Positions 1 to 64,000 of a stretch of DNA of 64,000 nt are shown here, one piece after another; the stretch's first letter is position 1, and each line of letters begins with the position of its first letter. A program made the position numbers and the translations under genes. A model generated the notes under the pieces. That model made no database searches. It saw only the letters and a list, made by a program, of their open reading frames with translations, and was not told the origin of the DNA. The stretch lies in NCBI GenBank assembly GCA_016783965.1, contig JADHVO010000006.1, positions 186,001 through 250,000 on the forward strand. The letters run 5' to 3'. Origin of the DNA: Alphaproteobacteria bacterium. Lineage in GTDB: Bacteria > Pseudomonadota > Alphaproteobacteria > Micropepsales > Micropepsaceae.

Positions 1-2915
1 AGCCGGAGTGTCTGGTAGTCGGCCAGCACATGTTCCTTGAGTGGCATGACCGGCAGCGGCGCGGTCTGTTCGGGCGGCAGCTCTTTTGTCCGCTGCACGT
101 CGAAGATCGGCAGCGTGTGCTGATCGGGAAGACGGCGCACCGCCCAGATCGCCTCGCGCCGGTCCATGCCGAGCGATCGGAACGCATCGGCGTCGGCCAG
201 GATCATCAGCGCCTTCTTCGGCAATTCCGTCCGCAGCACGAACCCGGCGAAGTCCGGATAGCCATAGCCGCGGTTATTTTCGATGAGGTTGGCGTCGGCT
301 TCCTTGAAACCGTCGATCTGGCGGAAGCCAAGGCGCAGCGCGAGAGCGCCGGACGTGTTGCGTTCCAGCTTGTTGTCCCAATCACTGTACGACATGTCGG
401 GCGGCAGCGCCTCGACATCGTGTTCGCGCGCATCGCGCACGATCTCGGCCGGGGCGTAGAAGCCCATGGGCTGCGAATTGAGCAGCGCGCAACCGAACGC
501 GGCGGGATGATAGAGCTTGATCCAGGACGAGATGTAGACGAGGTGGGCAAAGCTCGCGGCATGGCTTTCGGGAAAGCCATACGAACCGAAACCCTCGATC
601 TGCTTGAAGCAGCGTTCGGCGAATTCCAGCTCATAGCCGCGGCGCGTCATGCCGCTGATGAACTTGCCCTTGAAGCGGTCGATGGTGCCGAGATTGCGGA
701 AGGTCGCCATGGCGCGGCGCAGGCCGTTCGCTTCGTCCGGCGTGAACTTCGCGGCGACGATGGCAAGACGCATCGCCTGTTCCTGGAACAGCGGCACGCC
801 CATCGTTTCCTTCAGGACGTCCCGGAGTTCGTCCTTATGCCCGTGGTCGGGAAGAGGCGAAGGGAATTCGACCTTTTCCTTGCCGCTCCTCCGTCTGAGA
901 TAGGGATGCACCATGCCGCCCTGGATCGGGCCGGGGCGCACGATTGCGACCTCGACGACGAGGTCGTAGAACTTCCGCGGTCTGAGGCGCGGCAGCATGC
1001 TCATCTGCGCACGGCTTTCGACCTGGAACACACCGATGGCGTCGGCCTTGCACAGCATGTCGTAGACCGCCGGGTCCTCGCGCGGCACGGTCGCGAGGTC
1101 GTAGCGGCCGCCGCCGTGCAGGGCGATCAGGTCGAACGCCTTGCGAATGCAGGTCAGCATGCCGAGCGCCAGCACGTCGACTTTCAGCAGGCCGGCGGCG
1201 TCGAGATCGTCCTTGTCCCATTCGATGAAGTAGCGGTCGTCCATCGCCGCGGGGCCGATGGGAACGATGGTGTCGAGGTTGTCGTCGGTCAGCACGAAGC
1301 CGCCGACATGCTGCGACAGGTGCCGCGGAAAGCCCATGATCATGTTGGCGAAGTGCACTGACCGCGCGATGGCCAGGTTGTGCGGATCGAGACGGCCCTG
1401 CCGCACCTGGTTCTCCTTCATCTCCGAGCCCCAGCTGCCCCACACGCTGTTCGCCATCGAGGCGGTCAGGTCTTCCGAAAGACCGAACACCTTGCCGACC
1501 TCGCGGATGGCGCTGCGCGGGCGGTAGTGGATCACGGTCGCGGTCAGTGCCGCGCGATGATGGCCGTAGCGCTGGTAGACGTGCTGGATCACCTCCTCGC
1601 GCCGCTCGTGCTCGAAATCGACGTCGATGTCCGGCGGCTCGTTGCGCTCGACGGAGATGAAGCGCTCGAACAGAAGGTCGATCTGCATCGGATCGACGGC
1701 GGTCACGCCCAGGCAATAGCAGACGACCGAGTTGGCTGCGCTGCCGCGGCCCTGGCACAGGATGTGTTTGCTGCGTGCGTAGTGCACCAGATCGCGCACG
1801 GTCAGGAAGTAGTGCGCGTATTTCTGCTGCGCGATGACCGCGAGCTCTTTCTCGATCGACGCGCACACCTTTTCGGGAATGCCGTCCGGATAGCGTTGCG
1901 CGGCGCCTTCCCAGGCGAGGTCGTGCAGGTGCCCGTCGGCGGTTTTCCCCGGCGGCACGGGCTCATGGGGGTAGTTGTATTTTATCTGTTCGAGCGAGAA
2001 CGCGATGCGGCTCGCGAATTCCACCGTCTGTGCGATGGCGTCGGGGTGATTGCGGAAGAGGCGAACCATTTCGGCAGGCGTTTTCAGGTGCCGCTCGGCG
2101 TTGGCTTCCAGCAGCTTGCCGGCCTTGTCGATGGTGACGTGCTCGCGGATGCAGGTGACGACATCCTGCAATTCGCGGCGGCCGGCCTCGTGATAGAGCA
2201 CGTCGTTCACCGCCAGCAGCGGCACGCGGCATTCGCGCGCCAGCCGGTTGAGGCGGCGCAGGCGGCGCTTGTCGTCGCCGTGATAGAGCATCGATCCTGC
2301 AAGCCATACGCGGCCCGGCGCCATCGACCGCAACATCTTGAGAATTGATTTTACGGAATCGAGGGGTTCTTCGCGCGACGGCATCACGACGAACAGCAGG
2401 CCTTCATGGCGGGGATGCGTGTCGGCCGGCGTATGTCTTTCGGCGAGGTCGCTGAAAAACAGGGTGCACTCACCCTTGGTGGCGCGCCTGGCGCCTTCTG
2501 GAACGCGCTGTTTGCCGAAGGACAGCAGCTGGCAGAGCCGGCCATAGGCGGCGCGGTCGGTCGGATAGGCGAGGATGTCGGGCGTGCCGTCGGCGAAGAC
2601 GAGGCGGGCGCCGATCATCAGCTTCGGCTTCTTGTCCTTAAGGCGCGGGTCCTTGAGCGCAGCCCAGGCCCGCACCACGCCGGCCAGCGTGTTGCGGTCG
2701 GCGATGCCGATGGCTTCGTAGGCATAGGCATAGGCGGTGACCATCAACTCGTCCGGCTTCGATGCGCCGCGCAGGAACGAGAAGTTCGAGGTAACGGCAA
2801 TCTCCGCATAGGGCGGCTGGTTCTGAAGAACCGGAATCTCCTCATCCGGATCGGGGCCGGATTTGGGATCGCGCGCGTCGCTGCGCTGCCCGGCCGGTTT
2901 CATGCCGCCCTTCAT
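1..2915 (-). CDS. dnaE2: Error-prone DNA polymerase DnaE2 (3' end beyond the window)
   Basis: C-family DNA polymerase that, with ImuA and ImuB, carries out SOS-induced mutagenic translesion synthesis. About 971 codons are visible without interruption; the family is usually about 1,050-1,150 residues, so only the C-terminal part is missing past base 1. The N-terminus (YAEIAVTSNFSFLRGAS, about residues 40-56) begins the PHP domain. The polymerase acidic motif PDIDVDF lies at residues 428-434. The ATG at 2915 overlaps the imuB stop as ATGA, which favours this start and translational coupling; a second in-frame ATG lies at 2903. It is the last gene of an imuA-imuB-dnaE2 operon behind a LexA box. 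Family assignment is very secure; the catalytic role of DnaE2 in the mutasome is from family knowledge. Confidence 0.96.
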   Translation of the reverse strand, partial: MKGGMKPAGQRSDARDPKSGPDPDEEIPVLQNQPPYAEIAVTSNFSFLRGASKPDELMVTAYAYAYEAIGIADRNTLAGVVRAWAALKDPRLKDKKPKLMIGARLVFADGTPDILAYPTDRAAYGRLCQLLSFGKQRVPEGARRATKGECTLFFSDLAERHTPADTHPRHEGLLFVVMPSREEPLDSVKSILKMLRSMAPGRVWLAGSMLYHGDDKRRLRRLNRLARECRVPLLAVNDVLYHEAGRRELQDVVTCIREHVTIDKAGKLLEANAERHLKTPAEMVRLFRNHPDAIAQTVEFASRIAFSLEQIKYNYPHEPVPPGKTADGHLHDLAWEGAAQRYPDGIPEKVCASIEKELAVIAQQKYAHYFLTVRDLVHYARSKHILCQGRGSAANSVVCYCLGVTAVDPMQIDLLFERFISVERNEPPDIDVDFEHERREEVIQHVYQRYGHHRAALTATVIHYRPRSAIREVGKVFGLSEDLTASMANSVWGSWGSEMKENQVRQGRLDPHNLAIARSVHFANMIMGFPRHLSQHVGGFVLTDDNLDTIVPIGPAAMDDRYFIEWDKDDLDAAGLLKVDVLALGMLTCIRKAFDLIALHGGGRYDLATVPREDPAVYDMLCKADAIGVFQVESRAQMSMLPRLRPRKFYDLVVEVAIVRPGPIQGGMVHPYLRRRSGKEKVEFPSPLPDHGHKDELRDVLKETMGVPLFQEQAMRLAIVAAKFTPDEANGLRRAMATFRNLGTIDRFKGKFISGMTRRGYELEFAERCFKQIEGFGSYGFPESHAASFAHLVYISSWIKLYHPAAFGCALLNSQPMGFYAPAEIVRDAREHDVEALPPDMSYSDWDNKLERNTSGALALRLGFRQIDGFKEADANLIENNRGYGYPDFAGFVLRTELPKKALMILADADAFRSLGMDRREAIWAVRRLPDQHTLPIFDVQRTKELPPEQTAPLPVMPLKEHVLADYQTLR

Positions 2916-4441
2916 GCGAACAACCCATGCAGGAACCAGCGGCGCTCCGGCGCGCCGTGCATGTAGAGGCCTTCGCGGAACAGCCAGAAGCGCCGGCCGG
3001 CCTCATCCTCGACGCGGAAGTAATCGCGCGTCGGCTTATGGTCGTAGCTCTGCCACCATTCCATCGCGAGGCGCTCCGGTCCTTCGGCCCGTACCACGCG
3101 ATGCTGCACGTTGCGCCAGGTAAAGCGCGGCGGCGCGCCGTCGGGGACCGCGGCGCCGAATACGTCGATCGGCTCCGGCTTCTCGAACATGCGGATGGGG
3201 CGGCGCGGCGGGTCGACGTTGTTTCGCGCGTCCCACTTTATGTCTGTGTCGTCGGCGTGCTGCGCGGGAACGGCAACGCCGGCGGCTTCGGGGATATGGG
3301 TATCCTGCGGCTGGAAGAGGAGCATGCGATGCGAGCCGAAGCGCGCCGCCAGCCGGTCGATCAGATAGGCGATCTCCTTCTCCTCGTCCGGCCTGGCGTC
3401 CAGGCCGACGCTTTCCGGCACCTGGCGTTCGGTCTGCACCGCGGCCAGCCGCACCAGGTCGAATCCGAAACCGGGATCGAGCGGGTCGGTCAGCGCATCC
3501 AGCCGTGTACGGAACAATTTTGCGATTGTCGCGGGATCGCGCAGCGGGCGTGCGGTCTCGACCTCGATGCGGCGCACCTCGCCGTCGCTGCGGAAGAAGC
3601 TCGTTTCCAGCAGGCGCGCACCCTGGCCGCGCTCCTCCATCACTTCGCACAAAGATGCCGCGAGTTCTTGAATCTCACCGGCGATGAATTCCTCCGACAC
3701 CACCGGCTCGGCGAAGCGGCGTTCGGCGGAATAGGCCGGCAGGATGCGGCGCGGCGAGATCGGCTTTTCGCGCTTGCCGAGCGCACGTTCCAGCTTGAAC
3801 ACCATCTCCTTGCCGAAGCGCGCCATCAGCTCGTTGCGCATGCGCGCCGCCACCATGCCGATGGTCTTGAGGCCCGCGCGCACCAGCGCATGGGTGTCCT
3901 TTTCGTCGAGGTCGAGGGCGGCGGTGGGCAGCGGCGCGGTGGTGGCGGCCTCGTCGCCCGGCGCGGCGATGGTGCCGTCGGCGAAGCGGGCCAGCGCCCG
4001 GGCCGCCGCTTCCGTGCCGGCGATGGCGCCATGGCAGAGGAAGCCCTGCTTGCGGAACGCGCCGCGGATGGTGTCGAGCATCGCCTGCTCGCCGCCGAAC
4101 AGGTGATCGGCGCCGGTGATGTCGAGCAGCAATCCATGCGGCGGATCGAGCGCGACGAAGGGCGAATAGCGGTCGCACCAGTCGGCGATCGCTTCCAGCA
4201 TGGCGCGGTCGGCGGGAAGGTCGGCCTCCACCACATGCACGGCATTGACGACGGCGCGGGCGCTGGCGAGCGCCATGCCGACCTTCAGCCCGGCCCGGGC
4301 GGCGTTGATGTCGAGCGCGTAGACGATGCGGGCGTTCGCGTCTTTCAGGGACAGGACGACCGGTGTCTTATCCGGCGCGGCGCCAATCCCGGTCTTCCGC
4401 CTGAGCCGATCCGTCGGCAAGCGTGGCAGCCACAGGGCCAT
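2912..4441 (-). CDS. imuB: ImuB, inactive Y-family polymerase-like mutasome protein
   Basis: Y-family polymerase homologue (about 509 aa) that in characterised systems serves as a hub linking DnaE2 to the beta clamp and does not polymerise itself. The N-terminus MALWLPRLPTDRL is typical of ImuB and lacks the acidic metal-binding pattern of active Y-family enzymes. A palm-like stretch with LLLDITGADHLFGG follows, then helix-hairpin-helix and little-finger regions; the C-terminus ends GLFA. The start is uncertain: ATG 4441 gives the family-like N-terminus, while ATG 4483 would add 14 residues. Either way it overlaps the end of imuA (74 or 116 bases) and overlaps dnaE2 by ATGA. Expected to be LexA-repressed with its neighbours. 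Confidence 0.93.
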   Translation of the reverse strand: MALWLPRLPTDRLRRKTGIGAAPDKTPVVLSLKDANARIVYALDINAARAGLKVGMALASARAVVNAVHVVEADLPADRAMLEAIADWCDRYSPFVALDPPHGLLLDITGADHLFGGEQAMLDTIRGAFRKQGFLCHGAIAGTEAAARALARFADGTIAAPGDEAATTAPLPTAALDLDEKDTHALVRAGLKTIGMVAARMRNELMARFGKEMVFKLERALGKREKPISPRRILPAYSAERRFAEPVVSEEFIAGEIQELAASLCEVMEERGQGARLLETSFFRSDGEVRRIEVETARPLRDPATIAKLFRTRLDALTDPLDPGFGFDLVRLAAVQTERQVPESVGLDARPDEEKEIAYLIDRLAARFGSHRMLLFQPQDTHIPEAAGVAVPAQHADDTDIKWDARNNVDPPRRPIRMFEKPEPIDVFGAAVPDGAPPRFTWRNVQHRVVRAEGPERLAMEWWQSYDHKPTRDYFRVEDEAGRRFWLFREGLYMHGAPERRWFLHGLFA

Positions 4442-5165
4442 GATCCGTCGCCGGGTGACCGGCGGGCTTAGCAAAAACTCCATCGTCGCAATTCCATTCC
4501 ATTGCCCAGCGCCCGGTCTCTCCGTGCCGGTTGCGCACAAGGGCCGCGTCGAAACACGGGCGGCCCCAGTCTTCGTCATGCTCCGCCGAGACATGCGTGC
4601 GGATCGTCCAGCGCGTCTCCGTGGCACTCGGTTCGGGATGCGCGGAGGGGCGCAGCAGGATGGCGGTCACGCCCTTGTTCCGTGCGCCCAGCGTCAGCCT
4701 TCGCGTCGCGACCAGGTCGAGGATCTTCGGATTGCCCGGCACCTCCGCGATCACCGCGCCCAGCGCGATACAGGACAGCGCATCGGCCGCGGCCTTCAGA
4801 GCATCGGCGGCGTTCGCGGTGCGCAGAATCAGCACCGCCGACGGATCGATGCCGAGCTCGTTCAGCCCGGTCGGACAGATCTCGCCATGCTCCAGCGCGG
4901 CATAGTCCTGCCGGATCCAGAGAAGGCGCTTTTGACCCCGCACGCGCTGCGCCAGTCCCGCGGCGAAGCCGGATGCGGCGGCACTCATGTCGCCGGCGAA
5001 GACCTCATGCAGCACGCCGGGAAGGATGCCGCCGGGCAGCACCGCGTCGGCATCCGCGTGGCCGGTCGCGATAGCCGGCCGCTGCCGGCTCTCGCCCGAG
5101 ATGGGGTTGAGCAGGGCCCTCGTCCCTTCAAAGACGCCTTCGATCTTTCTGAGCAGCGAGTCCAT
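4368..5165 (-). CDS. imuA: ImuA, RecA/SulA-like mutasome protein
   Basis: ImuA family (265 aa), the first gene of the SOS mutagenesis cassette; RecA-fold protein without enzymatic function known to me. Seen: ADAVLPGGILPGVLHEVFA near residues 38-56 and RLLWIRQDYAALEHGEICP near 95-113, which are characteristic of alphaproteobacterial ImuA. The ATG at 5165 begins only 7 bases downstream of a LexA box, leaving little room for a Shine-Dalgarno, so a leaderless message or a slightly downstream start is possible. The 3' end overlaps imuB, consistent with translational coupling. Confidence 0.92.
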   Translation of the reverse strand: MDSLLRKIEGVFEGTRALLNPISGESRQRPAIATGHADADAVLPGGILPGVLHEVFAGDMSAAASGFAAGLAQRVRGQKRLLWIRQDYAALEHGEICPTGLNELGIDPSAVLILRTANAADALKAAADALSCIALGAVIAEVPGNPKILDLVATRRLTLGARNKGVTAILLRPSAHPEPSATETRWTIRTHVSAEHDEDWGRPCFDAALVRNRHGETGRWAMEWNCDDGVFAKPAGHPATDHGPVAATLADGSAQAEDRDWRRAG

Positions 5166-5172
5166 TATCGAT

Positions 5173-5187
5173 GTTCATATTTCGTTC
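5173..5187 (-). promoter_or_regulatory. LexA (SOS) box of the imuA operon
   Basis: GTTCATATTTCGTTC on the plus strand (GAACGAAATATGAAC on the coding strand) is an exact match to the alphaproteobacterial LexA motif GTTC-N7-GTTC. It ends 7 bases before the imuA ATG. It predicts DNA-damage induction of imuA, imuB and dnaE2. Confidence 0.9.
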
Positions 5188-5248
5188 CATTTAAGAACGA
5201 ACAGGGATCAAGAGTCAAGCGTCCGCTCAACCAATTGTAGGGAAAGGA

Positions 5249-6013
5249 CTATTTTTCTGCGAAAAAGGTGCGCCGGGCCATGCACAAGCTCCGGAAACCC
5301 TCGGCGCTGTAGCGCACCAGCCGGGGCTCGATCTCGTCGAAATCCCCGGCATGGCAGAGCCCATTGGAGATGTGCTCGATCGCCCCGTTGGCCATGTTCA
5401 CGACCATGATGGAGCCGGAGAACATGTGATAGCCCCAGTAGAGGTCGACCTCCGCCACGTCGGGCATCGCCTCGCGCAGCATGCCGATCAGCCGCTTCAG
5501 CACCGGATCGAATTTCGCCGCGAATATCTCGGCCAGCTCCGGCGCGCTCGAGAGATTGCCGACGAAGGCGCAGAAATTGCGCCAGCCCTGGCCGCCCTGC
5601 CGGTTCAGCATGAACATCGGCCGCAAGTAGCAGGCGATGATCGATTCCAGCTCGTAATGGCCGGCGTTTTCGGCTTCGTAGCGGTCCATCTCCCGCATGC
5701 GTTCGGCATTCAGAGTGTCGGCACGCCTGGCGAACACGGCATCGAACACGCCGCGCTTGGACTCGAAGTAGTAATGCAACAGCGCGGTGTCGACGTTTGC
5801 GAGCTCCGCGATCTCGCGCATCGTTACGCCGTAAATGCCGTGCTTGGCGAAGAGCTCTTCCGCGGCATCCAGAATACGTTCGCTGGTGGCAAGGCTTCGT
5901 TGCGTGCGCCGGGAGGTCTTGTCCTCCAGCAATGCGCGTCGATATGGACGCCGGCTTCTACGCGCCGACCGGTCCCTCTCTTTACGCCCCGCAACAGGGG
6001 CCACTCCCTGCAT
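5249..6013 (-). CDS. TetR/AcrR family transcriptional regulator
   Basis: TetR-family repressor of 254 aa. The helix-turn-helix spans about residues 62-84 (VTMREIAELANVDTALLHYY followed by FESK), preceded by the usual helix (RILDAAEELFAKHG). The C-terminal ligand domain is helical and ends RRTFFAEK. The first 35 residues are Arg-rich and unlike a TetR N-terminus, so translation may really begin downstream (for example near residue 29). It is transcribed away from the TonB receptor gene. An 8-bp inverted repeat overlapping the annotated start (6013-6040) is a candidate autoregulatory operator. The ligand is unknown; control of the receptor is inference from position only. Confidence 0.85.
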   Translation of the reverse strand: MQGVAPVAGRKERDRSARRSRRPYRRALLEDKTSRRTQRSLATSERILDAAEELFAKHGIYGVTMREIAELANVDTALLHYYFESKRGVFDAVFARRADTLNAERMREMDRYEAENAGHYELESIIACYLRPMFMLNRQGGQGWRNFCAFVGNLSSAPELAEIFAAKFDPVLKRLIGMLREAMPDVAEVDLYWGYHMFSGSIMVVNMANGAIEHISNGLCHAGDFDEIEPRLVRYSAEGFRSLCMARRTFFAEK

Positions 6014-6040
6014 AATCGTTGCCCCCCAAAGGAACGATTA
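6013..6040. promoter_or_regulatory. Inverted repeat upstream of the TetR gene, candidate operator
   Basis: TAATCGTT (6013-6020) and AACGATTA (6033-6040) form a perfect 8-bp inverted repeat with a 12-bp spacer, at the start of the TetR gene. Size and position fit an autoregulatory TetR site; no other copy was seen in the window. Confidence 0.45.
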
Positions 6041-6222
6041 CTTTGTTATCGCCAGCCGCCCGCTGACGTTTCGGCTATTGCCGTTGTTAAGAGCCTTACA
6101 CGGATTCTTTATACCCCCAAGTCCAAACGACGCAGGCTAGCGCCTAAAAATCTGACAAAAAGTCGGCAAGATATTTTGCACTGCACAATTTCGTGGCGTG
6201 CAGAACACACTCGTCTTCCGAA

Positions 6223-6240
6223 TTTTACTGATCGATGAAT
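6223..6240 (+). promoter_or_regulatory. Operator copy 1 (GATGAAT motif) upstream of the receptor
   Basis: TTTTACT-GATC-GATGAAT: the right arm GATGAAT matches the other three copies, while the left arm is weak. It ends 5 bases before TTGACA (6246-6251), the same offset as copy 3 to TTGACC. Confidence 0.5.
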
Positions 6241-6272
6241 TGCCTTTGACAACAAAATTGCCCGCAGGCATC

Positions 6273-6290
6273 ACTCATTGATCAATGAAT
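6273..6290 (+). promoter_or_regulatory. Operator copy 2 (GATGAAT motif) upstream of the receptor
   Basis: ACTCATT-GATC-AATGAAT contains the perfect palindrome TCATTGATCAATGA (6275-6288). It sits 50 bases downstream of copy 1, about where a -10 region or transcription start would lie, so occupancy should block the receptor promoter. Confidence 0.6.
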
Positions 6291-6332
6291 TATGGCGGGG
6301 AAAATCCGTCGCTCGTAGGGGAGGCTTCGCTC

Positions 6333-9300
6333 GTGTCGTTCAAGAGCAAATCAGCATTTGTCAGCGCACTTCTTGTTTCCACTGCTTTCACTGTTCCTGC
6401 CTTCGCACAGATCGAAACGGTGGTCGTCACCGCCGAGCGCAAGGCCGAAGACATCCAGACCGTTCCCGTCGCCGTCACCGCGCTGACCGGCGCCGATCTC
6501 AAGGCGAAGCAGGTCTATAGCTATCGCGACCTGCAGTTCCACGTTCCCTCCGTCACCTACACGAAGTCCAACTTCGGCGGCGCCCAGTTCCAGATCCGCG
6601 GCATCACCACCCAGTTCGGCCTCGGCGCGGCGATCGCGCAGAACGAGAACGACATCTATCTCGAGGCGCCGGCGCTGGTGAACGGCCAGTACTTCGACGT
6701 CGACCGCGTCGAAGTCGCGCGCGGCCCGCAGTCGACCTCGTACGGCCGTGCGGCCACCGGCGGTGCGGTGAACATCATCACCACCAAGCCGAACCTCGAC
6801 GAATTCCAGGCGCGCGTGAACTTCGACTACGGCAGCTACAACACGTTCAAGCCGGAAATGATGGTCAACATCCCGATCATCGACGGCGAGCTCGGCGTGC
6901 GCATCGCGGCTCTCGGCGTCTGGCACGACGGCTATGAGAAGAACTATTACGCCGGCCCCACCATCTACCCCGGTAACCTAGACAAGCGCATCAACGGCCA
7001 GGGCACCGCGTCGGGCCGCTTCTCGGTCCGCTGGCAGCCGAGCCAGGACACCACGGTCGACCTCGTCGCCGAGCTTGGCTACGAGAACGACAACCGCGTC
7101 CGCGGCGACAAGCAGCTCTGCCATCGCGATCCGTCGGGCGTGATCGGTTGCTTGCCCGATCAGCTCGGCACCCAGCCGTTGAACGTGCTCTCCACGCTCG
7201 GTGCGACGCTCGGCTCCAAGCAGGGCCTCGCTGCGCTGCTGAACCTTAAATTTAGCGTGCCTTTCGCCACGGCGCAGGCGATCGGCAACGGCCTTGGCCT
7301 CTTCCAGCTCGCCGGCAACGGCGGTCCGGGCGATCCCGCGGGTCCGGCTGCTGCTCTAGCATATCTTGGCGTCACGCAGGTTCCGAACGCCTTCTCGGGC
7401 GCGATGATTGCACCGGGCATCTTTGCGATGAACCCGCAGACCGTGAACGGTCTCGGTTCAGGCGCCGGCGGCGTCGTGCACCCCGATCTGCTGTCGGCCG
7501 ACACGGCGTTCAGCCCGAAGTTCAAGGGCTCGGGCCAGACCTACATGCTGAACTGGTCGCAGACCATCAACAGCTGGCTGAAGTCGACGGTCGATGTCGG
7601 CTATGTCACCGGCTATCAGTTCACGCAGCAGAACTACAATGACGCATCGCCTGAGAACATCAGCGCCCTAATCGCCCCCTCGGTGACCGCGTTCCACGCG
7701 TTCTTCGACACCAATTCCAACGCAACGGGCGCCTACAACCCGTACTTCTCCACGGCCGGTGCACTGCCGCTGTCCAACACCTACTACAACGGCAAGTTCG
7801 GCTCCTATGCGGGCATCATCGACCAGGCGCACGGTGTCCTGACGCGGACACCGTACTTCTCGGCCTACGACGAGGACCAGTTCTCGCAGCGCGAATGGAC
7901 AGGCGAACTCCGCTTCCAGACGTCGTTCGACGGCCCGTTCCAGCTGTCGGCCGGTGCGTTCTGGATGTCGTTCGACAGTCGCAACCAGTACTGGGTCGCG
8001 TCGAACGGCCTCGACTGGGAATCGATGGTGATCGGCGCGCTCGCCGGCCAGGCCAGCGGTACGCCGCTGATGCTCGCGTCGCCGACCTACGACGGCGAGT
8101 CTCGCCGCGGCGCCGTGCAGTCACGCTCGATCTTCCTGGAAGGCACCTATACGCTGATCCCCGACACGCTGAACATCATCGCCGGCGCGCGCTACAACGA
8201 CGACCGTTCGAGCGCCATCACCACGCCGATCGCGGTGGGCGGCCTGTTGCTCGCGAACCAGTCGGGCCTGGGCAACAACGGCTTCGTCACCGTGGGCGCG
8301 CAGACCTGCGCGAACCCCGGCGGCCTCCAGACGCCTAGCTCGAACTGCGTTGGCTGGCCAGGTACGTTCCGCCTGCCCACCGGTACGCTTGTCACCAAGG
8401 ATCTCAACAACGTCACCGACAAGTGGACCGGCCGCCTGACGATGAACTGGACGCCCAAGCTGAGCTGGACGGACCAGACCCTCGTCTATGCGACGCTGTC
8501 GCGCGGCGAACTCGCCGGCGGCGTGAACAAGGCGCAGGGCCTGACGGGTGCACTTGTGGTTCCGGTCGCCTATCAGCCGGCCACCGTCGACGCACTCGAA
8601 GTGGGCACCAAGAACACCCTGTTCGACGGCACCCTCCAGGCCAATCTCGACTTCTGGTACTACAACTACGAGAACTACCAGGTCGGCATCATCGACAACC
8701 GCGCGGCGCTCACCTTCAACATCCCGGCGCATCTGTACGGCGCGGAGGGCGAGTTCGTGTGGCAGCCGCAGGAAGACCTCGCGTTCAACCTGACGCTCAG
8801 CCTGACGCGCTCGCAGGCGGGCACCGCGTTCATCGTCGACCAGCGTAACCCGACGGCGAACCAGCCGAACTCGATCCTGATCAAGGATATGACCAACGGC
8901 TCGCTGTGCGTGATCCAGCCGCGCTCCGCTGCTGCTGCGGGCCATACGCCGGGCGAGTCGAACCCGGCGTTCCACGTGAACAACTTCTACCTGCCGAACG
9001 GCGGCAATGCGGCCATCGACGCGCCGTTCGGCGTGCCGCTGGTTAACTACGGCGTCTGCAACTCGGCACTGGAGCCGCTGCTGGAGGCTTCTGGCTTCCA
9101 GTATGCCCTGGATGCGTTCCCGAACGGCACGCTGTCGAGCAACCACAACGGCACCGGCATCGCGACCAACGTGAAGGGCAACAAGCTGCCGCTGGTCCCG
9201 AACGCGCAGGTCGGCGTGGGCGCCCAGTACACCTACCACTGGGACGACTACACGATCGTGCCGCGCGTCGACTACTACTGGCAGTCGAGCATGTATGCCC

Positions 9301-9530
9301 GCGTGAACAACGACAACGCGGACTACATCGGCGGCTGGGACACGATGAACGCCCAGATCCAGCTGAATCCGGCGGATTCGAAGTGGTACGCGCGCGTGTT
9401 CGCGACCAACGTGTTCGACAAGCACAACCCGACGGGCGAATACCTGACCGACCCGACCTCGGCGCTGTTCACCAATGTGTTCGCGGAAGACCCGCGCGTG
9501 GTGGGCATCTCGCTCGGCATGAACTGGTAA
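6333..9530 (+). CDS. TonB-dependent outer-membrane receptor
   Basis: Large outer-membrane receptor (1,065 aa) for TonB-driven import. The signal peptide is FKSKSAFVSALLVSTAFTVP followed by AFA; the mature protein starts with a TonB-box-like segment (ETVVVTAERK) and a plug domain, and ends in the barrel-terminal ISLGMNW with the usual C-terminal aromatic residue. I chose GTG 6333 because AGGGGAGG (6317-6324) is 8 bases upstream and the signal peptide then begins at once; an in-frame ATG at 6285 would put operator copy 2 inside the gene and add 16 non-signal residues. The substrate is unknown. The adjacent hydrolase, with the same operator pair, suggests a sulfate- or phosphonate/phosphate-ester compound (inference). 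A strong terminator follows. Confidence 0.94.
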   Translation: MSFKSKSAFVSALLVSTAFTVPAFAQIETVVVTAERKAEDIQTVPVAVTALTGADLKAKQVYSYRDLQFHVPSVTYTKSNFGGAQFQIRGITTQFGLGAAIAQNENDIYLEAPALVNGQYFDVDRVEVARGPQSTSYGRAATGGAVNIITTKPNLDEFQARVNFDYGSYNTFKPEMMVNIPIIDGELGVRIAALGVWHDGYEKNYYAGPTIYPGNLDKRINGQGTASGRFSVRWQPSQDTTVDLVAELGYENDNRVRGDKQLCHRDPSGVIGCLPDQLGTQPLNVLSTLGATLGSKQGLAALLNLKFSVPFATAQAIGNGLGLFQLAGNGGPGDPAGPAAALAYLGVTQVPNAFSGAMIAPGIFAMNPQTVNGLGSGAGGVVHPDLLSADTAFSPKFKGSGQTYMLNWSQTINSWLKSTVDVGYVTGYQFTQQNYNDASPENISALIAPSVTAFHAFFDTNSNATGAYNPYFSTAGALPLSNTYYNGKFGSYAGIIDQAHGVLTRTPYFSAYDEDQFSQREWTGELRFQTSFDGPFQLSAGAFWMSFDSRNQYWVASNGLDWESMVIGALAGQASGTPLMLASPTYDGESRRGAVQSRSIFLEGTYTLIPDTLNIIAGARYNDDRSSAITTPIAVGGLLLANQSGLGNNGFVTVGAQTCANPGGLQTPSSNCVGWPGTFRLPTGTLVTKDLNNVTDKWTGRLTMNWTPKLSWTDQTLVYATLSRGELAGGVNKAQGLTGALVVPVAYQPATVDALEVGTKNTLFDGTLQANLDFWYYNYENYQVGIIDNRAALTFNIPAHLYGAEGEFVWQPQEDLAFNLTLSLTRSQAGTAFIVDQRNPTANQPNSILIKDMTNGSLCVIQPRSAAAAGHTPGESNPAFHVNNFYLPNGGNAAIDAPFGVPLVNYGVCNSALEPLLEASGFQYALDAFPNGTLSSNHNGTGIATNVKGNKLPLVPNAQVGVGAQYTYHWDDYTIVPRVDYYWQSSMYARVNNDNADYIGGWDTMNAQIQLNPADSKWYARVFATNVFDKHNPTGEYLTDPTSALFTNVFAEDPRVVGISLGMNW

Positions 9531-9555
9531 GGCTCGGCCAAAGGCCAAAGAGCAA

Positions 9556-9581
9556 GGGCGCCGGTCTCCGGCGCCCTTTTT
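9556..9581 (+). terminator. Rho-independent terminator of the TonB receptor gene
   Basis: GGGCGCCGG-TCT-CCGGCGCCC is a perfect 9-bp stem (9556-9564 with 9568-9576) followed by five T residues (9577-9581), 26 bases after the receptor stop codon. Confidence 0.93.
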
Positions 9582-9625
9582 CCTTTACACGGCTGCGTTG
9601 CGCGCGGCGCCGTCTCGCGGATGCA

Positions 9626-9643
9626 ATTCACTAAGTGATGAAT
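9626..9643 (+). promoter_or_regulatory. Operator copy 3 (GATGAAT motif) upstream of the hydrolase
   Basis: ATTCACT-AAGT-GATGAAT: the same 7-4-7 layout as the receptor operators, with 5 of 7 left-arm positions matching the ideal ATTCATC. TTGACC begins 5 bases after it, the same offset as in the receptor promoter. Confidence 0.55.
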
Positions 9644-9672
9644 TTCATTTGACCTACGCGCGTCTCCATTGT

Positions 9673-9690
9673 ATTCATCAATCGATGAAT
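9673..9690 (+). promoter_or_regulatory. Operator copy 4 (GATGAAT motif) upstream of the hydrolase
   Basis: ATTCATC-AATC-GATGAAT has perfect 7-bp arms. It lies 47 bases downstream of copy 3 and overlaps the candidate -10 TATTCA, so binding should repress. Confidence 0.6.
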
Positions 9691-9906
9691 TTGCTGCGGA
9701 TGCGTGATCCGCCGCTGTTTGCCCGTCTGGCGGCGTACTACCCAGGTGCCCGACAGGTGGTGAAATCCCCCGGCCTGCGCTCCTCCTCGGGCAGGGCCGG
9801 GGGATGTTCTTCCCCGAACCGCGAATCACCGTTCGCCCTCTCGAATCCCGTTTGACCGCTCCCCTTCACAGGGCAATCTGCGCCCGCTGCGCGCAGGGAT
9901 GCCGTC

Positions 9907-11427
9907 ATGCCGTTGAATATCCTCTTCATCACGGCCGACCAGTGGCGGGCAGAGTGCCTGTCGGCGCTAGGCCATCCGGTGGTGCGGACTCCCAACCTGG
10001 ATGCGCTGGCGCGCGACGGCGTCCTGTTCGCCAACCATTTCGCCAACGCCGTGCCGTGCGGGCCGTCGCGCACCTCGCTCCACACCGGCATGTATCTCCA
10101 GAACCACCGCTCCGGCACCAACGGCACGCCGCTGGAGGCGCGCCACACCAACTGGGCCAGGGAAGCCGCCGCCATCGGCTACGACCCGGTGCTGTTCGGC
10201 TATACCGATACGAGCCTCGACCCGCGCGAGCTCCAGGAAGACGACCCGTGGCGCTTCACCTATGAGGGCCCGCTGCCAGGAATCCGCCCTCTCGTTCTGA
10301 TGGGCGACACACCCCGGCAATGGGTCGATTGGCTGCGGTCGCAGGGCTACAGGATCCCCGAGCCCATCCAGCGCGCCTATTCACTGCGGGCCGACGGGCC
10401 GGACTATGAGGATGGCGCATCAGTGCCCCGGCCGCTGGCAATGCCCAGCGAAGCCGACGACACCAACTGGCTCGCCGATCGCTGCATGGATTACATCCGC
10501 AACGCCGACGGTCCGTTCATTGCGCACCTGTCGATCCTGCGCCCGCATCCGCCCTTCGTCGCGCCCGAGCCCTACAACGCGATGTACGACCCGATGGCCG
10601 TGCCAGGATTCTCCCGCCTGGCGGCACCCGAAGACGAGGCTGCGCAGCACCCGTGGCTCGCGCATCAGCTCTCACGCCGCGCCTTCCGCGCGCCGGCGGT
10701 CGACAAGCGCCTGCGCCGGATGAAAGCGGTCTATTACGGCCTGATGCGCGAGGTCGACGACACGCTCGGCCGCGTCTTCGCCATGCTGAAAGAGACCGGC
10801 CGATGGGACGACACGATGATCGTGTTCACCTCCGACCATGGCGAGCAGATGGGCGACCACTGGCTGCTCGGCAAATGTGGCTATTTCGACGCGTCCTACC
10901 GCATCCCGCTGATCGTGCGCGATCCACGCCGCTCCGCCGACGCCGGGCGCGGGCAGGTCGTCACCCGCTTCACCGAGAACGTCGACATCATGCCCACGAT
11001 GCTGGAGGCGATCGGGGCGGAGATCCCGCTGCAATGCGACGGCCGCTCGCTAAGCCCGTTCCTCGAAGGCAAGGGCGCCCCCGAGACCTGGCGCACCGAG
11101 GCGCATTGGGAGTTCGACTTCCGCGATCCCGCCGACGACACCGCGGAGAAGGCGCTGGGCCTGACCATGCACCAGTGCAGCATGAACATCATCCGCGACG
11201 AGCGCTTCAAGTACGTTCACTTCACCAAGCTGCCGCCGCTGCTGTTCGACCTGCAAGAGGACCCCGGGGAATTCACCAATCTGGCGGGCGACCCCCGCTA
11301 TGTTTCAGTCATGCTGGAATATGCACAGAAGCTCCTCTCCTGGCGCATGAACCACGATGAGCAGGTTTTGACGCATATCTCGCTGACCCATAAAGGCCCG
11401 GTTTCCCGGCCTGTCGCCCGCTATTGA
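9907..11427 (+). CDS. Sulfatase / phosphonate monoester hydrolase (alkaline phosphatase superfamily)
   Basis: Hydrolase of 506 aa that cleaves sulfate, phosphonate or phosphate monoesters or diesters. The formylglycine signature CGPSR is at residues 51-55 (Cys51 is the residue to be oxidised). Metal-site residues are Asp11 (TADQW), Asp310 and His311 (SDHGEQMGDH), with Lys323 (LLGKCGY) and His214 (RPHPPF). The segments EFDFRD, KYVHFTKLPPLLFDL and FTNLA are very close to the phosphonate monoester hydrolase (PMH) branch, whose members are catalytically promiscuous. There is no signal peptide, so the enzyme is probably cytoplasmic. It has its own operator/promoter region and is followed 51 bases later by the ABC genes. 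An FGE that could activate Cys51 lies 5 kb downstream. The true substrate is unknown. Confidence 0.9.
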   Translation: MPLNILFITADQWRAECLSALGHPVVRTPNLDALARDGVLFANHFANAVPCGPSRTSLHTGMYLQNHRSGTNGTPLEARHTNWAREAAAIGYDPVLFGYTDTSLDPRELQEDDPWRFTYEGPLPGIRPLVLMGDTPRQWVDWLRSQGYRIPEPIQRAYSLRADGPDYEDGASVPRPLAMPSEADDTNWLADRCMDYIRNADGPFIAHLSILRPHPPFVAPEPYNAMYDPMAVPGFSRLAAPEDEAAQHPWLAHQLSRRAFRAPAVDKRLRRMKAVYYGLMREVDDTLGRVFAMLKETGRWDDTMIVFTSDHGEQMGDHWLLGKCGYFDASYRIPLIVRDPRRSADAGRGQVVTRFTENVDIMPTMLEAIGAEIPLQCDGRSLSPFLEGKGAPETWRTEAHWEFDFRDPADDTAEKALGLTMHQCSMNIIRDERFKYVHFTKLPPLLFDLQEDPGEFTNLAGDPRYVSVMLEYAQKLLSWRMNHDEQVLTHISLTHKGPVSRPVARY

Positions 11428-11478
11428 ACAGTCCGCGTCGCGTCCTATTTCACAGCCAACACACCTGAAGGGGCCCTC

Positions 11479-12357
11479 ATGCTGTCGATCCGGGATCTCA
11501 GCCACGTCTATCCGCGTGGCGTGCGTGCGCTTGACCATGTGAGCCTCGAAATCCCGCCCGGCATGTTCGGCCTGCTCGGCCCCAACGGCGCCGGGAAGTC
11601 GACCCTGATGCGGTGCATCGCGACGCTCCAGACGCCGACCAGCGGCGCCATCACATTCGACGGCATCGACGTGATCCGCGAGCCGGAGAAGCTCCGCCGC
11701 ACCCTCGGCTACCTGCCGCAGGATTTCGGCGTGTATCCGCGCGTCACCGCCTACGACATGCTCGACCATATGGCGGTGCTGAAGGGCGTCACCGGCCGCG
11801 GCGAACGGCGCGATACGGTCGAGGCGCTGCTCAACCAGGTCAATCTGTGGAGCGTGCGCAGGAAATCCATCGCGGGTTTCTCCGGCGGCATGCGGCAGCG
11901 CTTCGGCATCGCCCAGGCGCTGATCGGCCAGCCCAGGCTCCTGATCGTGGACGAGCCGACCGCCGGCCTCGACCCGGAGGAGCGCAACCGCTTTCTCAAC
12001 CTGCTCGCCGATGTCGGCGAGAACATCGTGGTGATCCTCTCCACCCATATCGTGGATGACGTATCCGACCTTTGCCCGCGCATGGCGATCATCGCCGAAG
12101 GCCGCATCGTGGGGCAGGGTTCGCCGGTCGAGCTCACGAACGCGCTCCAGGGCAAGGTCTGGAAGAAGACCATCGCCAAGGCAGAGCTTGAGGGCTGTCG
12201 CCAGAAATACACCGTGATCTCCACCCGCCTCGTCGGCGGCAACACCGTCGTGCACATCGTCGCCGACAGCGATCCAGGCAACGGCTTCGCGCCGGTCGAG
12301 GCGGGCCTGGAAGACGTCTACTTCTCGACGCTGGCCAAGTCCCGCAAGGCGGCCTGA
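11479..12357 (+). CDS. ABC transporter ATP-binding protein
   Basis: ABC-2-type ATPase of 292 aa. Walker A is GPNGAGKST (34-42), the ABC signature SGGMRQ is at 135-140, and Walker B LLIVDEP is at 154-160 followed by TAGLD. The C-terminal 60 residues form a small extra domain. The Shine-Dalgarno AAGGGG precedes the ATG. It is two bases ahead of the permease/peptidase fusion gene and almost certainly forms one transporter with it. The cargo is unknown. Confidence 0.94.
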   Translation: MLSIRDLSHVYPRGVRALDHVSLEIPPGMFGLLGPNGAGKSTLMRCIATLQTPTSGAITFDGIDVIREPEKLRRTLGYLPQDFGVYPRVTAYDMLDHMAVLKGVTGRGERRDTVEALLNQVNLWSVRRKSIAGFSGGMRQRFGIAQALIGQPRLLIVDEPTAGLDPEERNRFLNLLADVGENIVVILSTHIVDDVSDLCPRMAIIAEGRIVGQGSPVELTNALQGKVWKKTIAKAELEGCRQKYTVISTRLVGGNTVVHIVADSDPGNGFAPVEAGLEDVYFSTLAKSRKAA

Positions 12358-12359
12358 GC

Positions 12360-15300
12360 ATGTTCTTCAAGATCGCCGGGTTCGAAGCCCGCTACCAGAT
12401 GCGCTCCCCGGTGTTCTGGGTGGCCGGCCTCATCTTCTTCCTGCTGCCCTTTGCGGCCACGACCATCAGCCAGGTCCAGGTCGGCGGCGTCGGCAGTGTG
12501 TGGAAGAACTCGCCCTACGCCATCCTCCAGGTCAGCGGCGTGCTGGACGTGTTCTTCGTCTTCGCACTGATCGCCTTCGTGGCGAACATCATCGTGCGCG
12601 ACGACGAGACGGGCTATGGCCCGATCGTGCGCTCCACCCGCATCACGAAGTTCGATTACCTGTTCGGCCGCTTCACCGGCGCGTTCGGCGCCGGCATGGT
12701 GATGGCGCTCGCGATCCCGCTCGGGATCCTGGTCGGCTCGTTCATGCCCTGGATCGACCCCAAGCGCATCGGCCCCTTTCAGGCAGAGCATTACCTCTTC
12801 GACTACTTCGTGATGATGCTGCCGACGCTGTTCGTGCTGGCAGCGGCATTCTTTGCGCTCGCAACGGCGACGCGCTCGATGATGGCCACGTATGTCGGCG
12901 CGGTCGCGTTCCTCATAGGCTACCTGGTGCTGACGACACTGTTCCAGAAGCCGCAATACGACCACATCGTCGGCATCCTGGAACCGTTCGGCATGGGCGC
13001 GCTGGCGGAAATCGTGAAGTACTGGACGACGTCGGACCGCAACACGATGCTGCCGCCGCTGGCCGACGTGATGCTGATCAATCGCGCCATCTATCTGGGC
13101 CTCGCCTTCGTCCTGCTGGCCATCGCCTACTGGACCTACCGGTTCGAAGCGCGCGCCGGCAGCGCCGCCAGGCCCGAGAAGAAGGAAGCCGTCATCGTGC
13201 GTGCGCAGTCCGGGCCTCTGCCCGCGCCACACTTCGATGCAGGCAGCATCCGCGTCATGGCATTGAAATGGACCCGCTTCGAGATGGGGCAGGTGTTCAA
13301 GAGCCCGGCCTTCTTCGTGCTTCTGGCGCTCGGCCTGTTGAACGCGCTCGGCAGCCTGTTGTTCGTGGGTGAGCAGCGCGACTGGGTCGTGCTGCCGGTC
13401 ACCAACCTCACGATCGACGCGCTGAACGGCGCTTTCACCATCATCCCGCTGATTGTCGCGATCTACTACGCCGGCGAACTGGTGTGGCGCGAGCGCGACC
13501 GCCGCACGCACGAGGTGCTGGGCGCGGTACCCGTGCCGGATTGGGCGTTCGTGGTGCCGAAGATCGCCGCCATCACGCTGGTGCTTGTCTTCATGCTGGC
13601 GGTTTCGGTGCTGACCGCGATGATCGTGCAGGCGACCAAGAACTACACCGATTTCGAGATCTGGCACTACGCCGCCTGGTACGTCGTGCCGAACGCCATC
13701 GAGGCGGTGGAGCTCGCGGCGCTTGCGATCTTCGTGCAGACCGTGGTCTCGCACAAATACGTCGGCTGGGGCGTGATGGCGCTGGTGCTGGTGGCGCAGA
13801 TCACGCTGGGCAATCTCGGCTACGACCACCACCTCTACATCTACGGCTCCAGCTACAACGTTCCACTCTCCGACATGAACGGACAGGGGCAGTTCTGGAT
13901 CGGCCGTGCATGGTTCCAGGTCTACTGGCTGGCCTTCGCGCTGATCCTGTCGATCCTCGCCTATGGCCTGTGGCGGCGCGGAGCAGAGACCCGCTTCGTC
14001 CCGCGCCTCGCGCGTCTGCCGCGGCGCTTGCGCGGCTTCGCCGGCGTACTGATGGCGATGGCGGTGATCGTGTGGGCGGGCGCCGGCGCGTTCATCTATT
14101 ACAACACCGTCGTGCTCAACGAATACCGCAACAGCGTGGGCGACGAGGCGTGGACCGCAGACTACGAGCGCACGCTCTACAAATACCACACCATCCCGCA
14201 GCCCAAGGTGACGGACATCACGATGAATGTCGCGATCTATCCGCACGACATCCGCATAGTATCCGAGGGCCGCTATGCCATGGTGAATGCGACGGCCAAG
14301 CCGCTGACGGTGGTGCATGTGCGCTGGCCGCGCGAGCTGACCATGGAGTCGCTGTCGGTGTCGGGCGCCCATGTGCAGCAGCGCTTCGAGCGCTTCAACT
14401 ACGTCATCTATGCCTTCGACAAGCCGCTGCTTCCCGGCGAGAAGACGTCGCTCAGCTACCGCGCCGTCTGGCAGCAGAAGGGCTTCAAGAACAGCGCCAA
14501 CCTCACCCGTATCGTCGACAACGGCACCTTCGTGAACAACCAGGAGATCGCGCCGAACATCGGCATGGATCAGACGAACCTGCTGCGCGATCCGGTCAAG
14601 CGCCGCCGCCAGCATCTGGCCGGCGACATGCGTCCAGCCAAGCTGGACGATCCGGCCGCGCGCTACCAGGGACCGTTCGGCGGCGACACCAACTGGGTGA
14701 ATTCCGACATCACGGTCTCCACTGTGGCCGACCAGACGCCGATCGCGCCGGGCTACAAGGTGTCGGACGTCACGCGCGACGGCCGCCGCACCGCGCGCTT
14801 CAGGTCCGATGCGCCCGTTCTGGCCTTCTTCTCCATGCAGTCGGCGGCCTATGCGGAACGGCACGCCAAATGGCGCGACGTCGACCTGACGGTCTATTAC
14901 GATCCGCACCATCCCTATCAGGTCGACCGCATGCTCTCGTCGATGAAGGCCTCGCTGGAGGTTTTCGACGAGGCGTTTGGGCCCTACCAGTTCAAGCAGG
15001 CGCGCATTCTGGAATTCCCCGGCTATGCGACCTTCGCCCAGTCCTTCGCCAACACGATCCCGTTCTCGGAATCGATCGGCTTCATCCAGGATGACAATTC
15101 CTGGAAGGACGACCCGGAGAAGGTCGACCTCGTCACCTTCGTGACAGCGCATGAGCTGGGCCACCAGTGGTGGGGCCACCAGCTCACGTCGGCCAACATG
15201 CAGGGCGGCACCATGCTCGTCGAGACCATGGCGCAGTATTCCGCGATGCTGGTGATGGAGCATCTCTACGGGCCCGAGCATGTGCGCAAGTTTCTGAAAT

Positions 15301-15950
15301 CGGAGCTCGACGCCTATCTGCGCAGCCGCGGCAGCGAGGAAGTGGAAGAGTTGCCGCTCGACCGCGTCGAAGACCAGGGCTACATCCACTACCGCAAGGG
15401 CGCGGTGGTCATGTACCGCCTGAAGGAGACGGTGGGCGAAGCCGCCGTCGACCGCACGCTCCAGCGCCTGCTCAAGCAGTACGCGTTCAGGGGCGCGCCC
15501 TATCCGACCACGCGCGACTTCATCCGCATCGTGAAGGAGGAGAGCGGCCACAAGCACGATGCGATCATCGACGACCTTTTCGACCGGATCACGCTTTATG
15601 ACCTGAAGGCGACCGGCGCGACCTGGGTCAAGCGGCATGATGGCCGCTATGACGTGACGCTCACGGTCGATGCGCACAAATATTACGCCGACGGCAAGGG
15701 CAAGCAGACCGAGGCGAAGATGGCCGAGGACGTGAACATCGGCCTCTTCACCCTGAAGCCCAGCGCCGCCGGCTTCGGCAAGGCCAACGTGCTGAGCTAT
15801 GCGCCGATGCATATCGTCTCGGGCACGCAGTCTCTGCACCTCGTGACCGCCGCGCCGCCCAAGTTTGCGGGTATCGATCCCTACAATATGTGGATCGACC
15901 GCAACTCGGACGACAACACGATCGAGGCGACGCAGGCGGGCGGGAGCTGA
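12360..15950 (+). CDS. ABC-2 permease fused to an M1-family metallopeptidase
   Basis: Membrane protein of 1,196 aa. The N-terminal part (about 1-260) and middle part (about 290-590) carry two ABC-2-like transmembrane blocks, and a last helix lies near 560-580. The C-terminal half is a gluzincin peptidase of the M1 type, predicted on the periplasmic side: the zinc motif HELGH is at 931-935, the third ligand is probably Glu955 (VETMAQ), and YRKGAVVMYRL is in the region of the catalytic tyrosine. The partner ATPase is immediately upstream. This ABC-permease/M1 architecture recurs in Proteobacteria but its substrate is not established; coupling of export or extraction to peptide trimming is inference. 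Confidence 0.92.
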   Translation: MFFKIAGFEARYQMRSPVFWVAGLIFFLLPFAATTISQVQVGGVGSVWKNSPYAILQVSGVLDVFFVFALIAFVANIIVRDDETGYGPIVRSTRITKFDYLFGRFTGAFGAGMVMALAIPLGILVGSFMPWIDPKRIGPFQAEHYLFDYFVMMLPTLFVLAAAFFALATATRSMMATYVGAVAFLIGYLVLTTLFQKPQYDHIVGILEPFGMGALAEIVKYWTTSDRNTMLPPLADVMLINRAIYLGLAFVLLAIAYWTYRFEARAGSAARPEKKEAVIVRAQSGPLPAPHFDAGSIRVMALKWTRFEMGQVFKSPAFFVLLALGLLNALGSLLFVGEQRDWVVLPVTNLTIDALNGAFTIIPLIVAIYYAGELVWRERDRRTHEVLGAVPVPDWAFVVPKIAAITLVLVFMLAVSVLTAMIVQATKNYTDFEIWHYAAWYVVPNAIEAVELAALAIFVQTVVSHKYVGWGVMALVLVAQITLGNLGYDHHLYIYGSSYNVPLSDMNGQGQFWIGRAWFQVYWLAFALILSILAYGLWRRGAETRFVPRLARLPRRLRGFAGVLMAMAVIVWAGAGAFIYYNTVVLNEYRNSVGDEAWTADYERTLYKYHTIPQPKVTDITMNVAIYPHDIRIVSEGRYAMVNATAKPLTVVHVRWPRELTMESLSVSGAHVQQRFERFNYVIYAFDKPLLPGEKTSLSYRAVWQQKGFKNSANLTRIVDNGTFVNNQEIAPNIGMDQTNLLRDPVKRRRQHLAGDMRPAKLDDPAARYQGPFGGDTNWVNSDITVSTVADQTPIAPGYKVSDVTRDGRRTARFRSDAPVLAFFSMQSAAYAERHAKWRDVDLTVYYDPHHPYQVDRMLSSMKASLEVFDEAFGPYQFKQARILEFPGYATFAQSFANTIPFSESIGFIQDDNSWKDDPEKVDLVTFVTAHELGHQWWGHQLTSANMQGGTMLVETMAQYSAMLVMEHLYGPEHVRKFLKSELDAYLRSRGSEEVEELPLDRVEDQGYIHYRKGAVVMYRLKETVGEAAVDRTLQRLLKQYAFRGAPYPTTRDFIRIVKEESGHKHDAIIDDLFDRITLYDLKATGATWVKRHDGRYDVTLTVDAHKYYADGKGKQTEAKMAEDVNIGLFTLKPSAAGFGKANVLSYAPMHIVSGTQSLHLVTAAPPKFAGIDPYNMWIDRNSDDNTIEATQAGGS

Positions 15951-16020
15951 GGCGCACCGAAGTTGCTGGCGCCAATTCCCAATCTGGGCTAGCAAAAAGG
16001 GGCTTCCGGAGGAACCCGCC

Positions 16021-16680
16021 TTGGATTCGGTTGAAGAGCTTGACGGCGTATTGCCGGTCAACCAGGCGCGCAGCCGCAATGCCCGCGACCGTCTGCTGAC
16101 CGCCGGCGAGAAGGTGTTCGCCAAGCTCGGCTATGACGCCGCGCACGTGACCGACATCGCGCAGGCAGCCGGCTGTTCGGTCGGCAGCTTCTATCGCCGC
16201 TTCCGCGACAAGGAGGCCTTCTTCAAGGCGCTGCATCACCGCTTCACCGAGCGCAACCTGGAGAACGGCGCAAAGTTCTTCGCGCTGCGCGAGTGGCAGG
16301 ACCAGCCGACCTCCGCCGTCGTGCGCACCCTGATCGAAAACACTGCGCTGATCATGAAGCGCAACCACGGCTTCTTCCGCGCCCTGTTCCAGCGCTCGCT
16401 GGCGGGCGCCGGCGCCGATTACTGGCCGCGCATGCGCGCCGGCACACAGCGCCAGGGCGAGTTGCTCGCCGAATTCATGCTGGCGCGCGGCGAAGGCGCG
16501 GACCGCGAAGACCTGGCGCAGGACTGCATTTTCATCCTGCGTTCGGTGGATGGCACGATCGTGCACCGGCTACTGAACGACGGGCCTTATGTCGACGAGG
16601 CCATGGTGATCGAGAAGCTGAGCCAGATGGCGCTCGCCTATCTCGGCCTTCCCGACCGCGGCAAACCGCGCCGCAAGTGA
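16021..16680 (+). CDS. TetR/AcrR family regulator
   Basis: TetR-type regulator of 219 aa. The helix-turn-helix is near residues 43-62 (VTDIAQAAGCSVGSFYRRF), preceded by ARDRLLTAGEKVFAKLG. I chose the TTG at 16021 because GGAGGA (16008-16013) lies 7 bases upstream; longer starts run into the end of the permease/peptidase gene and give an Arg-rich tail. Its TGA overlaps the GTG start of the FGE gene (GTGA), so the two are co-translated. The ligand is unknown. Confidence 0.88.
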   Translation: MDSVEELDGVLPVNQARSRNARDRLLTAGEKVFAKLGYDAAHVTDIAQAAGCSVGSFYRRFRDKEAFFKALHHRFTERNLENGAKFFALREWQDQPTSAVVRTLIENTALIMKRNHGFFRALFQRSLAGAGADYWPRMRAGTQRQGELLAEFMLARGEGADREDLAQDCIFILRSVDGTIVHRLLNDGPYVDEAMVIEKLSQMALAYLGLPDRGKPRRK

Positions 16681-17657
16681 CACGCGCCGACTGGAGCGCG
16701 GCGGCCCTCATCGCCGTTGTCGCGCTGATCTGCATGGTGCCGTTTGCCCTGCCGCGCGACCGCGGTCCGCATTGTCTCGATCCTTCCAGGCTGCCGTATC
16801 GGGGCATGGTGTTCGTGCCGGGCGGGGAGTTTGAAGAAGGCGACACCATCTATCCGGAAGAAGGCCCGGTCACGCAAGCGCATGTGAAGCCGTTCTGGAT
16901 GGATGCACATGAGGTGACGAACGCCGACTTCGCGCAGTTCGTCGCCGCCACCGGCTATGTCACGACCGCCGAACGTCCGCTGGATCCCGCGACGCATCCC
17001 GGAATCGCCCCCGATCTTCTGAAGCCCGGCGCCATGGTGTTCTTCATGCCGAAGGAAGTGCACGGCATGGAGAACATTTCGCAATGGTGGCGCTACGTCC
17101 CCGGCGCGAACTGGCGCCGTCCGGCAGGCCCGGGCAGCGACATCGAAGGCCGCGAGAACTATCCGGTGGTCGAGGTCACGCACGACGATGCGCTGGCCTA
17201 TGCGCGCTGGAAGCACCGCGACCTGCCGACGGAGGCCGAATGGGAATGGGCGGCGCGCGCCGGCCACAAGGGCGCGGGTGACGATCACGACCAGCCGAAG
17301 AACGCCAACACCTGGCAGGGAATCTTCCCGGTGCTGAACAGCGGTGATGACGGCTTTGTCGGCCTGGCGCCTGCGGGCTGTTACGCGCCCAACGCTTATG
17401 GCCTCTACGACATGTTCGGCAATGTGTGGGAGCTGACGAAGGACATCTTCACCCCGCATCCCGGCGATGCGCCAGATCCGCTGCTGACCACGCCGAACCG
17501 CGGCGCGGCGGTGAATTACACGATCAAGGGCGGCTCGTTCCTGTGCGCCCCCAACTACTGCATGCGCTACCGCTCCGGCGCCCGCGAACCGCAGGAAGCG
17601 GACCTGGCGTCGAGTCACCTGGGGTTCAGGACGGTGCTGAGGGACCGAGAACTTTGA
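16677..17657 (+). CDS. Formylglycine-generating enzyme (FGE/SUMF1 family), membrane-anchored
   Basis: Oxidase of 326 aa that converts the Cys of CxPxR sulfatase motifs to formylglycine. The active-site region GGSFLCAPNYCMRYR holds Cys290 and Cys295, spaced like human FGE Cys336/Cys341, and the C-terminus SSHLGFRTV matches the family. Upstream, FVPGGEF, YCVD-like FWMDAHEVTN and PTEAEWEWAARAG are typical FGE-sulfatase domain motifs. The start GTG 16677 overlaps the TetR stop. Residues about 6-25 (WSAAALIAVVALICMVPFAL) form a transmembrane helix or uncleaved signal, so the catalytic domain should face the periplasm, which is odd for modifying the cytoplasmic-looking hydrolase at 9907. Both catalytic cysteines distinguish it from the many FGE-fold proteins that lack them. 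Confidence 0.9.
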   Translation: MTRADWSAAALIAVVALICMVPFALPRDRGPHCLDPSRLPYRGMVFVPGGEFEEGDTIYPEEGPVTQAHVKPFWMDAHEVTNADFAQFVAATGYVTTAERPLDPATHPGIAPDLLKPGAMVFFMPKEVHGMENISQWWRYVPGANWRRPAGPGSDIEGRENYPVVEVTHDDALAYARWKHRDLPTEAEWEWAARAGHKGAGDDHDQPKNANTWQGIFPVLNSGDDGFVGLAPAGCYAPNAYGLYDMFGNVWELTKDIFTPHPGDAPDPLLTTPNRGAAVNYTIKGGSFLCAPNYCMRYRSGAREPQEADLASSHLGFRTVLRDREL

Positions 17658-17664
17658 CCCCAAT

Positions 17665-17695
17665 CGTCATGGCCGGGACGAGCCCGGCGATGACG
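17665..17695. repeat. Palindromic intergenic repeat between convergent genes
   Basis: CGTCATGGCCGGG (17665-17677) pairs imperfectly with CCCGGCGATGACG (17683-17695). This CGTCATnnCCGGG form is common between alphaproteobacterial genes. Its place between two convergent stop codons suggests bidirectional termination. Confidence 0.7.
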
Positions 17696-17702
17696 GATGT
17701 GT

Positions 17703-18557
17703 TTAAGGGGAAGGTTCGGCAACCATGTCAGCCTCAAGGTGGCCGAGCTTGTCGATCTCGATGCGCACCTTGTCGCCGACCTTCAGGAACTGCGGCGGCT
17801 TCGTCGACTGGCCGACGCCGCCCGGCGTGCCGGTGAACACGATGTCGCCGGGTTCGAGCGTCATCGCCTCGCTCAGATAGGCCACCTGGTCGAAGCAGTT
17901 GAACACCAGGTTCTTCGTGTTCGAGTTCTGCTTGGTCTGACCGTTCACGATGCAGCGGATGCCGAGCGCATGCGGATCGCCAACCTCGTCCGCCGTGGTG
18001 ATCCACGGCCCGAACGGCGCGTGGGTGTCGAACGATTTTCCGATCAGCCATTGCTGGGTGTGGAACTGCCAGTCGCGCACGCTGATGTCGTTGCCGCAGC
18101 AATAGCCGAAGATCACCTCGTGCGCCCTCTCCTTCGGCACATGACGGCAGCGCTTGCCGATGACGAACACCATCTCGGCTTCCCAGTCGATCATGGTGGA
18201 GACCTTCGGCACCTGGATCGGCGCGTAAGGTCCGTTCACCGCATGGCCCATCTTGGCGAACCAGATCTGCTTCTCCGGCGTCTTGGCGCCCGATTCCGCG
18301 ATGTGGTCGGCGTAGTTGAGCCCGATCGCCATCACCTTCTGCGGCCGCGGCACCGGCGCCAGCAGCTCGACGTCCTTCAGCGCGATGTGCGGCGTCTCGT
18401 GCGCGACGATGCGTTCCACATGGTCCTTCACGTCGTGCCACGCCGCGATCAGGCCGACCATGTCGCGCGCCATGTGGCGGTCCGACAGGTCGACGATACC
18501 GCCGTCTTTCACCGCGCCGATGCGCACGCCTTCGTGCCGGAAGGTGACCAGTTTCAT
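17703..18557 (-). CDS. Fumarylacetoacetate hydrolase family protein
   Basis: FAH-fold hydrolase or isomerase of 284 aa. It has the family core VMAIGLNYADHIAES, the metal-binding stretch DWEAEMVFVIG, and GDIVFTGTPGGVG near the C-terminus. The ATG at 18557 follows the dioxygenase gene with an ATGA overlap, so the two are one operon. FAH-family members cleave or isomerise 2-oxo acids and 2-hydroxymuconate-type intermediates (for example in aromatic catabolism); the specific substrate here is not identifiable. Confidence 0.92.
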   Translation of the reverse strand: MKLVTFRHEGVRIGAVKDGGIVDLSDRHMARDMVGLIAAWHDVKDHVERIVAHETPHIALKDVELLAPVPRPQKVMAIGLNYADHIAESGAKTPEKQIWFAKMGHAVNGPYAPIQVPKVSTMIDWEAEMVFVIGKRCRHVPKERAHEVIFGYCCGNDISVRDWQFHTQQWLIGKSFDTHAPFGPWITTADEVGDPHALGIRCIVNGQTKQNSNTKNLVFNCFDQVAYLSEAMTLEPGDIVFTGTPGGVGQSTKPPQFLKVGDKVRIEIDKLGHLEADMVAEPSP

Positions 18558-19429
18558 GCGCGTGCCGCCCTTGGTTTGTCGCCCTTGACGCTGGTGCGGA
18601 CCATCTCGCGGCGATGGCCGTGATAGTCGTTCAGCGCGAAATGCTGCGTGGACCGGTTGTCCCAGATCGCCAGCGTCCCCTTCGCCCATTTGAGGCGCCA
18701 GGTGAAGTTCTCGTTGACCGAATGGCGGAACAGATGGCCGAGCACCCCGTCCGACTCCGCCTTCGACCAGCCCGCGATGCGCTGGGTGTAGACCGGATTG
18801 AGATAGAGCGCCGCGCGCCCCGTGCCGGGATGCTCGATTACCGCCGGATGCGACTGCTCGGCATAGGCTTCCTTCGACGGCTCGATCTTCGTGGACATCT
18901 TGTCCTTCACGCCGTCGAGATAGCCGCCGGTGCCATAGGCCGGTCCCGCTGAATGCACCGCGTTCAGGCCCATCAGCGTGTCGCGCATGCCGGACGACAG
19001 CGTGTCGAACGCCATGTACTGGTTCGCCCACACCGTGTCGCCGCCGGCCTCCGGCGTTTCGAGGCAATAGAGCACCGTGAAGCGTGGCGGCGCCTCCAGG
19101 TAGGAGAGATCGGTGTGCCACGCATTCGCGAAGTTCAGCTTCTCGTGCTTCTCCTTCAGGATGCGGATCGCGAACGGATGGCCGTCGACCGGTTTGACGT
19201 AGGGCGTGATGTCCTTGCCGCCGAGCTGGTCGGTAAAGTGCTCCATCGCTTCCAGCGACAGATTCTGGCCGGGCAGGGCGACGACGAGATGGTCGTTCAG
19301 CGCCTTTGTGATCGCGGCCACGTCGTCGGCGCTCGCCTTCGCGACGTCGACGCCGGTGATGTAAGCCCCCGCCGAACCGCCCGCGGGCGTGACGTGCAGG
19401 CGTTCGCGCGTGTGGACTGCTGCCGGCAT
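18554..19429 (-). CDS. TauD/TfdA-family Fe(II)/2-oxoglutarate dioxygenase
   Basis: Dioxygenase of 291 aa. The Fe(II) HxD motif is in AWHTDLSYL, the distal His and the 2-oxoglutarate-binding Arg are in the C-terminal GHRREMVR segment, and GGDTVWANQ is a family hallmark. TauD relatives release sulfite from taurine, TfdA relatives cleave aryloxyalkanoates, and others hydroxylate; the substrate cannot be decided. It is the middle gene of a minus-strand operon (esterase-like gene 10 bases upstream, FAH gene overlapping downstream). Confidence 0.93.
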   Translation of the reverse strand: MPAAVHTRERLHVTPAGGSAGAYITGVDVAKASADDVAAITKALNDHLVVALPGQNLSLEAMEHFTDQLGGKDITPYVKPVDGHPFAIRILKEKHEKLNFANAWHTDLSYLEAPPRFTVLYCLETPEAGGDTVWANQYMAFDTLSSGMRDTLMGLNAVHSAGPAYGTGGYLDGVKDKMSTKIEPSKEAYAEQSHPAVIEHPGTGRAALYLNPVYTQRIAGWSKAESDGVLGHLFRHSVNENFTWRLKWAKGTLAIWDNRSTQHFALNDYHGHRREMVRTSVKGDKPRAARA

Positions 19430-19439
19430 GCTGACCTCC

Positions 19440-20201
19440 CTATTTCAGGGCGTCTTCGAAGAACGCCACCGCTGCCCGGTGTGCCTCCCGGGTCATGTCG
19501 GGATTATAGCGCATGATGACCTTGCCGCCCTTGCCCTGATTGCCGAACGGATCGGTCACCTCCACGTCGATCCCCGGCATGTCGAAGCCGTGATGGCTGT
19601 CAGGCATCACCAGAGTGCAGATTTTCGTGGCATCGGTGGGCTTCAGCGACGCCACCAGCTTCGCCGACACCCCCGGATCGTTGTCGTACTGGTCCAGCGC
19701 GCCGGTCATCAGCAGCATGCGCGTTTCGGCCAGGTCGCCGAATTCGAACCCCGCCACCTTGTTGTAGGCCCAGGTCGCCGGATAGACCGGCATCAGCGCC
19801 GGGAACGCGCCCTGCGCATCGGCATGCCGCCGCGTCGCGGCCAGCATGCAGACCACCCCGCCGAACGAGAACCCGGCCGCGCCGATCCGCTGAGGATCAA
19901 CCCCCGCGTGCGCCCTGAGCAGTTCGCGCCCGCCATACAGATCCGCCAGCGCATCCACTGGCCGCGGCCGCCCGTCCGCGCCGCCTTTGAACCCGCGCGC
20001 CGCCCACATATCCGGCTCCAGCGTCACGAATCCGGCCGCGTTCAGCACATCGGCATACCCGCCCTCGCGCAGCGACGGCCCCGCCGAACCGTGGAGCAGG
20101 ATCACCGCCGGATGCTTCTCCCGCCCATCCTGCGGCACCCGCAGACGGGCGGCGATGGTGTGGGTGGCTGTTGCGTAGGTGACGTAGTGGAGAGAGTTCA
20201 T
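19440..20201 (-). CDS. Dienelactone hydrolase-like alpha/beta hydrolase
   Basis: Alpha/beta hydrolase of 253 aa. The nucleophile elbow GFSFGG suggests a Ser nucleophile instead of the Cys of classical dienelactone hydrolases; the acid is probably in GALDQYDND and the His in DSHHGFD. LLHGSAGP gives the oxyanion-hole segment. There is no signal peptide. It heads the operon with the dioxygenase and FAH genes, so it may open an ester or lactone in the same pathway (inference). Confidence 0.88.
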   Translation of the reverse strand: MNSLHYVTYATATHTIAARLRVPQDGREKHPAVILLHGSAGPSLREGGYADVLNAAGFVTLEPDMWAARGFKGGADGRPRPVDALADLYGGRELLRAHAGVDPQRIGAAGFSFGGVVCMLAATRRHADAQGAFPALMPVYPATWAYNKVAGFEFGDLAETRMLLMTGALDQYDNDPGVSAKLVASLKPTDATKICTLVMPDSHHGFDMPGIDVEVTDPFGNQGKGGKVIMRYNPDMTREAHRAAVAFFEDALK

Positions 20202-20230
20202 AGATGCACTCTATGCAGCCACAAACCCCA

Positions 20231-20357
20231 CTGTCATCCCCGCGAAGGCGGGGACCAAGCGCGCCCGCGTCGGCGGGCGCAAGAGAAGTTGCACCGAAGT
20301 GAGCCTTTGGCGCGCAGACGCGCGCCTACTAGGTCCCCGCCTTCGCGGGGATGACAG
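20231..20357. repeat. Composite intergenic repeat with long inverted repeats and three hairpins
   Basis: A perfect 26-bp inverted repeat (20231-20256 and 20332-20357) whose arms are each a hairpin around CCCCGC-GAAG-GCGGGG. Between them lie GCGCCCGCGTCGGCGGGCGC (20261-20280, hairpin) and GGCGCGCAGACGCGCGCC (20309-20326, hairpin). The same order of hairpins, with paired base changes, occurs at 59441-59522. It fills most of the 161-base gap between the P450 and esterase genes and may terminate or protect transcripts. Confidence 0.85.
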
Positions 20358-20362
20358 TCGGA

Positions 20363-21562
20363 TTACGAAGCTCGCTTTGCAGGCGCGAATGTCACCGGCA
20401 TCACCTGCGGGCCGCTGATGAAGTTGGAGGGCAGCCAGCGCGGCTCGCCCTTCAGCCTGAAATTCTTCATCCGCGTCAGCACCTCCACCAGCATCGCATC
20501 GATCTCGATGCGGGCGATGTGCTGGCCCAGGCACCCATGCGGTCCCGTGCCGAAGGCGATGTGCTCGTTGGGCGTGCGCGACAGGTCGAGCCTGTCGGCA
20601 TGCGCGAACTTCGCCGGATCGCGGTTGGCGGCGCCGAAATACATGACGACCTTGTCGCCCTCCTTCACTTTCCGGCCGGCCAGCTCCACATCGTGCCTGG
20701 CGGTGCGGCGCATGTAGATCACCGGGCTCGCCCAGCGCAGCAATTCCTCGCGCGCGCTCGGCAGCCGGCCCGGCAGGTCCTCCATCAGCCAGCGGTGCTG
20801 GTCGGGATTTTCCAGCAGCGCGATCATGCCCGACGACAGCAGGTTGCGAGTCGTGTCGCCACCGGCATCGATCAAGAGCAGGAAGAACAGCAGGAATTCG
20901 ACGTCGTCCAGCTTCTTGCCGTCGACTTCAGCCGCCAGCAGCTTGGTGGCGAGATCGTCCTTCGGCCGCGCCCGCTTCTCCGCGATCAGCTGCGTGCCGT
21001 ATTCGAACATCTTGCCGACCGCGCTCGCACCTTCCTCCGACGGCGTGCCGCCGGCGGTGGTGTGGATCGCTTCGGTCAGCTTGTAGAGCTCGCGCCCGTC
21101 GTCCAGCGGCATGCCCATCAGCTCGGCGATGACATAGGACGGCATCTCGCCCGCCACCTGGCTGACGAAATCGCATTCGCCCTTCTCGATCACCGCATCG
21201 ACGATCTGCCGTGCCAGCTCCTGTATGCGCGGCTTCTTGTCGGCGGCGGTCGGCACCGTGAATTCCTGGCGGATGAGTTTGCGGAACGCCGTGTGCTGCG
21301 GCGGGTCCATCATCAGCATCATCTTGTAGGGCCCGAAATTCTGACCGCCGAGCGGGTCCTGGATCATGATCGTCGGCTCGGACGAATAGGCCTGGAAATT
21401 GCGGTCCACGTCCCACACGTCCTGGAAGCGCGTCACCGCCCAGAAGCCGGGACCGGCCGGTTCCTGCTGAAAATGCACCGGATCGTTGGTGCGCAGCCAG
21501 TCATACTGCGCCAGCGGATGGCCGTGCGCGAAGGAGTTCGGATCCCAGAGATCGATCTTCAT
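20363..21562 (-). CDS. Cytochrome P450
   Basis: Soluble bacterial P450 of 399 aa. The heme-binding motif FGTGPHGCLGQ has its axial Cys at residue 344; the I-helix oxygen-activation motif is DAGGDTT, and the K-helix ExxR is EELLR. There is no membrane anchor; ferredoxin and reductase partners are not in the window. The ATG at 21562 overlaps the stop of the DUF7064-like gene (ATGA). The neighbouring acyl-CoA synthetase suggests hydroxylation of a lipid, terpenoid or steroid-like substrate (inference). Confidence 0.95.
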   Translation of the reverse strand: MKIDLWDPNSFAHGHPLAQYDWLRTNDPVHFQQEPAGPGFWAVTRFQDVWDVDRNFQAYSSEPTIMIQDPLGGQNFGPYKMMLMMDPPQHTAFRKLIRQEFTVPTAADKKPRIQELARQIVDAVIEKGECDFVSQVAGEMPSYVIAELMGMPLDDGRELYKLTEAIHTTAGGTPSEEGASAVGKMFEYGTQLIAEKRARPKDDLATKLLAAEVDGKKLDDVEFLLFFLLLIDAGGDTTRNLLSSGMIALLENPDQHRWLMEDLPGRLPSAREELLRWASPVIYMRRTARHDVELAGRKVKEGDKVVMYFGAANRDPAKFAHADRLDLSRTPNEHIAFGTGPHGCLGQHIARIEIDAMLVEVLTRMKNFRLKGEPRWLPSNFISGPQVMPVTFAPAKRAS

Positions 21563-22587
21563 GCCACGCTCACCGGTTTGCCATCCACGATCTGGTCGAG
21601 ATACTCGCTCAACCCATACCCTGTCATGCCGTTGCACGTGTACTCCGTCATGCCCTCGGTGATGCGGGTGTTGAGTTCCTGCCCGTCCGGTGTCTTGCGC
21701 CGGTTGCGCAGCGGGATCAGCGACATCACCTTGCCGGTCACGTTGTAGGTCGCGCCCGACTCGGTCTTCACCTTCGCCCGCAGGCCCGTCTGGTACCAGT
21801 TCTCGTCCCAGTCCGTGTCCATCGAACATTCTGTGATCAAGTCGTACTTGCCGTCCCTCAGCACCATGCCGCCCTCGCGCGGCTTGCCTTCCGTGCCCGC
21901 GACAATGGAGAGCATCATCGCGAAGTCCTTGCCGAAGTTCATCGGGCACCAGCGGTACCAGTGGATCGCCTGCCAGTAGCGCGGCCCCCACGACTTGTCC
22001 CGCAGGCCGTACCCGTCCACCCGGAACGTCTCGTCGCCCAGCGTGAACGTGCCCTTGGCGTGCATGTGCTGCTCGTAGTGCGCCTTGGCGAAGGATTTCT
22101 CCGGGTCGATCTGGAGCGACGTCCCGTCTTCGCGCACGGTCTCGCCGCCATACATCGGCGACACGCCCTCGTAGTGCAGGTCCACCTTGCACGGCACCGA
22201 CGGGTTGTTCTTGAACGCGCTGGAGGGTTCGGCCATCTCGAACGGCCGCTCCATCAGCAGCGCCTTGCCGTCATAGCTGACGTGCAGCTTCTTGAACGGC
22301 TCGACCACGTCGATCTTCATGCCGCCGGCGTTCATTGCCTTGTTGTCGCCGATCTTCGGCCGCCCGTACATGAACGCCACCCGCCCGTCGGGCAGGTAGA
22401 GGCACACCGTCATCTCGGCATGACCTTCGTTCGGGCGATTGCCCAGCCGGAACCAGCCTCCGATCTTCCGGACGGGATCGAACACGTTGAAGTACATGCT
22501 CTCGTTGTAGTTGGAGGCCGCGTCAGGCGTGTGGGTGTACTCGTCCTGCGGTTCGAGCCGGACCTTGAATCCGGTGCGCGGTGCCAT
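21559..22587 (-). CDS. DUF7064-like protein of unknown function
   Basis: A 342-aa soluble protein without signal peptide or membrane helix. Visible segments include ESMYFNVFDPVRKIGGWFRL near the N-terminus, RDKSWGPRYWQAIHWYRWCP in the middle and ITEGMTEY near the C-terminus. This resembles the DUF7064/7065 pair of beta-rich lipocalin/AttH-like domains often found next to P450s, aminoglycoside-kinase-like proteins and acyl-CoA enzymes. The start ATG 22587 has GGGAG 7 bases upstream. It is the first gene of the operon with P450 and is divergent from the acyl-CoA synthetase (143-base shared control region). Function unknown. Confidence 0.8.
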   Translation of the reverse strand: MAPRTGFKVRLEPQDEYTHTPDAASNYNESMYFNVFDPVRKIGGWFRLGNRPNEGHAEMTVCLYLPDGRVAFMYGRPKIGDNKAMNAGGMKIDVVEPFKKLHVSYDGKALLMERPFEMAEPSSAFKNNPSVPCKVDLHYEGVSPMYGGETVREDGTSLQIDPEKSFAKAHYEQHMHAKGTFTLGDETFRVDGYGLRDKSWGPRYWQAIHWYRWCPMNFGKDFAMMLSIVAGTEGKPREGGMVLRDGKYDLITECSMDTDWDENWYQTGLRAKVKTESGATYNVTGKVMSLIPLRNRRKTPDGQELNTRITEGMTEYTCNGMTGYGLSEYLDQIVDGKPVSVA

Positions 22588-22730
22588 GGCGTTTCTCCCG
22601 ATAATTTTCGTAATTCTGGGATTGTCCCGCCCCGCCCGCAATCGCGTTGTCGGGTCGCGCCGCACTTATTAGAGTGCTGCAAAACAGCCCGCGGACCATG
22701 TTTCCGCTGCGGAATACAGGGAGCGAGACC

Positions 22731-24335
22731 ATGCCGTGGAATTTCGGCGATATCCTCGAGGCCATCGAGACCGTGCTGCCGCCCGATGCGCCGGCCTTTG
22801 TGCACGGCACAAGGCGCATCAGCTGGGGCGAAACTTCGAAGCGCACCAACAACCTCGCCCGGGCGCTGATCAAGCGCGGCGCCAGGCCTGGAGACAAGGT
22901 CGCGTTCTACATGCGCAACCGTCCCGAGTACTGCGAGACGCTGGCGGCGGCGTTCAAGGCGCGGCTGACCCATGTGAACGTCAACTACCGCTATGTCGCT
23001 GACGAGGTGTTCTACATCTTCGACAACTCGGACGCGCAGACCGTCGTTTACGGCACCGAGTTCCGCGACATCATCTCCGAGATCCGTCCGCGCCTGACCA
23101 AGGTCAAGACCTTCGTCGAAGTCACCGACGGCGGCGTGCCCGCGAATTTCGCGGACGACTTCGAGGCGCTGACGAAGGAAGGCGACGGCTCGCCGCTGAA
23201 CATCGAGCGGTCGCCGCAGGATGAGTTCTTCATCTACACGGGTGGCACCACCGGCATGCCCAAGGGTGTCATCTGGGCGCACAACGACCTGCGCGAGACC
23301 TCGCTCATCGCGCTGCGCAAGCTGGGTCCCGTGCCGGAGAATCTCGAACAGGTCGTTGCCGCCATCAAGACGCTTGGTCCGGGCAACCGGCTGCTGCCGG
23401 CGTGTCCGCTGATGCATGGCACCGGCTTGCTGATGGCGCTGTCGGCGATGCTGGCCGGCGGCTGCGTGATCACGCTGACACACCATTCGCTCGACGCCCA
23501 CGAATTGTGGAAGGCGGCCGAGGACAACAAGGCGATGACCGTCGTCATCGTCGGCGACGCCTTCGCCAAGCCGATGCTGGCGGCGCTGGAGGAAAAACCC
23601 GGCCGCTACGACACCTCCTCCATCGTGAACATCGTGTCGTCCGGCGTGATGTGGTCGCGCGAGGTGAAGCAGGCACTGCTGAAGCACATTCCGCAGGCGA
23701 TCATGGTCGACAGCTTCGGCTCGTCGGAAGCCGTGGGCTTCGGCACCTCGATGATGACCAAGGACGCCGAGGTCACGACCGCCAAGTTCCAGATTAGCGA
23801 TCGCGTAAAGGTGTTCGACGAGCAGGATCGGCCGGTCGAGCCCGGCTCGGGCATCCGCGGCTTCGTCGCCATGCCAGAGCCGATCCCGCTCGGCTATTAC
23901 AAGGACGCGAAGAAGACCGCGTCGACCTTCAAGACCATCGCCGGCGTGCGCTACTCCATCCCCGGCGACTGGTGCATGGTCGAGGCCGACGGCACGCTCA
24001 CGCTGCTCGGCCGCGGCAGCGTCTGCATCAACACGGCCGGCGAGAAAGTCTTCCCCGAAGAGGTTGAGGAGACGCTGAAGCTTCATCCGTCCGTGGACGA
24101 CGTCCTGGTCGTCGGCGTACCGGACGAAAAGTGGGGCCAGTCGATCACCGCCGTGGTCGTGCCGCGCGGCGAGATCAACGAGGACGAACTGCGCCGCCAC
24201 GTGCACAGGAAGCTCGCAGGCTACAAGGCGCCCAAGCGCGTGCTGGTGGCCGGCGTCCCCCTGCGCGCCCCGAACGGCAAGGCCGACTACAAGGGCGCGC
24301 TCGACTTCGCGAAACGCGAACTCGGCATCGTTTGA
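22731..24335 (+). CDS. Acyl-CoA synthetase (AMP-forming)
   Basis: Adenylate-forming enzyme of 534 aa that activates a carboxylic acid to its CoA thioester. The ATP P-loop is YTGGTTGMPKG, the A5-type motif is DSFGSSEAVGFG, the hinge region follows GRGSVCINTAGEKVFPEEVE, and the C-terminal catalytic Lys is in PNGKADYKGA. The start ATG 22731 has AGGGAG 7 bases upstream. It is divergent from the DUF7064-like/P450 operon and likely shares its pathway. The acid substrate is unknown; medium- or long-chain or terpenoid acids are typical for this branch. Confidence 0.92.
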   Translation: MPWNFGDILEAIETVLPPDAPAFVHGTRRISWGETSKRTNNLARALIKRGARPGDKVAFYMRNRPEYCETLAAAFKARLTHVNVNYRYVADEVFYIFDNSDAQTVVYGTEFRDIISEIRPRLTKVKTFVEVTDGGVPANFADDFEALTKEGDGSPLNIERSPQDEFFIYTGGTTGMPKGVIWAHNDLRETSLIALRKLGPVPENLEQVVAAIKTLGPGNRLLPACPLMHGTGLLMALSAMLAGGCVITLTHHSLDAHELWKAAEDNKAMTVVIVGDAFAKPMLAALEEKPGRYDTSSIVNIVSSGVMWSREVKQALLKHIPQAIMVDSFGSSEAVGFGTSMMTKDAEVTTAKFQISDRVKVFDEQDRPVEPGSGIRGFVAMPEPIPLGYYKDAKKTASTFKTIAGVRYSIPGDWCMVEADGTLTLLGRGSVCINTAGEKVFPEEVEETLKLHPSVDDVLVVGVPDEKWGQSITAVVVPRGEINEDELRRHVHRKLAGYKAPKRVLVAGVPLRAPNGKADYKGALDFAKRELGIV

Positions 24336-24373
24336 TCCTCCACGCGCTGACGCGGGGGGAGGAACAAGAAAAA

Positions 24374-24401
24374 AGCCCGGGCGGCTTGCGCCGTCCGGGC
24401 T
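24374..24401 (-). terminator. Rho-independent terminator of the small exported protein gene
   Basis: An 11-bp stem (24374-24384 with 24391-24401) with one mismatch and loop CTTGCG. Read on the minus strand it is followed by a run of T residues (A-run 24369-24374 on the plus strand), so it terminates the minus-strand gene at 24428-24802. It could also serve the convergent acyl-CoA synthetase. Confidence 0.88.
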
Positions 24402-24427
24402 CACCTTAGCGCAGGGGCGCCGAAGGT

Positions 24428-24802
24428 TTACTGGTACGTGGCCGACGTGTTGTGGCCGTCCCACTTGATGTCGATCGACGAGATCGTGCAGAGGTCGAAG
24501 CCCTGCGTCCATTCCGCCGACGAGCCGTCGCTGGTGTAGGTCACCTTCAGGTCCCAGTCGCAGGTCTCGCCGCGGCCGCCCGGGAAGTGGATGTGTACGG
24601 CGGCACCGTCTTCCAGTGTGTCCTGTCCCATCACGTCGCTCCCCCAGTCGTTGCTGTCATGCGGCGAGATGTAGACGTTGTTGATTTCGTAGCCCGTGCT
24701 GTTGGTCAGATCGAAGTCCTGCGGCGCCGCGTTCGCGGCCACAGGTGCGAGCGTTGTCATGCCGGCCGCCAGCACGGCGACCGAAAGAAGACGCAGTTTC
24801 AT
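24428..24802 (-). CDS. Small exported protein of unknown function
   Basis: Predicted secreted protein of 124 aa. The signal peptide is KLRLLSVAVLAAGMTTLAPV plus AANA; the mature part begins APQDFDLTNSTGYEINNVYI, and two cysteines (in ETCDWDLKV and DLCTISSI) may form a disulfide. The start ATG 24802 has AGGGG 6 bases upstream. The FDLxNxTGYEI...DLKVxY pattern resembles a family of small periplasmic proteins that has often been mislabelled argininosuccinate lyase; no lyase motifs are present. Function unknown. It stands alone with its own terminator. Confidence 0.8.
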   Translation of the reverse strand: MKLRLLSVAVLAAGMTTLAPVAANAAPQDFDLTNSTGYEINNVYISPHDSNDWGSDVMGQDTLEDGAAVHIHFPGGRGETCDWDLKVTYTSDGSSAEWTQGFDLCTISSIDIKWDGHNTSATYQ

Positions 24803-24953
24803 TGGATACCCCTTTTGAAATTCCCCTCGGAACCGAAGTGAAGGACTGCCGCGCGGCGCATTCAAGACTGCGGCGCGCATGCGATCGAAAATACTGGCCA
24901 CCGGGTCAAAAATGGTCGCACTGATTACATTTCCGTAATATTGCGTGAGCGCA

Positions 24954-26558
24954 TTAATCCAGCATGCGCTCCAGGGTCTGGAGTTCGTCCGCCTCGCGTG
25001 ACGGCTTGTCCCAGCGGATGCGGTTGATGCGGGGGAAGCGCATGGCGACGCCGCTCTTGTGCCGGGTCGAGCGCTGCAATCCCTCGAACGCGACCTCGAG
25101 TACCAGCCCGAACTCCCTGTCGGCGCGCACGCTGCGCACCGGGCCGAAGCGTTCGATCGTGTTGTCGCGCACGAACTTGTCGATCTGCTTCAGCTCCTCG
25201 TCGGTGAAGCCGAAATAGGCCTTGCCGACCGGCGTCAGCGAGCGATCGCCGTTCGCATCCTCGCGCCACACCCCGAAGGTGTAGTCGGAGTAGAAGCTGG
25301 AACGCTTGCCGTGGCCGCGCTGCGCATACATCAGCACCGCGTCGATCAGATGCGGATCGCGCTTCCACTTGAACCACGGTCCTTTCGGGCGCCCGGCCTC
25401 GTAGATCGAATCCCAGCGCTTGAGCATCAGCCCCTCGGCGATCTGCGGATCGCCGTCCGGCGGCTGCGCACGCAAATGCGCCAGCTGCTCCCAGCTCTCG
25501 AACGGCTGCAACGGCGAGAGGTCGATGCGAGAGGATTTGAGTTGCGCGATGAACGCCTCCAGCCGCTTGCGGCGCTGGGCGAAAGGCAGGCCGCGCAGGT
25601 CTTCCTTGCCGTCCATCAAGAGGTCATAGGCGCGGATGCCGGCCGGGAATTTCGCGATGGTCTTCGCCTCGGGATTCTTGCGGTTCAGCCGCTGTTGCAG
25701 GTCGCCGAAGGTGTCCACGCGGCCGCCCGTCATCACCAGCAGCTCGCCGTCGATCACGCCCTCGAAGTTCAGCGCCGCCATCACGTCGGGAAAGGCGTGG
25801 CCGATGTCGTCGCCGGTGCGGGAATAGAGCCGCTTCTCGCCGCGCTCGCTCGCCGCCTGCACCCGGATGCCGTCCCACTTCCATTCGGCGGCGTAATCGG
25901 CGGCGTCGTACTTCGCGAAATCCGTCGCCTCGTCGATCGCCTGCGCCAGCATCACGGGCCGGAAGCGCGCGGGCGCGTCGGGTGAAGGTTTGTCGCTGCG
26001 CTTCTCCAGCCAGGCGAACAGGTCTTCGTAGGGCGGCCGCTGTGAGTGCCACACCTCCTCGATCTCGGCGACCTCGACATGGCCCAGATCCGCAAGCGCC
26101 AGCTTCGCCAACCGCGCCGACACGCCCACACGCAGCGCACCCGTCAGCAGCTTCAGCAAAGCCCACCGCCCATCCGGATCCAGCGCATCGAGCCAGCCTT
26201 CCAGCAATCTCTGCACCTCGTTGCGGCTCGCGCTGCGCAGGGCGTCGATCACCTCCGGCAATTCCGGCTCGCGGTTGGCGCCCGGCTTGCTCGGCCAGAT
26301 CAGCGCCACCGTCTCCGCCAGGTCGCCGACGAAATCGTAGGACATTGCGAACAGCGCCGGATCGACCCGGGCCTCGACTGCCTTCCTGATGAACGCCGGT
26401 TTCGCCGCGTCGAACGTCAGCACGCCGGTCAGCGCAGCCAGCGCCCATCCCCGCTCCGGATCGGTCGTCTCGCGCAGGTAATCGCGCACCAGCGTCAGCT
26501 TGGTGTTGCGCGACGGCGTGAACGCGAGACTGTCGAGCAGGCGGGCGAAGGCGCGCAT
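24954..26558 (-). CDS. ATP-dependent DNA ligase, repair-associated type
   Basis: ATP-dependent ligase of 534 aa of the group often called cisplatin-damage-response ligase. The adenylation motif KWDG has the nucleophile Lys227; VIDGELLV (motif III region), EGLMLKRWDSIYEAGRPKGP and WFKWKR (motifs IV-V) follow in order. The first 200 residues form a helical DNA-binding domain. The start ATG 26558 overlaps the upstream gene's TGA by one base (TGATG). It lies in an operon with the ligase-associated exonuclease. The DEXH helicase and phosphoesterase that often accompany this pair are not here. Confidence 0.94.
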   Translation of the reverse strand: MRAFARLLDSLAFTPSRNTKLTLVRDYLRETTDPERGWALAALTGVLTFDAAKPAFIRKAVEARVDPALFAMSYDFVGDLAETVALIWPSKPGANREPELPEVIDALRSASRNEVQRLLEGWLDALDPDGRWALLKLLTGALRVGVSARLAKLALADLGHVEVAEIEEVWHSQRPPYEDLFAWLEKRSDKPSPDAPARFRPVMLAQAIDEATDFAKYDAADYAAEWKWDGIRVQAASERGEKRLYSRTGDDIGHAFPDVMAALNFEGVIDGELLVMTGGRVDTFGDLQQRLNRKNPEAKTIAKFPAGIRAYDLLMDGKEDLRGLPFAQRRKRLEAFIAQLKSSRIDLSPLQPFESWEQLAHLRAQPPDGDPQIAEGLMLKRWDSIYEAGRPKGPWFKWKRDPHLIDAVLMYAQRGHGKRSSFYSDYTFGVWREDANGDRSLTPVGKAYFGFTDEELKQIDKFVRDNTIERFGPVRSVRADREFGLVLEVAFEGLQRSTRHKSGVAMRFPRINRIRWDKPSREADELQTLERMLD

Positions 26559-27061
26559 CAGGCTCCCAGCGACCAGTCCAGCATCTTCGCGTTGGGCGCA
26601 GTCGCAAACCGCCAGCCGCCCTCGTCGATCAGCCGCCGCACGTTCTTCGCCAGCGCCTTGTTGTCGAAATAGCGCAGCGCGCCCGCCTCCAGCAGCGGAT
26701 AGACCGCCAGCGTGCATTGCTGGCAGCAATAGGCGCCCTTCGGATAATCGTTGTGGAAGTGCGAGCGCATGATGCCGAACGAGACGTCCTTCTCCACCTG
26801 CTCGTAGAACGGCGAGCCGCCATAGCGGCCGCCCAGCGCCTTGCGCCCCGCCATCAGCAGCGCGCTGCGGATGAAGGTGCCGACCGGCGCGCCCGATACG
26901 GAGAAACCAGCCGGGTGCTTGATCTTCGCGGGCCGCTTCCACTTCGGATAATCGGCCAGGTCCTTCGGGATCGTCGTCTTCACGAAGGTCGCGTCGGCGG
27001 TCGACAGCTTCTTCGGCTTGCGGGCCGTTTCGGCGACGGTGAACAGGCGCTCATAATCCAT
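26558..27061 (-). CDS. Unknown 167-aa protein within the ligase/exonuclease operon
   Basis: I do not recognise this family. It is a soluble 167-aa protein with no signal peptide or membrane segment. A CCxxC motif (Cys112, Cys113, Cys116 in YCCQQC) and nearby His (SHFHNDYPKG, about 100-109) could bind a metal. The N-terminal third is Lys-rich (KPKKLSTADATF, KWKRPAKIKH), compatible with nucleic-acid contact. It overlaps the ligase start by one base and follows the exonuclease gene by 12 bases, so all three are co-expressed; a role in the same DNA repair process is inference. Confidence 0.8.
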   Translation of the reverse strand: MDYERLFTVAETARKPKKLSTADATFVKTTIPKDLADYPKWKRPAKIKHPAGFSVSGAPVGTFIRSALLMAGRKALGGRYGGSPFYEQVEKDVSFGIMRSHFHNDYPKGAYCCQQCTLAVYPLLEAGALRYFDNKALAKNVRRLIDEGGWRFATAPNAKMLDWSLGA

Positions 27062-27073
27062 CCTGTGCCTCCC

Positions 27074-28084
27074 TCAGTTCTCTCCCTCATCCTCATCATA
27101 TCCCACCAGCGACAACGCCCGCGCCTTCTGCCCGTTCAGGCTTGCCCAGCGCAGCAGCGCGTCTTCCTCGCCATGGGTGATCCACAATTCGTCGGGCGCG
27201 ATCTCGGCCGCCGTCATCGTCAGCTCATCCCAGTCGGCATGGTCCGACAGGATCAGCGGCAGCTCCACGCCGCCCTGCCGCGCCCGCGCGCGCACCCGCA
27301 TCCAGCCGGAGGCGAAGCACACCACCGGATCGGGAAAGCGCCGCGACCAGCGGTCCTGCGTGGCACTCGGCGGCGCGACGATGATCGCTCCCGCGAAATC
27401 CGCTTTCTTCCCCGCGGTAGCCGGCGCCAGCGGCCCCAGCTTCACCCCGTGCGCCTCATACAGCGCGTTCAACCGTTCCAGCGCACCATGCACATAGATC
27501 GTCTTGTCATATCCCGCCTCGCGCAGCAGGCAGATCACCCGCTGCGCCTTGCCTAGCGCGTACGCGCCGACCAGGTGCGCGCGTTCCGGAAACTGCGCCA
27601 CCGATTTCAGCAGCTTGGCGATCTCGTCGGTGTCGGGCGGATGGCGGAACACCGGCAGGCCGAACGTCGCCTCGGTGATGAACACGTCGCAGCCGACCGG
27701 CTCGAACAGCGCGCAGGTCGGATCGCGCCGCCGCTTGAAGTCGCCGGAGACGACCATCGTCATCCCCTTCCACTTGACCACCGCCTGCGCCGAGCCCAGC
27801 ACATGCCCCGCCGGCGCCAGCGACACGGTCACGCCGTTGATCTCGGCCTTCTCGTGATAACCCAGCGGCTGCATCGCACCGGCGAAATTCTCGCCATAGC
27901 GTTCGCCCATGATCGCCAGCGTCTCGCGCGTCGCCAGCACCTTGGCATGGCCCGAGCGCGCATGATCGGAGTGGCCGTGGGTGACCACCGCCCGCTCCAC
28001 CGCCCGGACCGGATCGATGTAGAAATCCCCTGGCTTGCAATAGAGCCCGGCCGGCGAAGGGCAGAGCAGGTCTTCGTACTTCAT
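27074..28084 (-). CDS. Ligase-associated DNA exonuclease (metallo-beta-lactamase/beta-CASP fold)
   Basis: MBL-fold nuclease of 336 aa of the ligase-associated exonuclease family. The metal motif THGHSDHARSGH is at about residues 35-46; further motifs are PAGHVLGSAQ, VVSGDFKRRRDP and LSDHADW. Family members process DNA ends next to an ATP-dependent ligase. It is the first gene of the three-gene repair operon. The ATG at 28084 follows the region holding a decayed transporter fragment. Confidence 0.93.
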   Translation of the reverse strand: MKYEDLLCPSPAGLYCKPGDFYIDPVRAVERAVVTHGHSDHARSGHAKVLATRETLAIMGERYGENFAGAMQPLGYHEKAEINGVTVSLAPAGHVLGSAQAVVKWKGMTMVVSGDFKRRRDPTCALFEPVGCDVFITEATFGLPVFRHPPDTDEIAKLLKSVAQFPERAHLVGAYALGKAQRVICLLREAGYDKTIYVHGALERLNALYEAHGVKLGPLAPATAGKKADFAGAIIVAPPSATQDRWSRRFPDPVVCFASGWMRVRARARQGGVELPLILSDHADWDELTMTAAEIAPDELWITHGEEDALLRWASLNGQKARALSLVGYDEDEGEN

Positions 28085-28158
28085 GTCCCGAGTTTAACGC
28101 GGGCCTGCTGCCAAGTATCCGGCAGCAGCGTGGCAGGGGCGGCGGTACTGCGCTCGTC

Positions 28159-28300
28159 CGCCATCGCCACGCCGATGATCGCCACCGCCAGCCACAGATT
28201 GTCCGCGTACATCGCGAATGCGATCGGTGTCACTCGCCAGCGCCGAGACCAGCATGGTAATCTTGCGCACCGGGTTGATGCTGTCTGGCGCCTGGGCGCG
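28159..28300 (-). pseudogene. Remnant of an MFS (hexuronate-type) transporter
   Basis: On the minus strand one frame reads INPVRKITMLVSAL (from 28279 downwards) and, after a one-base frame change near 28233, another reads VTPIAFAMYADNLWLAVAII followed by GVAMA (to 28159). Joined, these resemble a conserved internal stretch of ExuT/UxuT-type hexuronate transporters (cytoplasmic loop R-K plus the next transmembrane helix). There is no start, no rest of the protein, and the frame is broken, so it is a fossil. The parent family is inferred from memory of its sequence pattern. Confidence 0.55.
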
Positions 28301-28343
28301 GAGGCGGTTAATAGGGAAGGGCCACCTTATTCGAGTCCCTTAG

Positions 28344-29420
28344 GTGCCATTGCGAAAGACGCGGCCACAGCTCGAAACGCCAGGCCCGGAACGCCGCGGC
28401 AAGCGCCCCACGATCAACGATATCGCCCGCCTTGCCAAAGTCTCCAAGAAGACGGTGTCGCGCGTGATAAACGACTCGCCCTTCGTCCGCGGGGAAACAC
28501 GCGAGAAGATCAACGCCATCATCGCCGAGTTGGGTTTCGCGCCCGACCCGCAAGCGCGAGGCCTGGCCTTCCGCCGCTCCTTCTTGATCGGCATGATCTA
28601 CGACAACACGACGCCGCAATATGTCGTGAGCATGCAGCAGGGCATCCTGGACGCGATGAAGGGCACCAGCTTCGAGCTCGTCATCCGCTCCTGCAACCGC
28701 CAGGACCCGCAGTTCCTTCACGACATGCGCGCCTTCGTGGAGCGGCAGAAGCTGTTCGGCGTCGTGCTGCCGCCGGCGGTGTCCGAGGACGAGCGCCTGA
28801 TCGAGGTCCTGGAGGCGATCGAATGCCCCTATGTGCGCATCGCGTCGCTGTCGCTGGCCCAGCCGCACGCGATGGTCGTCACCAACGACCATGTCGGCGG
28901 CAATGCTGCCGCACGTCACCTGGCGGAGCTCGGCCACACCCGTATCGCACATATCTCGGGCCTCGCGCTGTCCCGCTCCGCGCACGAACGCCGCCGCGGT
29001 TTCGTTGAGGGCCTTGCGGCCGCCGGCCTGAAGCTCGAGCCCGAATACAATCGCGAGGCCGCCTACACCTTCGAGGCCGGTGTCGAGCACGCCGCGGCCT
29101 TGCTTGCGATGACCTCGCGTCCCACGGCGATCTTCTGCGGCAACGACGAGATGGCCGCCGGCGTCTACAAGGCCGCGCGCGATGCCGGCCTTTCGATCCC
29201 TCGCGATCTCTCTGTCATTGGCTTCGACGACAGCGCCCTGGCTTCGCGGATATATCCGCTGCTGACGACGGTGCGCCTTCCGATCCACGACATAGGCGCG
29301 ATGGCGGCCGCCAAGCTGATCGCTGCCGCCCGCGAACGCCACGACCACCCGCAGAAGATCACCGAGGTCACGCCGACCCTCGTCGTCCGCGAGTCCACGG
29401 CCTGCCCGCCGAAGATGTGA
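28344..29420 (+). CDS. LacI family transcriptional regulator
   Basis: LacI-type regulator of 358 aa. The DNA-binding head is PTINDIARLAKVSKKTVSRV (about residues 22-41) followed by IND, then a periplasmic-binding-protein-like sugar domain with FCGNDEMAAGVY and IGFDDSALASRIYPLLTTV. The start is GTG 28344 with no clear Shine-Dalgarno; a TTG two codons later is an alternative. Neighbours on both sides are transcribed towards it (right) or away from it (left). Its target is unknown. The hexuronate transporter fossil next to it hints at a former uronate regulon, and the operators at 60371-60413 are of LacI-like form, but no direct link is shown. Confidence 0.92.
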   Translation: MPLRKTRPQLETPGPERRGKRPTINDIARLAKVSKKTVSRVINDSPFVRGETREKINAIIAELGFAPDPQARGLAFRRSFLIGMIYDNTTPQYVVSMQQGILDAMKGTSFELVIRSCNRQDPQFLHDMRAFVERQKLFGVVLPPAVSEDERLIEVLEAIECPYVRIASLSLAQPHAMVVTNDHVGGNAAARHLAELGHTRIAHISGLALSRSAHERRRGFVEGLAAAGLKLEPEYNREAAYTFEAGVEHAAALLAMTSRPTAIFCGNDEMAAGVYKAARDAGLSIPRDLSVIGFDDSALASRIYPLLTTVRLPIHDIGAMAAAKLIAAARERHDHPQKITEVTPTLVVRESTACPPKM

Positions 29421-29535
29421 GTGCGGCGCGTGCGGGACCGCGGTGATCAGTCCTCGGTCGGTAATCGCGCGGACACGCGAGATCTTGAATTCGAGTGTCC
29501 CGATCCCTTTGCCGAACATCGTCTGGGCGGCGAGA

Positions 29536-30339
29536 TCATGCGCCGGTCCGTTCCCTGAAGAACCGGATCACGCGCTGCTCCGTCTTCTTGGTCGGCCCAT
29601 CGGGATCGTCGTCGCGCAGATTGATCGTCAGCACCGAATGCGGCGCCATTGGGCCCGGCGCCGCGTCCTTCGGATCGAGTTCGATCGCCTCGAACTTGTC
29701 GCCGAAGGTCTTCTTGTAGGTCTCGAACCGCTCCGGCTTCACGAATGGATCGCCATGGAAACGCAAACCGATCATTGACAGGTTCTCGTCGGCGAACCTG
29801 CGCTTGGCGCACGCGACCTCCTCGGGCGAAACGCCCATCGCCGCCTCGCGCCGCCTGTTGCCGAAGGCGAGCGGCAGGGACGGCTGCGACAGCACCGGCG
29901 CGACGACCGCGGGTTCGGTCATCATCGCCAGGGCGAAATTGCCGGTGAAGCACATGCCGACCGCGCCCACGCCCTTGCCGCCGCACTCGGCGTGCGTCTT
30001 GCGCGCCAGCGCCCGCAGCCAGTCGACGATCGGCGAGGATTTGTCTGTCGCCCAGACATGGAATTCGCGCCGGATGCAGATGCCGGCCACCATCTGCCGC
30101 AAGCCGTACAGCGGCGTCGGGTTGCGTCCGGGATGGCCGAACAGGCTCGGCAGGAACGCCGTCATCCCGGCCTCCGCCACGTGATTGCCGAAGCGCACCA
30201 CCAGCGGATGCATGTTGGGCATCTCGTGGATGATGATGACGGCTGGCCCGCTCCCACGGCGATAGACCGGCCGGGTCCAGCGCCCGTCCTGGAAGTCGAA
30301 CCGCGTGTAGTCCTTCAGGCAATCGTCCAGTTCAGCCAT
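29536..30339 (-). CDS. Dienelactone hydrolase family protein (Cys nucleophile)
   Basis: Dienelactone-hydrolase-fold protein of 267 aa. The nucleophile elbow GMCFTG has Cys130, as in classical carboxymethylenebutenolidase, and Glu39 in IIHEMP matches the conserved Glu that activates it. A His in the C-terminal APHSVLT may complete the triad. No signal peptide. It stands alone between the LacI gene (convergent) and the SLOG gene (divergent). Substrate unknown. Confidence 0.88.
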   Translation of the reverse strand: MAELDDCLKDYTRFDFQDGRWTRPVYRRGSGPAVIIIHEMPNMHPLVVRFGNHVAEAGMTAFLPSLFGHPGRNPTPLYGLRQMVAGICIRREFHVWATDKSSPIVDWLRALARKTHAECGGKGVGAVGMCFTGNFALAMMTEPAVVAPVLSQPSLPLAFGNRRREAAMGVSPEEVACAKRRFADENLSMIGLRFHGDPFVKPERFETYKKTFGDKFEAIELDPKDAAPGPMAPHSVLTINLRDDDPDGPTKKTEQRVIRFFRERTGA

Positions 30340-30419
30340 CTGCGCCCTCTTTCGGTCCTGTTGCCGTCCAACCTAACATGCGAATCTTCGGATCGGGGCG
30401 ATTGGGACCAATTTCGCGC

Positions 30420-32264
30420 ATGAGCATCGTCGACAGCGACCAGCCTTCGCCGCCGAAGCCATGCGTCCATCTGCGCATCGGCGTGACCGGCCACCGCCCG
30501 GGGCCCAAGCTGTCGCCGCAGCAGGAGGTCGCGGTCCGCCGATCCGTCGACCACATCGTCGCCGATATCGCCGCCTTCACGCAGGAGGCGGTGGCGCACG
30601 ACGCCTGGGCGTTCGCCACCACGCGCGCCGTTCTCTCGGTGGTGTCGAACCTGGCCGAGGGCGCCGACCGCATCGTGGCCGAGGCCGGACTCGCCCAGGA
30701 CATGCCGCTCAACGTCATCCTGCCGTTCACACGCGCCGATTATCGGACGGATTTTTCCCCCGAAGGCGCCGTCCAGTACGACCGTCTGCTCGCAAGGTCG
30801 CAGACGATCTACGAGCTCGACGGCAAACGCAGCGCCAACGGCGACAGCCTGGCCTCGAACCGCGCCTATGAGGCCGCCGGACTGCTCATGCTCGCCAATG
30901 CGGACATCGTCATCGCGGTGTGGGACCAGCAGGTGGCCGCCGGGCTCGGCGGCACGGCGCTGATCGTGGAGCATGCCGTCGCCGAGGGCGTGCCGGTTGT
31001 CATCATCGACCCGGCGACTCCGGACAGGCCGTGCCTGTTGTGGCGCGCCGACACCGCATTGCCGCCGGCACGCGCGGGAATCGAGGACGTTCCGCGCCGG
31101 CCGCTCGCCGGCAATCTCGAGCGCGCCGTCCGCATCCTGCTCGAGCCGTCACCCGAACCGGGGGAGCGCGAGAAGCTCCAGCTGCTCTATGCGGAGAAGC
31201 CGTGGCGGTGGAACATCTCCCTGTCCTATCCGCTGCTGTTGCAGCTGCTCGGCGTCCGCGCGCTCAAGCGCACCGACCTGCGCCCGGCGAACTACCGCAC
31301 AGGCAGCGCCTGGGACTGGACCGAGTATCTCGGCGACCGCGCCAAGGCCGCCGGCATCCGCGAACTCATCACCGACACGATGCTGGAAGCGTATTCCTTC
31401 ATCGACCATCTCTCGATCGCCTACGCCCAGACCTATCGCAGCGCCTATGTCTTCAACTTCGCTGTCTCAGCCTTCGCCGTGTTTCTCGCGCTGTCCGGGC
31501 TGCTCCTGCCGGGCGAGGCGAAGCCGTGGCTCCTCGGCGGCGAGGTCATCCTTATCGCGCTGATCCTCTGGGTGATCCACGAAGGCAACGCCAAGCAATG
31601 GCACCGGCGCTGGCTGGAGTACCGCCGCCTGGCCGAGACCTTCCGCCATCTGCGCGTGCTGGCGCTCATCAGCGCCGCCGCGCGCATCGACCGGCCGGGG
31701 CGGCGCAGCGGCCGCGGCCAGGACTGGGTGAGTTGGTATGCGCGAGCCATCGAGCGCGAGATCCCGCTGCCGAACGTCGTGGTGAACCAGGACTACCTGC
31801 TCGCCGTGCGCGACATCGTCTGCGCGGCCGAGATCAAGTCGCAGATCGACTACAACCACAAGAATGCGCATGCGATGGAGGAAGCCGATCATCGCATGCA
31901 CGTCGCGGGCAGTGTGTTGTTCGGCACCACCTTCGCGCTGTGCTTCGGTCTCCTGATCTTCTTCCTCGTCGATTTTGAACGGGCGGAGCAGTACCGCTAC
32001 TATGCGGTGTTCTTCACCGCGCTGTTCCCGACGATCGGCGCCGCAATCAACGCGATACGGGCGCAGGGCGACTTCAACTCGGTCGCGGTGCGCGCCCAGG
32101 AGACAGCAGTGAATCTCGAAGCCCTCGAGCATGCGATGGTGCACGAACCGCTCGAATTCGCCCGCCTCGCCGACCGCCTGGAAAAAACCGTCGACGTTCT
32201 GATGGCCGACAACGCCGAATGGCACGTCCTGTTCAGGACAAGGCCCCTCAGCCTGCCGGCCTAG
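30420..32264 (+). CDS. SLOG-domain protein with C-terminal transmembrane (SLATT-like) region
   Basis: A 614-aa protein. The N-terminal ~200 residues look like a SLOG (LOG/DprA-like Rossmann) nucleotide-binding domain: RIGVTGHRPG at the start, SNLAEGADRIVAEAG, then LANADIVIAVWD and GGTALIVEHAVAEGVPVV. The C-terminal half has four hydrophobic helices in two pairs (about residues 345-400 and 495-545), with a basic linker (KQWHRRWLEYRRLAETFRHL), resembling SLATT/2TM effector regions. Such SLOG-plus-TM proteins are predicted nucleotide-sensing membrane effectors in conflict systems (published comparative genomics; function unproven). No cyclase or other defence partner is adjacent. ATG 30378 is an alternative start adding 14 residues; neither has a strong Shine-Dalgarno. 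Confidence 0.78.
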   Translation: MSIVDSDQPSPPKPCVHLRIGVTGHRPGPKLSPQQEVAVRRSVDHIVADIAAFTQEAVAHDAWAFATTRAVLSVVSNLAEGADRIVAEAGLAQDMPLNVILPFTRADYRTDFSPEGAVQYDRLLARSQTIYELDGKRSANGDSLASNRAYEAAGLLMLANADIVIAVWDQQVAAGLGGTALIVEHAVAEGVPVVIIDPATPDRPCLLWRADTALPPARAGIEDVPRRPLAGNLERAVRILLEPSPEPGEREKLQLLYAEKPWRWNISLSYPLLLQLLGVRALKRTDLRPANYRTGSAWDWTEYLGDRAKAAGIRELITDTMLEAYSFIDHLSIAYAQTYRSAYVFNFAVSAFAVFLALSGLLLPGEAKPWLLGGEVILIALILWVIHEGNAKQWHRRWLEYRRLAETFRHLRVLALISAAARIDRPGRRSGRGQDWVSWYARAIEREIPLPNVVVNQDYLLAVRDIVCAAEIKSQIDYNHKNAHAMEEADHRMHVAGSVLFGTTFALCFGLLIFFLVDFERAEQYRYYAVFFTALFPTIGAAINAIRAQGDFNSVAVRAQETAVNLEALEHAMVHEPLEFARLADRLEKTVDVLMADNAEWHVLFRTRPLSLPA

Positions 32265-32341
32265 ATAAGGATAAAATCAAATGGTTAACGCGGCTGCGCC
32301 GATTAAGTCCGGCGTAAGCCTTGCACGCCATCATCGCCACG

Positions 32342-33352
32342 ATGAGCCGTTTCGGACAATTCGCGCGCGGGGTCGGCCGCCACATCCCTGCGGGTGCCGT
32401 GCGTCCGCTCGGCCGCCCGGCCGCCGTGTTCTTCCACGGGGTGGAGCCCGCCACGCTCGATCCGAACGTGCAGAACAACCACCACGAGACCGCGGATTTC
32501 ATCGCGATCGCGCGCCGGCTGAAGCGCGATTTCGACGTCCTGCCGCTTGCGGCGATCGACGACGTGCTGAAGGCGCCGGAGCGCCATCGCCGCGCCGTCT
32601 TCCTGATGTCCGACGACGGCTATGCCAACACGTTGACGGTCGCCGCCGACATCCTGAACGAGATGCGCCTGCCGTGGACGCTGTTCGTCAGCACGCACCA
32701 CATCGACACCGGCGAACGCAACCCGATCTTCCTGATCCGCCTTTTCGTTCACCATGCGCCGGCTGGCACCTACACCGCGCCGCATTTCCCGCAGTCGCTG
32801 ACGCTCGGTGCGGACCGCGAAATCGCTGCCGAAGCCGCCGTCTGGCATCTGCGCGAGATGGACATGGTGAAAGCGCAGGAGACCGTCGACTGGATGACGC
32901 GGCAGTTCGACCTGAAGCCGCTGCTCGAACGCTTCGCCTCAGATGCCTTCCTCACCTGGGACCAGGTGCGCGCACTCAAGGCACGCGGCGTCGAGATTGG
33001 CGCGCACGCACACCGCCACTGGCCGATGAACGAACACCAGTCGGGCGCCACTCTGCTGATGCAGGCGGCGCGGCCAAAACAGCGCGTCGAAGCTGAGGTC
33101 GGCCCCTGTCGCTTCTTCTCCTATCCTTTCGGGAACAAAGGCGATATTTCGCGCGCGGCGTGGCATGCCGTTCGCGATGCGGGCTACGACTGCGCCTTCA
33201 CGACGCTGTCCGGCACGCTCGACGCCTGCACCAATCGCTTCCTGCTGCCGCGCTACGGGATCGAGCCGCGCACGCCGCACATCTCAACGCTCGTCTCACT
33301 GCTGCGCGCCGGCAACCCGCGACTGCGCCGCTGGCAGAGCGAACTGGCCTGA
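32342..33352 (+). CDS. Polysaccharide deacetylase (NodB-homology) family protein
   Basis: Predicted deacetylase of 336 aa. The NodB-type Asp motif is MSDDGYAN and the metal-His motif is GAHAHRHWPM; FFSYPFG and TLSGTLDACTN follow. No signal peptide is seen, so it may act on cytoplasmic lipid-linked sugars or be a degenerate member. Start ATG 32342 was preferred to an upstream TTG (32321). It lies at the left end of the EPS locus with the same orientation, 162 bases before the priming transferase. Confidence 0.85.
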   Translation: MSRFGQFARGVGRHIPAGAVRPLGRPAAVFFHGVEPATLDPNVQNNHHETADFIAIARRLKRDFDVLPLAAIDDVLKAPERHRRAVFLMSDDGYANTLTVAADILNEMRLPWTLFVSTHHIDTGERNPIFLIRLFVHHAPAGTYTAPHFPQSLTLGADREIAAEAAVWHLREMDMVKAQETVDWMTRQFDLKPLLERFASDAFLTWDQVRALKARGVEIGAHAHRHWPMNEHQSGATLLMQAARPKQRVEAEVGPCRFFSYPFGNKGDISRAAWHAVRDAGYDCAFTTLSGTLDACTNRFLLPRYGIEPRTPHISTLVSLLRAGNPRLRRWQSELA

Positions 33353-33514
33353 CACAGCGAGTCCTGAAGCGGCACAATCGTTACCGCGCCATTAGCCTCT
33401 TCACACCTGTTAAGCATTCAGCGGTGCGAATCCGTCCCGCGGCGAAACAGAATGCCGGGCCAAAGGTGGCGTGGCCGATGCAGTCACCCTCTCAGCATCA
33501 TTCGAGAGACGGCT

Positions 33515-34258
33515 GTGAGCCTCCAGGAAGAGTTCGCCAGAGACGTGACCGCGTCGCGCCCCGGCGCCGATGTGCTCTGGGAAGCGACAAACGATTTCGC
33601 TGCGGCCTTCCGCATCTCTCCCGCCCGCGTCTGGACACCCGCCAACAGCAACGAAGCGCCGAAGGCCCATAGCGCCGCCGCCAAGCGTGCGCTCGACCTC
33701 ATCATCGCGGTCCCGATGCTGATCCTGCTGGCGCCGTTCCTCGTGCTGATCGGCCTCGTCGTGAAGCTCGATTCGCGCGGCCCGGTGTTCTTCCGCCAGA
33801 CGCGCCTTGGCCAGAACGGCAAGCCGTTCGGCATCTTCAAGTTCCGCTCGATGCGCGTGATGGAGAACGGCGACACGGTCGTTCAGGCGAAGGCCAACGA
33901 CGACCGCATCACGCGCGTCGGCAAGGTCCTCCGCATGACCTCAATCGATGAGCTGCCGCAGCTCCTGAACGTGATCGCCGGCGAGATGTCGATCGTCGGC
34001 CCACGCCCGCATGCCCGCGCCCACGACCTGTTCTACATGACCGTGATTCCGAACTACGAGCTGCGCCAGGGGGTGAAGCCCGGCATTACCGGCTGGGCCC
34101 AGGTCAACGGCCATCGCGGCGAGACGCCGGCCTTCGCCGACATGCAGGCCCGCGTGGATCACGACGTCTGGTACGCGAACCACCTGAATTTGCTGCTCGA
34201 TCTGAAAATCCTGGCCGTCACGCCCTTCGCGGTGTTCGGCGGAAAGAACGCCTACTGA
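33515..34258 (+). CDS. Priming phosphoglycosyl transferase (bacterial sugar transferase family)
   Basis: Small monotopic transferase of 247 aa that puts the first sugar phosphate on undecaprenyl phosphate. A single hydrophobic re-entrant segment ([20 protein letters not shown]) precedes [34 protein letters not shown] and [11 protein letters not shown], all family hallmarks. It lacks the large N-terminal multi-helix domain of WbaP/HfsE-type enzymes. The start GTG 33515 has GAGAG close upstream. The stop TGA overlaps the next gene's ATG (TGATG). Confidence 0.93.
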
Positions 34259-35139
34259 TGACCGTGATCATCCGGACCGAAGAACGCCGCGCCGTTCCGC
34301 GCCCTGCCAACGACCCTTATGCCGAAGTGGTGGTGGGGGGCCTCAAGACGGCTTGCCTTGGCCGCGACCGCATGAGCGCGATGATGGTGGATGACTGCTT
34401 CAAGGTGCGCCGCGGCGAGCGGGCGCCGAAGCTGGTGTTCGCCTCCAACGGTCACGCCATCGCCTTCGCCGCCACCAACGCCCGCTTCCGCGAAGTGTTC
34501 GAGACCGCCGACATTGTCCACGCCGACGGCCAGCCGGTGGTGATGGGCTCGCGTCTCGCGGGCACACCGATCCCGGAACGCAGCGCCACGACCGATTTCA
34601 TCCACGACGCCTGCAAGGCCGCTGCCCAGACCGGCCTGTCGGTCTTTCTGCTCGGCGCAACCGAAAACGTCAGCGCTCGCTGCGCCGAGGTTCTCGCCGC
34701 CCGGTATCCCGGCCTCAAGATCGCCGGCCGCCGCAACGGTTACTTCAAGCGCGAGGACGAAGCCGCCATCTGCGACGAGATCAACGCCTCGGGCGCCGAC
34801 ATCCTGTTCGTCGGCCTTTCCGTTCCGTTCGAGTACGAGTTCTGCGTCCGCAACAAGGCGCGCATCAGGTCCGGCTGGGTCGTGACCTGTGGCGGCTGCT
34901 ACAATTTCATCACTGGCGATTACAGGCGCGCGCCGACATGGATGCAGAAATACGCGCTGGAGTGGCTCTATCGCCTGGTCCGCGAGCCGAAGCGCCTGTT
35001 CTGGCGCTACGCCGTCACCAACCCGCTGGCGCTGGCGTTGATCGTCCTTAATTCGCACGGCCTGAAGCCGGCGAAGGCCGATCCGTTCGCGCCGGAGGTA
35101 GACAAGGTCGTCGCTCTCAGGGCCCGCCGCGTGCGCTGA
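34258..35139 (+). CDS. WecG/TagA/CpsF family glycosyltransferase
   Basis: GT26-type transferase of 293 aa, expected to add the second sugar to the undecaprenyl-linked primer. Motifs: FASNGHAIAFA, HADGQPVVMGSRLAG, VFLLGATENV, ADILFVGLSVPFEYEF and LEWLYRLVREPKRL with RYA at the C-terminal membrane-associating helix. Overlap with the priming transferase indicates coupled translation. Confidence 0.94.
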   Translation: MTVIIRTEERRAVPRPANDPYAEVVVGGLKTACLGRDRMSAMMVDDCFKVRRGERAPKLVFASNGHAIAFAATNARFREVFETADIVHADGQPVVMGSRLAGTPIPERSATTDFIHDACKAAAQTGLSVFLLGATENVSARCAEVLAARYPGLKIAGRRNGYFKREDEAAICDEINASGADILFVGLSVPFEYEFCVRNKARIRSGWVVTCGGCYNFITGDYRRAPTWMQKYALEWLYRLVREPKRLFWRYAVTNPLALALIVLNSHGLKPAKADPFAPEVDKVVALRARRVR

Positions 35140-35263
35140 TCCATTTCGATCGCCGCTTCCCCAAACCACGCCGAAATGACCGAAACGGCTCGAAAACCGG
35201 ACCCTTTCCGGGCGTCCGCGCGGCCCATTCCTTGCACCATCGGCCCTGTCGCAGGAGTCCTCT

Positions 35264-36565
35264 GTGTCAATTGCGGAAACCCAAGTCGCAGCGGACGTTG
35301 CGGCCGTCCCGGCTTCGAAGCTGAACAAACTCGTTAACGCCGCCGGCCGCTATGCGCTCTCGGCGCTCGGTCCGGTCTGCATCTCGGGCGCGCACTTCCT
35401 GGGCGCGGTGCTGGTGCTGCACACGCTGTCACCGGTGCATTTCGGCTTCTTCTCGTTCGTGATGACGGTGGTGCCGTTCTGCATCAGCACCGCGGCCGCG
35501 CTGATTGGCGCGCCGACGACCATCGGCATCCGCAACCGCGGCCATGTCGACGAAGCCGAACTGGCCACGTTCCAGAAGGCCAACCTGCTGCTGTCGCTGT
35601 TCGCGTTCGCGGCGGTCACGGCCTCGCTGCTGGCCAGTGGCCTGAGCCCCACGGCTGCTGTCGTGTTCGGGCTTTACGGTGCAAGCATGAGTCTGCGCTG
35701 GCTCGGCCGTGTCTATGCCTATGCGGTCAACGAACCCGCGCGCGCAGCCGGTTCGGATGTGGTCTACGGCACGCTGCTCGTCGCCAGCCTGGGTGTTCTC
35801 TACCTGCTTGACCGCTTGACGATGTCCTACACCGCGGTGGCGCTGTTTCTCGCCTCCGCCGCAAGCCTGTTGATTTTCGACCGCGGCTTCCTCCGCAAGC
35901 AGTTTGCACCGACGGCCGCCGGCCACCTCAGAGACTACGCGCCGGTGTGGCGCGACCTGACCCGCTGGTCGCTGCTCGGCGTCGCGGCCACCGAGCTGAC
36001 CGTTAACGCCCATGCCTATTTCGTGACGTTCTTCTCAGGCCCCAGTGCCTTCGCCATCCTGGCGCTTGGCAGCCTGCTGATGCGGCCGGTGGCTGTGGTC
36101 CTGTCGTCCCTGCCGGACATGGAACGCCCCGTCATGGCGCGGGCCATCGGCACCGGGGACCTGGGCCGTGCGTTCCGGGCGGTTAACGAATTTCGAACCG
36201 CGGCCGCGGCAATCTTGGTGCTGACTATCTTCGTCGCGGCGGCGCTCTTGATCTGGTTCCCAGGCCTCGTCCTGAAGCAGGGCTATGAATGGCACTCGGC
36301 CGCGATCATCGTCGCGATCTGGGCCGTGATCATGACCGTGCGCGCGGCGCGCACGCCCGAGGCCGTGTTCCTCCAGGCGGCGGGCGAATTCCGGGGCCTC
36401 GCCAATATCGGCATCAAGGCCGGCATCGTCTCGCTGGCCGCGACGCTGGCGCTGTTGCTGGCATTCGGTCCGATCGCATCGCTGCTAGGCATTCTCACCG
36501 GCGACATCGTGCTCAGCGCCGGCATTTTCGCGCAGGTGCACCGCTGGAAGCAGCGCCATGCCTGA
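35264..36565 (+). CDS. Polysaccharide flippase (Wzx/MOP-like)
   Basis: Membrane protein of 433 aa with about 12 predicted transmembrane helices (for example FFSFVMTVVPFCISTAAALI near residues 62-81 and AIIVAIWAVIMTV near 345-357). Composition and position fit a Wzx-type lipid-linked oligosaccharide flippase. The start is GTG 35264 with AGGAG upstream (35253-35257). The 124-base gap before it may hold an internal promoter. It overlaps the GT2 gene by 8 bases. Confidence 0.87.
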   Translation: MSIAETQVAADVAAVPASKLNKLVNAAGRYALSALGPVCISGAHFLGAVLVLHTLSPVHFGFFSFVMTVVPFCISTAAALIGAPTTIGIRNRGHVDEAELATFQKANLLLSLFAFAAVTASLLASGLSPTAAVVFGLYGASMSLRWLGRVYAYAVNEPARAAGSDVVYGTLLVASLGVLYLLDRLTMSYTAVALFLASAASLLIFDRGFLRKQFAPTAAGHLRDYAPVWRDLTRWSLLGVAATELTVNAHAYFVTFFSGPSAFAILALGSLLMRPVAVVLSSLPDMERPVMARAIGTGDLGRAFRAVNEFRTAAAAILVLTIFVAAALLIWFPGLVLKQGYEWHSAAIIVAIWAVIMTVRAARTPEAVFLQAAGEFRGLANIGIKAGIVSLAATLALLLAFGPIASLLGILTGDIVLSAGIFAQVHRWKQRHA

Positions 36566-37487
36566 GGTGTCCGTCGCCATCCCGACCTTCCGCCGCCCGC
36601 TCGGCTTGCAGCGGCTGCTGGCGGCACTCGCCCAACTGGACACGGCCGCATCGGTGACCGTGCTCATTGCCGACAACGACTCGGACAAGCACGAAGGCTT
36701 CGATCTGTGCGAAGCGCTGCGCAGTAAAGGTTACCGCTGGCCGCTGCGCGCGGTGATCGTCGCCGAGCGCGGCATCGCGGCCGTCCGCAACGCGCTGGTC
36801 GCAAACGCGCTCGCCGATCCGAAGACCGATTTCGTCGCCATGCTCGACGACGACGAATGGCCGGAGCCGCGGTGGCTCGACCGGCTTCTGGCAGAGCAGA
36901 CAAAGACGAATGCCGGCGCGGTGCAGGGCTCGATTCTGTTTGCCTTTGACGAGAAGCCGGCAGCCTGGATGCGGTCCTTCGACGGGGTCAGCGACATCCG
37001 CCATGCGAGCGGTCCGGCCGACATGCTGCAAGGCGCCGGAAACATTCTGGTGACGCGGACAGCACTCGAGCGCCTGACGCAACCATGGTTCGATCCCGCC
37101 TTTGCTCTCGGCGGCGGCGAGGATTTCGACTTCTTCATGCGCCTGAAGCAGGCCGGGGCAACCTTCGCGTGGTCCGACGAAGCCATCGCGCATTCATCCG
37201 TGTCGGATACGCGGATCACGATGGGCTGGGCGCTCAAGCGGGCCTACAGCATCGGCAATTCGGACATGCGGGTGTTCCTGAAATACCGTCCGACCGCCGC
37301 GGCGCGAGCCGCTGAGCTGGTCAAGATCGCCGGTGCGTTCCTGTTCGCGCCGGTCCTGTTCCTCGCGAATGCCTTTGACGACGCCCGCCGCGCCGATGCG
37401 CTGCGCCGCCTGTGGCGCGCCGCCGGCAAGTGCGCCGCCCTGTTCGGGCATCGCTACGACGAATACGCGGTGACGCATGGCCGCTGA
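36558..37487 (+). CDS. Glycosyltransferase family 2
   Basis: GT-A fold transferase of 309 aa. It opens with EVSVAIPTFRRPLGLQRLL; the DxD region is AMLDDDEWPEPRW, and GGGEDFDFFMRLKQAG is the acceptor/ED motif. A hydrophobic C-terminal segment (GAFLFAPVLFLANAF) suggests membrane association. It overlaps both the flippase and the polymerase genes, so it is part of one operon. Sugar specificity unknown. Confidence 0.93.
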   Translation: MPEVSVAIPTFRRPLGLQRLLAALAQLDTAASVTVLIADNDSDKHEGFDLCEALRSKGYRWPLRAVIVAERGIAAVRNALVANALADPKTDFVAMLDDDEWPEPRWLDRLLAEQTKTNAGAVQGSILFAFDEKPAAWMRSFDGVSDIRHASGPADMLQGAGNILVTRTALERLTQPWFDPAFALGGGEDFDFFMRLKQAGATFAWSDEAIAHSSVSDTRITMGWALKRAYSIGNSDMRVFLKYRPTAAARAAELVKIAGAFLFAPVLFLANAFDDARRADALRRLWRAAGKCAALFGHRYDEYAVTHGR

Positions 37488-38781
37488 CGTGTACAGCCCC
37501 GCACTCGCCGCGCCGCGCACCGACTGGGATATCCGCATCGTCGAGATCGGGTTCGTGCTGGTGCTGCTGCTCATCTTGGTCGGACTGACGCCGTTCGACG
37601 TGCGCACTGCCGCTGCGATCGCCGCGCGCGACGCCGCCACCGCGGCAGGCGACTCCGTGCGCCAGCTGGCCTTCCTCTCGACATTCTGCATGATCGCCTG
37701 CGGTGCGTGGCGCAAGCGCGGATTGAAGATCTTCGGCGCCGTGCCGGTGCTGATCGGACTGCTGCTCGTCTGGTGCTTCGCGTCCGCACTGTGGGGCGAC
37801 GAACCCGCGGTCATCACCCGCCGCGCGATCCTGGCTGCGATCTTCGTCCTCTCCATGCTGTTTGCCGTCGACGCGCTGGGCACCACGCGCACGCTCGCGA
37901 TCTGGCGCAACGTAGTCGCGGTCATCGTCATCGGCGACATCGCCTCTTCGCTGCTGATCCACGCCGCCGTGCACCAGCCCGACGACTTGGAAGCCGGCCT
38001 CGCCGGCGCGTGGCGCGGGCTGCATTCGCACAAGAACATGGCCGGCTCGGTAGCCGCCGCAGCCGTCGCGATGTTCTTCTTCTTCGCGCTGGAAACGAGG
38101 CGGCGCAGCGATATCCTGCTCTGCATCGCGTCGGTGTTTTTCCTGGTGATGACGCGCTCCAAGTCGTCCATCGGTCTGCTGCCCGTGGCCCTCGCCGGCG
38201 GCTTCCTCTATCGCGCCGCCTGGAAGAACAAGCTCGACCGCGCCATCGCGGCCCTCATCGCCGCACTGCTGCTGATCGGGATCGGGCTGGTGGTCGCGCT
38301 GGAATGGAACGTGATCGCGCGCTTCCTGGAGGACCCGCAGCAATTCACCGGCCGCTCGGCCATCTGGGCGGCGGAGATCCAGTACATCCAGGATCATTCG
38401 GTCCTCGGCGCGGGCTTCGGAACCTTCGGCAACACCGGCACCCGTTCGCCGATCTACCACTATGTCGGCCCGGGCTGGGTGGCGCAGATCGGCGAAGGGC
38501 ACAGCGGTTACCTTGAGATGCTGGTGACGCTGGGCGGTGTCGGCTTCCTGCTTTGCATTGTCGCCCTGCTGATCGTGCCGTTCTTTGAGTTTTGGAAGCG
38601 CAACCGCACCGACGCGAACTTCAACGCCATGCTGTTCACGCTGTTCGTGTTCGACGTACTGCACAACTTCATGGAGTCGGACTTCATCCAGGTGACGTCG
38701 GCGCAGTGGGGACAGATCCTGCTGATCATCGGCCTGTTGCACGTCTCGGCCCGAGAGATGCGCGAAAGGGCGGGGCCGTGA
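37477..38781 (+). CDS. O-antigen ligase/polymerase (Wzy-like) membrane protein
   Basis: Membrane protein of 434 aa with about 10-12 helices and the large periplasmic loop typical of the Wzy_C/WaaL superfamily: LHSHKNMAG, TRSKSSIGLL, GRSAIWAAEI, GAGFGTFG and GEGHSGYLEML are family-type motifs. It probably polymerises the EPS repeat unit. It overlaps the upstream GT2 by 11 bases and the downstream GT2 by GTGA. Confidence 0.9.
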   Translation: MAADVYSPALAAPRTDWDIRIVEIGFVLVLLLILVGLTPFDVRTAAAIAARDAATAAGDSVRQLAFLSTFCMIACGAWRKRGLKIFGAVPVLIGLLLVWCFASALWGDEPAVITRRAILAAIFVLSMLFAVDALGTTRTLAIWRNVVAVIVIGDIASSLLIHAAVHQPDDLEAGLAGAWRGLHSHKNMAGSVAAAAVAMFFFFALETRRRSDILLCIASVFFLVMTRSKSSIGLLPVALAGGFLYRAAWKNKLDRAIAALIAALLLIGIGLVVALEWNVIARFLEDPQQFTGRSAIWAAEIQYIQDHSVLGAGFGTFGNTGTRSPIYHYVGPGWVAQIGEGHSGYLEMLVTLGGVGFLLCIVALLIVPFFEFWKRNRTDANFNAMLFTLFVFDVLHNFMESDFIQVTSAQWGQILLIIGLLHVSAREMRERAGP

Positions 38782-39734
38782 CGCCGTTCTTCTCCGTCGT
38801 GATCCCGGTGTTCGACCGCGCCGGCGCGCTGGGCGAAGCGCTTGCCTCGGTGCTGGCGCAGACCGAGCAGGATTTCGAGATCGTGGTCGCTGATGACGGT
38901 TCGACGGACGATCCAAAAGCGGTCATCGACCGCATCGCCGATCCGCGCATCCGCTATGTGCGGCAGGACAATCGCGGGGGCGGCGCGGCGCGCAACCTCG
39001 GCATCGATCATGCGGCGGGCAGCTTCTTTGCCTTTCTCGATTCGGACGACGTTTTCCTGCCCAACCATCTCGCGACCGCGCGCCGGCTGCTGGAAGGCAC
39101 CACAAACACAGCCAGCTATGCCCGCATGATTGTCGACCGCGGCGACGGCGGGCAGATACTGAAGCCGCCCCGCGCCATCCGTCCCGGCGAGGACATGGCC
39201 GCCTATCTCCTCTGCGACCGCGGTTTCGTGCCGACAATCACGACCGTCGTTCCCGCAGAACTCGCACGCCGCGTGCGTTATCACGAGAACCTGCGCGAAG
39301 CCGAAGACACCGACTTCGCGGTTCGCCTGTCGCTGGCGGGCTGCCGCTTCGTGATGGCCGACGCTGCGGGTGCGGTGTGGAACGACCATTACGACCCCAA
39401 TCGCCTGTCCGCAGGGCGCAGCACGGCGCGCATGGAGCAATGGCTGGAATCCATGCGCCCACAGATTTCCCGCAAGGGTTATCTCGGCGGCATGGGCTGG
39501 GTGGTCGCCAAGGGTGTCGCGATGAAGAGCCCGCTGCGCGCGTTGGCGCTCTACCTCGACGCACTTCTGCATGGCTGCTACAGCCCCGGGCTTGCTGCGA
39601 TCGTGCTCCTCCAGATCTTTCTGCCCAACAGCCTTTATCGCGCTGCGGCTGATGGTGCGATCCGCTGGTTGCGTGCCGGTATGCAGCTTCCTGAAAAGAA
39701 GCAGGGCACGCGCCCGCATACCGAACCGGCATGA
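38778..39734 (+). CDS. Glycosyltransferase family 2
   Basis: GT2 transferase of 318 aa beginning TPFFSVVIPVFDRAGALGEA; VADDGSTDD and FLDSDDVFLPNHL are the nucleotide-sugar motifs, and LREAEDTDFAVRL is the ED motif. The start GTG 38778 overlaps the polymerase stop (GTGA), and its own TGA overlaps the GH10 ATG. The C-terminus has a hydrophobic stretch (LAAIVLLQIFLPN). Sugar specificity unknown. Confidence 0.92.
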   Translation: MTPFFSVVIPVFDRAGALGEALASVLAQTEQDFEIVVADDGSTDDPKAVIDRIADPRIRYVRQDNRGGGAARNLGIDHAAGSFFAFLDSDDVFLPNHLATARRLLEGTTNTASYARMIVDRGDGGQILKPPRAIRPGEDMAAYLLCDRGFVPTITTVVPAELARRVRYHENLREAEDTDFAVRLSLAGCRFVMADAAGAVWNDHYDPNRLSAGRSTARMEQWLESMRPQISRKGYLGGMGWVVAKGVAMKSPLRALALYLDALLHGCYSPGLAAIVLLQIFLPNSLYRAAADGAIRWLRAGMQLPEKKQGTRPHTEPA

Positions 39735-40834
39735 TGAACCGCCGCGCGATCCTGGGGGGCCTCGCGGCCGCGACCTGCGCGGCGCCTGCGGCTGCCGACT
39801 GGCTACGCGCCGGCGTGGGCGACAACGATACGCCGCTACGGACGCTTGCAGTCTCTCGGGGTTTGAGGTTTGGCGCCGCCAACAACAATTTCTGGCTCCG
39901 CGACGCCGACTTCGCGCAGGCCTGCGCGCGCGACTGCGGTATCCTGGTGCCCGAATACGAGCTCAAGCGTGATCTAACCGAACCGTCGCAAGGCGAATAC
40001 GACTTCTCCGCGTCGGACGCTTTGCTGGATTATGCGCAGAAGAACGGGATGCTGTTTCGCGGTCATCCGCTCGTCTGGTACGCCTCCAACCCGGATTGGC
40101 TCGAGCCTGCCGTTGCCGCCGTGAAGGGCGAGACGATCTTCACCGATTACGTCCGCCATGCCGTGCTGCACTATCGCGGCCGTATGCATTCCTGGGACGT
40201 CGTCAACGAGGCGATCGAACCGAAGGACGGCCGCGCCGACGGCCTGCGCGACTCGTTCTGGGTCCGTCGCTTCGGGCCGTCGTATATCGATCACGCGTTC
40301 CATGCCGCGCATGACTGTGACCCGAACACGCTGCTGGTCTACAATGACTATGGCCTCGAACAGGCCGGCCCTGCCAACGACGCGCGCCGCAGGGCGACGC
40401 TGGCCTTGCTGGAACGCCTGACCGCAAAGGGCGTGCCGGTTGGCGGCCTGGGTTTGCAGGCGCACATCAACGCCTTCGGCCGCACCATCGATCAAACGAA
40501 GCTCGCCGCGTTTCTCGACGCTGTGCAATCCATGGGGCTGCGCATCCTTGTGACCGAACACGACGTCGACGACACCGGTGGACCTTCCGACATCGCCTCA
40601 CGGGACCGCGCCGTGGCGGATGCTACGCGACGGCTGCTTGACGTCGTGCTCGATAACACCGCGACCGTCGCCGTTCTGACTTGGGGCTATTCCGACCGCT
40701 TCCTGAAAGCCGAAAGCACGCGCGACCAGCTCCTGCGCGGCAATCCGCGCTCATTGCCGCTGGATGAGGCGATGCGTCCTACGCCGATGCACGCTGCGCT
40801 GGCGCGCGCGCTCGCCGGTGCGCGCAAGCGTTAA
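39731..40834 (+). CDS. Glycoside hydrolase family 10 protein within the EPS locus
   Basis: GH10 (endo-xylanase-type) glycanase of 367 aa. The acid/base is Glu160 (WDVVNEAIE) and the nucleophile is Glu276 (LVTEHDVDD); GHPLVWY and LGLQAHI are further GH10 marks. The N-terminus MNRRAILGGLAAATCAAPAA is a Tat-type signal. The ATG overlaps the GT2 stop (ATGA), so it is expressed with the EPS genes. A role in trimming or releasing the exported polymer is more likely than xylan degradation (inference). The stop codon overlaps that of the convergent FAD gene within TTAA at 40831-40834. Confidence 0.92.
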   Translation: MMNRRAILGGLAAATCAAPAAADWLRAGVGDNDTPLRTLAVSRGLRFGAANNNFWLRDADFAQACARDCGILVPEYELKRDLTEPSQGEYDFSASDALLDYAQKNGMLFRGHPLVWYASNPDWLEPAVAAVKGETIFTDYVRHAVLHYRGRMHSWDVVNEAIEPKDGRADGLRDSFWVRRFGPSYIDHAFHAAHDCDPNTLLVYNDYGLEQAGPANDARRRATLALLERLTAKGVPVGGLGLQAHINAFGRTIDQTKLAAFLDAVQSMGLRILVTEHDVDDTGGPSDIASRDRAVADATRRLLDVVLDNTATVAVLTWGYSDRFLKAESTRDQLLRGNPRSLPLDEAMRPTPMHAALARALAGARKR

Positions 40835-42051
40835 GCGGCTTTCTTCACCACGTCTGCGACGCGCCGGCGCAGATGCGTGGCCAGGCGCGGCGCCGCGAAC
40901 TCCGAGCCGTACATGAAACGCAGCAACGGGCCAAAGCTGTTCGCCGCCGACAGGCCCAGGAAATACACGCCCGGCACCGATGCCTCGAAATTGTCGTTCA
41001 GGATCGGCGTGTTCTCAACATGGTCGATCTCCCCGCACAAGGCGGCGTCGAGGAAGGGCAGGCGGCGCAGGTCGACTTTGTAGCCGGTCGCGGCAACCAC
41101 GTGGTCGGTCATCACGATGCGCGAACGGCCGTTGTCGTTCTCGATCTCCAGCGCGACGCGGCCGTCGACCATGTCGGCGCGCTTCAGGTGCTCGCCGAGA
41201 CACGCCGGAATCTTGCCTTCGAACTTCTCGCGCGTGAACCACCCCGGTGCCGGGCCGAGGTGGCGGCGCGTGATTTCCAGTCGCGTCGACTGCGGCAGCT
41301 TGTGGAACAGAAGCGGCATCTGGGTGCAGAAGAACGAGCGCCAGCCCGGACCGATGCCGGTGTGCGGCTTCTGAATCTGCTGGAACAGCGACGGCTCTTC
41401 GTTGTCCGGCGCGATGTGGAACGGGATCACCTTGCGGCGCGCCACGACCTGCACCCGCGCACCGGCTTCTGCGAGCGCGATGGCGGTGTCGATCGCCGAG
41501 GCGCCAGCCCCCAGCACTGTCACATGGCGGCCCTTGAACCGCGAGCAATCATGATGATCGAACGAATGCGACACGCGGTCCCTCGGCAGCGCCGCAAGCG
41601 TGTCGGGCATGTTCTTGAACCAGGTGATGCCAACCGCCATCACGACGCGGCGGGCCAGGGCGAAGCGGCCGTCGTCGAGCGTCAGCGTGTAGCCGTGCGG
41701 CTTGCGCACGATGTTGGTGACGTTGTGAGGCTCCAGCGTCGGCACATAGGTCCTCGTGAACCAGTCGGCATAGGCGACGAAGTCGGCGCATTCGACCGGA
41801 ATTCTTTGCGCGGAGTAGGGCCGGCCGTTGGCGGCGCACCAGGCCTCCAGCGTGGAATTCCTGTCCGGCGCCGACAGGTTGGAGGCGAAGCCTTCGGACT
41901 TGAGCTGCATGCCCTTTGGCATGTGATCGCGCCAGGTGCTCATCGGCTTGCCGAAGATCCGGAACGAGATGTCGGCAGCGGCGAGGTGAGCGGCCAGGGA
42001 AAGGCCGTAGGGACCGGCGCCCACGATGGCGACGTCGACGATGTTCTGCAT
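40831..42051 (-). CDS. FAD/NAD(P)-dependent oxidoreductase (flavin monooxygenase-like)
   Basis: Two-dinucleotide-fold flavoprotein of 406 aa. The FAD site is VAIVGAGPYGLSLAAHLA at the N-terminus; the NAD(P)H site is VTVLGAGASAIDTAIALAEA in the middle; HVVAATGYKVDLRRLPFL is the ATG-type motif of flavin monooxygenases/N-hydroxylases. The ATG at 42051 has GGAAGGA just upstream. Divergent from the ATP-grasp gene with a 170-base shared region. Substrate unknown; link to polysaccharide decoration is inference from position. Confidence 0.88.
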   Translation of the reverse strand: MQNIVDVAIVGAGPYGLSLAAHLAAADISFRIFGKPMSTWRDHMPKGMQLKSEGFASNLSAPDRNSTLEAWCAANGRPYSAQRIPVECADFVAYADWFTRTYVPTLEPHNVTNIVRKPHGYTLTLDDGRFALARRVVMAVGITWFKNMPDTLAALPRDRVSHSFDHHDCSRFKGRHVTVLGAGASAIDTAIALAEAGARVQVVARRKVIPFHIAPDNEEPSLFQQIQKPHTGIGPGWRSFFCTQMPLLFHKLPQSTRLEITRRHLGPAPGWFTREKFEGKIPACLGEHLKRADMVDGRVALEIENDNGRSRIVMTDHVVAATGYKVDLRRLPFLDAALCGEIDHVENTPILNDNFEASVPGVYFLGLSAANSFGPLLRFMYGSEFAAPRLATHLRRRVADVVKKAA

Positions 42052-42221
42052 GGCATCCTTCCGAAGTTGGTTTGGAAACGGGGGCAATTCCCATTGTCCC
42101 AAATCGGTACGGTTTTCACTTCAAGACAGCGGATTTCCATGTTCTCACCGCCTCTTGGCTTGCTTGCTCCAATCTTTGTGCCATTCAGGATTGGTTGAGA
42201 TTGGCGCATTACGGTCATGTC

Positions 42222-43460
42222 ATGGGCCCACGCATTCTCCTCGCGACGACTGTGATCTGGCCCTCTGCCGCAAGGCTCGCCTGCGCGTTCTCCGACAGCG
42301 GCGCGCGGGTCGAGGCGGTGTTCCCGTCCGGCCACATGATGGGCAAGAGCCGTTACCTCTCCGCGGCGCGCGGCTACGCGCCGCTGCTGCCGCGTCGATC
42401 ATTCGCGAACGCGCTTTCGAAGGCCGCACCTGATCTCGTCGTGCCGTGCGACGACCGCGCCGTAGGTTTGCTGCGCGAAGTCGCCTCGCATGCTCCAGCG
42501 CTTCGGCCGGTCATCGAGCGCTCGCTCGGATGCGCCGAAGTCTACGCTGACCTGATGGATCGCAGTGTGTTCATCCAGACTGCCCGGACGATGGGCATTC
42601 GCGCGCCGGAGACAACGTCCATCGCGGACGAAAACGCGCTGGCGGCAGCGCTGCAGCATCTCGGCTTTCCAACGGTCCTGAAAGCGGATCGCAGTGCAGG
42701 CGGCGAAGGGGTCTTCCTCGTGCACGATCTGGAAAGCGCGACACGGGCATTCCGCAAGCTTTCCGCTTCGGGCTCGCGTCTTCGCAACCTCGCCCGCGTC
42801 TTCAAGCGGCGCGACGCGCATTTCCTGCACGATGCCATACGCGCGCCCGAGGTTGGGATCAGCGCGCAAAGGTTCGTCCCCGGCACGCCCGCGACCACGT
42901 CCTTCGCCTGCTGGAAGGGCAAGGTGCTCGCGGCTATCCATATGGATGTGCTCGAAACTGTCATGCCGTTCGGCCCTGCCAGTGTCATGCGGCGGGCCGG
43001 ATGCGCGGACATGGAGTACGCCGCGCATCGCATCGCAGAGCGTTTCAATCTCTCCGGTCTGCATGGCCTCGATTTCGTACGCGATGCCGATGGCCGGGCA
43101 CACCTCATCGAGATCAACCCGCGCGCGACCCCGGCCAGCACGCTGGCGCTGGGCGCTGGCCGTGACCTCGCCGCCGCGCTGGTCGCCTGTATCGCGCCGG
43201 GCGTTTCCACGGTCCGCCCGGTCCTGACGGACAACCCGGTGATTGCCCTTTTTCCCCAGGAATGGCGGCGCAACCCGCAGTCGGAATGGATCAAATCGGC
43301 CTATCTGGACACACCCTGGGATGACCCGGCGGTCCTGAGAGCCTGCCTCGAGCCCACCGAGATGGCCCCTCAACGCCCGGCGGAAAAGGTCCAAAAAGAC
43401 ACGAGTTCGCCGGTCCAAGGTCAGGCCCTCTTAACCGTTCATCAGGCGGTCGGACGGTAA
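42222..43460 (+). CDS. ATP-grasp family protein
   Basis: ATP-grasp enzyme of 412 aa. ATP-binding stretches are TVLKADRSAGGEGVFLV and LHGLDFVRDADGRAHLIEIN ending in the metal-binding EINPRATP. The first 110 residues form a Rossmann-like preATP domain (RILLATTVIWPSAARLACAF). Such enzymes join a carboxylate to an amine or thiol; in a polysaccharide locus it could amidate a sugar acid or make a precursor, which is inference. It is followed 53 bases later by the Wzz/GumC gene. Confidence 0.87.
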   Translation: MGPRILLATTVIWPSAARLACAFSDSGARVEAVFPSGHMMGKSRYLSAARGYAPLLPRRSFANALSKAAPDLVVPCDDRAVGLLREVASHAPALRPVIERSLGCAEVYADLMDRSVFIQTARTMGIRAPETTSIADENALAAALQHLGFPTVLKADRSAGGEGVFLVHDLESATRAFRKLSASGSRLRNLARVFKRRDAHFLHDAIRAPEVGISAQRFVPGTPATTSFACWKGKVLAAIHMDVLETVMPFGPASVMRRAGCADMEYAAHRIAERFNLSGLHGLDFVRDADGRAHLIEINPRATPASTLALGAGRDLAAALVACIAPGVSTVRPVLTDNPVIALFPQEWRRNPQSEWIKSAYLDTPWDDPAVLRACLEPTEMAPQRPAEKVQKDTSSPVQGQALLTVHQAVGR

Positions 43461-43513
43461 TTTTTCCTCCAGAAGCGAAAGGCTCGCCCGCGCGATCGCG
43501 CGGCGATGACGGC

Positions 43514-45685
43514 ATGTCGTTCCAGGGGGTTAACCCACAATCGGCCACCGCGCCGCGTCCGCCCGGCGCGTCGATGGAGCTTGCCGACATCCTCGCGATC
43601 CTGCGCGCGCGCCTCGGCCTGATCTGCCGCGTCGCCGCCTCGGTGATCGCGATCGCCGTCGTCGTCGTGCTGCTGCTGCCGACCAGGTATTCGTCCTCGT
43701 CGGTGGTGATGATCGATCCCCGCAAGAACACCGTTGCGGATCTGTCCGCCGTCCTGTCCGCGCTGCCGACCGATCCGGCATCGTTGCAGAACCAGATTCA
43801 GCTGCTCCAGTCCCGCGATCTCGCGGCCGAGGTGATCGCCAAGCTCAAGCTCTACGACGATCCGGAGTTCAATGCGGCGCTTGCGCGGCCCGGGCTTCTG
43901 TCGTTGCTCGACCCCCGGCGCTGGTTCGGTCACGGCGATAACGGCGTCGCGGACGGCGCCCGACGCGACGCGATCATCGACGCCTTCCTCGGCCACCTCT
44001 CGGCGGATGCGCTCGGCCTTTCGACCACCATCACGGTGACCTTCACGTCGCGCGATCCGGAGAAGGCGGCGCTCATTGCCGACACCGTGGCGCAAACCTA
44101 TGTCGACGATCAGCTGAATGCCAAGCTGCATGCGTCGGAAACGACCAGTGCCTGGCTCACGCAGCGCATCCGCGATCTGGCGAGCCAGGTGCAGCAGCAG
44201 GAGGCTGCCGCGCTCACCTATCGCGCGACGCACAACCTGGATTCCAGCGCCGGCGGCACATCGCTCATCGAGCAGCAGCTCGGCGGCATCAACGGCCAGA
44301 TCGTGCTGGCCCGCGCCGATCTATCGGCCAAGTCCGCCGTCTACAACCAGGCGCAGAGCATGATCAATCGCGGCAATCCCGCGAGCATCACCCAGATCAT
44401 CGCTTCGCCCCTGATGATCCAGTTGCGCACGCAGCAGGCGGATCTCATCAAGCAGCAGGCGGCGCTTGCGGTGACCTATGGACCGAAGCACCCCAAGCGC
44501 ATCGCCATCGAGACCCAGATGCGCGACCTCGACTCCAAGATCGGCGAGGAAGCCGCGCGCATCGTCACCGGCCTCGCCAACGACGTGGCCGTGGCGCGGG
44601 CGCAGCTCGACTCGTTGCAGGGCAGCCTGCATTCGACGCAGCACCAGGCGGCGGGCCAGGACATGGTCGCCGTGCGCTTGAGCGCGCTGGAAGCCGAGGC
44701 GGCATCGACCCGCAAGCTGTATGAATCGTTCCTAGCGCGCCTGAACACGATCCAGGACCAAGAGGGTCTCCAGTATCCGGACAGCCGCGTGATCTCGCGC
44801 GCCCCGGTGCCCAGCGCGCCGAGTTCGCCGCCGCGCATGCTGATCGTGCTCGCCTCCATTCCGGTCGGTCTTCTCCTCGGATGTCTGGTCGCGCTGGCGA
44901 TGGTCCGCTTTGCGCGCGCGCCGCGGCCCATTCGCCCGCGCACCGCAATGCAGCCGCAGATGCGGTCGCAGCTGCGCCCGGCACCGGCGGTTCAGTACGC
45001 GCCACAGCCGGCGCCCGCGTTTCGCGCCCCCCCGATACTCGCCGAGGTGCCCGGTGCGCTTGCGGGTGGTGCGGCGGATCACGTTGTCGATTGGCCGGGC
45101 GCGCCGTTCTCGCGCGCGGTGAGCGGATTGCTCGATCGTGTCTGCGCCTCCATGCAGGACGGCAGGAGCCGCATGGTCACGGTGACGAGTGCGCAGGCCG
45201 ATGCCGCCGGTACGACCGTCGCACTGGCGCTTGCGCGCGCCGCATCGAATGCCGGAATGCGTACCGTCCTCGTGGACGGTCACGTCACGCAGCCGGCCAT
45301 CAGCCATCTCACCGGGGTGGCCGGGCCCGCCGGATTGATGGACGTTCTGCGCGGCTCTGCGCCGCTCAACCGGGCGCTGGTCCGCGATCCGCGTTCAGGC
45401 GCCCTGTTGCTGGGATCGACGCGGCCGCCGCGGGACGCACGCGCCGCGCTGGCGGCGCCGCGGACCCGGGAGCTGTTCGCGCATCTGAAGGGAATCAGCG
45501 ATCTCGTAATCGTCGCGGCTCCGCCGGTGCTCTCGGCAGGGGAAACGCCTTTCCTGACGCGGCTCTCCGACGCAGTGGTGATGGTGGCGCGCCCGGAGGA
45601 GGGCCCGACGCCGCCCCTTAACAATGCGCTCCGCGCGCTGGGCGAATGGCGTTCTCCGCCGGTGGGCATGGTGCTGGTCCGTTAA
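43514..45685 (+). CDS. Wzz/GumC-type EPS co-polymerase with degenerate tyrosine-kinase domain
   Basis: A 723-aa polysaccharide co-polymerase. A cytoplasmic N-terminus with ELADILAILRARLGL leads to TM1 (about 38-56), then a long periplasmic coiled-coil region (about 60-440), a Pro-rich segment (SAPSSPPR) and TM2 (about 445-465), then a cytoplasmic kinase-like domain (about 535-723). In BY-kinases the P-loop is GEGKTT-like; here residues 558-568 are TSAQADAAGTT with no Lys, and the Walker A' region reads VLVDGHV. No C-terminal Tyr cluster exists. It should control chain length and export but probably cannot autophosphorylate. Confidence 0.88.
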   Translation: MSFQGVNPQSATAPRPPGASMELADILAILRARLGLICRVAASVIAIAVVVVLLLPTRYSSSSVVMIDPRKNTVADLSAVLSALPTDPASLQNQIQLLQSRDLAAEVIAKLKLYDDPEFNAALARPGLLSLLDPRRWFGHGDNGVADGARRDAIIDAFLGHLSADALGLSTTITVTFTSRDPEKAALIADTVAQTYVDDQLNAKLHASETTSAWLTQRIRDLASQVQQQEAAALTYRATHNLDSSAGGTSLIEQQLGGINGQIVLARADLSAKSAVYNQAQSMINRGNPASITQIIASPLMIQLRTQQADLIKQQAALAVTYGPKHPKRIAIETQMRDLDSKIGEEAARIVTGLANDVAVARAQLDSLQGSLHSTQHQAAGQDMVAVRLSALEAEAASTRKLYESFLARLNTIQDQEGLQYPDSRVISRAPVPSAPSSPPRMLIVLASIPVGLLLGCLVALAMVRFARAPRPIRPRTAMQPQMRSQLRPAPAVQYAPQPAPAFRAPPILAEVPGALAGGAADHVVDWPGAPFSRAVSGLLDRVCASMQDGRSRMVTVTSAQADAAGTTVALALARAASNAGMRTVLVDGHVTQPAISHLTGVAGPAGLMDVLRGSAPLNRALVRDPRSGALLLGSTRPPRDARAALAAPRTRELFAHLKGISDLVIVAAPPVLSAGETPFLTRLSDAVVMVARPEEGPTPPLNNALRALGEWRSPPVGMVLVR

Positions 45686-45810
45686 CGGGGCGGCCGTTTA
45701 CCTCATCCCGGAGATGACGGGCCTGTAAGGGCAAAAGACACAGGTTTGGCTTGCCCTGGCCCCGTCCTTTCCTTTAAGTGCGCCCGGTTCGAAGACGTGG
45801 GCACCCCTGG

Positions 45811-46392
45811 ATGGACATGAATAGCAATGCCGTGCGTGGCGGGATCGCCGCGCTGCTGCTGATAGTCGGCCTTTTGGTCGGCTGGTTCGGCCACAAGGGC
45901 CTGATGAGCCCGCCGGACCTGGCGACGATCTCGGTCTATGATGACTGGCGCCTGGCGTGCCCGCAACTCTCCCAGAAGGACGGCAGCTGCGAGATCCAGC
46001 AGGACGTCCTCGACGCCAAGACCCACACGGAACTTGCGCGCCTCTCGATCTTCAACGTGAAGGCAGACAAGAACCTGCTGATCACCGTGCCGTTCAACGT
46101 GCTGCTCGAACCGGGCGTCGGCATCAAGATCGGCGACGGCAAGCCGACATTCTACCCGTTCGAGAGCTGCAACGGCGTCGGGTGCATGGTCCGCGTTGCG
46201 TTCAAGGACGACATTGCCAAGACGTTCAAGGACGCGGCGGCTGGCAACAAGCAGATCCAGCTCGTGATCGCGGGCCTCGACGGCAAGTTCGTCGGCCTTC
46301 CGTTCTCGCTGAAGGGCTATCAGGGTGGCATAGCGGCCTTTGATTCCAACGACAGCAAGCGTCATTCCTGGTGGTCGAGGCTCTGGTCATGA
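45811..46392 (+). CDS. Invasion-associated locus B (IalB) family protein, membrane-anchored
   Basis: IalB-like protein of 193 aa. An N-terminal helix (GIAALLLIVGLLVGWFG, about residues 9-25) anchors it; the periplasmic domain holds the IalB pattern DDWRLAC...CEIQQDV and ESCNGVGCMVRVAF with two Cys pairs. Start ATG 45811 chosen over upstream starts because the anchor then begins at residue 9. It overlaps the next IalB gene by ATGA. Molecular function of the family is unclear. Confidence 0.83.
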   Translation: MDMNSNAVRGGIAALLLIVGLLVGWFGHKGLMSPPDLATISVYDDWRLACPQLSQKDGSCEIQQDVLDAKTHTELARLSIFNVKADKNLLITVPFNVLLEPGVGIKIGDGKPTFYPFESCNGVGCMVRVAFKDDIAKTFKDAAAGNKQIQLVIAGLDGKFVGLPFSLKGYQGGIAAFDSNDSKRHSWWSRLWS

Positions 46393-47033
46393 AATCCATT
46401 CGCAAGATCGTAGCGCTCGCGCTCGGCATCCTGTCATTCGCTCCGGCCGCTTTTGCGCAGGAAGCGCCGCCGGCCGCTCCGGTCCAGCCGAGCGAGACGA
46501 AGCCGTTCGGTGACTGGACCGTGCGCTGCTATCCGGTGAAGTCGCCGTCGCCCTGCGACATGTTCGAACTTCTCGCCAACAAGCAGACGCAACAGCGCGT
46601 GCTGAGCGTGTCGATCGCCTATGTGCCGGCGCGCGACGCGCATGTGATCCAGATCGCTGTGCCGCTCGGCGTCTCGATCCCGCGCGGTCTGCTCCTCGCC
46701 TCGGACTCGTACACGTCGCCGGTGCTCAAGTATCGGCGTTGCGACCGCGGCGGGTGCTATGTCGAGATGCTGATGCAGAATGACGCGGTCACTGCGCTTG
46801 CCGGTGCAGGCACTTCGGCAAAGGTCAAGGTCTTCGCGGTGAGCGGAAAGGAATTCGATATTCCGTTCTCGCTGAACGGGTTCTCCGACGCGCACGGCGC
46901 TATGCAGGATCTGGCGCGCAAGAAGGTTGGCACAGCTGACGCGACCCCGCCTGCGGCACCGGCTCCCGCCGCTCCCCCGGCAACACCACCAGCGACGCCG
47001 GCGCCCGATAACACGACGACGCCAACGCCGTAG
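46389..47033 (+). CDS. Invasion-associated locus B (IalB) family protein, secreted
   Basis: IalB-family protein of 214 aa. The signal peptide is KSIRKIVALALGILSFAPAA plus FA, with cleavage near AFAQ. The domain has FGDWTVRCYPVKSPSPCDMF and YRRCDRGGCYVEMLM, the two conserved Cys pairs. The C-terminus is an Ala/Pro/Thr-rich tail of about 35 residues. It forms a translationally coupled pair with the anchored IalB gene and ends before a strong terminator. Confidence 0.87.
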   Translation: MKSIRKIVALALGILSFAPAAFAQEAPPAAPVQPSETKPFGDWTVRCYPVKSPSPCDMFELLANKQTQQRVLSVSIAYVPARDAHVIQIAVPLGVSIPRGLLLASDSYTSPVLKYRRCDRGGCYVEMLMQNDAVTALAGAGTSAKVKVFAVSGKEFDIPFSLNGFSDAHGAMQDLARKKVGTADATPPAAPAPAAPPATPPATPAPDNTTTPTP

Positions 47034-47059
47034 AGCGCGGCGCGCGTCCAATGAACAAG

Positions 47060-47088
47060 GGGCGGGACCGCACGGTGCCGCCCTTTTT
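47060..47088 (+). terminator. Rho-independent terminator after the IalB pair
   Basis: GGGCGG-G-ACCG-CA-CGGT-G-CCGCCC (47060-47083) is a long stem with symmetrical single-base bulges, followed by five T residues (47084-47088), 27 bases after the IalB stop. Confidence 0.92.
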
Positions 47089-47091
47089 GCT

Positions 47092-47748
47092 TTAGCCGAA
47101 CATGCGCCGGAAAGTGGAGACGATCCGTTCGCGAAAGAAGACCGCCAGCAGCAGAAGAACCGCAATGGCCGCGAGCGATGGCCAGCCACCCAGCCAATGC
47201 CACGTAGACTTGAGCGTGTCCCACCCCATGGCGCCTACCAGAAGAAGCGTTGCGGACCAGATCAGCGCAGACAAGACGTTCGCGAGTTGGAAAGGCCAGA
47301 ACGGCATGCGCGACACACCGGCGACCAGCGGCACCGTCGCGCGGAAGGGACCCATGAAGCGGCCGATGAAGATCGCCCACACGCCCCAGCGGCCAAAGAA
47401 CTCTAACGCCTTTGTCATCTGCGCCCGATAGCGCCTGACCGGCCACATATCGAGCACATGCTCGTGGTAGTGCTGGCCGAACCAGTACGAGATCCAGTCG
47501 CCGAGGATGGCGCCGACCGCGGCGGCTGCCCAGGTCGGCCAAAAACCCAGCACATCGGTGTCCATCGCGCGAAGCACGGCACCGATGCCGATCATGATCG
47601 TCGTACCCGGAACCAGGAAAGAGATGCCCGCGAATGACTCGCCGAACGAGACAATGAAGGCGATCATGAAGGCGGACTCAGGATGCGCTTTTGCGAAGCC
47701 GAGCAGCCAATCAGCCGCCTCCTGTATCCAGCCGAAGAAACCGTGCAT
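47092..47748 (-). CDS. DedA family (SNARE-associated) membrane protein
   Basis: DedA/VTT-domain protein of 218 aa. The family motifs are FLVPGTTIMIGIGAV, AAVGAILGDWISYWFGQHY, and FIGRFMGPFRATVPLVAGVSRM; about five hydrophobic segments. DedA proteins are linked to lipid-carrier (undecaprenyl phosphate or phospholipid) flipping and membrane homeostasis. It is divergent from the RND pump operon across a 229-base gap in which I see no distinct feature. Confidence 0.93.
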   Translation of the reverse strand: MHGFFGWIQEAADWLLGFAKAHPESAFMIAFIVSFGESFAGISFLVPGTTIMIGIGAVLRAMDTDVLGFWPTWAAAAVGAILGDWISYWFGQHYHEHVLDMWPVRRYRAQMTKALEFFGRWGVWAIFIGRFMGPFRATVPLVAGVSRMPFWPFQLANVLSALIWSATLLLVGAMGWDTLKSTWHWLGGWPSLAAIAVLLLLAVFFRERIVSTFRRMFG

Positions 47749-47977
47749 TGTGTGATGATCCGTTTGGGGAACCGGGGCGAGTGCCAGTGGTTACAGTCAC
47801 GATATGGTGGCTTTTTCGTCACCTGTCCAATAAGTGCCGCGACACTTCTGACACAATTTCGGGAATGCCGCCTTGCTACGTCACCCGCTGGCGCCGGGGC
47901 AGTTCAGGATCGGTTCATGTGACGACCCGTAACCCGAACCTCAGCCGGCGTTCCCACGGCTCGTCGAGAAGAGTCCC

Positions 47978-49489
47978 ATGAGCAGCCCGCCCAGAAGCGT
48001 CAAGCACGTTGCCGGCTCTACGGCCGATACGGCCGGGCGTGGCTGGCGCTCGGCTGCCGAACGCGTGCCCGGCGGCTCACTGACACTGTGGGTGATCCTC
48101 GGCCTGCTTCTGGTGGGTCTGCTGGTGTGGGTGCTGTGGCCGAGTGCCAGCAGCACCGGCAATGGCCGCTTCGGCGCCGGCGGCGCGCAGGCGGTTGGCG
48201 TCGCGACCGCCACGAACGGCGACATGGACATCACGCTCAACGCACTGGGCACGGTGACGCCACTTGCAACCGTGACGGTGCGTCCGCAGGTCGGCGGCCA
48301 GATCGTGAAGTTCTTTTTCACGGAAGGCCAGCTCGTGAAAGCCGGCGACCCTCTTGCCCTGATCGATCCGCGCCCGTTCCAGGCGGCGCTGGCGCAGGCG
48401 CAGGGCCAGCTCGCGCGCGATGAGGCGACTCTCAGAAACGCGGTCGTCGATCTGGGCCGCTACAAGGCGCTGGCGGCGCAGACGGCGATTTCGCAGCAGC
48501 AATACGCAACCCAGGCCGCCACCGTGCAGTCGGACCAGGGTGTCGTGAAGGCCGATCAGGCCAATGTGCAGACCGCCACGATCAACCTCGGCTACACCAG
48601 GATCACGTCGCCGGTCGACGGCCGCGTCGGCCTGCGCCAGGTCGATATCGGCAATACGGTGTCTGCCGGTCAAACGAACGGCATTGTGGTGGTGACACAG
48701 GAGCAGCCGATCTCGGTGCTGTTCACGGTGCCGGAAGACAATATCGGCGACATCATGAGCCGCGTGACCGCGGGCGCGAAGCTCACCGTCTATGCCTATG
48801 ACAGGGGCCAGACCAAGCTCCTCGCGACCGGCTCGCTCGCGACGGTCGACAACCAGATCGACACCACCACGGGCACGGTCAAGCTGCGCGCGCAGTTCGA
48901 CAATTCGCACGGCGAACTCTTCCCCAACCAGTTCGTGAACGTGCGCCTGCTGGTCGACACCTTGCATGACCAGACGCTGGTGCCGGTCGCCGCCGTCCAG
49001 CGCGGCGCCGAGGGCACCTACGTGTTCGTGGTCACGCAGGAAGGCGGCTCCAAGACCGTGCAGCAGCGCGTCGTCACGATCGGACCGGGCGACGCCAGGA
49101 ACGTGACCATCACCAAGGGCCTGAAGCCCGGCGACACCGTCGTGGTCGATGGCGCCGACCGGCTGCGCGACGGCGCCCAGGTCGAGGTGCCCAACGCCAC
49201 CGCACCGATCGCAAGGCCGAGTGCTGCGCCCACCGGCACGACCGGGGGCACCGGCGCGGCGGGCGGTGACGCCGCCGCGCGTCGCGCCAAGATGATGAAA
49301 TTGCTCCAGTCGCCGGTCTGCAAGGCCGACATCGACAAGTACTGCGCCGGCAAGACCGGCCGCGACATGTTCATGTGCCTGCGCGAGAACCGCGACAGCT
49401 TCAGCCAGGGCTGCCAGGACGCACTGAAGGCGCTGCGCCACGGACGCACCGGCGGCGGCAGCGGACAGAGCACTGGGGGCGGCGGCTAA
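47978..49489 (+). CDS. mdtA: RND efflux periplasmic adaptor (MdtA-like) with C-terminal GLG1-type Cys repeat
   Basis: Membrane-fusion protein of 503 aa that joins an RND pump to an outer-membrane channel. An inner-membrane anchor is at about residues 34-53 (SLTLWVILGLLLVGLLVWVL); the biotinyl-lipoyl, hairpin and beta-barrel regions follow (LGTVTPLATVTVRPQVGGQI, LGYTRITSPVDGRVGLRQVD). After a Gly/Thr/Ala-rich linker, residues 448-479 carry Cys448, Cys456, Cys467 and Cys479 in the pattern CKADIDKYC...FMCLRENRD...GC, which resembles the GLG1 (Cys-rich FGFR) repeat. This extension is not part of standard MdtA. Operon with mdtB and mdtC. Confidence 0.9.
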   Translation: MSSPPRSVKHVAGSTADTAGRGWRSAAERVPGGSLTLWVILGLLLVGLLVWVLWPSASSTGNGRFGAGGAQAVGVATATNGDMDITLNALGTVTPLATVTVRPQVGGQIVKFFFTEGQLVKAGDPLALIDPRPFQAALAQAQGQLARDEATLRNAVVDLGRYKALAAQTAISQQQYATQAATVQSDQGVVKADQANVQTATINLGYTRITSPVDGRVGLRQVDIGNTVSAGQTNGIVVVTQEQPISVLFTVPEDNIGDIMSRVTAGAKLTVYAYDRGQTKLLATGSLATVDNQIDTTTGTVKLRAQFDNSHGELFPNQFVNVRLLVDTLHDQTLVPVAAVQRGAEGTYVFVVTQEGGSKTVQQRVVTIGPGDARNVTITKGLKPGDTVVVDGADRLRDGAQVEVPNATAPIARPSAAPTGTTGGTGAAGGDAAARRAKMMKLLQSPVCKADIDKYCAGKTGRDMFMCLRENRDSFSQGCQDALKALRHGRTGGGSGQSTGGGG

Positions 49490-49510
49490 CCACCGGACGC
49501 GGATCCCGCC

Positions 49511-52500
49511 ATGAATCCCTCCGCGCCCTTCATCGTCCGGCCGGTCGCGACATCGCTTCTGATGATCGCCATCCTGCTTGTCGGTCTGGTCGGCTACTCC
49601 TATCTGCCGCTCTCCGCGCTGCCGGAGGTCGATTATCCGACCATCCAGGTGCAGACCTTCCTGCCCGGCGCCTCGCCCGAGGTGATGTCGACATCGGTGA
49701 CCGCACCGCTGGAAAAGCAGTTCGGCCAGATGCCTGGCCTGAACCAGATGACCTCGGTCAGTTCGGCTGGCGCCTCGATCATCACGCTCCAGTTCGACCT
49801 GTCGCTCAATCTCGACATCGCCGAGCAGGAGGTGCAGGCCGCAATCAATGCCGGCGGCAACCTGCTGCCGCAAAGCCTCCCCGCGCCGCCGATCTACGCC
49901 AAGGTGAACCCGGCCGACGCGCCGGTGCTGACCATCGCGATCAGCTCCAGGACCATTCCCCTCACCCAGGTGCAGGACCTCGCGGACACCCGCATCGCGC
50001 AGAAGATCAGTCAGCTGCCCGGTGTCGGCCTCGTCAGCATCGCGGGGGGACAGCGGCCTGCCGTGCGCGTGCAGGCGAATTTGCAGGCGTTGGCGTCCTA
50101 CGGCCTCAACATCGACGACCTGCGGACCACCATCTCGAACGCCAATTCGAACGCGCCCAAGGGCAGCTTCGACGGGGCGGCGCAGCAATACACCATCGAC
50201 GCCAACGACCAGCTCCAGTCGCCGGATGACTATAAGAACATCGTTGTCGCCTATCGCAACGGCGCGCCCGTGCATCTGAGCGATGTGGCGACCGTGGCGG
50301 AGAGCGCGGAGAATGTGCGGCTGCTCTCCTGGATGAACAAGACGCCGTCGATCCTGCTCAATGTGCAGCGTCAGCCCGGCGCCAACGTCATCTCGGTCGT
50401 GGACAGCATCAAGGCCATGCTGCCGCAGATCAAGGCGGGTCTGCCTGCCGGTTTCGATGTGACGGTACTGACCGACCGCACCAACACCATCCGCGCCTCG
50501 GTCTCGGACGTGGAGTTCGAGCTGGCCCTCGCCGTGGTGCTGGTCGTGCTGGTGATCTACGTGTTCCTGCGCAACGTTCCCGCGACCTTCATCCCGTCGC
50601 TGTCGGTGCCGCTCTCGATCATCGGCACCTTCGCGGCGATGTATCTGCTCGGATACTCGCTGAACAACCTCTCGCTTATGGCGCTGACGATCTCGGCCGG
50701 CTTTGTGGTCGACGACGCGATCGTGATGATCGAGAACATCACGCGCTACATCGAGGCTGGCGACAAACCGCTGGACGCGGCGATGAAGGGTGCCGGCGAG
50801 ATCGGCTTCACCATCGTGTCGCTGACCGTTTCGCTGATCGCGGTGCTGATCCCACTCCTCTTCATGCAGGAGGTTGTGGGCCGCCTGTTCCGCGAGTTCG
50901 CCGTGACGCTGGCCATCACCATCCTCATCTCGGCCGTGGTTTCGCTGACCCTGGTGCCGATGCTGTGCGCCAAGCTCCTGCGCCGGCACAAGGAGACGGA
51001 AAAAGGCAGCCTGCTCGGCAAGGCGGAAGACGCGTTCAACCGCGTCATTGCCGAATACGACCGCCTGCTCACCTGGGTGCTCGACCACCAGCCGCTCACC
51101 CTCCTTATTGCGGTCGCGACGCTGGTGCTGACGGTGCTGCTTTACATCGTGATACCGAAGGGCTTCTTCCCGACGCAGGACACCAGCCTGGTGCAGGGCA
51201 TCACCCTGGCCGGCCCCACGGTGTCCTTCGACGAGATGTCGCGCCGCCAGCAAATGCTGGTCGATACCCTGCTGCAGGATCCCAGCGTCGACAGCCTGTC
51301 GTCCTTCATCGGTGTCGATGCCAACAATGCGACGCTGAACAACGGCCGCCTCCTCATCAACCTCGTGCCGAAGGATGGCCGCGACCGCGGCGTCACCGAC
51401 GTCATCCGTGATCTCCAGCAGCGCGCCGCCTCCGTGCCGGGCATCACGCTCTATCTTCAGCCGGTGCAGGACCTGACGATCGACTCCACCGTCAGCCGCG
51501 CGCAGTACCAGTTCGTGCTGGAGGACGCCTCTGCCGCCACCTTGCGCCAATGGGTGCCCAAGCTGCTCGATGCGCTCGGCAAGCGCCCCGAACTGCGTAA
51601 CGTCTCGACCAACTATATGGATCGCGGCCTGTCGGCGACCGTCGTGGTGGACCGCGACACGGCCGCGCGCTTCGGCATCACCGCGGCGACCATCGATAAC
51701 GCGCTTTATGACGCGTTCGGCCAGCGCATCATCTCGACCATCTTCACGCAGTCGAACCAGTACCGCGTGATCCTGGAGGCCGATCCGGCGGTCCAGAACA
51801 ACCTCGGCTCGCTCGGCGACATCCATCTGCCGTCCGCCGGTGGCGGCCAGGTGCCGCTCTCGGCCTTCGCGCATGTCGAGCCCAAACCTGTGGCGCTCGA
51901 GATCGACCACCTCGGCCAGTTCCCCGCGGCGATGATTTCCTTCGACGTGACGTCCGGCTATTCGCTGGGCGCCGCGGTCGACGCGGTGAAGCAGGCAGAG
52001 GCGGATGCGGGCCTGCCGCCTTCGATCACCACTGCATTCCAGGGCTCGGCGCTCGCCTTCCAGTCGGCGCTGTCGAACGAGTTGCTGCTGATCCTGGCCG
52101 CCATCGTTACGGTCTACATCGTCCTAGGCGTTCTTTATGAGAGCTTCATCCATCCCGTCACGATCCTGTCGACGCTGCCGTCGGCCGGTGTCGGCGCGCT
52201 GCTGGCGCTGATCCTCACCGGCAACGACCTCGGCATCGTCTCGATCATCGGCATCATCCTCCTGATCGGCATCGTGAAAAAGAACGCCATCATGATGATC
52301 GACTTCGCGCTTGAGGCCGAACGCAACGAGGGCAAGTCTACCCGCGAGGCGATCCACCAGGCCGCGCTTCTGCGTTTCCGTCCCATCATGATGACCACGG
52401 TGGCGGCGCTGTTCGGCGCGTTGCCCCTGATGATCGGCACCGGCACCGGGTCCGAGCTGCGCCATCCGCTCGGCATCTCCATCGTCGGGGGATTGCTGGT

Positions 52501-52621
52501 CAGCCAGCTGCTCACGCTGTTCACCACGCCGGTGATCTATATCTACTTCGATCGCGCCGGGCAGCGCATCCGCGAATGGCGCGCACGGCGCGGCGGCGGT
52601 CGGGCGGCGCCGGCGGAATGA
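49511..52621 (+). CDS. mdtB: RND multidrug efflux permease, MdtB-like
   Basis: RND transporter of 1,036 aa, the first of two heteromeric pump subunits. It begins with [20 protein letters not shown] (TM1) and has [18 protein letters not shown] (TM4 with the conserved Asp pair), [20 protein letters not shown] and [18 protein letters not shown] (TM10-11). Sixteen to twelve-helix layout with two large periplasmic loops is as in the HAE1 family (12 TM). The stop overlaps the next gene by ATGA. No TolC-type channel is adjacent. Confidence 0.93.
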
Positions 52622-55600
52622 GCTTCTCGGAGACCTTCATCCGGCGGCCGATCGCCACCACCCTGCTGACGGTGGGTCTGGCGCTGGCAGGCGGGGTCGC
52701 CTACTTCCTGCTGCCCGTCGAGCCGCTGCCCAATATCGACGTGCCGACCATCTCGGTCAGCGCCTCGCTGCCCGGTGCGTCTCCGGAAACCGTCTCGACC
52801 AGCGTGACCACGCCCCTGGAGCGGCATCTCGGCGTCATTGCCGACGTGGACGAGATGACGTCGACCAGCTCGGTCGGCTCGGCCCGCATTACGCTCCAGT
52901 TCGATTCCAGCCGCGACATCGACGGCGCGGCGCGCGACGTGCAGGCCGCGATCGTCGCCGCCCGTGCCGATCTGCCGGCGGCGCTCCGGTCCAATCCCAC
53001 CTATCGCAAGATCAATCCCGCCGATCAGCCTGTGCTGATCCTGGCGCTGACCTCGCCGACCCTGACGCCCGGTCAGATCTACGATTCAGCATCGAACATC
53101 CTGCAACAGAAGCTCTCCACCGTGAACGGCATCGGCCAGGTGCAGCTCTCCGGCGGCTCCCTGCCCGCGGTTCGCGTCGAGCTCAATCCCCGCGCCCTGT
53201 TCAAGTACGGCATCGGGCTCGAAGACGTGCGCGCAGCGCTCTCCGCCGCCAACGCCAACGCCCCCAAGGGCGCGATCGAGCAGGGCGCCAACCACTACCA
53301 GGTCTATGTCAACGACACCGCGACCACGGCGGCTGAATACCGGAACCTGATCGTCGCCTACCGCAACAACGCCGCCGTCCGGCTGTCCGATGTGGCTCAG
53401 GTGCTCGACAGCGTCGAGGACGTGCGCAACGTCGGCATGTCCAACAACAGGCCGGCGATCCTGGTGCTCCTGTTCCGAACGCCGGGCGCCAACATCATCC
53501 AGACGGTCGCCAATGTGAAGGCGGTGTTGCCCCAGCTCGAGGCCTCACTGCCGCCCTCGGTCAACCTCTCCATCGCCATCGACCGCACCGGCCAGATCCA
53601 CGACTCGCTGCGCGACGTGCAGCGTTCGATGATGATTTCGATCCTGCTCGTGATGTTCGTGGTCTACCTGTTCCTGCGGGACGGGCGCGCCGCGATCATT
53701 CCCTCGGTCGCTGTGCCGCTGTCGCTGATCGGCACCTTCGGCGCGATGTACCTCCTGGGCTACACCCTCAACAACCTGTCGCTGATGGCGCTGACGGTGG
53801 CGACCGGCTTCGTCGTCGACGACGCCATCGTCGTGCTCGAGAACGTCAAGCGCCACATCGAAGAGGGCATGCCGCGGATGCAGGCGGTGGTGAACGGCAC
53901 GCGGGAGGTCGCCTTCACCGTCGTCTCCATGTCCATCTCGCTGGTCGCGGTGTTCATCCCCATCCTGCTGATGGGCGGCATCGTCGGGCGCTATTTCAAT
54001 GAATTTGCCATGGTGATCGCCATCGCGATCGGTATTTCGCTGATCGTGTCGCTCACCACCACGCCGATGCTGTGCGGTGTGCTCGATCTCGACCGTCCGA
54101 AGAGGCGAGAGGGCCCGCTGCTGCGCTGGTCGGAAAAGGGCTTCAACGCGATGCGCGACTTCTACGCGCGTACGCTGGCCGTGGCGCTCGATGTGCCCTG
54201 GCTGATCGTCATGATCCTGGTGATCACGATCGGCCTCAATGTCGTGCTCTACGTCGTCGTGCCCAAGGGCTTCTTTCCCAGCGAGGACACGGGCCAGGCC
54301 TTCGGCGGCATCCGCGCCGGTCCATCCATCAGCTTCCAGCTGATGGAGCAGAAATTCGCGCAGTTCATGCGGATCATCAGCGAAGATCCCAACGTCGTGT
54401 CTGTAACCGGCACCACGGGCGGTGGCGGAGGTGGGCCGCGCGGCGGCGCCACCAACACGGGCAACGTCTTCATCCAGCTCAAGCCACTGGCCGATCGCGG
54501 CGGCAAGAGCACCGACGATGTGCTGCGCGATCTGGCGCCCAAGCTCAGCGCGGTGACCGGCGCGCGCCTGTTCCTGACCGGCGGCCGCGACGTGCGCATC
54601 GGCGGGCGGCAGGGCAACGGCGCCTACCAGTACACGATCCTGGCCGACACGCTCGAAGAGCTAGAGCAGTGGCTGCCCAAGATCACCGACGCGGTATCGC
54701 AGTTAGACGAGCTCGAGGACGTGAACTCCGACCGCGGCGACAAGGGGCTGGAAATTGCGCTCCATATCGACCGGGCGACGGCCTACCGGCTCGGGATCAA
54801 CGCGACGCAAATCGACAACACGCTGTACGACGCCTTCGGCCAGCGCCAGGTCTCGACCATCTACAACGAGCTCAACCAGTATCACGTGGTGATGGAGGTC
54901 GCACCCGAGTTCTGGCAGAGCCCGGACACGCTGAAGGACATATACATCTCGACCAGCGGCGGCTCGATCAGCGGCACGCAGGCAACCGGTGCGGTCGCGG
55001 GCACGGTCAGCATCCCGGCGTCGCCCGGCACCGCGGCCAGCACATCCGGCGCCACGAGTACCGGCACGGCGGCCCTCACCGCGGCCGACGTCGCCAACGA
55101 CGTGGTCCGCAACCAGGCGGCAAACGCGCTGGTGAACAGCGCCCGTGGCGGCGCTTCGACGGGCTCCAGCGTTTCGACCCGCGTGGAGACCATGGTGCCG
55201 CTGTCTGCCATCGCGAGCTACGGCCCGGGCTCGTCGCCGCTGGCGATCAACCATCAGGGCCCGTTCGTCGTCACCACCTTCTCGTTCAACCTCGCCAACG
55301 GCGTGTCGCTCGGCCAGGCGACGGCGGCGATCCAGGCCAAGATGGCCGAGATCCGCGTGCCGGTATCGATCCAGGGTGCCTTCGCCGGCACCGCCAAGGC
55401 ATTCCAGGATTCGATCTCCAACCAGCCGCTGCTGATCCTTGCGGCGCTCGTCACGATCTACCTGGTGCTGGGCATCCTGTACGAAAGCATCGTCCATCCG
55501 TTGACCATTCTGTCCACGCTGCCGTCCGCCGGCGTCGGCGCGGTGCTGGCGCTGCTGATTTTCAAGACCGAGTTCAGCCTGATCGCGATGATCGGCGTGC

Positions 55601-55980
55601 TGCTTCTGATCGGCATCGTGAAGAAGAACGCCATCATGATGATCGACTTCGCGATCACCGCGGAGCGCGAGAGGGACATGGAGCCGCGGGACGCGATCTA
55701 TCAGGCGTGCCTGTTGCGCTTCCGCCCGATCATGATGACGAGCTTCGCGGCGATCCTGGGCGCCATGCCGCTGGCCTTCGGCTTCGGCACCGGCGCCGAG
55801 TTGCGCCAGCCGCTCGGCATCTCGATCGTGGGCGGACTGATCGTGAGCCAGATCCTGACGCTGTACACGACGCCGGTGATCTATCTCTATCTCGACCGCT
55901 GGCGGAAGCGTCGCAAGGAAGCCTGGGACCGCTGGTACGGCCATCTCATGGGCGACGATGCGCCCGAGGCTGCGGAGTAA
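52618..55980 (+). CDS. mdtC: RND multidrug efflux permease, MdtC-like, with extra periplasmic insert
   Basis: Second RND subunit of 1,120 aa. It starts [20 protein letters not shown] at ATG 52618 (overlapping mdtB). TM4 has [20 protein letters not shown] and the C-terminal half has [20 protein letters not shown]. Compared with the sister subunit there is an insert of roughly 80 Ala/Ser/Thr/Gly-rich residues (about 780-858) in the second periplasmic loop, just before [12 protein letters not shown]. The insert lies where the porter and docking domains meet. Substrates unknown; likely bile-salt-like or amphiphilic compounds by family. Confidence 0.92.
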
Positions 55981-55992
55981 TACAGCGAGCGT

Positions 55993-56712
55993 CTACAGGT
56001 TCGGCAGGTTCTCGGTGTCCGGCGCGCCCTTGCGGATTTCCGCGTTGCGGTGCTGGCGGTAGAGGCTGCGCGTCGTCGCGTAGAGGTCGACCGACGTGCG
56101 TTCGATCTGATCCAGGTTGTCGACGTTGCGCGCGCGCACATCGATTACGCCCATACCGGCACGGATTCCGCTCCAGAGGGTCGAATTGTGGAAACTGATC
56201 CAGGTGAACGGATCCATCGCAATGTCACCGCCAATGCCGACCAGGTCGCGCGGATTGGAAGGGCCCGCAAAGGGCAGCATCAGGTAGGGGCCTTCGTTGG
56301 CGCCCCAGACGCCCAGTGTCAGGCCGAAATCCTCGGTATGGCCGGGGATACCGATCTTGGCCGCGAGATCGACGAGACCGCCGAGGCCCAGCGTCGAATT
56401 GACGACGGCGCGGCCCAGCGTCTGCCCGGCGCGCGTGGTCTCCCCCTGGAGCAGATCGTTTGCGAACACCACCGGGCTGTTCAGATTGGTCAGCACGTTA
56501 TGGACGCCGTCGCGGACGACCGGCGGGAATGCGTGATTGTAGAACACCGCCACCGGACGGGCGACCGCATGATCCAGCTTCTGGTTCATCGCGAAGATAT
56601 CGCGGTTGGTCGCTTCGTATGGGTCGTTCTGCCCGCTCGGATCGGTGGCCGCGCACCCGCTAAGCGCAAGCGCAAACAACACCGCCGCGGAAATGGATGC
56701 CGCCTTGTTCAT
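55993..56712 (-). CDS. mlaA: MlaA (VacJ) family lipoprotein
   Basis: Outer-membrane lipoprotein of 239 aa in the Mla system that removes misplaced phospholipid from the outer leaflet. The lipobox LALSGC puts the lipidated Cys at residue 20; the MlaA core has DPYEATNRDIFAMNQKLD, LTNLNSPVVFANDLLQG, NSTLGLGGLVDLA and GPYLMLPFAGPS. The start ATG 56712 has AGGGG upstream. The other mla genes are not in the window. Convergent with mdtC (12 bases apart). Confidence 0.95.
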   Translation of the reverse strand: MNKAASISAAVLFALALSGCAATDPSGQNDPYEATNRDIFAMNQKLDHAVARPVAVFYNHAFPPVVRDGVHNVLTNLNSPVVFANDLLQGETTRAGQTLGRAVVNSTLGLGGLVDLAAKIGIPGHTEDFGLTLGVWGANEGPYLMLPFAGPSNPRDLVGIGGDIAMDPFTWISFHNSTLWSGIRAGMGVIDVRARNVDNLDQIERTSVDLYATTRSLYRQHRNAEIRKGAPDTENLPNL

Positions 56713-56842
56713 GCCCCTGCCACTAATCCCGTTGTGGTGAAGGAATCGTTCGAGTTCCCGAATATAACTCGGAATATTGGGTTTGGTGCCCCGGTCCGGC
56801 AAGAGCCCGCGACAAACCGTCAACTGCTGTGACTGTCTGGTG

Positions 56843-57634
56843 TCAGATGCCGCCGTACCACTGATAGCCCTGATCTTCCCAATAGCCGCCCTTCCCACCG
56901 CCGATACGCGTAAAACTATCCACCAGATCAATCTTCTGGACATATTTGGGCATTTTGTAGCCAAGCTGGCGCTCCGCCCGCACCCTGATCGGCGCGCCGT
57001 TCTCGACCGGAAGCGGCTTTCCGTTCAGGTCATACGCCAGAATCGTCTGTGGATGAGTCGCTTCGAGCAGGTCGAGGCTTTCATAATAGTAAGGTGGCGG
57101 AATGATGTGACCGCCGGCATCGAGGGCGCCGTTACCCATCGGATCGGCACAATAGAACATGACGTAGCGTGCCTCTGGCTTTGGGCGTGCCATGGCCAAA
57201 ATGGGGGCCAGGGGCGCACCGGTCCATTCTCCGATGCAGCTCCAGCCCTCCACGCAATCGTGGCGGGTGATCTGGGTGCGCGGTGGCATCCGTCGGAGGT
57301 CGACCAGCGACAGCTTCAGCGGTTTCTCCACCAGCCCGCCGACCGGGATTACCCAATCCTTAAAGTCATTCGCCAGATGCATCGCGTAATCGTTGGTGCC
57401 GGGATTCAACGTGCCATTGGCGCGGAACATCCTGGCGACGTCGGCTTTGGAATATTCCGGCGCGAGCGAGTGGCCACCGGCGAACAGCCTCTGGGCGACG
57501 CGGGTAAGGTTTTCGACTTCGCCCAGTGCATTTTGCACCCAGGGCTTGTTCGAAAGATCGGTGCAGCCGGCCAGCGCAAGGGATCCCAGCAATGTGCTGC
57601 CGCGAACGAGGACATTGCGCCGGGTGTCGCTCAT
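56843..57634 (-). CDS. Molybdopterin-binding oxidoreductase (sulfite-oxidase fold), probable Tat lipoprotein
   Basis: Periplasmic molybdoenzyme of 263 aa. The N-terminus TRRNVLVRGSTLLGSLALAG carries a twin-arginine motif and ends in a lipobox (LAGC, Cys24), so a Tat-exported lipoprotein is likely. The molybdenum domain has the Cys ligand region RHDCVEGWSCIGEWTG and ENGAPIRVRAERQLGYK, matching the sulfite-oxidase/MsrP (YedY) superfamily. The neighbouring cytochrome b gene overlaps by ATGA and would supply electrons. Repair of oxidised methionine or another S- or N-oxide reduction are possible; the substrate is not proven. Confidence 0.88.
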   Translation of the reverse strand: MSDTRRNVLVRGSTLLGSLALAGCTDLSNKPWVQNALGEVENLTRVAQRLFAGGHSLAPEYSKADVARMFRANGTLNPGTNDYAMHLANDFKDWVIPVGGLVEKPLKLSLVDLRRMPPRTQITRHDCVEGWSCIGEWTGAPLAPILAMARPKPEARYVMFYCADPMGNGALDAGGHIIPPPYYYESLDLLEATHPQTILAYDLNGKPLPVENGAPIRVRAERQLGYKMPKYVQKIDLVDSFTRIGGGKGGYWEDQGYQWYGGI

Positions 57635-58536
57635 GGTGCGTCCTTCTCGATGGCGAACCAGCCGGTGATCATCGAGCGCAGCCCGTTGATCGGTGCGGAC
57701 AGGAACAGCGCCAGCATGTGAACGATGAAGAAGCCGACAAAGGAGAATGCGACGAGGAAATGAATCGTCCGCGCCGATTGGCGCCCGCCGAACACCCAGA
57801 CGAGAAACGGAAACACGCTGTCGATGGTGGGCGACATGGTAAGGCCCGTAAGCACGATCAGTGGGCCAAGGACGAACAGCACGACGAAATAGGTCAGACG
57901 CTGGAGGCCGTTGTAGTGTCTGGCCGCCTCGCCCTTCGGAAATTGCAGCTTCGCATGCGTGACGATCTCGTGCGGCAGGTGCCTGATGTCATCCCCGGTC
58001 GGGACCAGCTCCTTGTACCGCCGCGCGAAGAGGATGTAGCCGAAATAGGCCAGTGCGTTCGTGACCAGGAGCCAGGCGAATGCGAAGTGCCATAGCCGTC
58101 CGAGGGCGAGGTTCGGCGACTCCGGAGGCAGCGTTGCCCATTCGGGGAAACCGCGCACGGTCTGCACGCCGTTGGTCCCTGAAGCACCGAGCCAGCCATC
58201 GGTGTTGAATGTCCATGGCCCGATCTTCGTCACGCCCCAGAAATGCTCCTGCGTACCTTCCGCCGTCAGCGAGATGAACGGATGGTCGAAGTCAGCGGCG
58301 TTGCCCCAATAAAGCATGGGATGCGCGTTGAATATCTGGAGCCCGCTCATCAGCATCACCAGCATGATGATGGCATTCAGCCAGTGCAGCAGCCGCACCG
58401 GAACCGGATGGCGGTAGAAGATATATTGCGGCTTCCGCTCGCGCGGCGCCAATCCCAGCCGTTCGCGGAGGGTATCCATGAGACCGTCCCACCAGGACGG
58501 CTCGGTTTCCGCATTCCCTTGCGTCACGTCGGCCAT
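57631..58536 (-). CDS. Cytochrome b561-type membrane subunit
   Basis: Di-heme-type membrane cytochrome b of 301 aa with four to five transmembrane helices. Candidate heme-ligand His lie in RLLHWLNAIIML, RLWHFAFAWLLV and IHFLVAFSFVGFFIVHMLAL. The long N-terminal cytoplasmic region (MADVTQGNAETEPSWW) and the start at 58536 fit. It is the first gene of the pair and transfers quinol electrons to the periplasmic molybdoprotein (role inferred from the MsrPQ-like arrangement, although the sequence is closer to Ni/Fe-hydrogenase/formate-dehydrogenase-type cytochrome b than to MsrQ). Confidence 0.86.
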   Translation of the reverse strand: MADVTQGNAETEPSWWDGLMDTLRERLGLAPRERKPQYIFYRHPVPVRLLHWLNAIIMLVMLMSGLQIFNAHPMLYWGNAADFDHPFISLTAEGTQEHFWGVTKIGPWTFNTDGWLGASGTNGVQTVRGFPEWATLPPESPNLALGRLWHFAFAWLLVTNALAYFGYILFARRYKELVPTGDDIRHLPHEIVTHAKLQFPKGEAARHYNGLQRLTYFVVLFVLGPLIVLTGLTMSPTIDSVFPFLVWVFGGRQSARTIHFLVAFSFVGFFIVHMLALFLSAPINGLRSMITGWFAIEKDAP

Positions 58537-58667
58537 GCAAGACCCTGCTCCGGCGCGGGTGATCATAGCAGACCCGCGCTTCTACTTCGCCGCAGTTGCC
58601 CTATCCGTTACAGGCTTTCAATATCACCTGCCGCCCCCGAAGAGGCGGGCACATGGGAGGTTCGGGC

Positions 58668-59432
58668 ATGCCAAAGCTCAATCGTGACGGCGTCCACCTG
58701 TACTACGAGGTCCACGGCGCCGCCGGCCCGGTGATCCTGCTCACCCACGGCTATTCTGCCACCTCGCAGATGTGGAAAGGGCAGATCGCGTCCCTCAGCA
58801 AGAAGCACAAGCTCGTGATCTGGGACATGCGCGGCCACGGCCAGAGCGACTATCCCGACGACCAGTCCGAATACTCCGAGGAAAAAACGGTCGCAGACAT
58901 GGCCGCGCTGCTCGACGCAGTCGGTGCGAAGAAGGCCATTGTGGGCGGCCTGTCACTCGGCGGCTACATGTCGCTCGCCTTCAACGCGACGCATCCGGAG
59001 CGCGTGCAGGCCCTGCTGATCATCGACACCGGTCCCGGCTACAAGAAGGACGACGCCCGCGACGGCTGGAACGCCAATGCCATCAAGACGGCGGAGCGCT
59101 ACGAGCGCGAGGGCCTCGGCCAGCTCGCCGGCGCCAGTGCCGAGCGCCGCACTGCCCAGCATCGCGACGCCACCGGCCTCTCGCGTGCCGGCCGCGGGAT
59201 GCTGACTCAGAAGAATGCGCGGGTGATCAATTCGCTGCCCGACGTGAAGGTGCCGTCTATCGTGATCGTGGGCGAGAAGGACACGCCATTCCTTGCCGCG
59301 TCGGATTATATGGCCGCCAAGATCCCCGGCGCCGACAAGGCCGTGATCCCCAATGCAGGCCACGCCGCCAACATCGACAACCCGGACGCGTTCAACGCGG
59401 CATTGGAGAAATTCTTGGCGAAGGTAAGTTGA
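58668..59432 (+). CDS. Alpha/beta hydrolase
   Basis: Alpha/beta hydrolase of 254 aa. The nucleophile elbow GLSLGG gives the Ser, EKDTPF the acid and NAGHAAN the catalytic His; LLTHGYSATSQMW gives the oxyanion-hole region. The start ATG 58668 has GGGAGG 7 bases upstream. No signal peptide. Divergent from the cytochrome b gene. Substrate unknown. Confidence 0.92.
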   Translation: MPKLNRDGVHLYYEVHGAAGPVILLTHGYSATSQMWKGQIASLSKKHKLVIWDMRGHGQSDYPDDQSEYSEEKTVADMAALLDAVGAKKAIVGGLSLGGYMSLAFNATHPERVQALLIIDTGPGYKKDDARDGWNANAIKTAERYEREGLGQLAGASAERRTAQHRDATGLSRAGRGMLTQKNARVINSLPDVKVPSIVIVGEKDTPFLAASDYMAAKIPGADKAVIPNAGHAANIDNPDAFNAALEKFLAKVS

Positions 59433-59440
59433 TCCCCATC

Positions 59441-59522
59441 GCGTCCGCGTCTGCGGACGCGCAATAAGCAAACACGATGCGCAGACTCGCATCGGATGGA
59501 TGGGCGGGTCAAGCCCGCCCAT
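59441..59522. repeat. Composite three-hairpin intergenic repeat, second copy
   Basis: GCGTCCGCGTCTGCGGACGC (59441-59460), CGATGCGCAGACTCGCATCG (59475-59494) and a 9-bp stem ATGGGCGGG/CCCGCCCAT (59500-59508 with 59514-59522). This is the same order of hairpins as at 20261-20357, with paired substitutions in the stems. It fills most of the 116-base gap before the SDR gene. Confidence 0.85.
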
Positions 59523-59548
59523 GACGAAACAGGCAACAGGAGAAGAAC

Positions 59549-60331
59549 ATGGCTGATCGCGTCAAAGGCAAGGTTGCACTCGTCACGGGTGGCGCCAGCG
59601 GTATCGGGCGCGCCAGCGCGCTGCTTCTCGCGAAGGAAGGCGCCGCGGTCGTTGTCACCGACATCCAGGACGATGCCGGCAAGGACGTCGTGCACGCGAT
59701 CAAGAACGCGGGCGGCGCGGCGATGTACATCCATCACGACGTCGCCGACGAGCAGCAGTGGGAAAGCGTCGTCGCGCAGGTGAAGGACCGCTTCGGCCGT
59801 CTCGATATCCTGGTGAACAACGCCGGCATCGCCATCACGGGCTCGGTACTGACCATGACCTTGGCCGACTGGCGCAAGCAGCAGGCGATCAACCTCGACG
59901 GCGTGTTCCTCGGCACCAAGCATTCGCTGCCGCTGATGCGCGCGAGCGGCGGCGGTTCGATCATCAACCTCTCCTCGCTCGCGGGGCTGAAGGGTTCGCC
60001 GACGCTGGCTGGCTACTGCGCCACCAAGGGTGGCGTGCGGCTCTTCACGAAGGCGGTGGCGATGGAATGCGCAGGCGCCCGCGACAATGTCCGCGTGAAC
60101 TCGATCCATCCCGGCATCATCGAGACGCCGATCTGGAACGCCATCATCCCGGGCATGTCCGGCGGCAGCAACGCGCCGAACCTCGACGCCATCAGCGAGC
60201 AGGGCGTCCCGACCGGCAAGAAGGGCCTGCCTGAGGACATCGCCGCCGGCGTCCTGTTCCTCGCCAGCGACGAGTCCCGCTACATGACCGGCAGCGAACT
60301 CGTCATCGACGGCGGCTTGTCGACGCGTTGA
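59549..60331 (+). CDS. Short-chain dehydrogenase/reductase
   Basis: Classical SDR of 260 aa. The cofactor motif is TGGASGIG (residues 14-21), with Asp38 in VVTDIQDD suggesting NAD(H) preference; NNAG, the catalytic Ser in NLSSLAG and YCATK follow, and the C-terminus is GSELVIDGGLSTR. It could be the missing fructuronate (mannonate) oxidoreductase of the uronate pathway, but a hairpin and operators separate it from that operon, and its motifs are equally close to hydroxysteroid and glucose dehydrogenases. A Shine-Dalgarno (AGGAGAAG) precedes the ATG. Confidence 0.92.
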   Translation: MADRVKGKVALVTGGASGIGRASALLLAKEGAAVVVTDIQDDAGKDVVHAIKNAGGAAMYIHHDVADEQQWESVVAQVKDRFGRLDILVNNAGIAITGSVLTMTLADWRKQQAINLDGVFLGTKHSLPLMRASGGGSIINLSSLAGLKGSPTLAGYCATKGGVRLFTKAVAMECAGARDNVRVNSIHPGIIETPIWNAIIPGMSGGSNAPNLDAISEQGVPTGKKGLPEDIAAGVLFLASDESRYMTGSELVIDGGLSTR

Positions 60332-60337
60332 CCAGCG

Positions 60338-60357
60338 GGGACCAAGAAATTGGTCCC
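60338..60357. terminator. Perfect hairpin between SDR and the uronate operon
   Basis: GGGACCAA-GAAA-TTGGTCCC is a perfect 8-bp stem with a GAAA tetraloop, 6 bases after the SDR stop. There is no T-run, so it may be a weak terminator, an mRNA end stabiliser or an operator. Confidence 0.5.
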
Positions 60358-60370
60358 GTTGCCGACGAAA

Positions 60371-60413
60371 ATGACACCGGTTGCCGTGGCGGCAAATGAC
60401 AAGCGCTTGCCGT
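60371..60413 (+). promoter_or_regulatory. Tandem LacI-like operators ahead of the uronate operon
   Basis: Two related sites: ATGACACCGGTTGCCGT (60371-60387) and ATGACAAGCGCTTGCCGT (60396-60413), each preceded by AA, in direct order 25 bases apart. The second has the perfect core CAAGCGCTTG. The even-symmetry CG-centred form with TGACA half-sites resembles LacI/UxuR-type operators. They lie 40-83 bases before the aldolase ATG. Confidence 0.55.
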
Positions 60414-60453
60414 CGGGGCATTGTGCGCCGCCTTGCAGGATTCGGGAGGAAGA

Positions 60454-61128
60454 ATGGCCAGGGATCGGCTGAAAACGCTGGCGGCAATCATCGACCAGGG
60501 CGTGGTCCCGGTCTTCTACCATCCCGACACCGAGGTCTGCGCCAGGGTCATTCAGGCCTGCGCCAATGGCGGCGCCAAATGCATCGAGTTCACGAACCGG
60601 GGCGACTTCGCTCCGCACACATTCCTCGAAGTCACCCGCCACTTCGCCAAGGCGGACGATAGCGTAGTCATGGGTGTCGGCTCCGTGGTCGACGCGCCCA
60701 CCGCGGGCATCTACATCGCCAATGGCGCCAACTTCGTCGTGGGACCGATGACCAATCCGGACGTTGCCAGGCTTTGCAACCGGCGCGGCATCCCCTATTC
60801 GCCGGGCTGCGGCTCGGCCACCGAGATCAGTGAGGCCCAGGAGCTGGGCTGCGAGATCGTGAAGGTGTTCCCGGGCGAAAGCGTCGGCGGTCCCGCCTTC
60901 GTCAAGGCCGTGCTTGGCCCCATGCCGTGGACCAAGATCATGCCGACCGGCGGCGTCGAAGCGACCGAGGCCAGCCTGCGCGAATGGTTCGGCGCGGGCA
61001 TCGTCGCAGCCGGCATCGGCTCCAACCTCATCACCAAGAAGCTGCTCGACGCCAAAGACTATGAGGGCATCGAGAAGAAAGTGCGCGAGACTGTCGCGCT
61101 CATCAAAGCCATCAGGGCAGGCAAGTAA
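60454..61128 (+). CDS. eda: 2-dehydro-3-deoxyphosphogluconate (KDPG) aldolase
   Basis: Class I aldolase of 224 aa that splits KDPG to pyruvate and glyceraldehyde-3-phosphate. The Schiff-base Lys is in IVKVFPGESVGG, the catalytic Glu in IEFTNRGDF, and the phosphate-binding end is MPTGGV plus GIGSNL. The start ATG 60454 has GGGAGGAAG upstream. Its TAA overlaps the kinase ATG (TAATG). First gene of the uronate operon. Confidence 0.92.
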   Translation: MARDRLKTLAAIIDQGVVPVFYHPDTEVCARVIQACANGGAKCIEFTNRGDFAPHTFLEVTRHFAKADDSVVMGVGSVVDAPTAGIYIANGANFVVGPMTNPDVARLCNRRGIPYSPGCGSATEISEAQELGCEIVKVFPGESVGGPAFVKAVLGPMPWTKIMPTGGVEATEASLREWFGAGIVAAGIGSNLITKKLLDAKDYEGIEKKVRETVALIKAIRAGK

Positions 61129-62231
61129 TGGCCGACGTTCTGAAGATCCGCTCCGCCCAAGAGACCAGGTGGGACTGCGTCGCGTTCGGCGAGGTGATGC
61201 TGCGCTTCGATCCGGGCTTCGGCCGCGTGCGCAACAGCCGCCAGTTCACCGTGTGGGAAGGCGGCGGCGAGTACAATGTCGCCCGCGCCATGCGCAAATG
61301 CTGGGGCAAGCGTGCCGCCGTCGTCACCGCGCTTCCCATCAACGACCTCGGCTGGCTGGTCGAGGATTTCATCATGCAGGGGGGCGTGGACATGTCCCAC
61401 GTCATCTGGCGCGAGCATGACGGCATCGGCCGCAACACCCGCGTCGGCCTCAACTTCACGGAGAAGGGCTTCGGCATCCGCGCCGCGCTCGGCTGCTCCG
61501 ACCGCGCCAACTCGGCCGCCTCGCAGATCCGGCCCGGCGAAGTGAACTGGGAGAAGCTGTTCGGCGAAGAAGGCGTGCGCTGGTTCCACACCGGCGGCAT
61601 CTTCGCCGCGCTCGCGCCCAACACGTCGGAAGCCGTGATCGAGGCGGTCGAGGCCGCGCACAAATACGGCACCATCGTCTCCTATGACCTCAACTACCGC
61701 GCCTCGCTGTGGAAGTCGCAGGGCGGCCAGGAAGGCGCCCGCAGGATCAACCGCAACATCGCGAAATACGTCGACGTGATGATCGGTAACGAGGAGGATT
61801 TCACCGCCTGCCTCGGCTTCGAGGTCGAAGGCATGGATGAGCACATCTCCGCCATCGATCCCGCGAACTTCAAGAAGATGATCCAGACCGCGGTGAGGGA
61901 ATTCCCTAACTTCAAGGTCGCCGCGACCACGCTGCGCAACGCGAAGACCGCGAGCTTCAATGACTGGTCCGCGATCCTCTACGCCGGCGGCGCGTTCTAT
62001 CAGTCGATGATGCGCGAGAACCTGGAGATCTACGACCGCGTCGGTGGCGGCGACGGCTTCGCGTCCGGCCTGGCCTACGGTTTTCTGGAAGGAAAGGGAC
62101 CGCAGGCCGCAGTGGAATACGGCGCCGCGCACGGCGCACTCGCTATGACCACGCCCGGCGACACCTCCATGGTGAGCGCCAGGGAAGTCGAAGCCGTGAT
62201 GAAGGGCAAAGGCGCCCGCGTCATTCGCTAA
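61128..62231 (+). CDS. kdgK: 2-keto-3-deoxygluconate kinase (PfkB family)
   Basis: Ribokinase-family sugar kinase of 367 aa, expected to phosphorylate 2-keto-3-deoxygluconate. The N-terminal substrate motif is WEGGGEYNVARAM, and the C-terminal anion-hole/catalytic Asp motif is RVGGGDGFASGLAYGFL. The middle SYDLNYRASLW is as in KdgK. The operon position between aldolase and uronate isomerase supports the specificity. Confidence 0.92.
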   Translation: MADVLKIRSAQETRWDCVAFGEVMLRFDPGFGRVRNSRQFTVWEGGGEYNVARAMRKCWGKRAAVVTALPINDLGWLVEDFIMQGGVDMSHVIWREHDGIGRNTRVGLNFTEKGFGIRAALGCSDRANSAASQIRPGEVNWEKLFGEEGVRWFHTGGIFAALAPNTSEAVIEAVEAAHKYGTIVSYDLNYRASLWKSQGGQEGARRINRNIAKYVDVMIGNEEDFTACLGFEVEGMDEHISAIDPANFKKMIQTAVREFPNFKVAATTLRNAKTASFNDWSAILYAGGAFYQSMMRENLEIYDRVGGGDGFASGLAYGFLEGKGPQAAVEYGAAHGALAMTTPGDTSMVSAREVEAVMKGKGARVIR

Positions 62232-62247
62232 CGTCTTTGGTGATCCG

Positions 62248-63624
62248 ATGTCGGCACTGAAACTCCACCCTGATCGCTTCTTTCCCGCTGATAGCGGTAC
62301 CCGCGCCATCGCGCGCGCGCTGTTCGCGCGGGTCGAGAATCTGCCGATCCTCTCGCCGCACGGCCACACCGATCCCAAATGGTTCGCGACTGACGCGCCG
62401 TTCGAGGACGCGACCAGCCTGTTCCTGTGGCCCGACCACTACGTCACGCGCATGCTCTATTCCCAGGGCATCACGCTGGAGCAACTTGGCCTCCAGAACC
62501 CGGCCGCCGACCGTCGCGCCGCGTGGAAGCTGTTCGCCTCGAACTATCATCTGTTCCGCGGCACGCCCTCGCGGCTCTGGCTCGACCACGTCTTCGCCAC
62601 CGTGTTCGGTTTCGACCGCAAGCTCTCGGCTGACACCGCCGACGACTATTACGACCGCATCAACACGGCGCTGAAGCTCAGCGGTTTCCGTCCCCGTGCG
62701 CTGTTCGAGCGCTTCAGCATCGAGAAGATCGCGACCACCGAAGGCGCCCTCGACACGCTCGCCGATCACGACGCGATCGAGCGCGACTGGCCCGGCCACG
62801 TCGTCACCACCTACCGCCCCGACGATGTGATCGATGCCGGCAAGGACGTGTTCGCCGCCAATGTCGAGACATTCGGCGCCACCACCTGGGCCGGCTACCT
62901 CAAGACGCACCAGGACCGCCGCGCCTTCTTCCGCGCCCACGGCGCCACCGCCACCGACCACGGCCACCCGAGCGCCGCCACCGCGAACCTGTCGCCCGCC
63001 GACGCCTCCGCCCTGTTCGACCGCCTGATGCGGGGCAAGCGCAACGCAAACGACGCCGAACTCTTCCGCGCCCAGATGCTGACCGAGATGGCGAAGATGT
63101 CGTGCGACGACGGTATGACCATGCAGATCCATCCGGGCAGTTTCCGCAACCACAACCCGTCGCTGTTCGCGAAGTACGGCCCGAACATCGGCGCCGACAT
63201 CCCGATGACGACGGATTACGTGCATGCGCTGAAGCCCATGCTCGATGTGGTCGGCAACCGCCCAGACCTCACCGTCATCCTCTTCACGCTGGACGAAACC
63301 AACTACGCCCGCGAACTCGCGCCAATGGCCGGGTACTATCCGTGCCTCAAGCTCGGTCCCGCCTGGTGGTTCCACGACTCGCCCGAAGGCATGCTGCGCT
63401 TCCGCCGCCAGGTGACCGAGACGGCGGGTTTCTACAACACCGTCGGCTTCAACGACGACACGCGTGCTTTCCTCTCCATCCCCGCGCGCCATGACCTCGC
63501 CCGTCGCATCGACGCCGCCTATCTGGCGGAACTGGTCACCACGCACCGGCTGGAAGAAGACGAGGCGCATGAACTTATCGTCGATCTCGCCTATAACCTT
63601 CCCAAAGCCGCCTACAAGCTCTGA
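62248..63624 (+). CDS. uxaC: Glucuronate (uronate) isomerase
   Basis: UxaC of 458 aa, converting D-glucuronate to D-fructuronate (and galacturonate to tagaturonate). Amidohydrolase-like metal site [13 protein letters not shown] at about residues 35-47; [31 protein letters not shown] and [20 protein letters not shown] are family signatures. Sixteen bases after the kinase gene and ten before manD. Confidence 0.96.
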
Positions 63625-63634
63625 GACCCCCGCC

Positions 63635-64000
63635 ATGGCAAAGATCACCTCCGCGCGCGTCATCGTCTGCTCGCCGGGCCGCAACTTCGTCACGCTGAAG
63701 ATCGAGACTTCCGACGGCGTCACCGGCATCGGCGACGCCACGCTGAACGGCCGCGAGCTCGCCGTCGCGAGCTATCTCGCCGATCACGTCATCCCGTGCC
63801 TGATCGGCCGCGACGCGCACCAGATCGAGGACATCTGGCAATTCCTCTATCGCGGGGCCTATTGGCGGCGCGGCCCCGTCACCATGGCCGCCATCGGTGC
63901 GGTCGACACCGCGCTGTGGGACATCAAGGGCAAGGTCGCCGGCCTGCCGCTCTACCAGCTGCTGGGCGGCGCCAGCCGCGAGGGCGTGATGGCCTACGGC
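63635..64000 (+). CDS. manD: D-mannonate dehydratase ManD (5' part only)
   Basis: Enolase-superfamily dehydratase that converts D-mannonate to 2-keto-3-deoxygluconate. Only the first 122 codons are in the window: [36 protein letters not shown] and [15 protein letters not shown] match ManD very closely; the catalytic barrel lies beyond the right edge. Last visible gene of the uronate operon. Confidence 0.93.

Follow-up and report, generated by a model that had tools for sequence, protein, structure and literature searches.

Paired palindromic sites before a TonB receptor gene and a sulfatase gene, with a divergent TetR-family regulator as their probable owner

Organization of the locus

The window analyzed here, a stretch of 64,000 nucleotides from an Alphaproteobacteria bacterium, contains a TonB-dependent receptor gene and a sulfatase-superfamily gene (hereafter sulfatase), two TetR-family genes, and four 18-bp sites. 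Positions count from the first nucleotide of the window.

5249..6013, minus strand: TetR1, TetR-family regulator (TetR_N and TetR_C_30, Pfam), divergent from the receptor; proposed owner of the four sites
6223-6240, plus strand: putative operator 1, receptor promoter, TTTTACT-GATC-GATGAAT; weak left arm, 3/7 pairs; kept in orthologs
6246..6251, plus strand: -35 hexamer TTGACA, receptor promoter; part of the 15-base block CTTTGACAACAAAAT
6273-6290, plus strand: putative operator 2, receptor promoter, ACTCATT-GATC-AATGAAT; 6/7 pairs; over the presumed -10/+1; kept in orthologs
6333..9530, plus strand: TonB-dependent receptor (Pfam); GTG start at 6333 proposed over ATG 6285
9547..9585, plus strand: terminator-like hairpin (inverted repeat) with a T-rich stretch after it, in the gap between the receptor and sulfatase genes
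9626-9643, plus strand: putative operator 1, sulfatase promoter, ATTCACT-AAGT-GATGAAT; 5/7 pairs; kept in orthologs
9649..9654, plus strand: -35 hexamer TTGACC, sulfatase promoter; kept in orthologs
9672..9677, plus strand: presumed -10 TATTCA, 17 nt from the -35 and overlapping operator 2 (inferred assignment)
9673-9690, plus strand: putative operator 2, sulfatase promoter, ATTCATC-AATC-GATGAAT; perfect arms, 7/7 pairs; kept in orthologs
9735..9816, plus strand: leader element conserved across genomes, CCCAGG and then a hairpin (9765-9806) with an invariant GCTCCTCCTCGGGCA top
9907..11427, plus strand: type I sulfatase-superfamily enzyme whose nearest relatives are phosphonate monoester hydrolases (Pfam, PDB matches, CGPSR)
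15955..16680, plus strand: TetR2, second TetR (Pfam), downstream of the sulfatase in six orthologous loci

TetR1 matches TetR_N at 59.0 bits (cut-off 24) and TetR_C_30 at 91.9 bits (cut-off 26.3), and its recognition helix reads NVDTALLHYYF. The 9907..11427 product matches the Pfam Sulfatase domain at 153.6 bits (cut-off 25); its CGPSR active-site sequence (residues 51-55) fits C-x-P-S-R, the formylglycine signature of the type I sulfatase superfamily. Its best PDB relatives, 4uph (E 4.6e-153) and 2vqr (E 5.8e-145), are phosphonate monoester hydrolases of this superfamily; on the NCBIfam model for PehA, a phosphoric/sulfuric ester hydrolase, it scores 596.4 bits, which falls below the cut-off of 900.

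The receptor probably starts at GTG 6333 rather than at ATG 6285, which lies inside the second site, because orthologs retain this GTG and a ribosome-binding site (AGGGGAG, 6317-6323; AGGGGG in genome G077), and both features lie past the two sites. The CTTTGACAACAAAAT block is invariant in G000, G022, G028, G029, and G083 and carries one substitution in G077; from a 17-nt spacer, the -10/+1 of the receptor promoter is presumed to lie under operator 2. At the sulfatase promoter, TATTCA is kept in a four-genome alignment. The GGGCGCCGG hairpin between the two genes also occurs in the aligned G022, G028, and G029; this terminator-like element suggests separate transcription of the sulfatase, from a promoter of its own.

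The paired sites and their conservation

The sites are uneven inverted repeats (3, 6, 5, and 7 of 7 arm positions paired, in order along the window), arranged as two pairs with start-to-start distances of 50 (receptor) and 47 (sulfatase); in each pair TTGAC begins 5 bases past the first site, at 6246 and 9649. The initial annotation had reported this same arrangement, and all its coordinates were confirmed. Searching the window for ATTCATC-N4-GATGAAT with up to three mismatches returned 4 matches against 1.53 expected, a count reached by 4/100 shuffled windows; site 6223 is absent from these matches, and the match at 57041 looks like noise, so the single-window evidence is weak. A matrix of the four sites gives them 24.5-30.0 bits, as compared with 8.3 bits at the best non-overlapping place in the window, though this comparison is circular as a test, the matrix having been made from the same sites. 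It is conservation across genomes, rather than window statistics, from which we take the four sites to be real.

TetR1 orthologs (E ≤ 1e-90) are present in 6/69 same-genus genomes, and in all six the sites are kept, both before the sulfatase and before the receptor or what remains of it. Spacing in the receptor promoter is 50 in five of the six; G077, which has lost the receptor gene and kept its promoter, gives 55 for the register that scores best, or 51 for a weaker register overlapping it. Before the sulfatase, all six genomes carry one or more sites of ≥15 bits, and in five of them the pair is spaced 47 or 46; the upstream sulfatase site of G028 scores below 15 bits, yet lies at spacing 47. 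Even where the flanking sequence has diverged between genomes, the sites, the spacing, and the TTGAC offset persist. In genomes without a TetR1 ortholog, four orthologs of the sulfatase (72-79% identical) had no 15-bit site within stretches of 19.9 kb. The comparison of orthologous upstream regions therefore finds the sites conserved before receptor/hydrolase pairs, and the proposal of a shared promoter layout tying the TonB receptor and the hydrolase to one regulator withstands this check. The raw number of sites in a genome does not tell TetR1 genomes apart from all others: those with TetR1 have 6-10, and G061 and G014, both without it, have 7.

Copies at unlinked receptors

Outside the locus, a site also precedes 3/16 of the genome's other TonB receptors. 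Of 35 other motif places (≤2 mismatches), three have one of the 16 other TonB plug domains no more than 800 bp downstream, against 0.10 expected (P 1.8e-4), and the reversed pattern yields 11 places in this genome as compared with 39 for the real motif. The genome-wide scan thus shows unlinked copies enriched upstream of receptors rather than randomly scattered, an outcome that again leaves the shared-regulator proposal standing. Non-receptor places also exist, including C1:271958 (1 mismatch) and C15:323089. The idea that the two promoters serve one nutrient is unproven, given the three unlinked receptors with sites.

These unlinked receptors have no TetR1-like gene beside them, and the C7 receptor has another TetR divergent from it. 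For one of the three, the C5 receptor (78% identical to the window receptor), the counterparts in G022, G083, G029, and G077 carry a site too. Among 18 further stretches around motif places in G022, G028, G029, G077, G083, and G014, five carry a 19.5-bit site at a receptor (L194-L197, L201), three carry one with no adjoining receptor (L198, L200, L206), and ten have no such site. L200 comes from G014, which has no TetR1, and its site lies inside a long ORF.

Distant TetR1 homologs

The same site recurs beside the TetR/receptor genes of homologs with a VDTALL recognition helix in other Alpha- and Gammaproteobacteria. We scored non-orthologous homolog loci (n = 52) with a matrix built from seven sites of this genome only, leaving out orthologs (L053-L055, L160, L161), copies of G077, G022, and G049 (L121, L122, L159, respectively), and L123, whose TetR ORF was not recovered. 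Sites of ≥17 bits lie upstream of the TetR or receptor gene in 29/36 VDTALL loci vs 1/16 loci with other helices (P 5e-7) when receptors are assigned by text pattern, which took a wrong ORF in L067, and in 28/36 vs 1/16 (P 1.4e-6) when they are assigned by BLAST; both P values ignore kinship among phylogenetically clustered loci. The 17-bit cut was chosen after earlier locus results had been seen, and 7 or 8 of the 36 VDTALL loci miss it; five of the 16 other-helix loci have no receptor match in the fetched stretch, so that the receptor promoter could not be scored there.

Among VDTALL loci, ATTCA-Nk-TGAAT with at most one mismatch is found in 31/36 at k=8, 15 at k=4, and 12 at k=12; every other k between 2 and 16 gives 2 loci at most. 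The k=4 and k=12 matches are registers shifted by 4. Half-sites alone (k=8, ≤1 mismatch) occur in 31/36 VDTALL vs 7/16 other-helix loci (P 0.005), and the helix association is therefore not clean. A strict rule by which VDTALL homologs have the site and other helices do not was accordingly softened, related palindromes lying beside several other-helix homologs; these homologs seem to use palindromes with another center, including those of G028 (L067, 14094) and G029 (L064, 5682), which supports a putative family-wide use of ATTCA/TGAAT half-sites.

The promoter layout recurs as well. Scanned whole, the 37 distant loci (L056 and L123-L158, the helix of L123 not read) include 24 with TTGAC 1-6 nt after a 17-bit site (each site has two 12-nt windows, with a background of 0.5% for each window) and 10 with two sites 55-61 apart, nine of the latter with TTGAC just behind the upstream site. 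Neither TetR2 nor the sulfatase had a match at E ≤ 1e-8 in the fetched stretches of distant loci. The initial annotation's reading of a duplicated promoter module is unproven: the two window promoters share little beyond the sites and TTGAC, and since distant relatives have the operator/TTGAC layout, promoter likeness can also stem from constraint.

A proposed regulatory model

Neither TetR gene had been thought to carry the motif upstream. This is correct for TetR2, for which a matrix scan of the window found no upstream site, but not for TetR1, whose upstream region holds the two receptor sites because the gene, on the minus strand, diverges from the receptor and shares its intergenic region. 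By location and conservation, putative operators are thus present in TetR1's divergent target promoter; synteny and site recurrence beside its homologs make TetR1 the best candidate, rather than a regulator lying elsewhere.

The sites themselves, the way they are laid out, the extent of their conservation, and the fact that they recur next to TetR1 homologs are observations; from these we infer that the four sites are probably TetR1 operators, through which TetR1 would repress receptor and sulfatase until a small molecule releases it. A TetR1 dimer would bind ATTCA-N8-TGAAT palindromes; at each promoter, one operator would end 5 bases upstream of the -35 and the other cover the presumed -10/start region, so that bound TetR1 would clamp the promoter and keep both genes off. 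The inducer, probably either the receptor's imported substrate or a hydrolase product, would release TetR1 and turn both genes on. Single operators before unlinked TonB receptors may add those receptors to the regulon. Against this model, the palindrome at 6223 is poor, and the -35-adjacent operator, the commonest in distant loci, is also an activating position for some regulators.

TetR1 might instead activate from the upstream operator (or work both ways) and repress only from the downstream one. We regard this as unlikely, even though, of the 24 distant loci where a site closely precedes TTGAC, 14 lack a second 15-bit site 40-65 bp away, and an operator ending 1-6 nt upstream of TTGAC would be centered near -47 to -51. 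Most TetR-family proteins repress, the presumed -10/+1 of both window promoters is overlapped by operator 2, and a dimer so near the -35 should also hinder polymerase. Ownership of the sites by TetR2 or by a regulator elsewhere, the latter suggested in the initial annotation, is less probable still: TetR2 accompanies the sulfatase in six orthologous loci, and the unlinked receptors have sites without an adjoining TetR1-like gene (that of C7 facing a different TetR), but the motif recurs at distant loci beside TetR1 homologs with no TetR2 match, and TetR2 itself lacks an upstream site in the window. Chance AT-rich palindromes in promoters, a reading that the shuffle test alone is insufficient to dismiss, are scarcely credible and are rejected on the conservation of sites, spacing, and TTGAC offset despite diverged flanks and on the recurrence of the motif, at a single constant spacing, next to TetR1 homologs from other classes.

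Comparison with known systems

The closest solved relatives of TetR1 by sequence are NicR (PDB 5fhp, E 2.7e-25) and PDB 2fbq (E 1.7e-17), which we take to be PsrA; TetR1 falls outside the PsrA equivalog (NCBIfam, 85.2 bits vs a cut-off of 300), and differs from the catabolic repressors of this branch in that its proposed targets are TonB receptors. In the accessible text on the nicotine regulator NicR2, inverted repeats are likewise common to two promoters, with a site overlapping the -35/-10; these repeats are CTATATGTACAGCCATATAA-like and by eye unlike ATTCA-N8-TGAAT, a comparison that concerns NicR2 and not the NicR of 5fhp (PMC6550519). PheR of Sphingobium, as described in the part of the source available, is a repressor that links the uptake of a single compound to its catabolism, as proposed for TetR1, but belongs to the IclR family and has the core motif GCAACG (PMC13273656). 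Comparative genomics has similarly placed TonB receptors in the catabolic HutC, NagR, and HypR regulons by operators common to their members, and the TetR groups FabR, FadP, LiuQ, PsrA, and RutR are not described as dedicated receptor regulators in the sections available (PMC5343134). A literature search, with subscription papers mostly outside its scope, found no description of this operator or regulon. The proposed receptor/sulfatase regulon is a familiar kind of system, newly delimited, and the leader hairpin is its stranger part. Many Alpha- and Gammaproteobacteria have large numbers of TonB receptors, most of which are unassigned; with a regulator family whose readable operator lies beside the receptor, regulons, and hence candidate substrates, can be proposed from sequence.

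The sulfatase leader hairpin

The hairpin in the sulfatase leader is near-invariant, and strong in the six TetR1-ortholog genomes only. A dispersed repeat was rejected, the exact hairpin top occurring once in the genome, as was a short coding sequence, since the gap between CCCAGG and the hairpin differs by one base among genomes and no reading frame is kept. Rfam gave 0 matches at the gathering score across the window, and a search of 9531-9910 returned only matches below that score; the hairpin is thus not a known RNA at that threshold. A widespread RNA was likewise rejected, since model R1 at E ≤ 0.001 matched 1/385 class genomes (its own); at E ≤ 0.05 it matched 7/69 genus genomes, six strongly and one weakly (G012, E 0.03), both searches having used strict filters with few candidates scored per genome. 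Two-sided changes occur at 3/23 predicted pairs, one in the main stem (G-C/G-U/A-U) and two at weak outer pairs that are disrupted elsewhere in the alignment; the covariation term is just -0.39.

The 'cuckoo' RNAs of Rhodobacter have CCUCCUCCC loops, and a CUCCUC loop likewise appears in the predicted fold of the leader hairpin, a likeness that is a lead only; the hairpin differs in being a single copy within an mRNA leader and in having no Rfam match at the gathering score. We offer, tentatively and with more doubt than confidence, a broader joint reading, in which TetR1 homologs form an undescribed cross-class family of dedicated TonB-receptor regulators (ATTCA/TGAAT operators, for many members in a fixed operator/-35/operator promoter) and, in this genus, a sulfatase drawn into their regulon carries in its leader a new cis-acting RNA, a hairpin whose invariant GCUCCUCCUCGGGCA top (an anti-Shine-Dalgarno-like loop) adds a second, post-initiation control. 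If so, the hairpin could sense substrate or pair with GGGGAG-type ribosome-binding sites of co-regulated receptor mRNAs. The genus-specific hairpin is a candidate new cis-regulatory RNA.

Promoter architecture and the regulator

The data describe a real, conserved twin-operator module for the TonB-dependent receptor, which the neighboring sulfatase gene shares in this genus and which is most likely run by TetR1, the TetR-family protein encoded beside it. The kind of system is familiar; no description of this regulator family's operator was found in the searchable literature.

5249-6013, minus strand: TetR1
6223 and 6273: operators of the receptor promoter
9626 and 9673: operators of the sulfatase promoter
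9907-11427, plus strand: sulfatase
15955-16680, plus strand: TetR2, a second TetR-family gene

The initial annotation described the four 18-bp sites, the spacing within each pair, and the offset of TTGAC after each first site, all of which proved exact on rechecking the sequence. The statistical case from the window alone is thin: 4 of 100 dinucleotide shuffles of the window reached the real count for the annotation's own pattern, and the arms of site 6223 pair at only 3 of 7 positions. A matrix built from the four sites found no comparable place elsewhere in the window. The same annotation had seen the motif upstream of neither TetR gene, which is incorrect for TetR1; this gene is divergent from the receptor, and its upstream region is therefore the very stretch that holds sites 6223 and 6273. 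TetR1 contains TetR_N and TetR_C_30 domains, and its nearest relatives among solved structures are NicR and 2fbq. An inverted repeat, TAATCGTT-N12-AACGATTA, surrounds its start (6013-6040) and is kept in three related genomes (G022, G028, and G029), while apparently absent from a fourth (G077).

GTG 6333, which follows AGGGGAG, is the better candidate for the receptor start, and with it both operators lie upstream of the gene. A 17-nt spacer from TTGACC predicts TATTCA (9672-9677) as the sulfatase -10 hexamer, which would overlap operator 2; the second operator of the receptor promoter would start within the corresponding hexamer. Transcription start positions in both promoters are likewise predictions. 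A terminator-like hairpin (9547-9585) lies between the receptor and sulfatase units. The hydrolase belongs to the type I sulfatase superfamily, with phosphonate monoester hydrolases as its closest relatives, and scores under the PehA cut-off; the proposal that it and the receptor serve one nutrient is a guess.

Conservation within the genus

Of 69 genomes of the genus, six carry a TetR1 ortholog. The order TetR1-receptor-sulfatase is retained in G022, G028, G029, and G083; in G077 the receptor gene is lost, yet its promoter, the two operators included, still precedes the sulfatase together with the first part of the coding region (L161 9240-9500). Against the diverged flanks, the sites are conspicuous, as are CTTTGACAACAAAAT and TTGACC. 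On the receptor side, five genomes have a spacing of 50; G077 has 55, with TTGAC 10 bases on, in its best-scoring register, and 51 with an offset of 6 in a weaker, overlapping one (15.3 bits). Sulfatase-side spacing is 46 in G083 and 47 in the window's own genome, G022, G029, and G028, the last with an upstream site below 15 bits that was positioned by alignment; G077 has one site of at least 15 bits on this side. Both sites reach 15 bits in 10 pairs; TTGAC comes 5 bases after the first site in 8 of them, and the other two have offsets of 4 (G083, sulfatase) and 10 (G077). Sulfatase orthologs in four genomes without a TetR1 ortholog (G004, G013, G035, and G075) have no nearby site of 15 bits.

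At 11479-15950, an ABC ATPase precedes a protein of 1196 aa that combines ABC-2 permease and M1 peptidase domains; the G022 and G083 loci contain relatives, with none seen in the G028, G029, and G077 stretches. Two minus-strand ORFs at 2912-5165 are, by recognition, what we take to be ImuB and ImuA homologs; presumed ImuB-like ORFs also adjoin the locus in G022, G029, and G077.

The presumed sulfatase leader

9735-9816: conserved element in the presumed leader, CCCAGG plus a near-invariant hairpin, strong only in the six TetR1 genomes

Between the sulfatase promoter and start lies CCCAGG, followed downstream by a strong hairpin (9765-9806) whose top, GCTCCTCCTCGGGCA, is invariant; no description of it was found in Rfam or the searchable literature. 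The exact 18-mer at the hairpin top is single-copy in the window's own genome; across the family it is found in 4 of 96 genomes, all four with TetR1. A model built from the six genomes matched strongly in those six of 69 and weakly in one other, and did not match the four sulfatase loci without TetR1. One main-stem pair varies from G-C through G-U to A-U, but total covariation is slight. Of three readings, a leader RNA seems the likeliest; the element could instead be a small RNA or act as DNA, for example as a TetR2 site.

Sites elsewhere in the genome

Genome-wide, 39 places match with at most two mismatches, including the window's four. Plug-domain matches number 17 across the genome. Of the remaining 35 places, three (at C5, C7, and C11) lie within 800 bp upstream of a plug domain, where 0.10 would be expected; places away from receptors also exist (e.g., C1:271958). 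At C5, the receptor shares 78% identity with that of the window, and its locus (L016) encodes a DsbA-like protein, a rhomboid protein, and the receptor (Pfam). In each of the four genomes compared, G022, G083, G029, and G077 (L194-L197), a counterpart of this locus has a site ahead of its receptor, neighboring genes being recognized by sequence only. Their receptors are 73% (G022), 65% (G083), and 40% (G029) identical to that of C5; the G077 receptor is nearest to that of C7 (50%). This DsbA-like/rhomboid/receptor locus is kept with its operator in five genomes, with the receptor strongly diverged or of another type. The C7 receptor is divergent from another TetR gene (TetR_N; L017 8550-9260), and may therefore answer to two regulators.

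Homologs beyond the genus

Searching named genomes with TetR1 aligned to four relatives yielded 39 loci, including Phenylobacterium, Caulobacter, Brevundimonas, and the gammaproteobacteria (class checked) Steroidobacter, Povalibacter, and Spongiibacter. A receptor-like ORF lies within the stretch in 34 of 37 loci (L123-L159). TetR and receptor upstream regions were scored with a matrix from seven sites of the window's own genome only. At least 17 bits, a cut fixed after first looks at the data, was reached in 29 of 36 loci whose TetR1 homolog shares the recognition-helix residues VDTALL versus 1 of 16 with another helix (28 of 36 versus 1 of 16 with better receptor assignment); these counts ignore kinship among loci, and 5 of the 16 lack a receptor match in the stretch. 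The VDTALL homologs are 39-48% identical to TetR1 and the others 35-43%, so the overall similarity of the groups also differs slightly.

The half-site spacing is specific. Of the 36 VDTALL loci, 31 have ATTCA and TGAAT separated by 8 bases; apart from 4, 8, and 12, no spacing occurs in more than two. In 24 of the 37 distant loci, a site has TTGAC 1 to 6 nt behind it; 10 of the 37 carry a pair of sites 55-61 apart, and in nine of these TTGAC lies directly behind the upstream one. Steroidobacteraceae loci have the same layout, so the twin-operator promoter is more than a local peculiarity.

The half-sites alone (ATTCA-N8-TGAAT, at most one mismatch) also occur in 7 of 16 other-helix loci, which supports ownership by the TetR1 family and makes the helix a less convincing sole determinant. 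We read the half-site as family-wide, with the sister group using a different center. At a G028 locus whose TetR homolog has a VHTSLM helix, ATTCATTCACATGTGAATGAAT lies about 90 bases ahead of the neighboring receptor (L067 14094-14115), and ATTCGCGTGTGAATGAAT accompanies an other-helix homolog in G029 (L064 5682). ATTCA/TGAAT palindromes with a CAC..GTG-like center were seen at these two places and at L057 14622, L059 14848, and L066 6959; such palindromes, possibly a second operator class, lie upstream of receptors adjoining TetR homologs with VHTSL-type helices.
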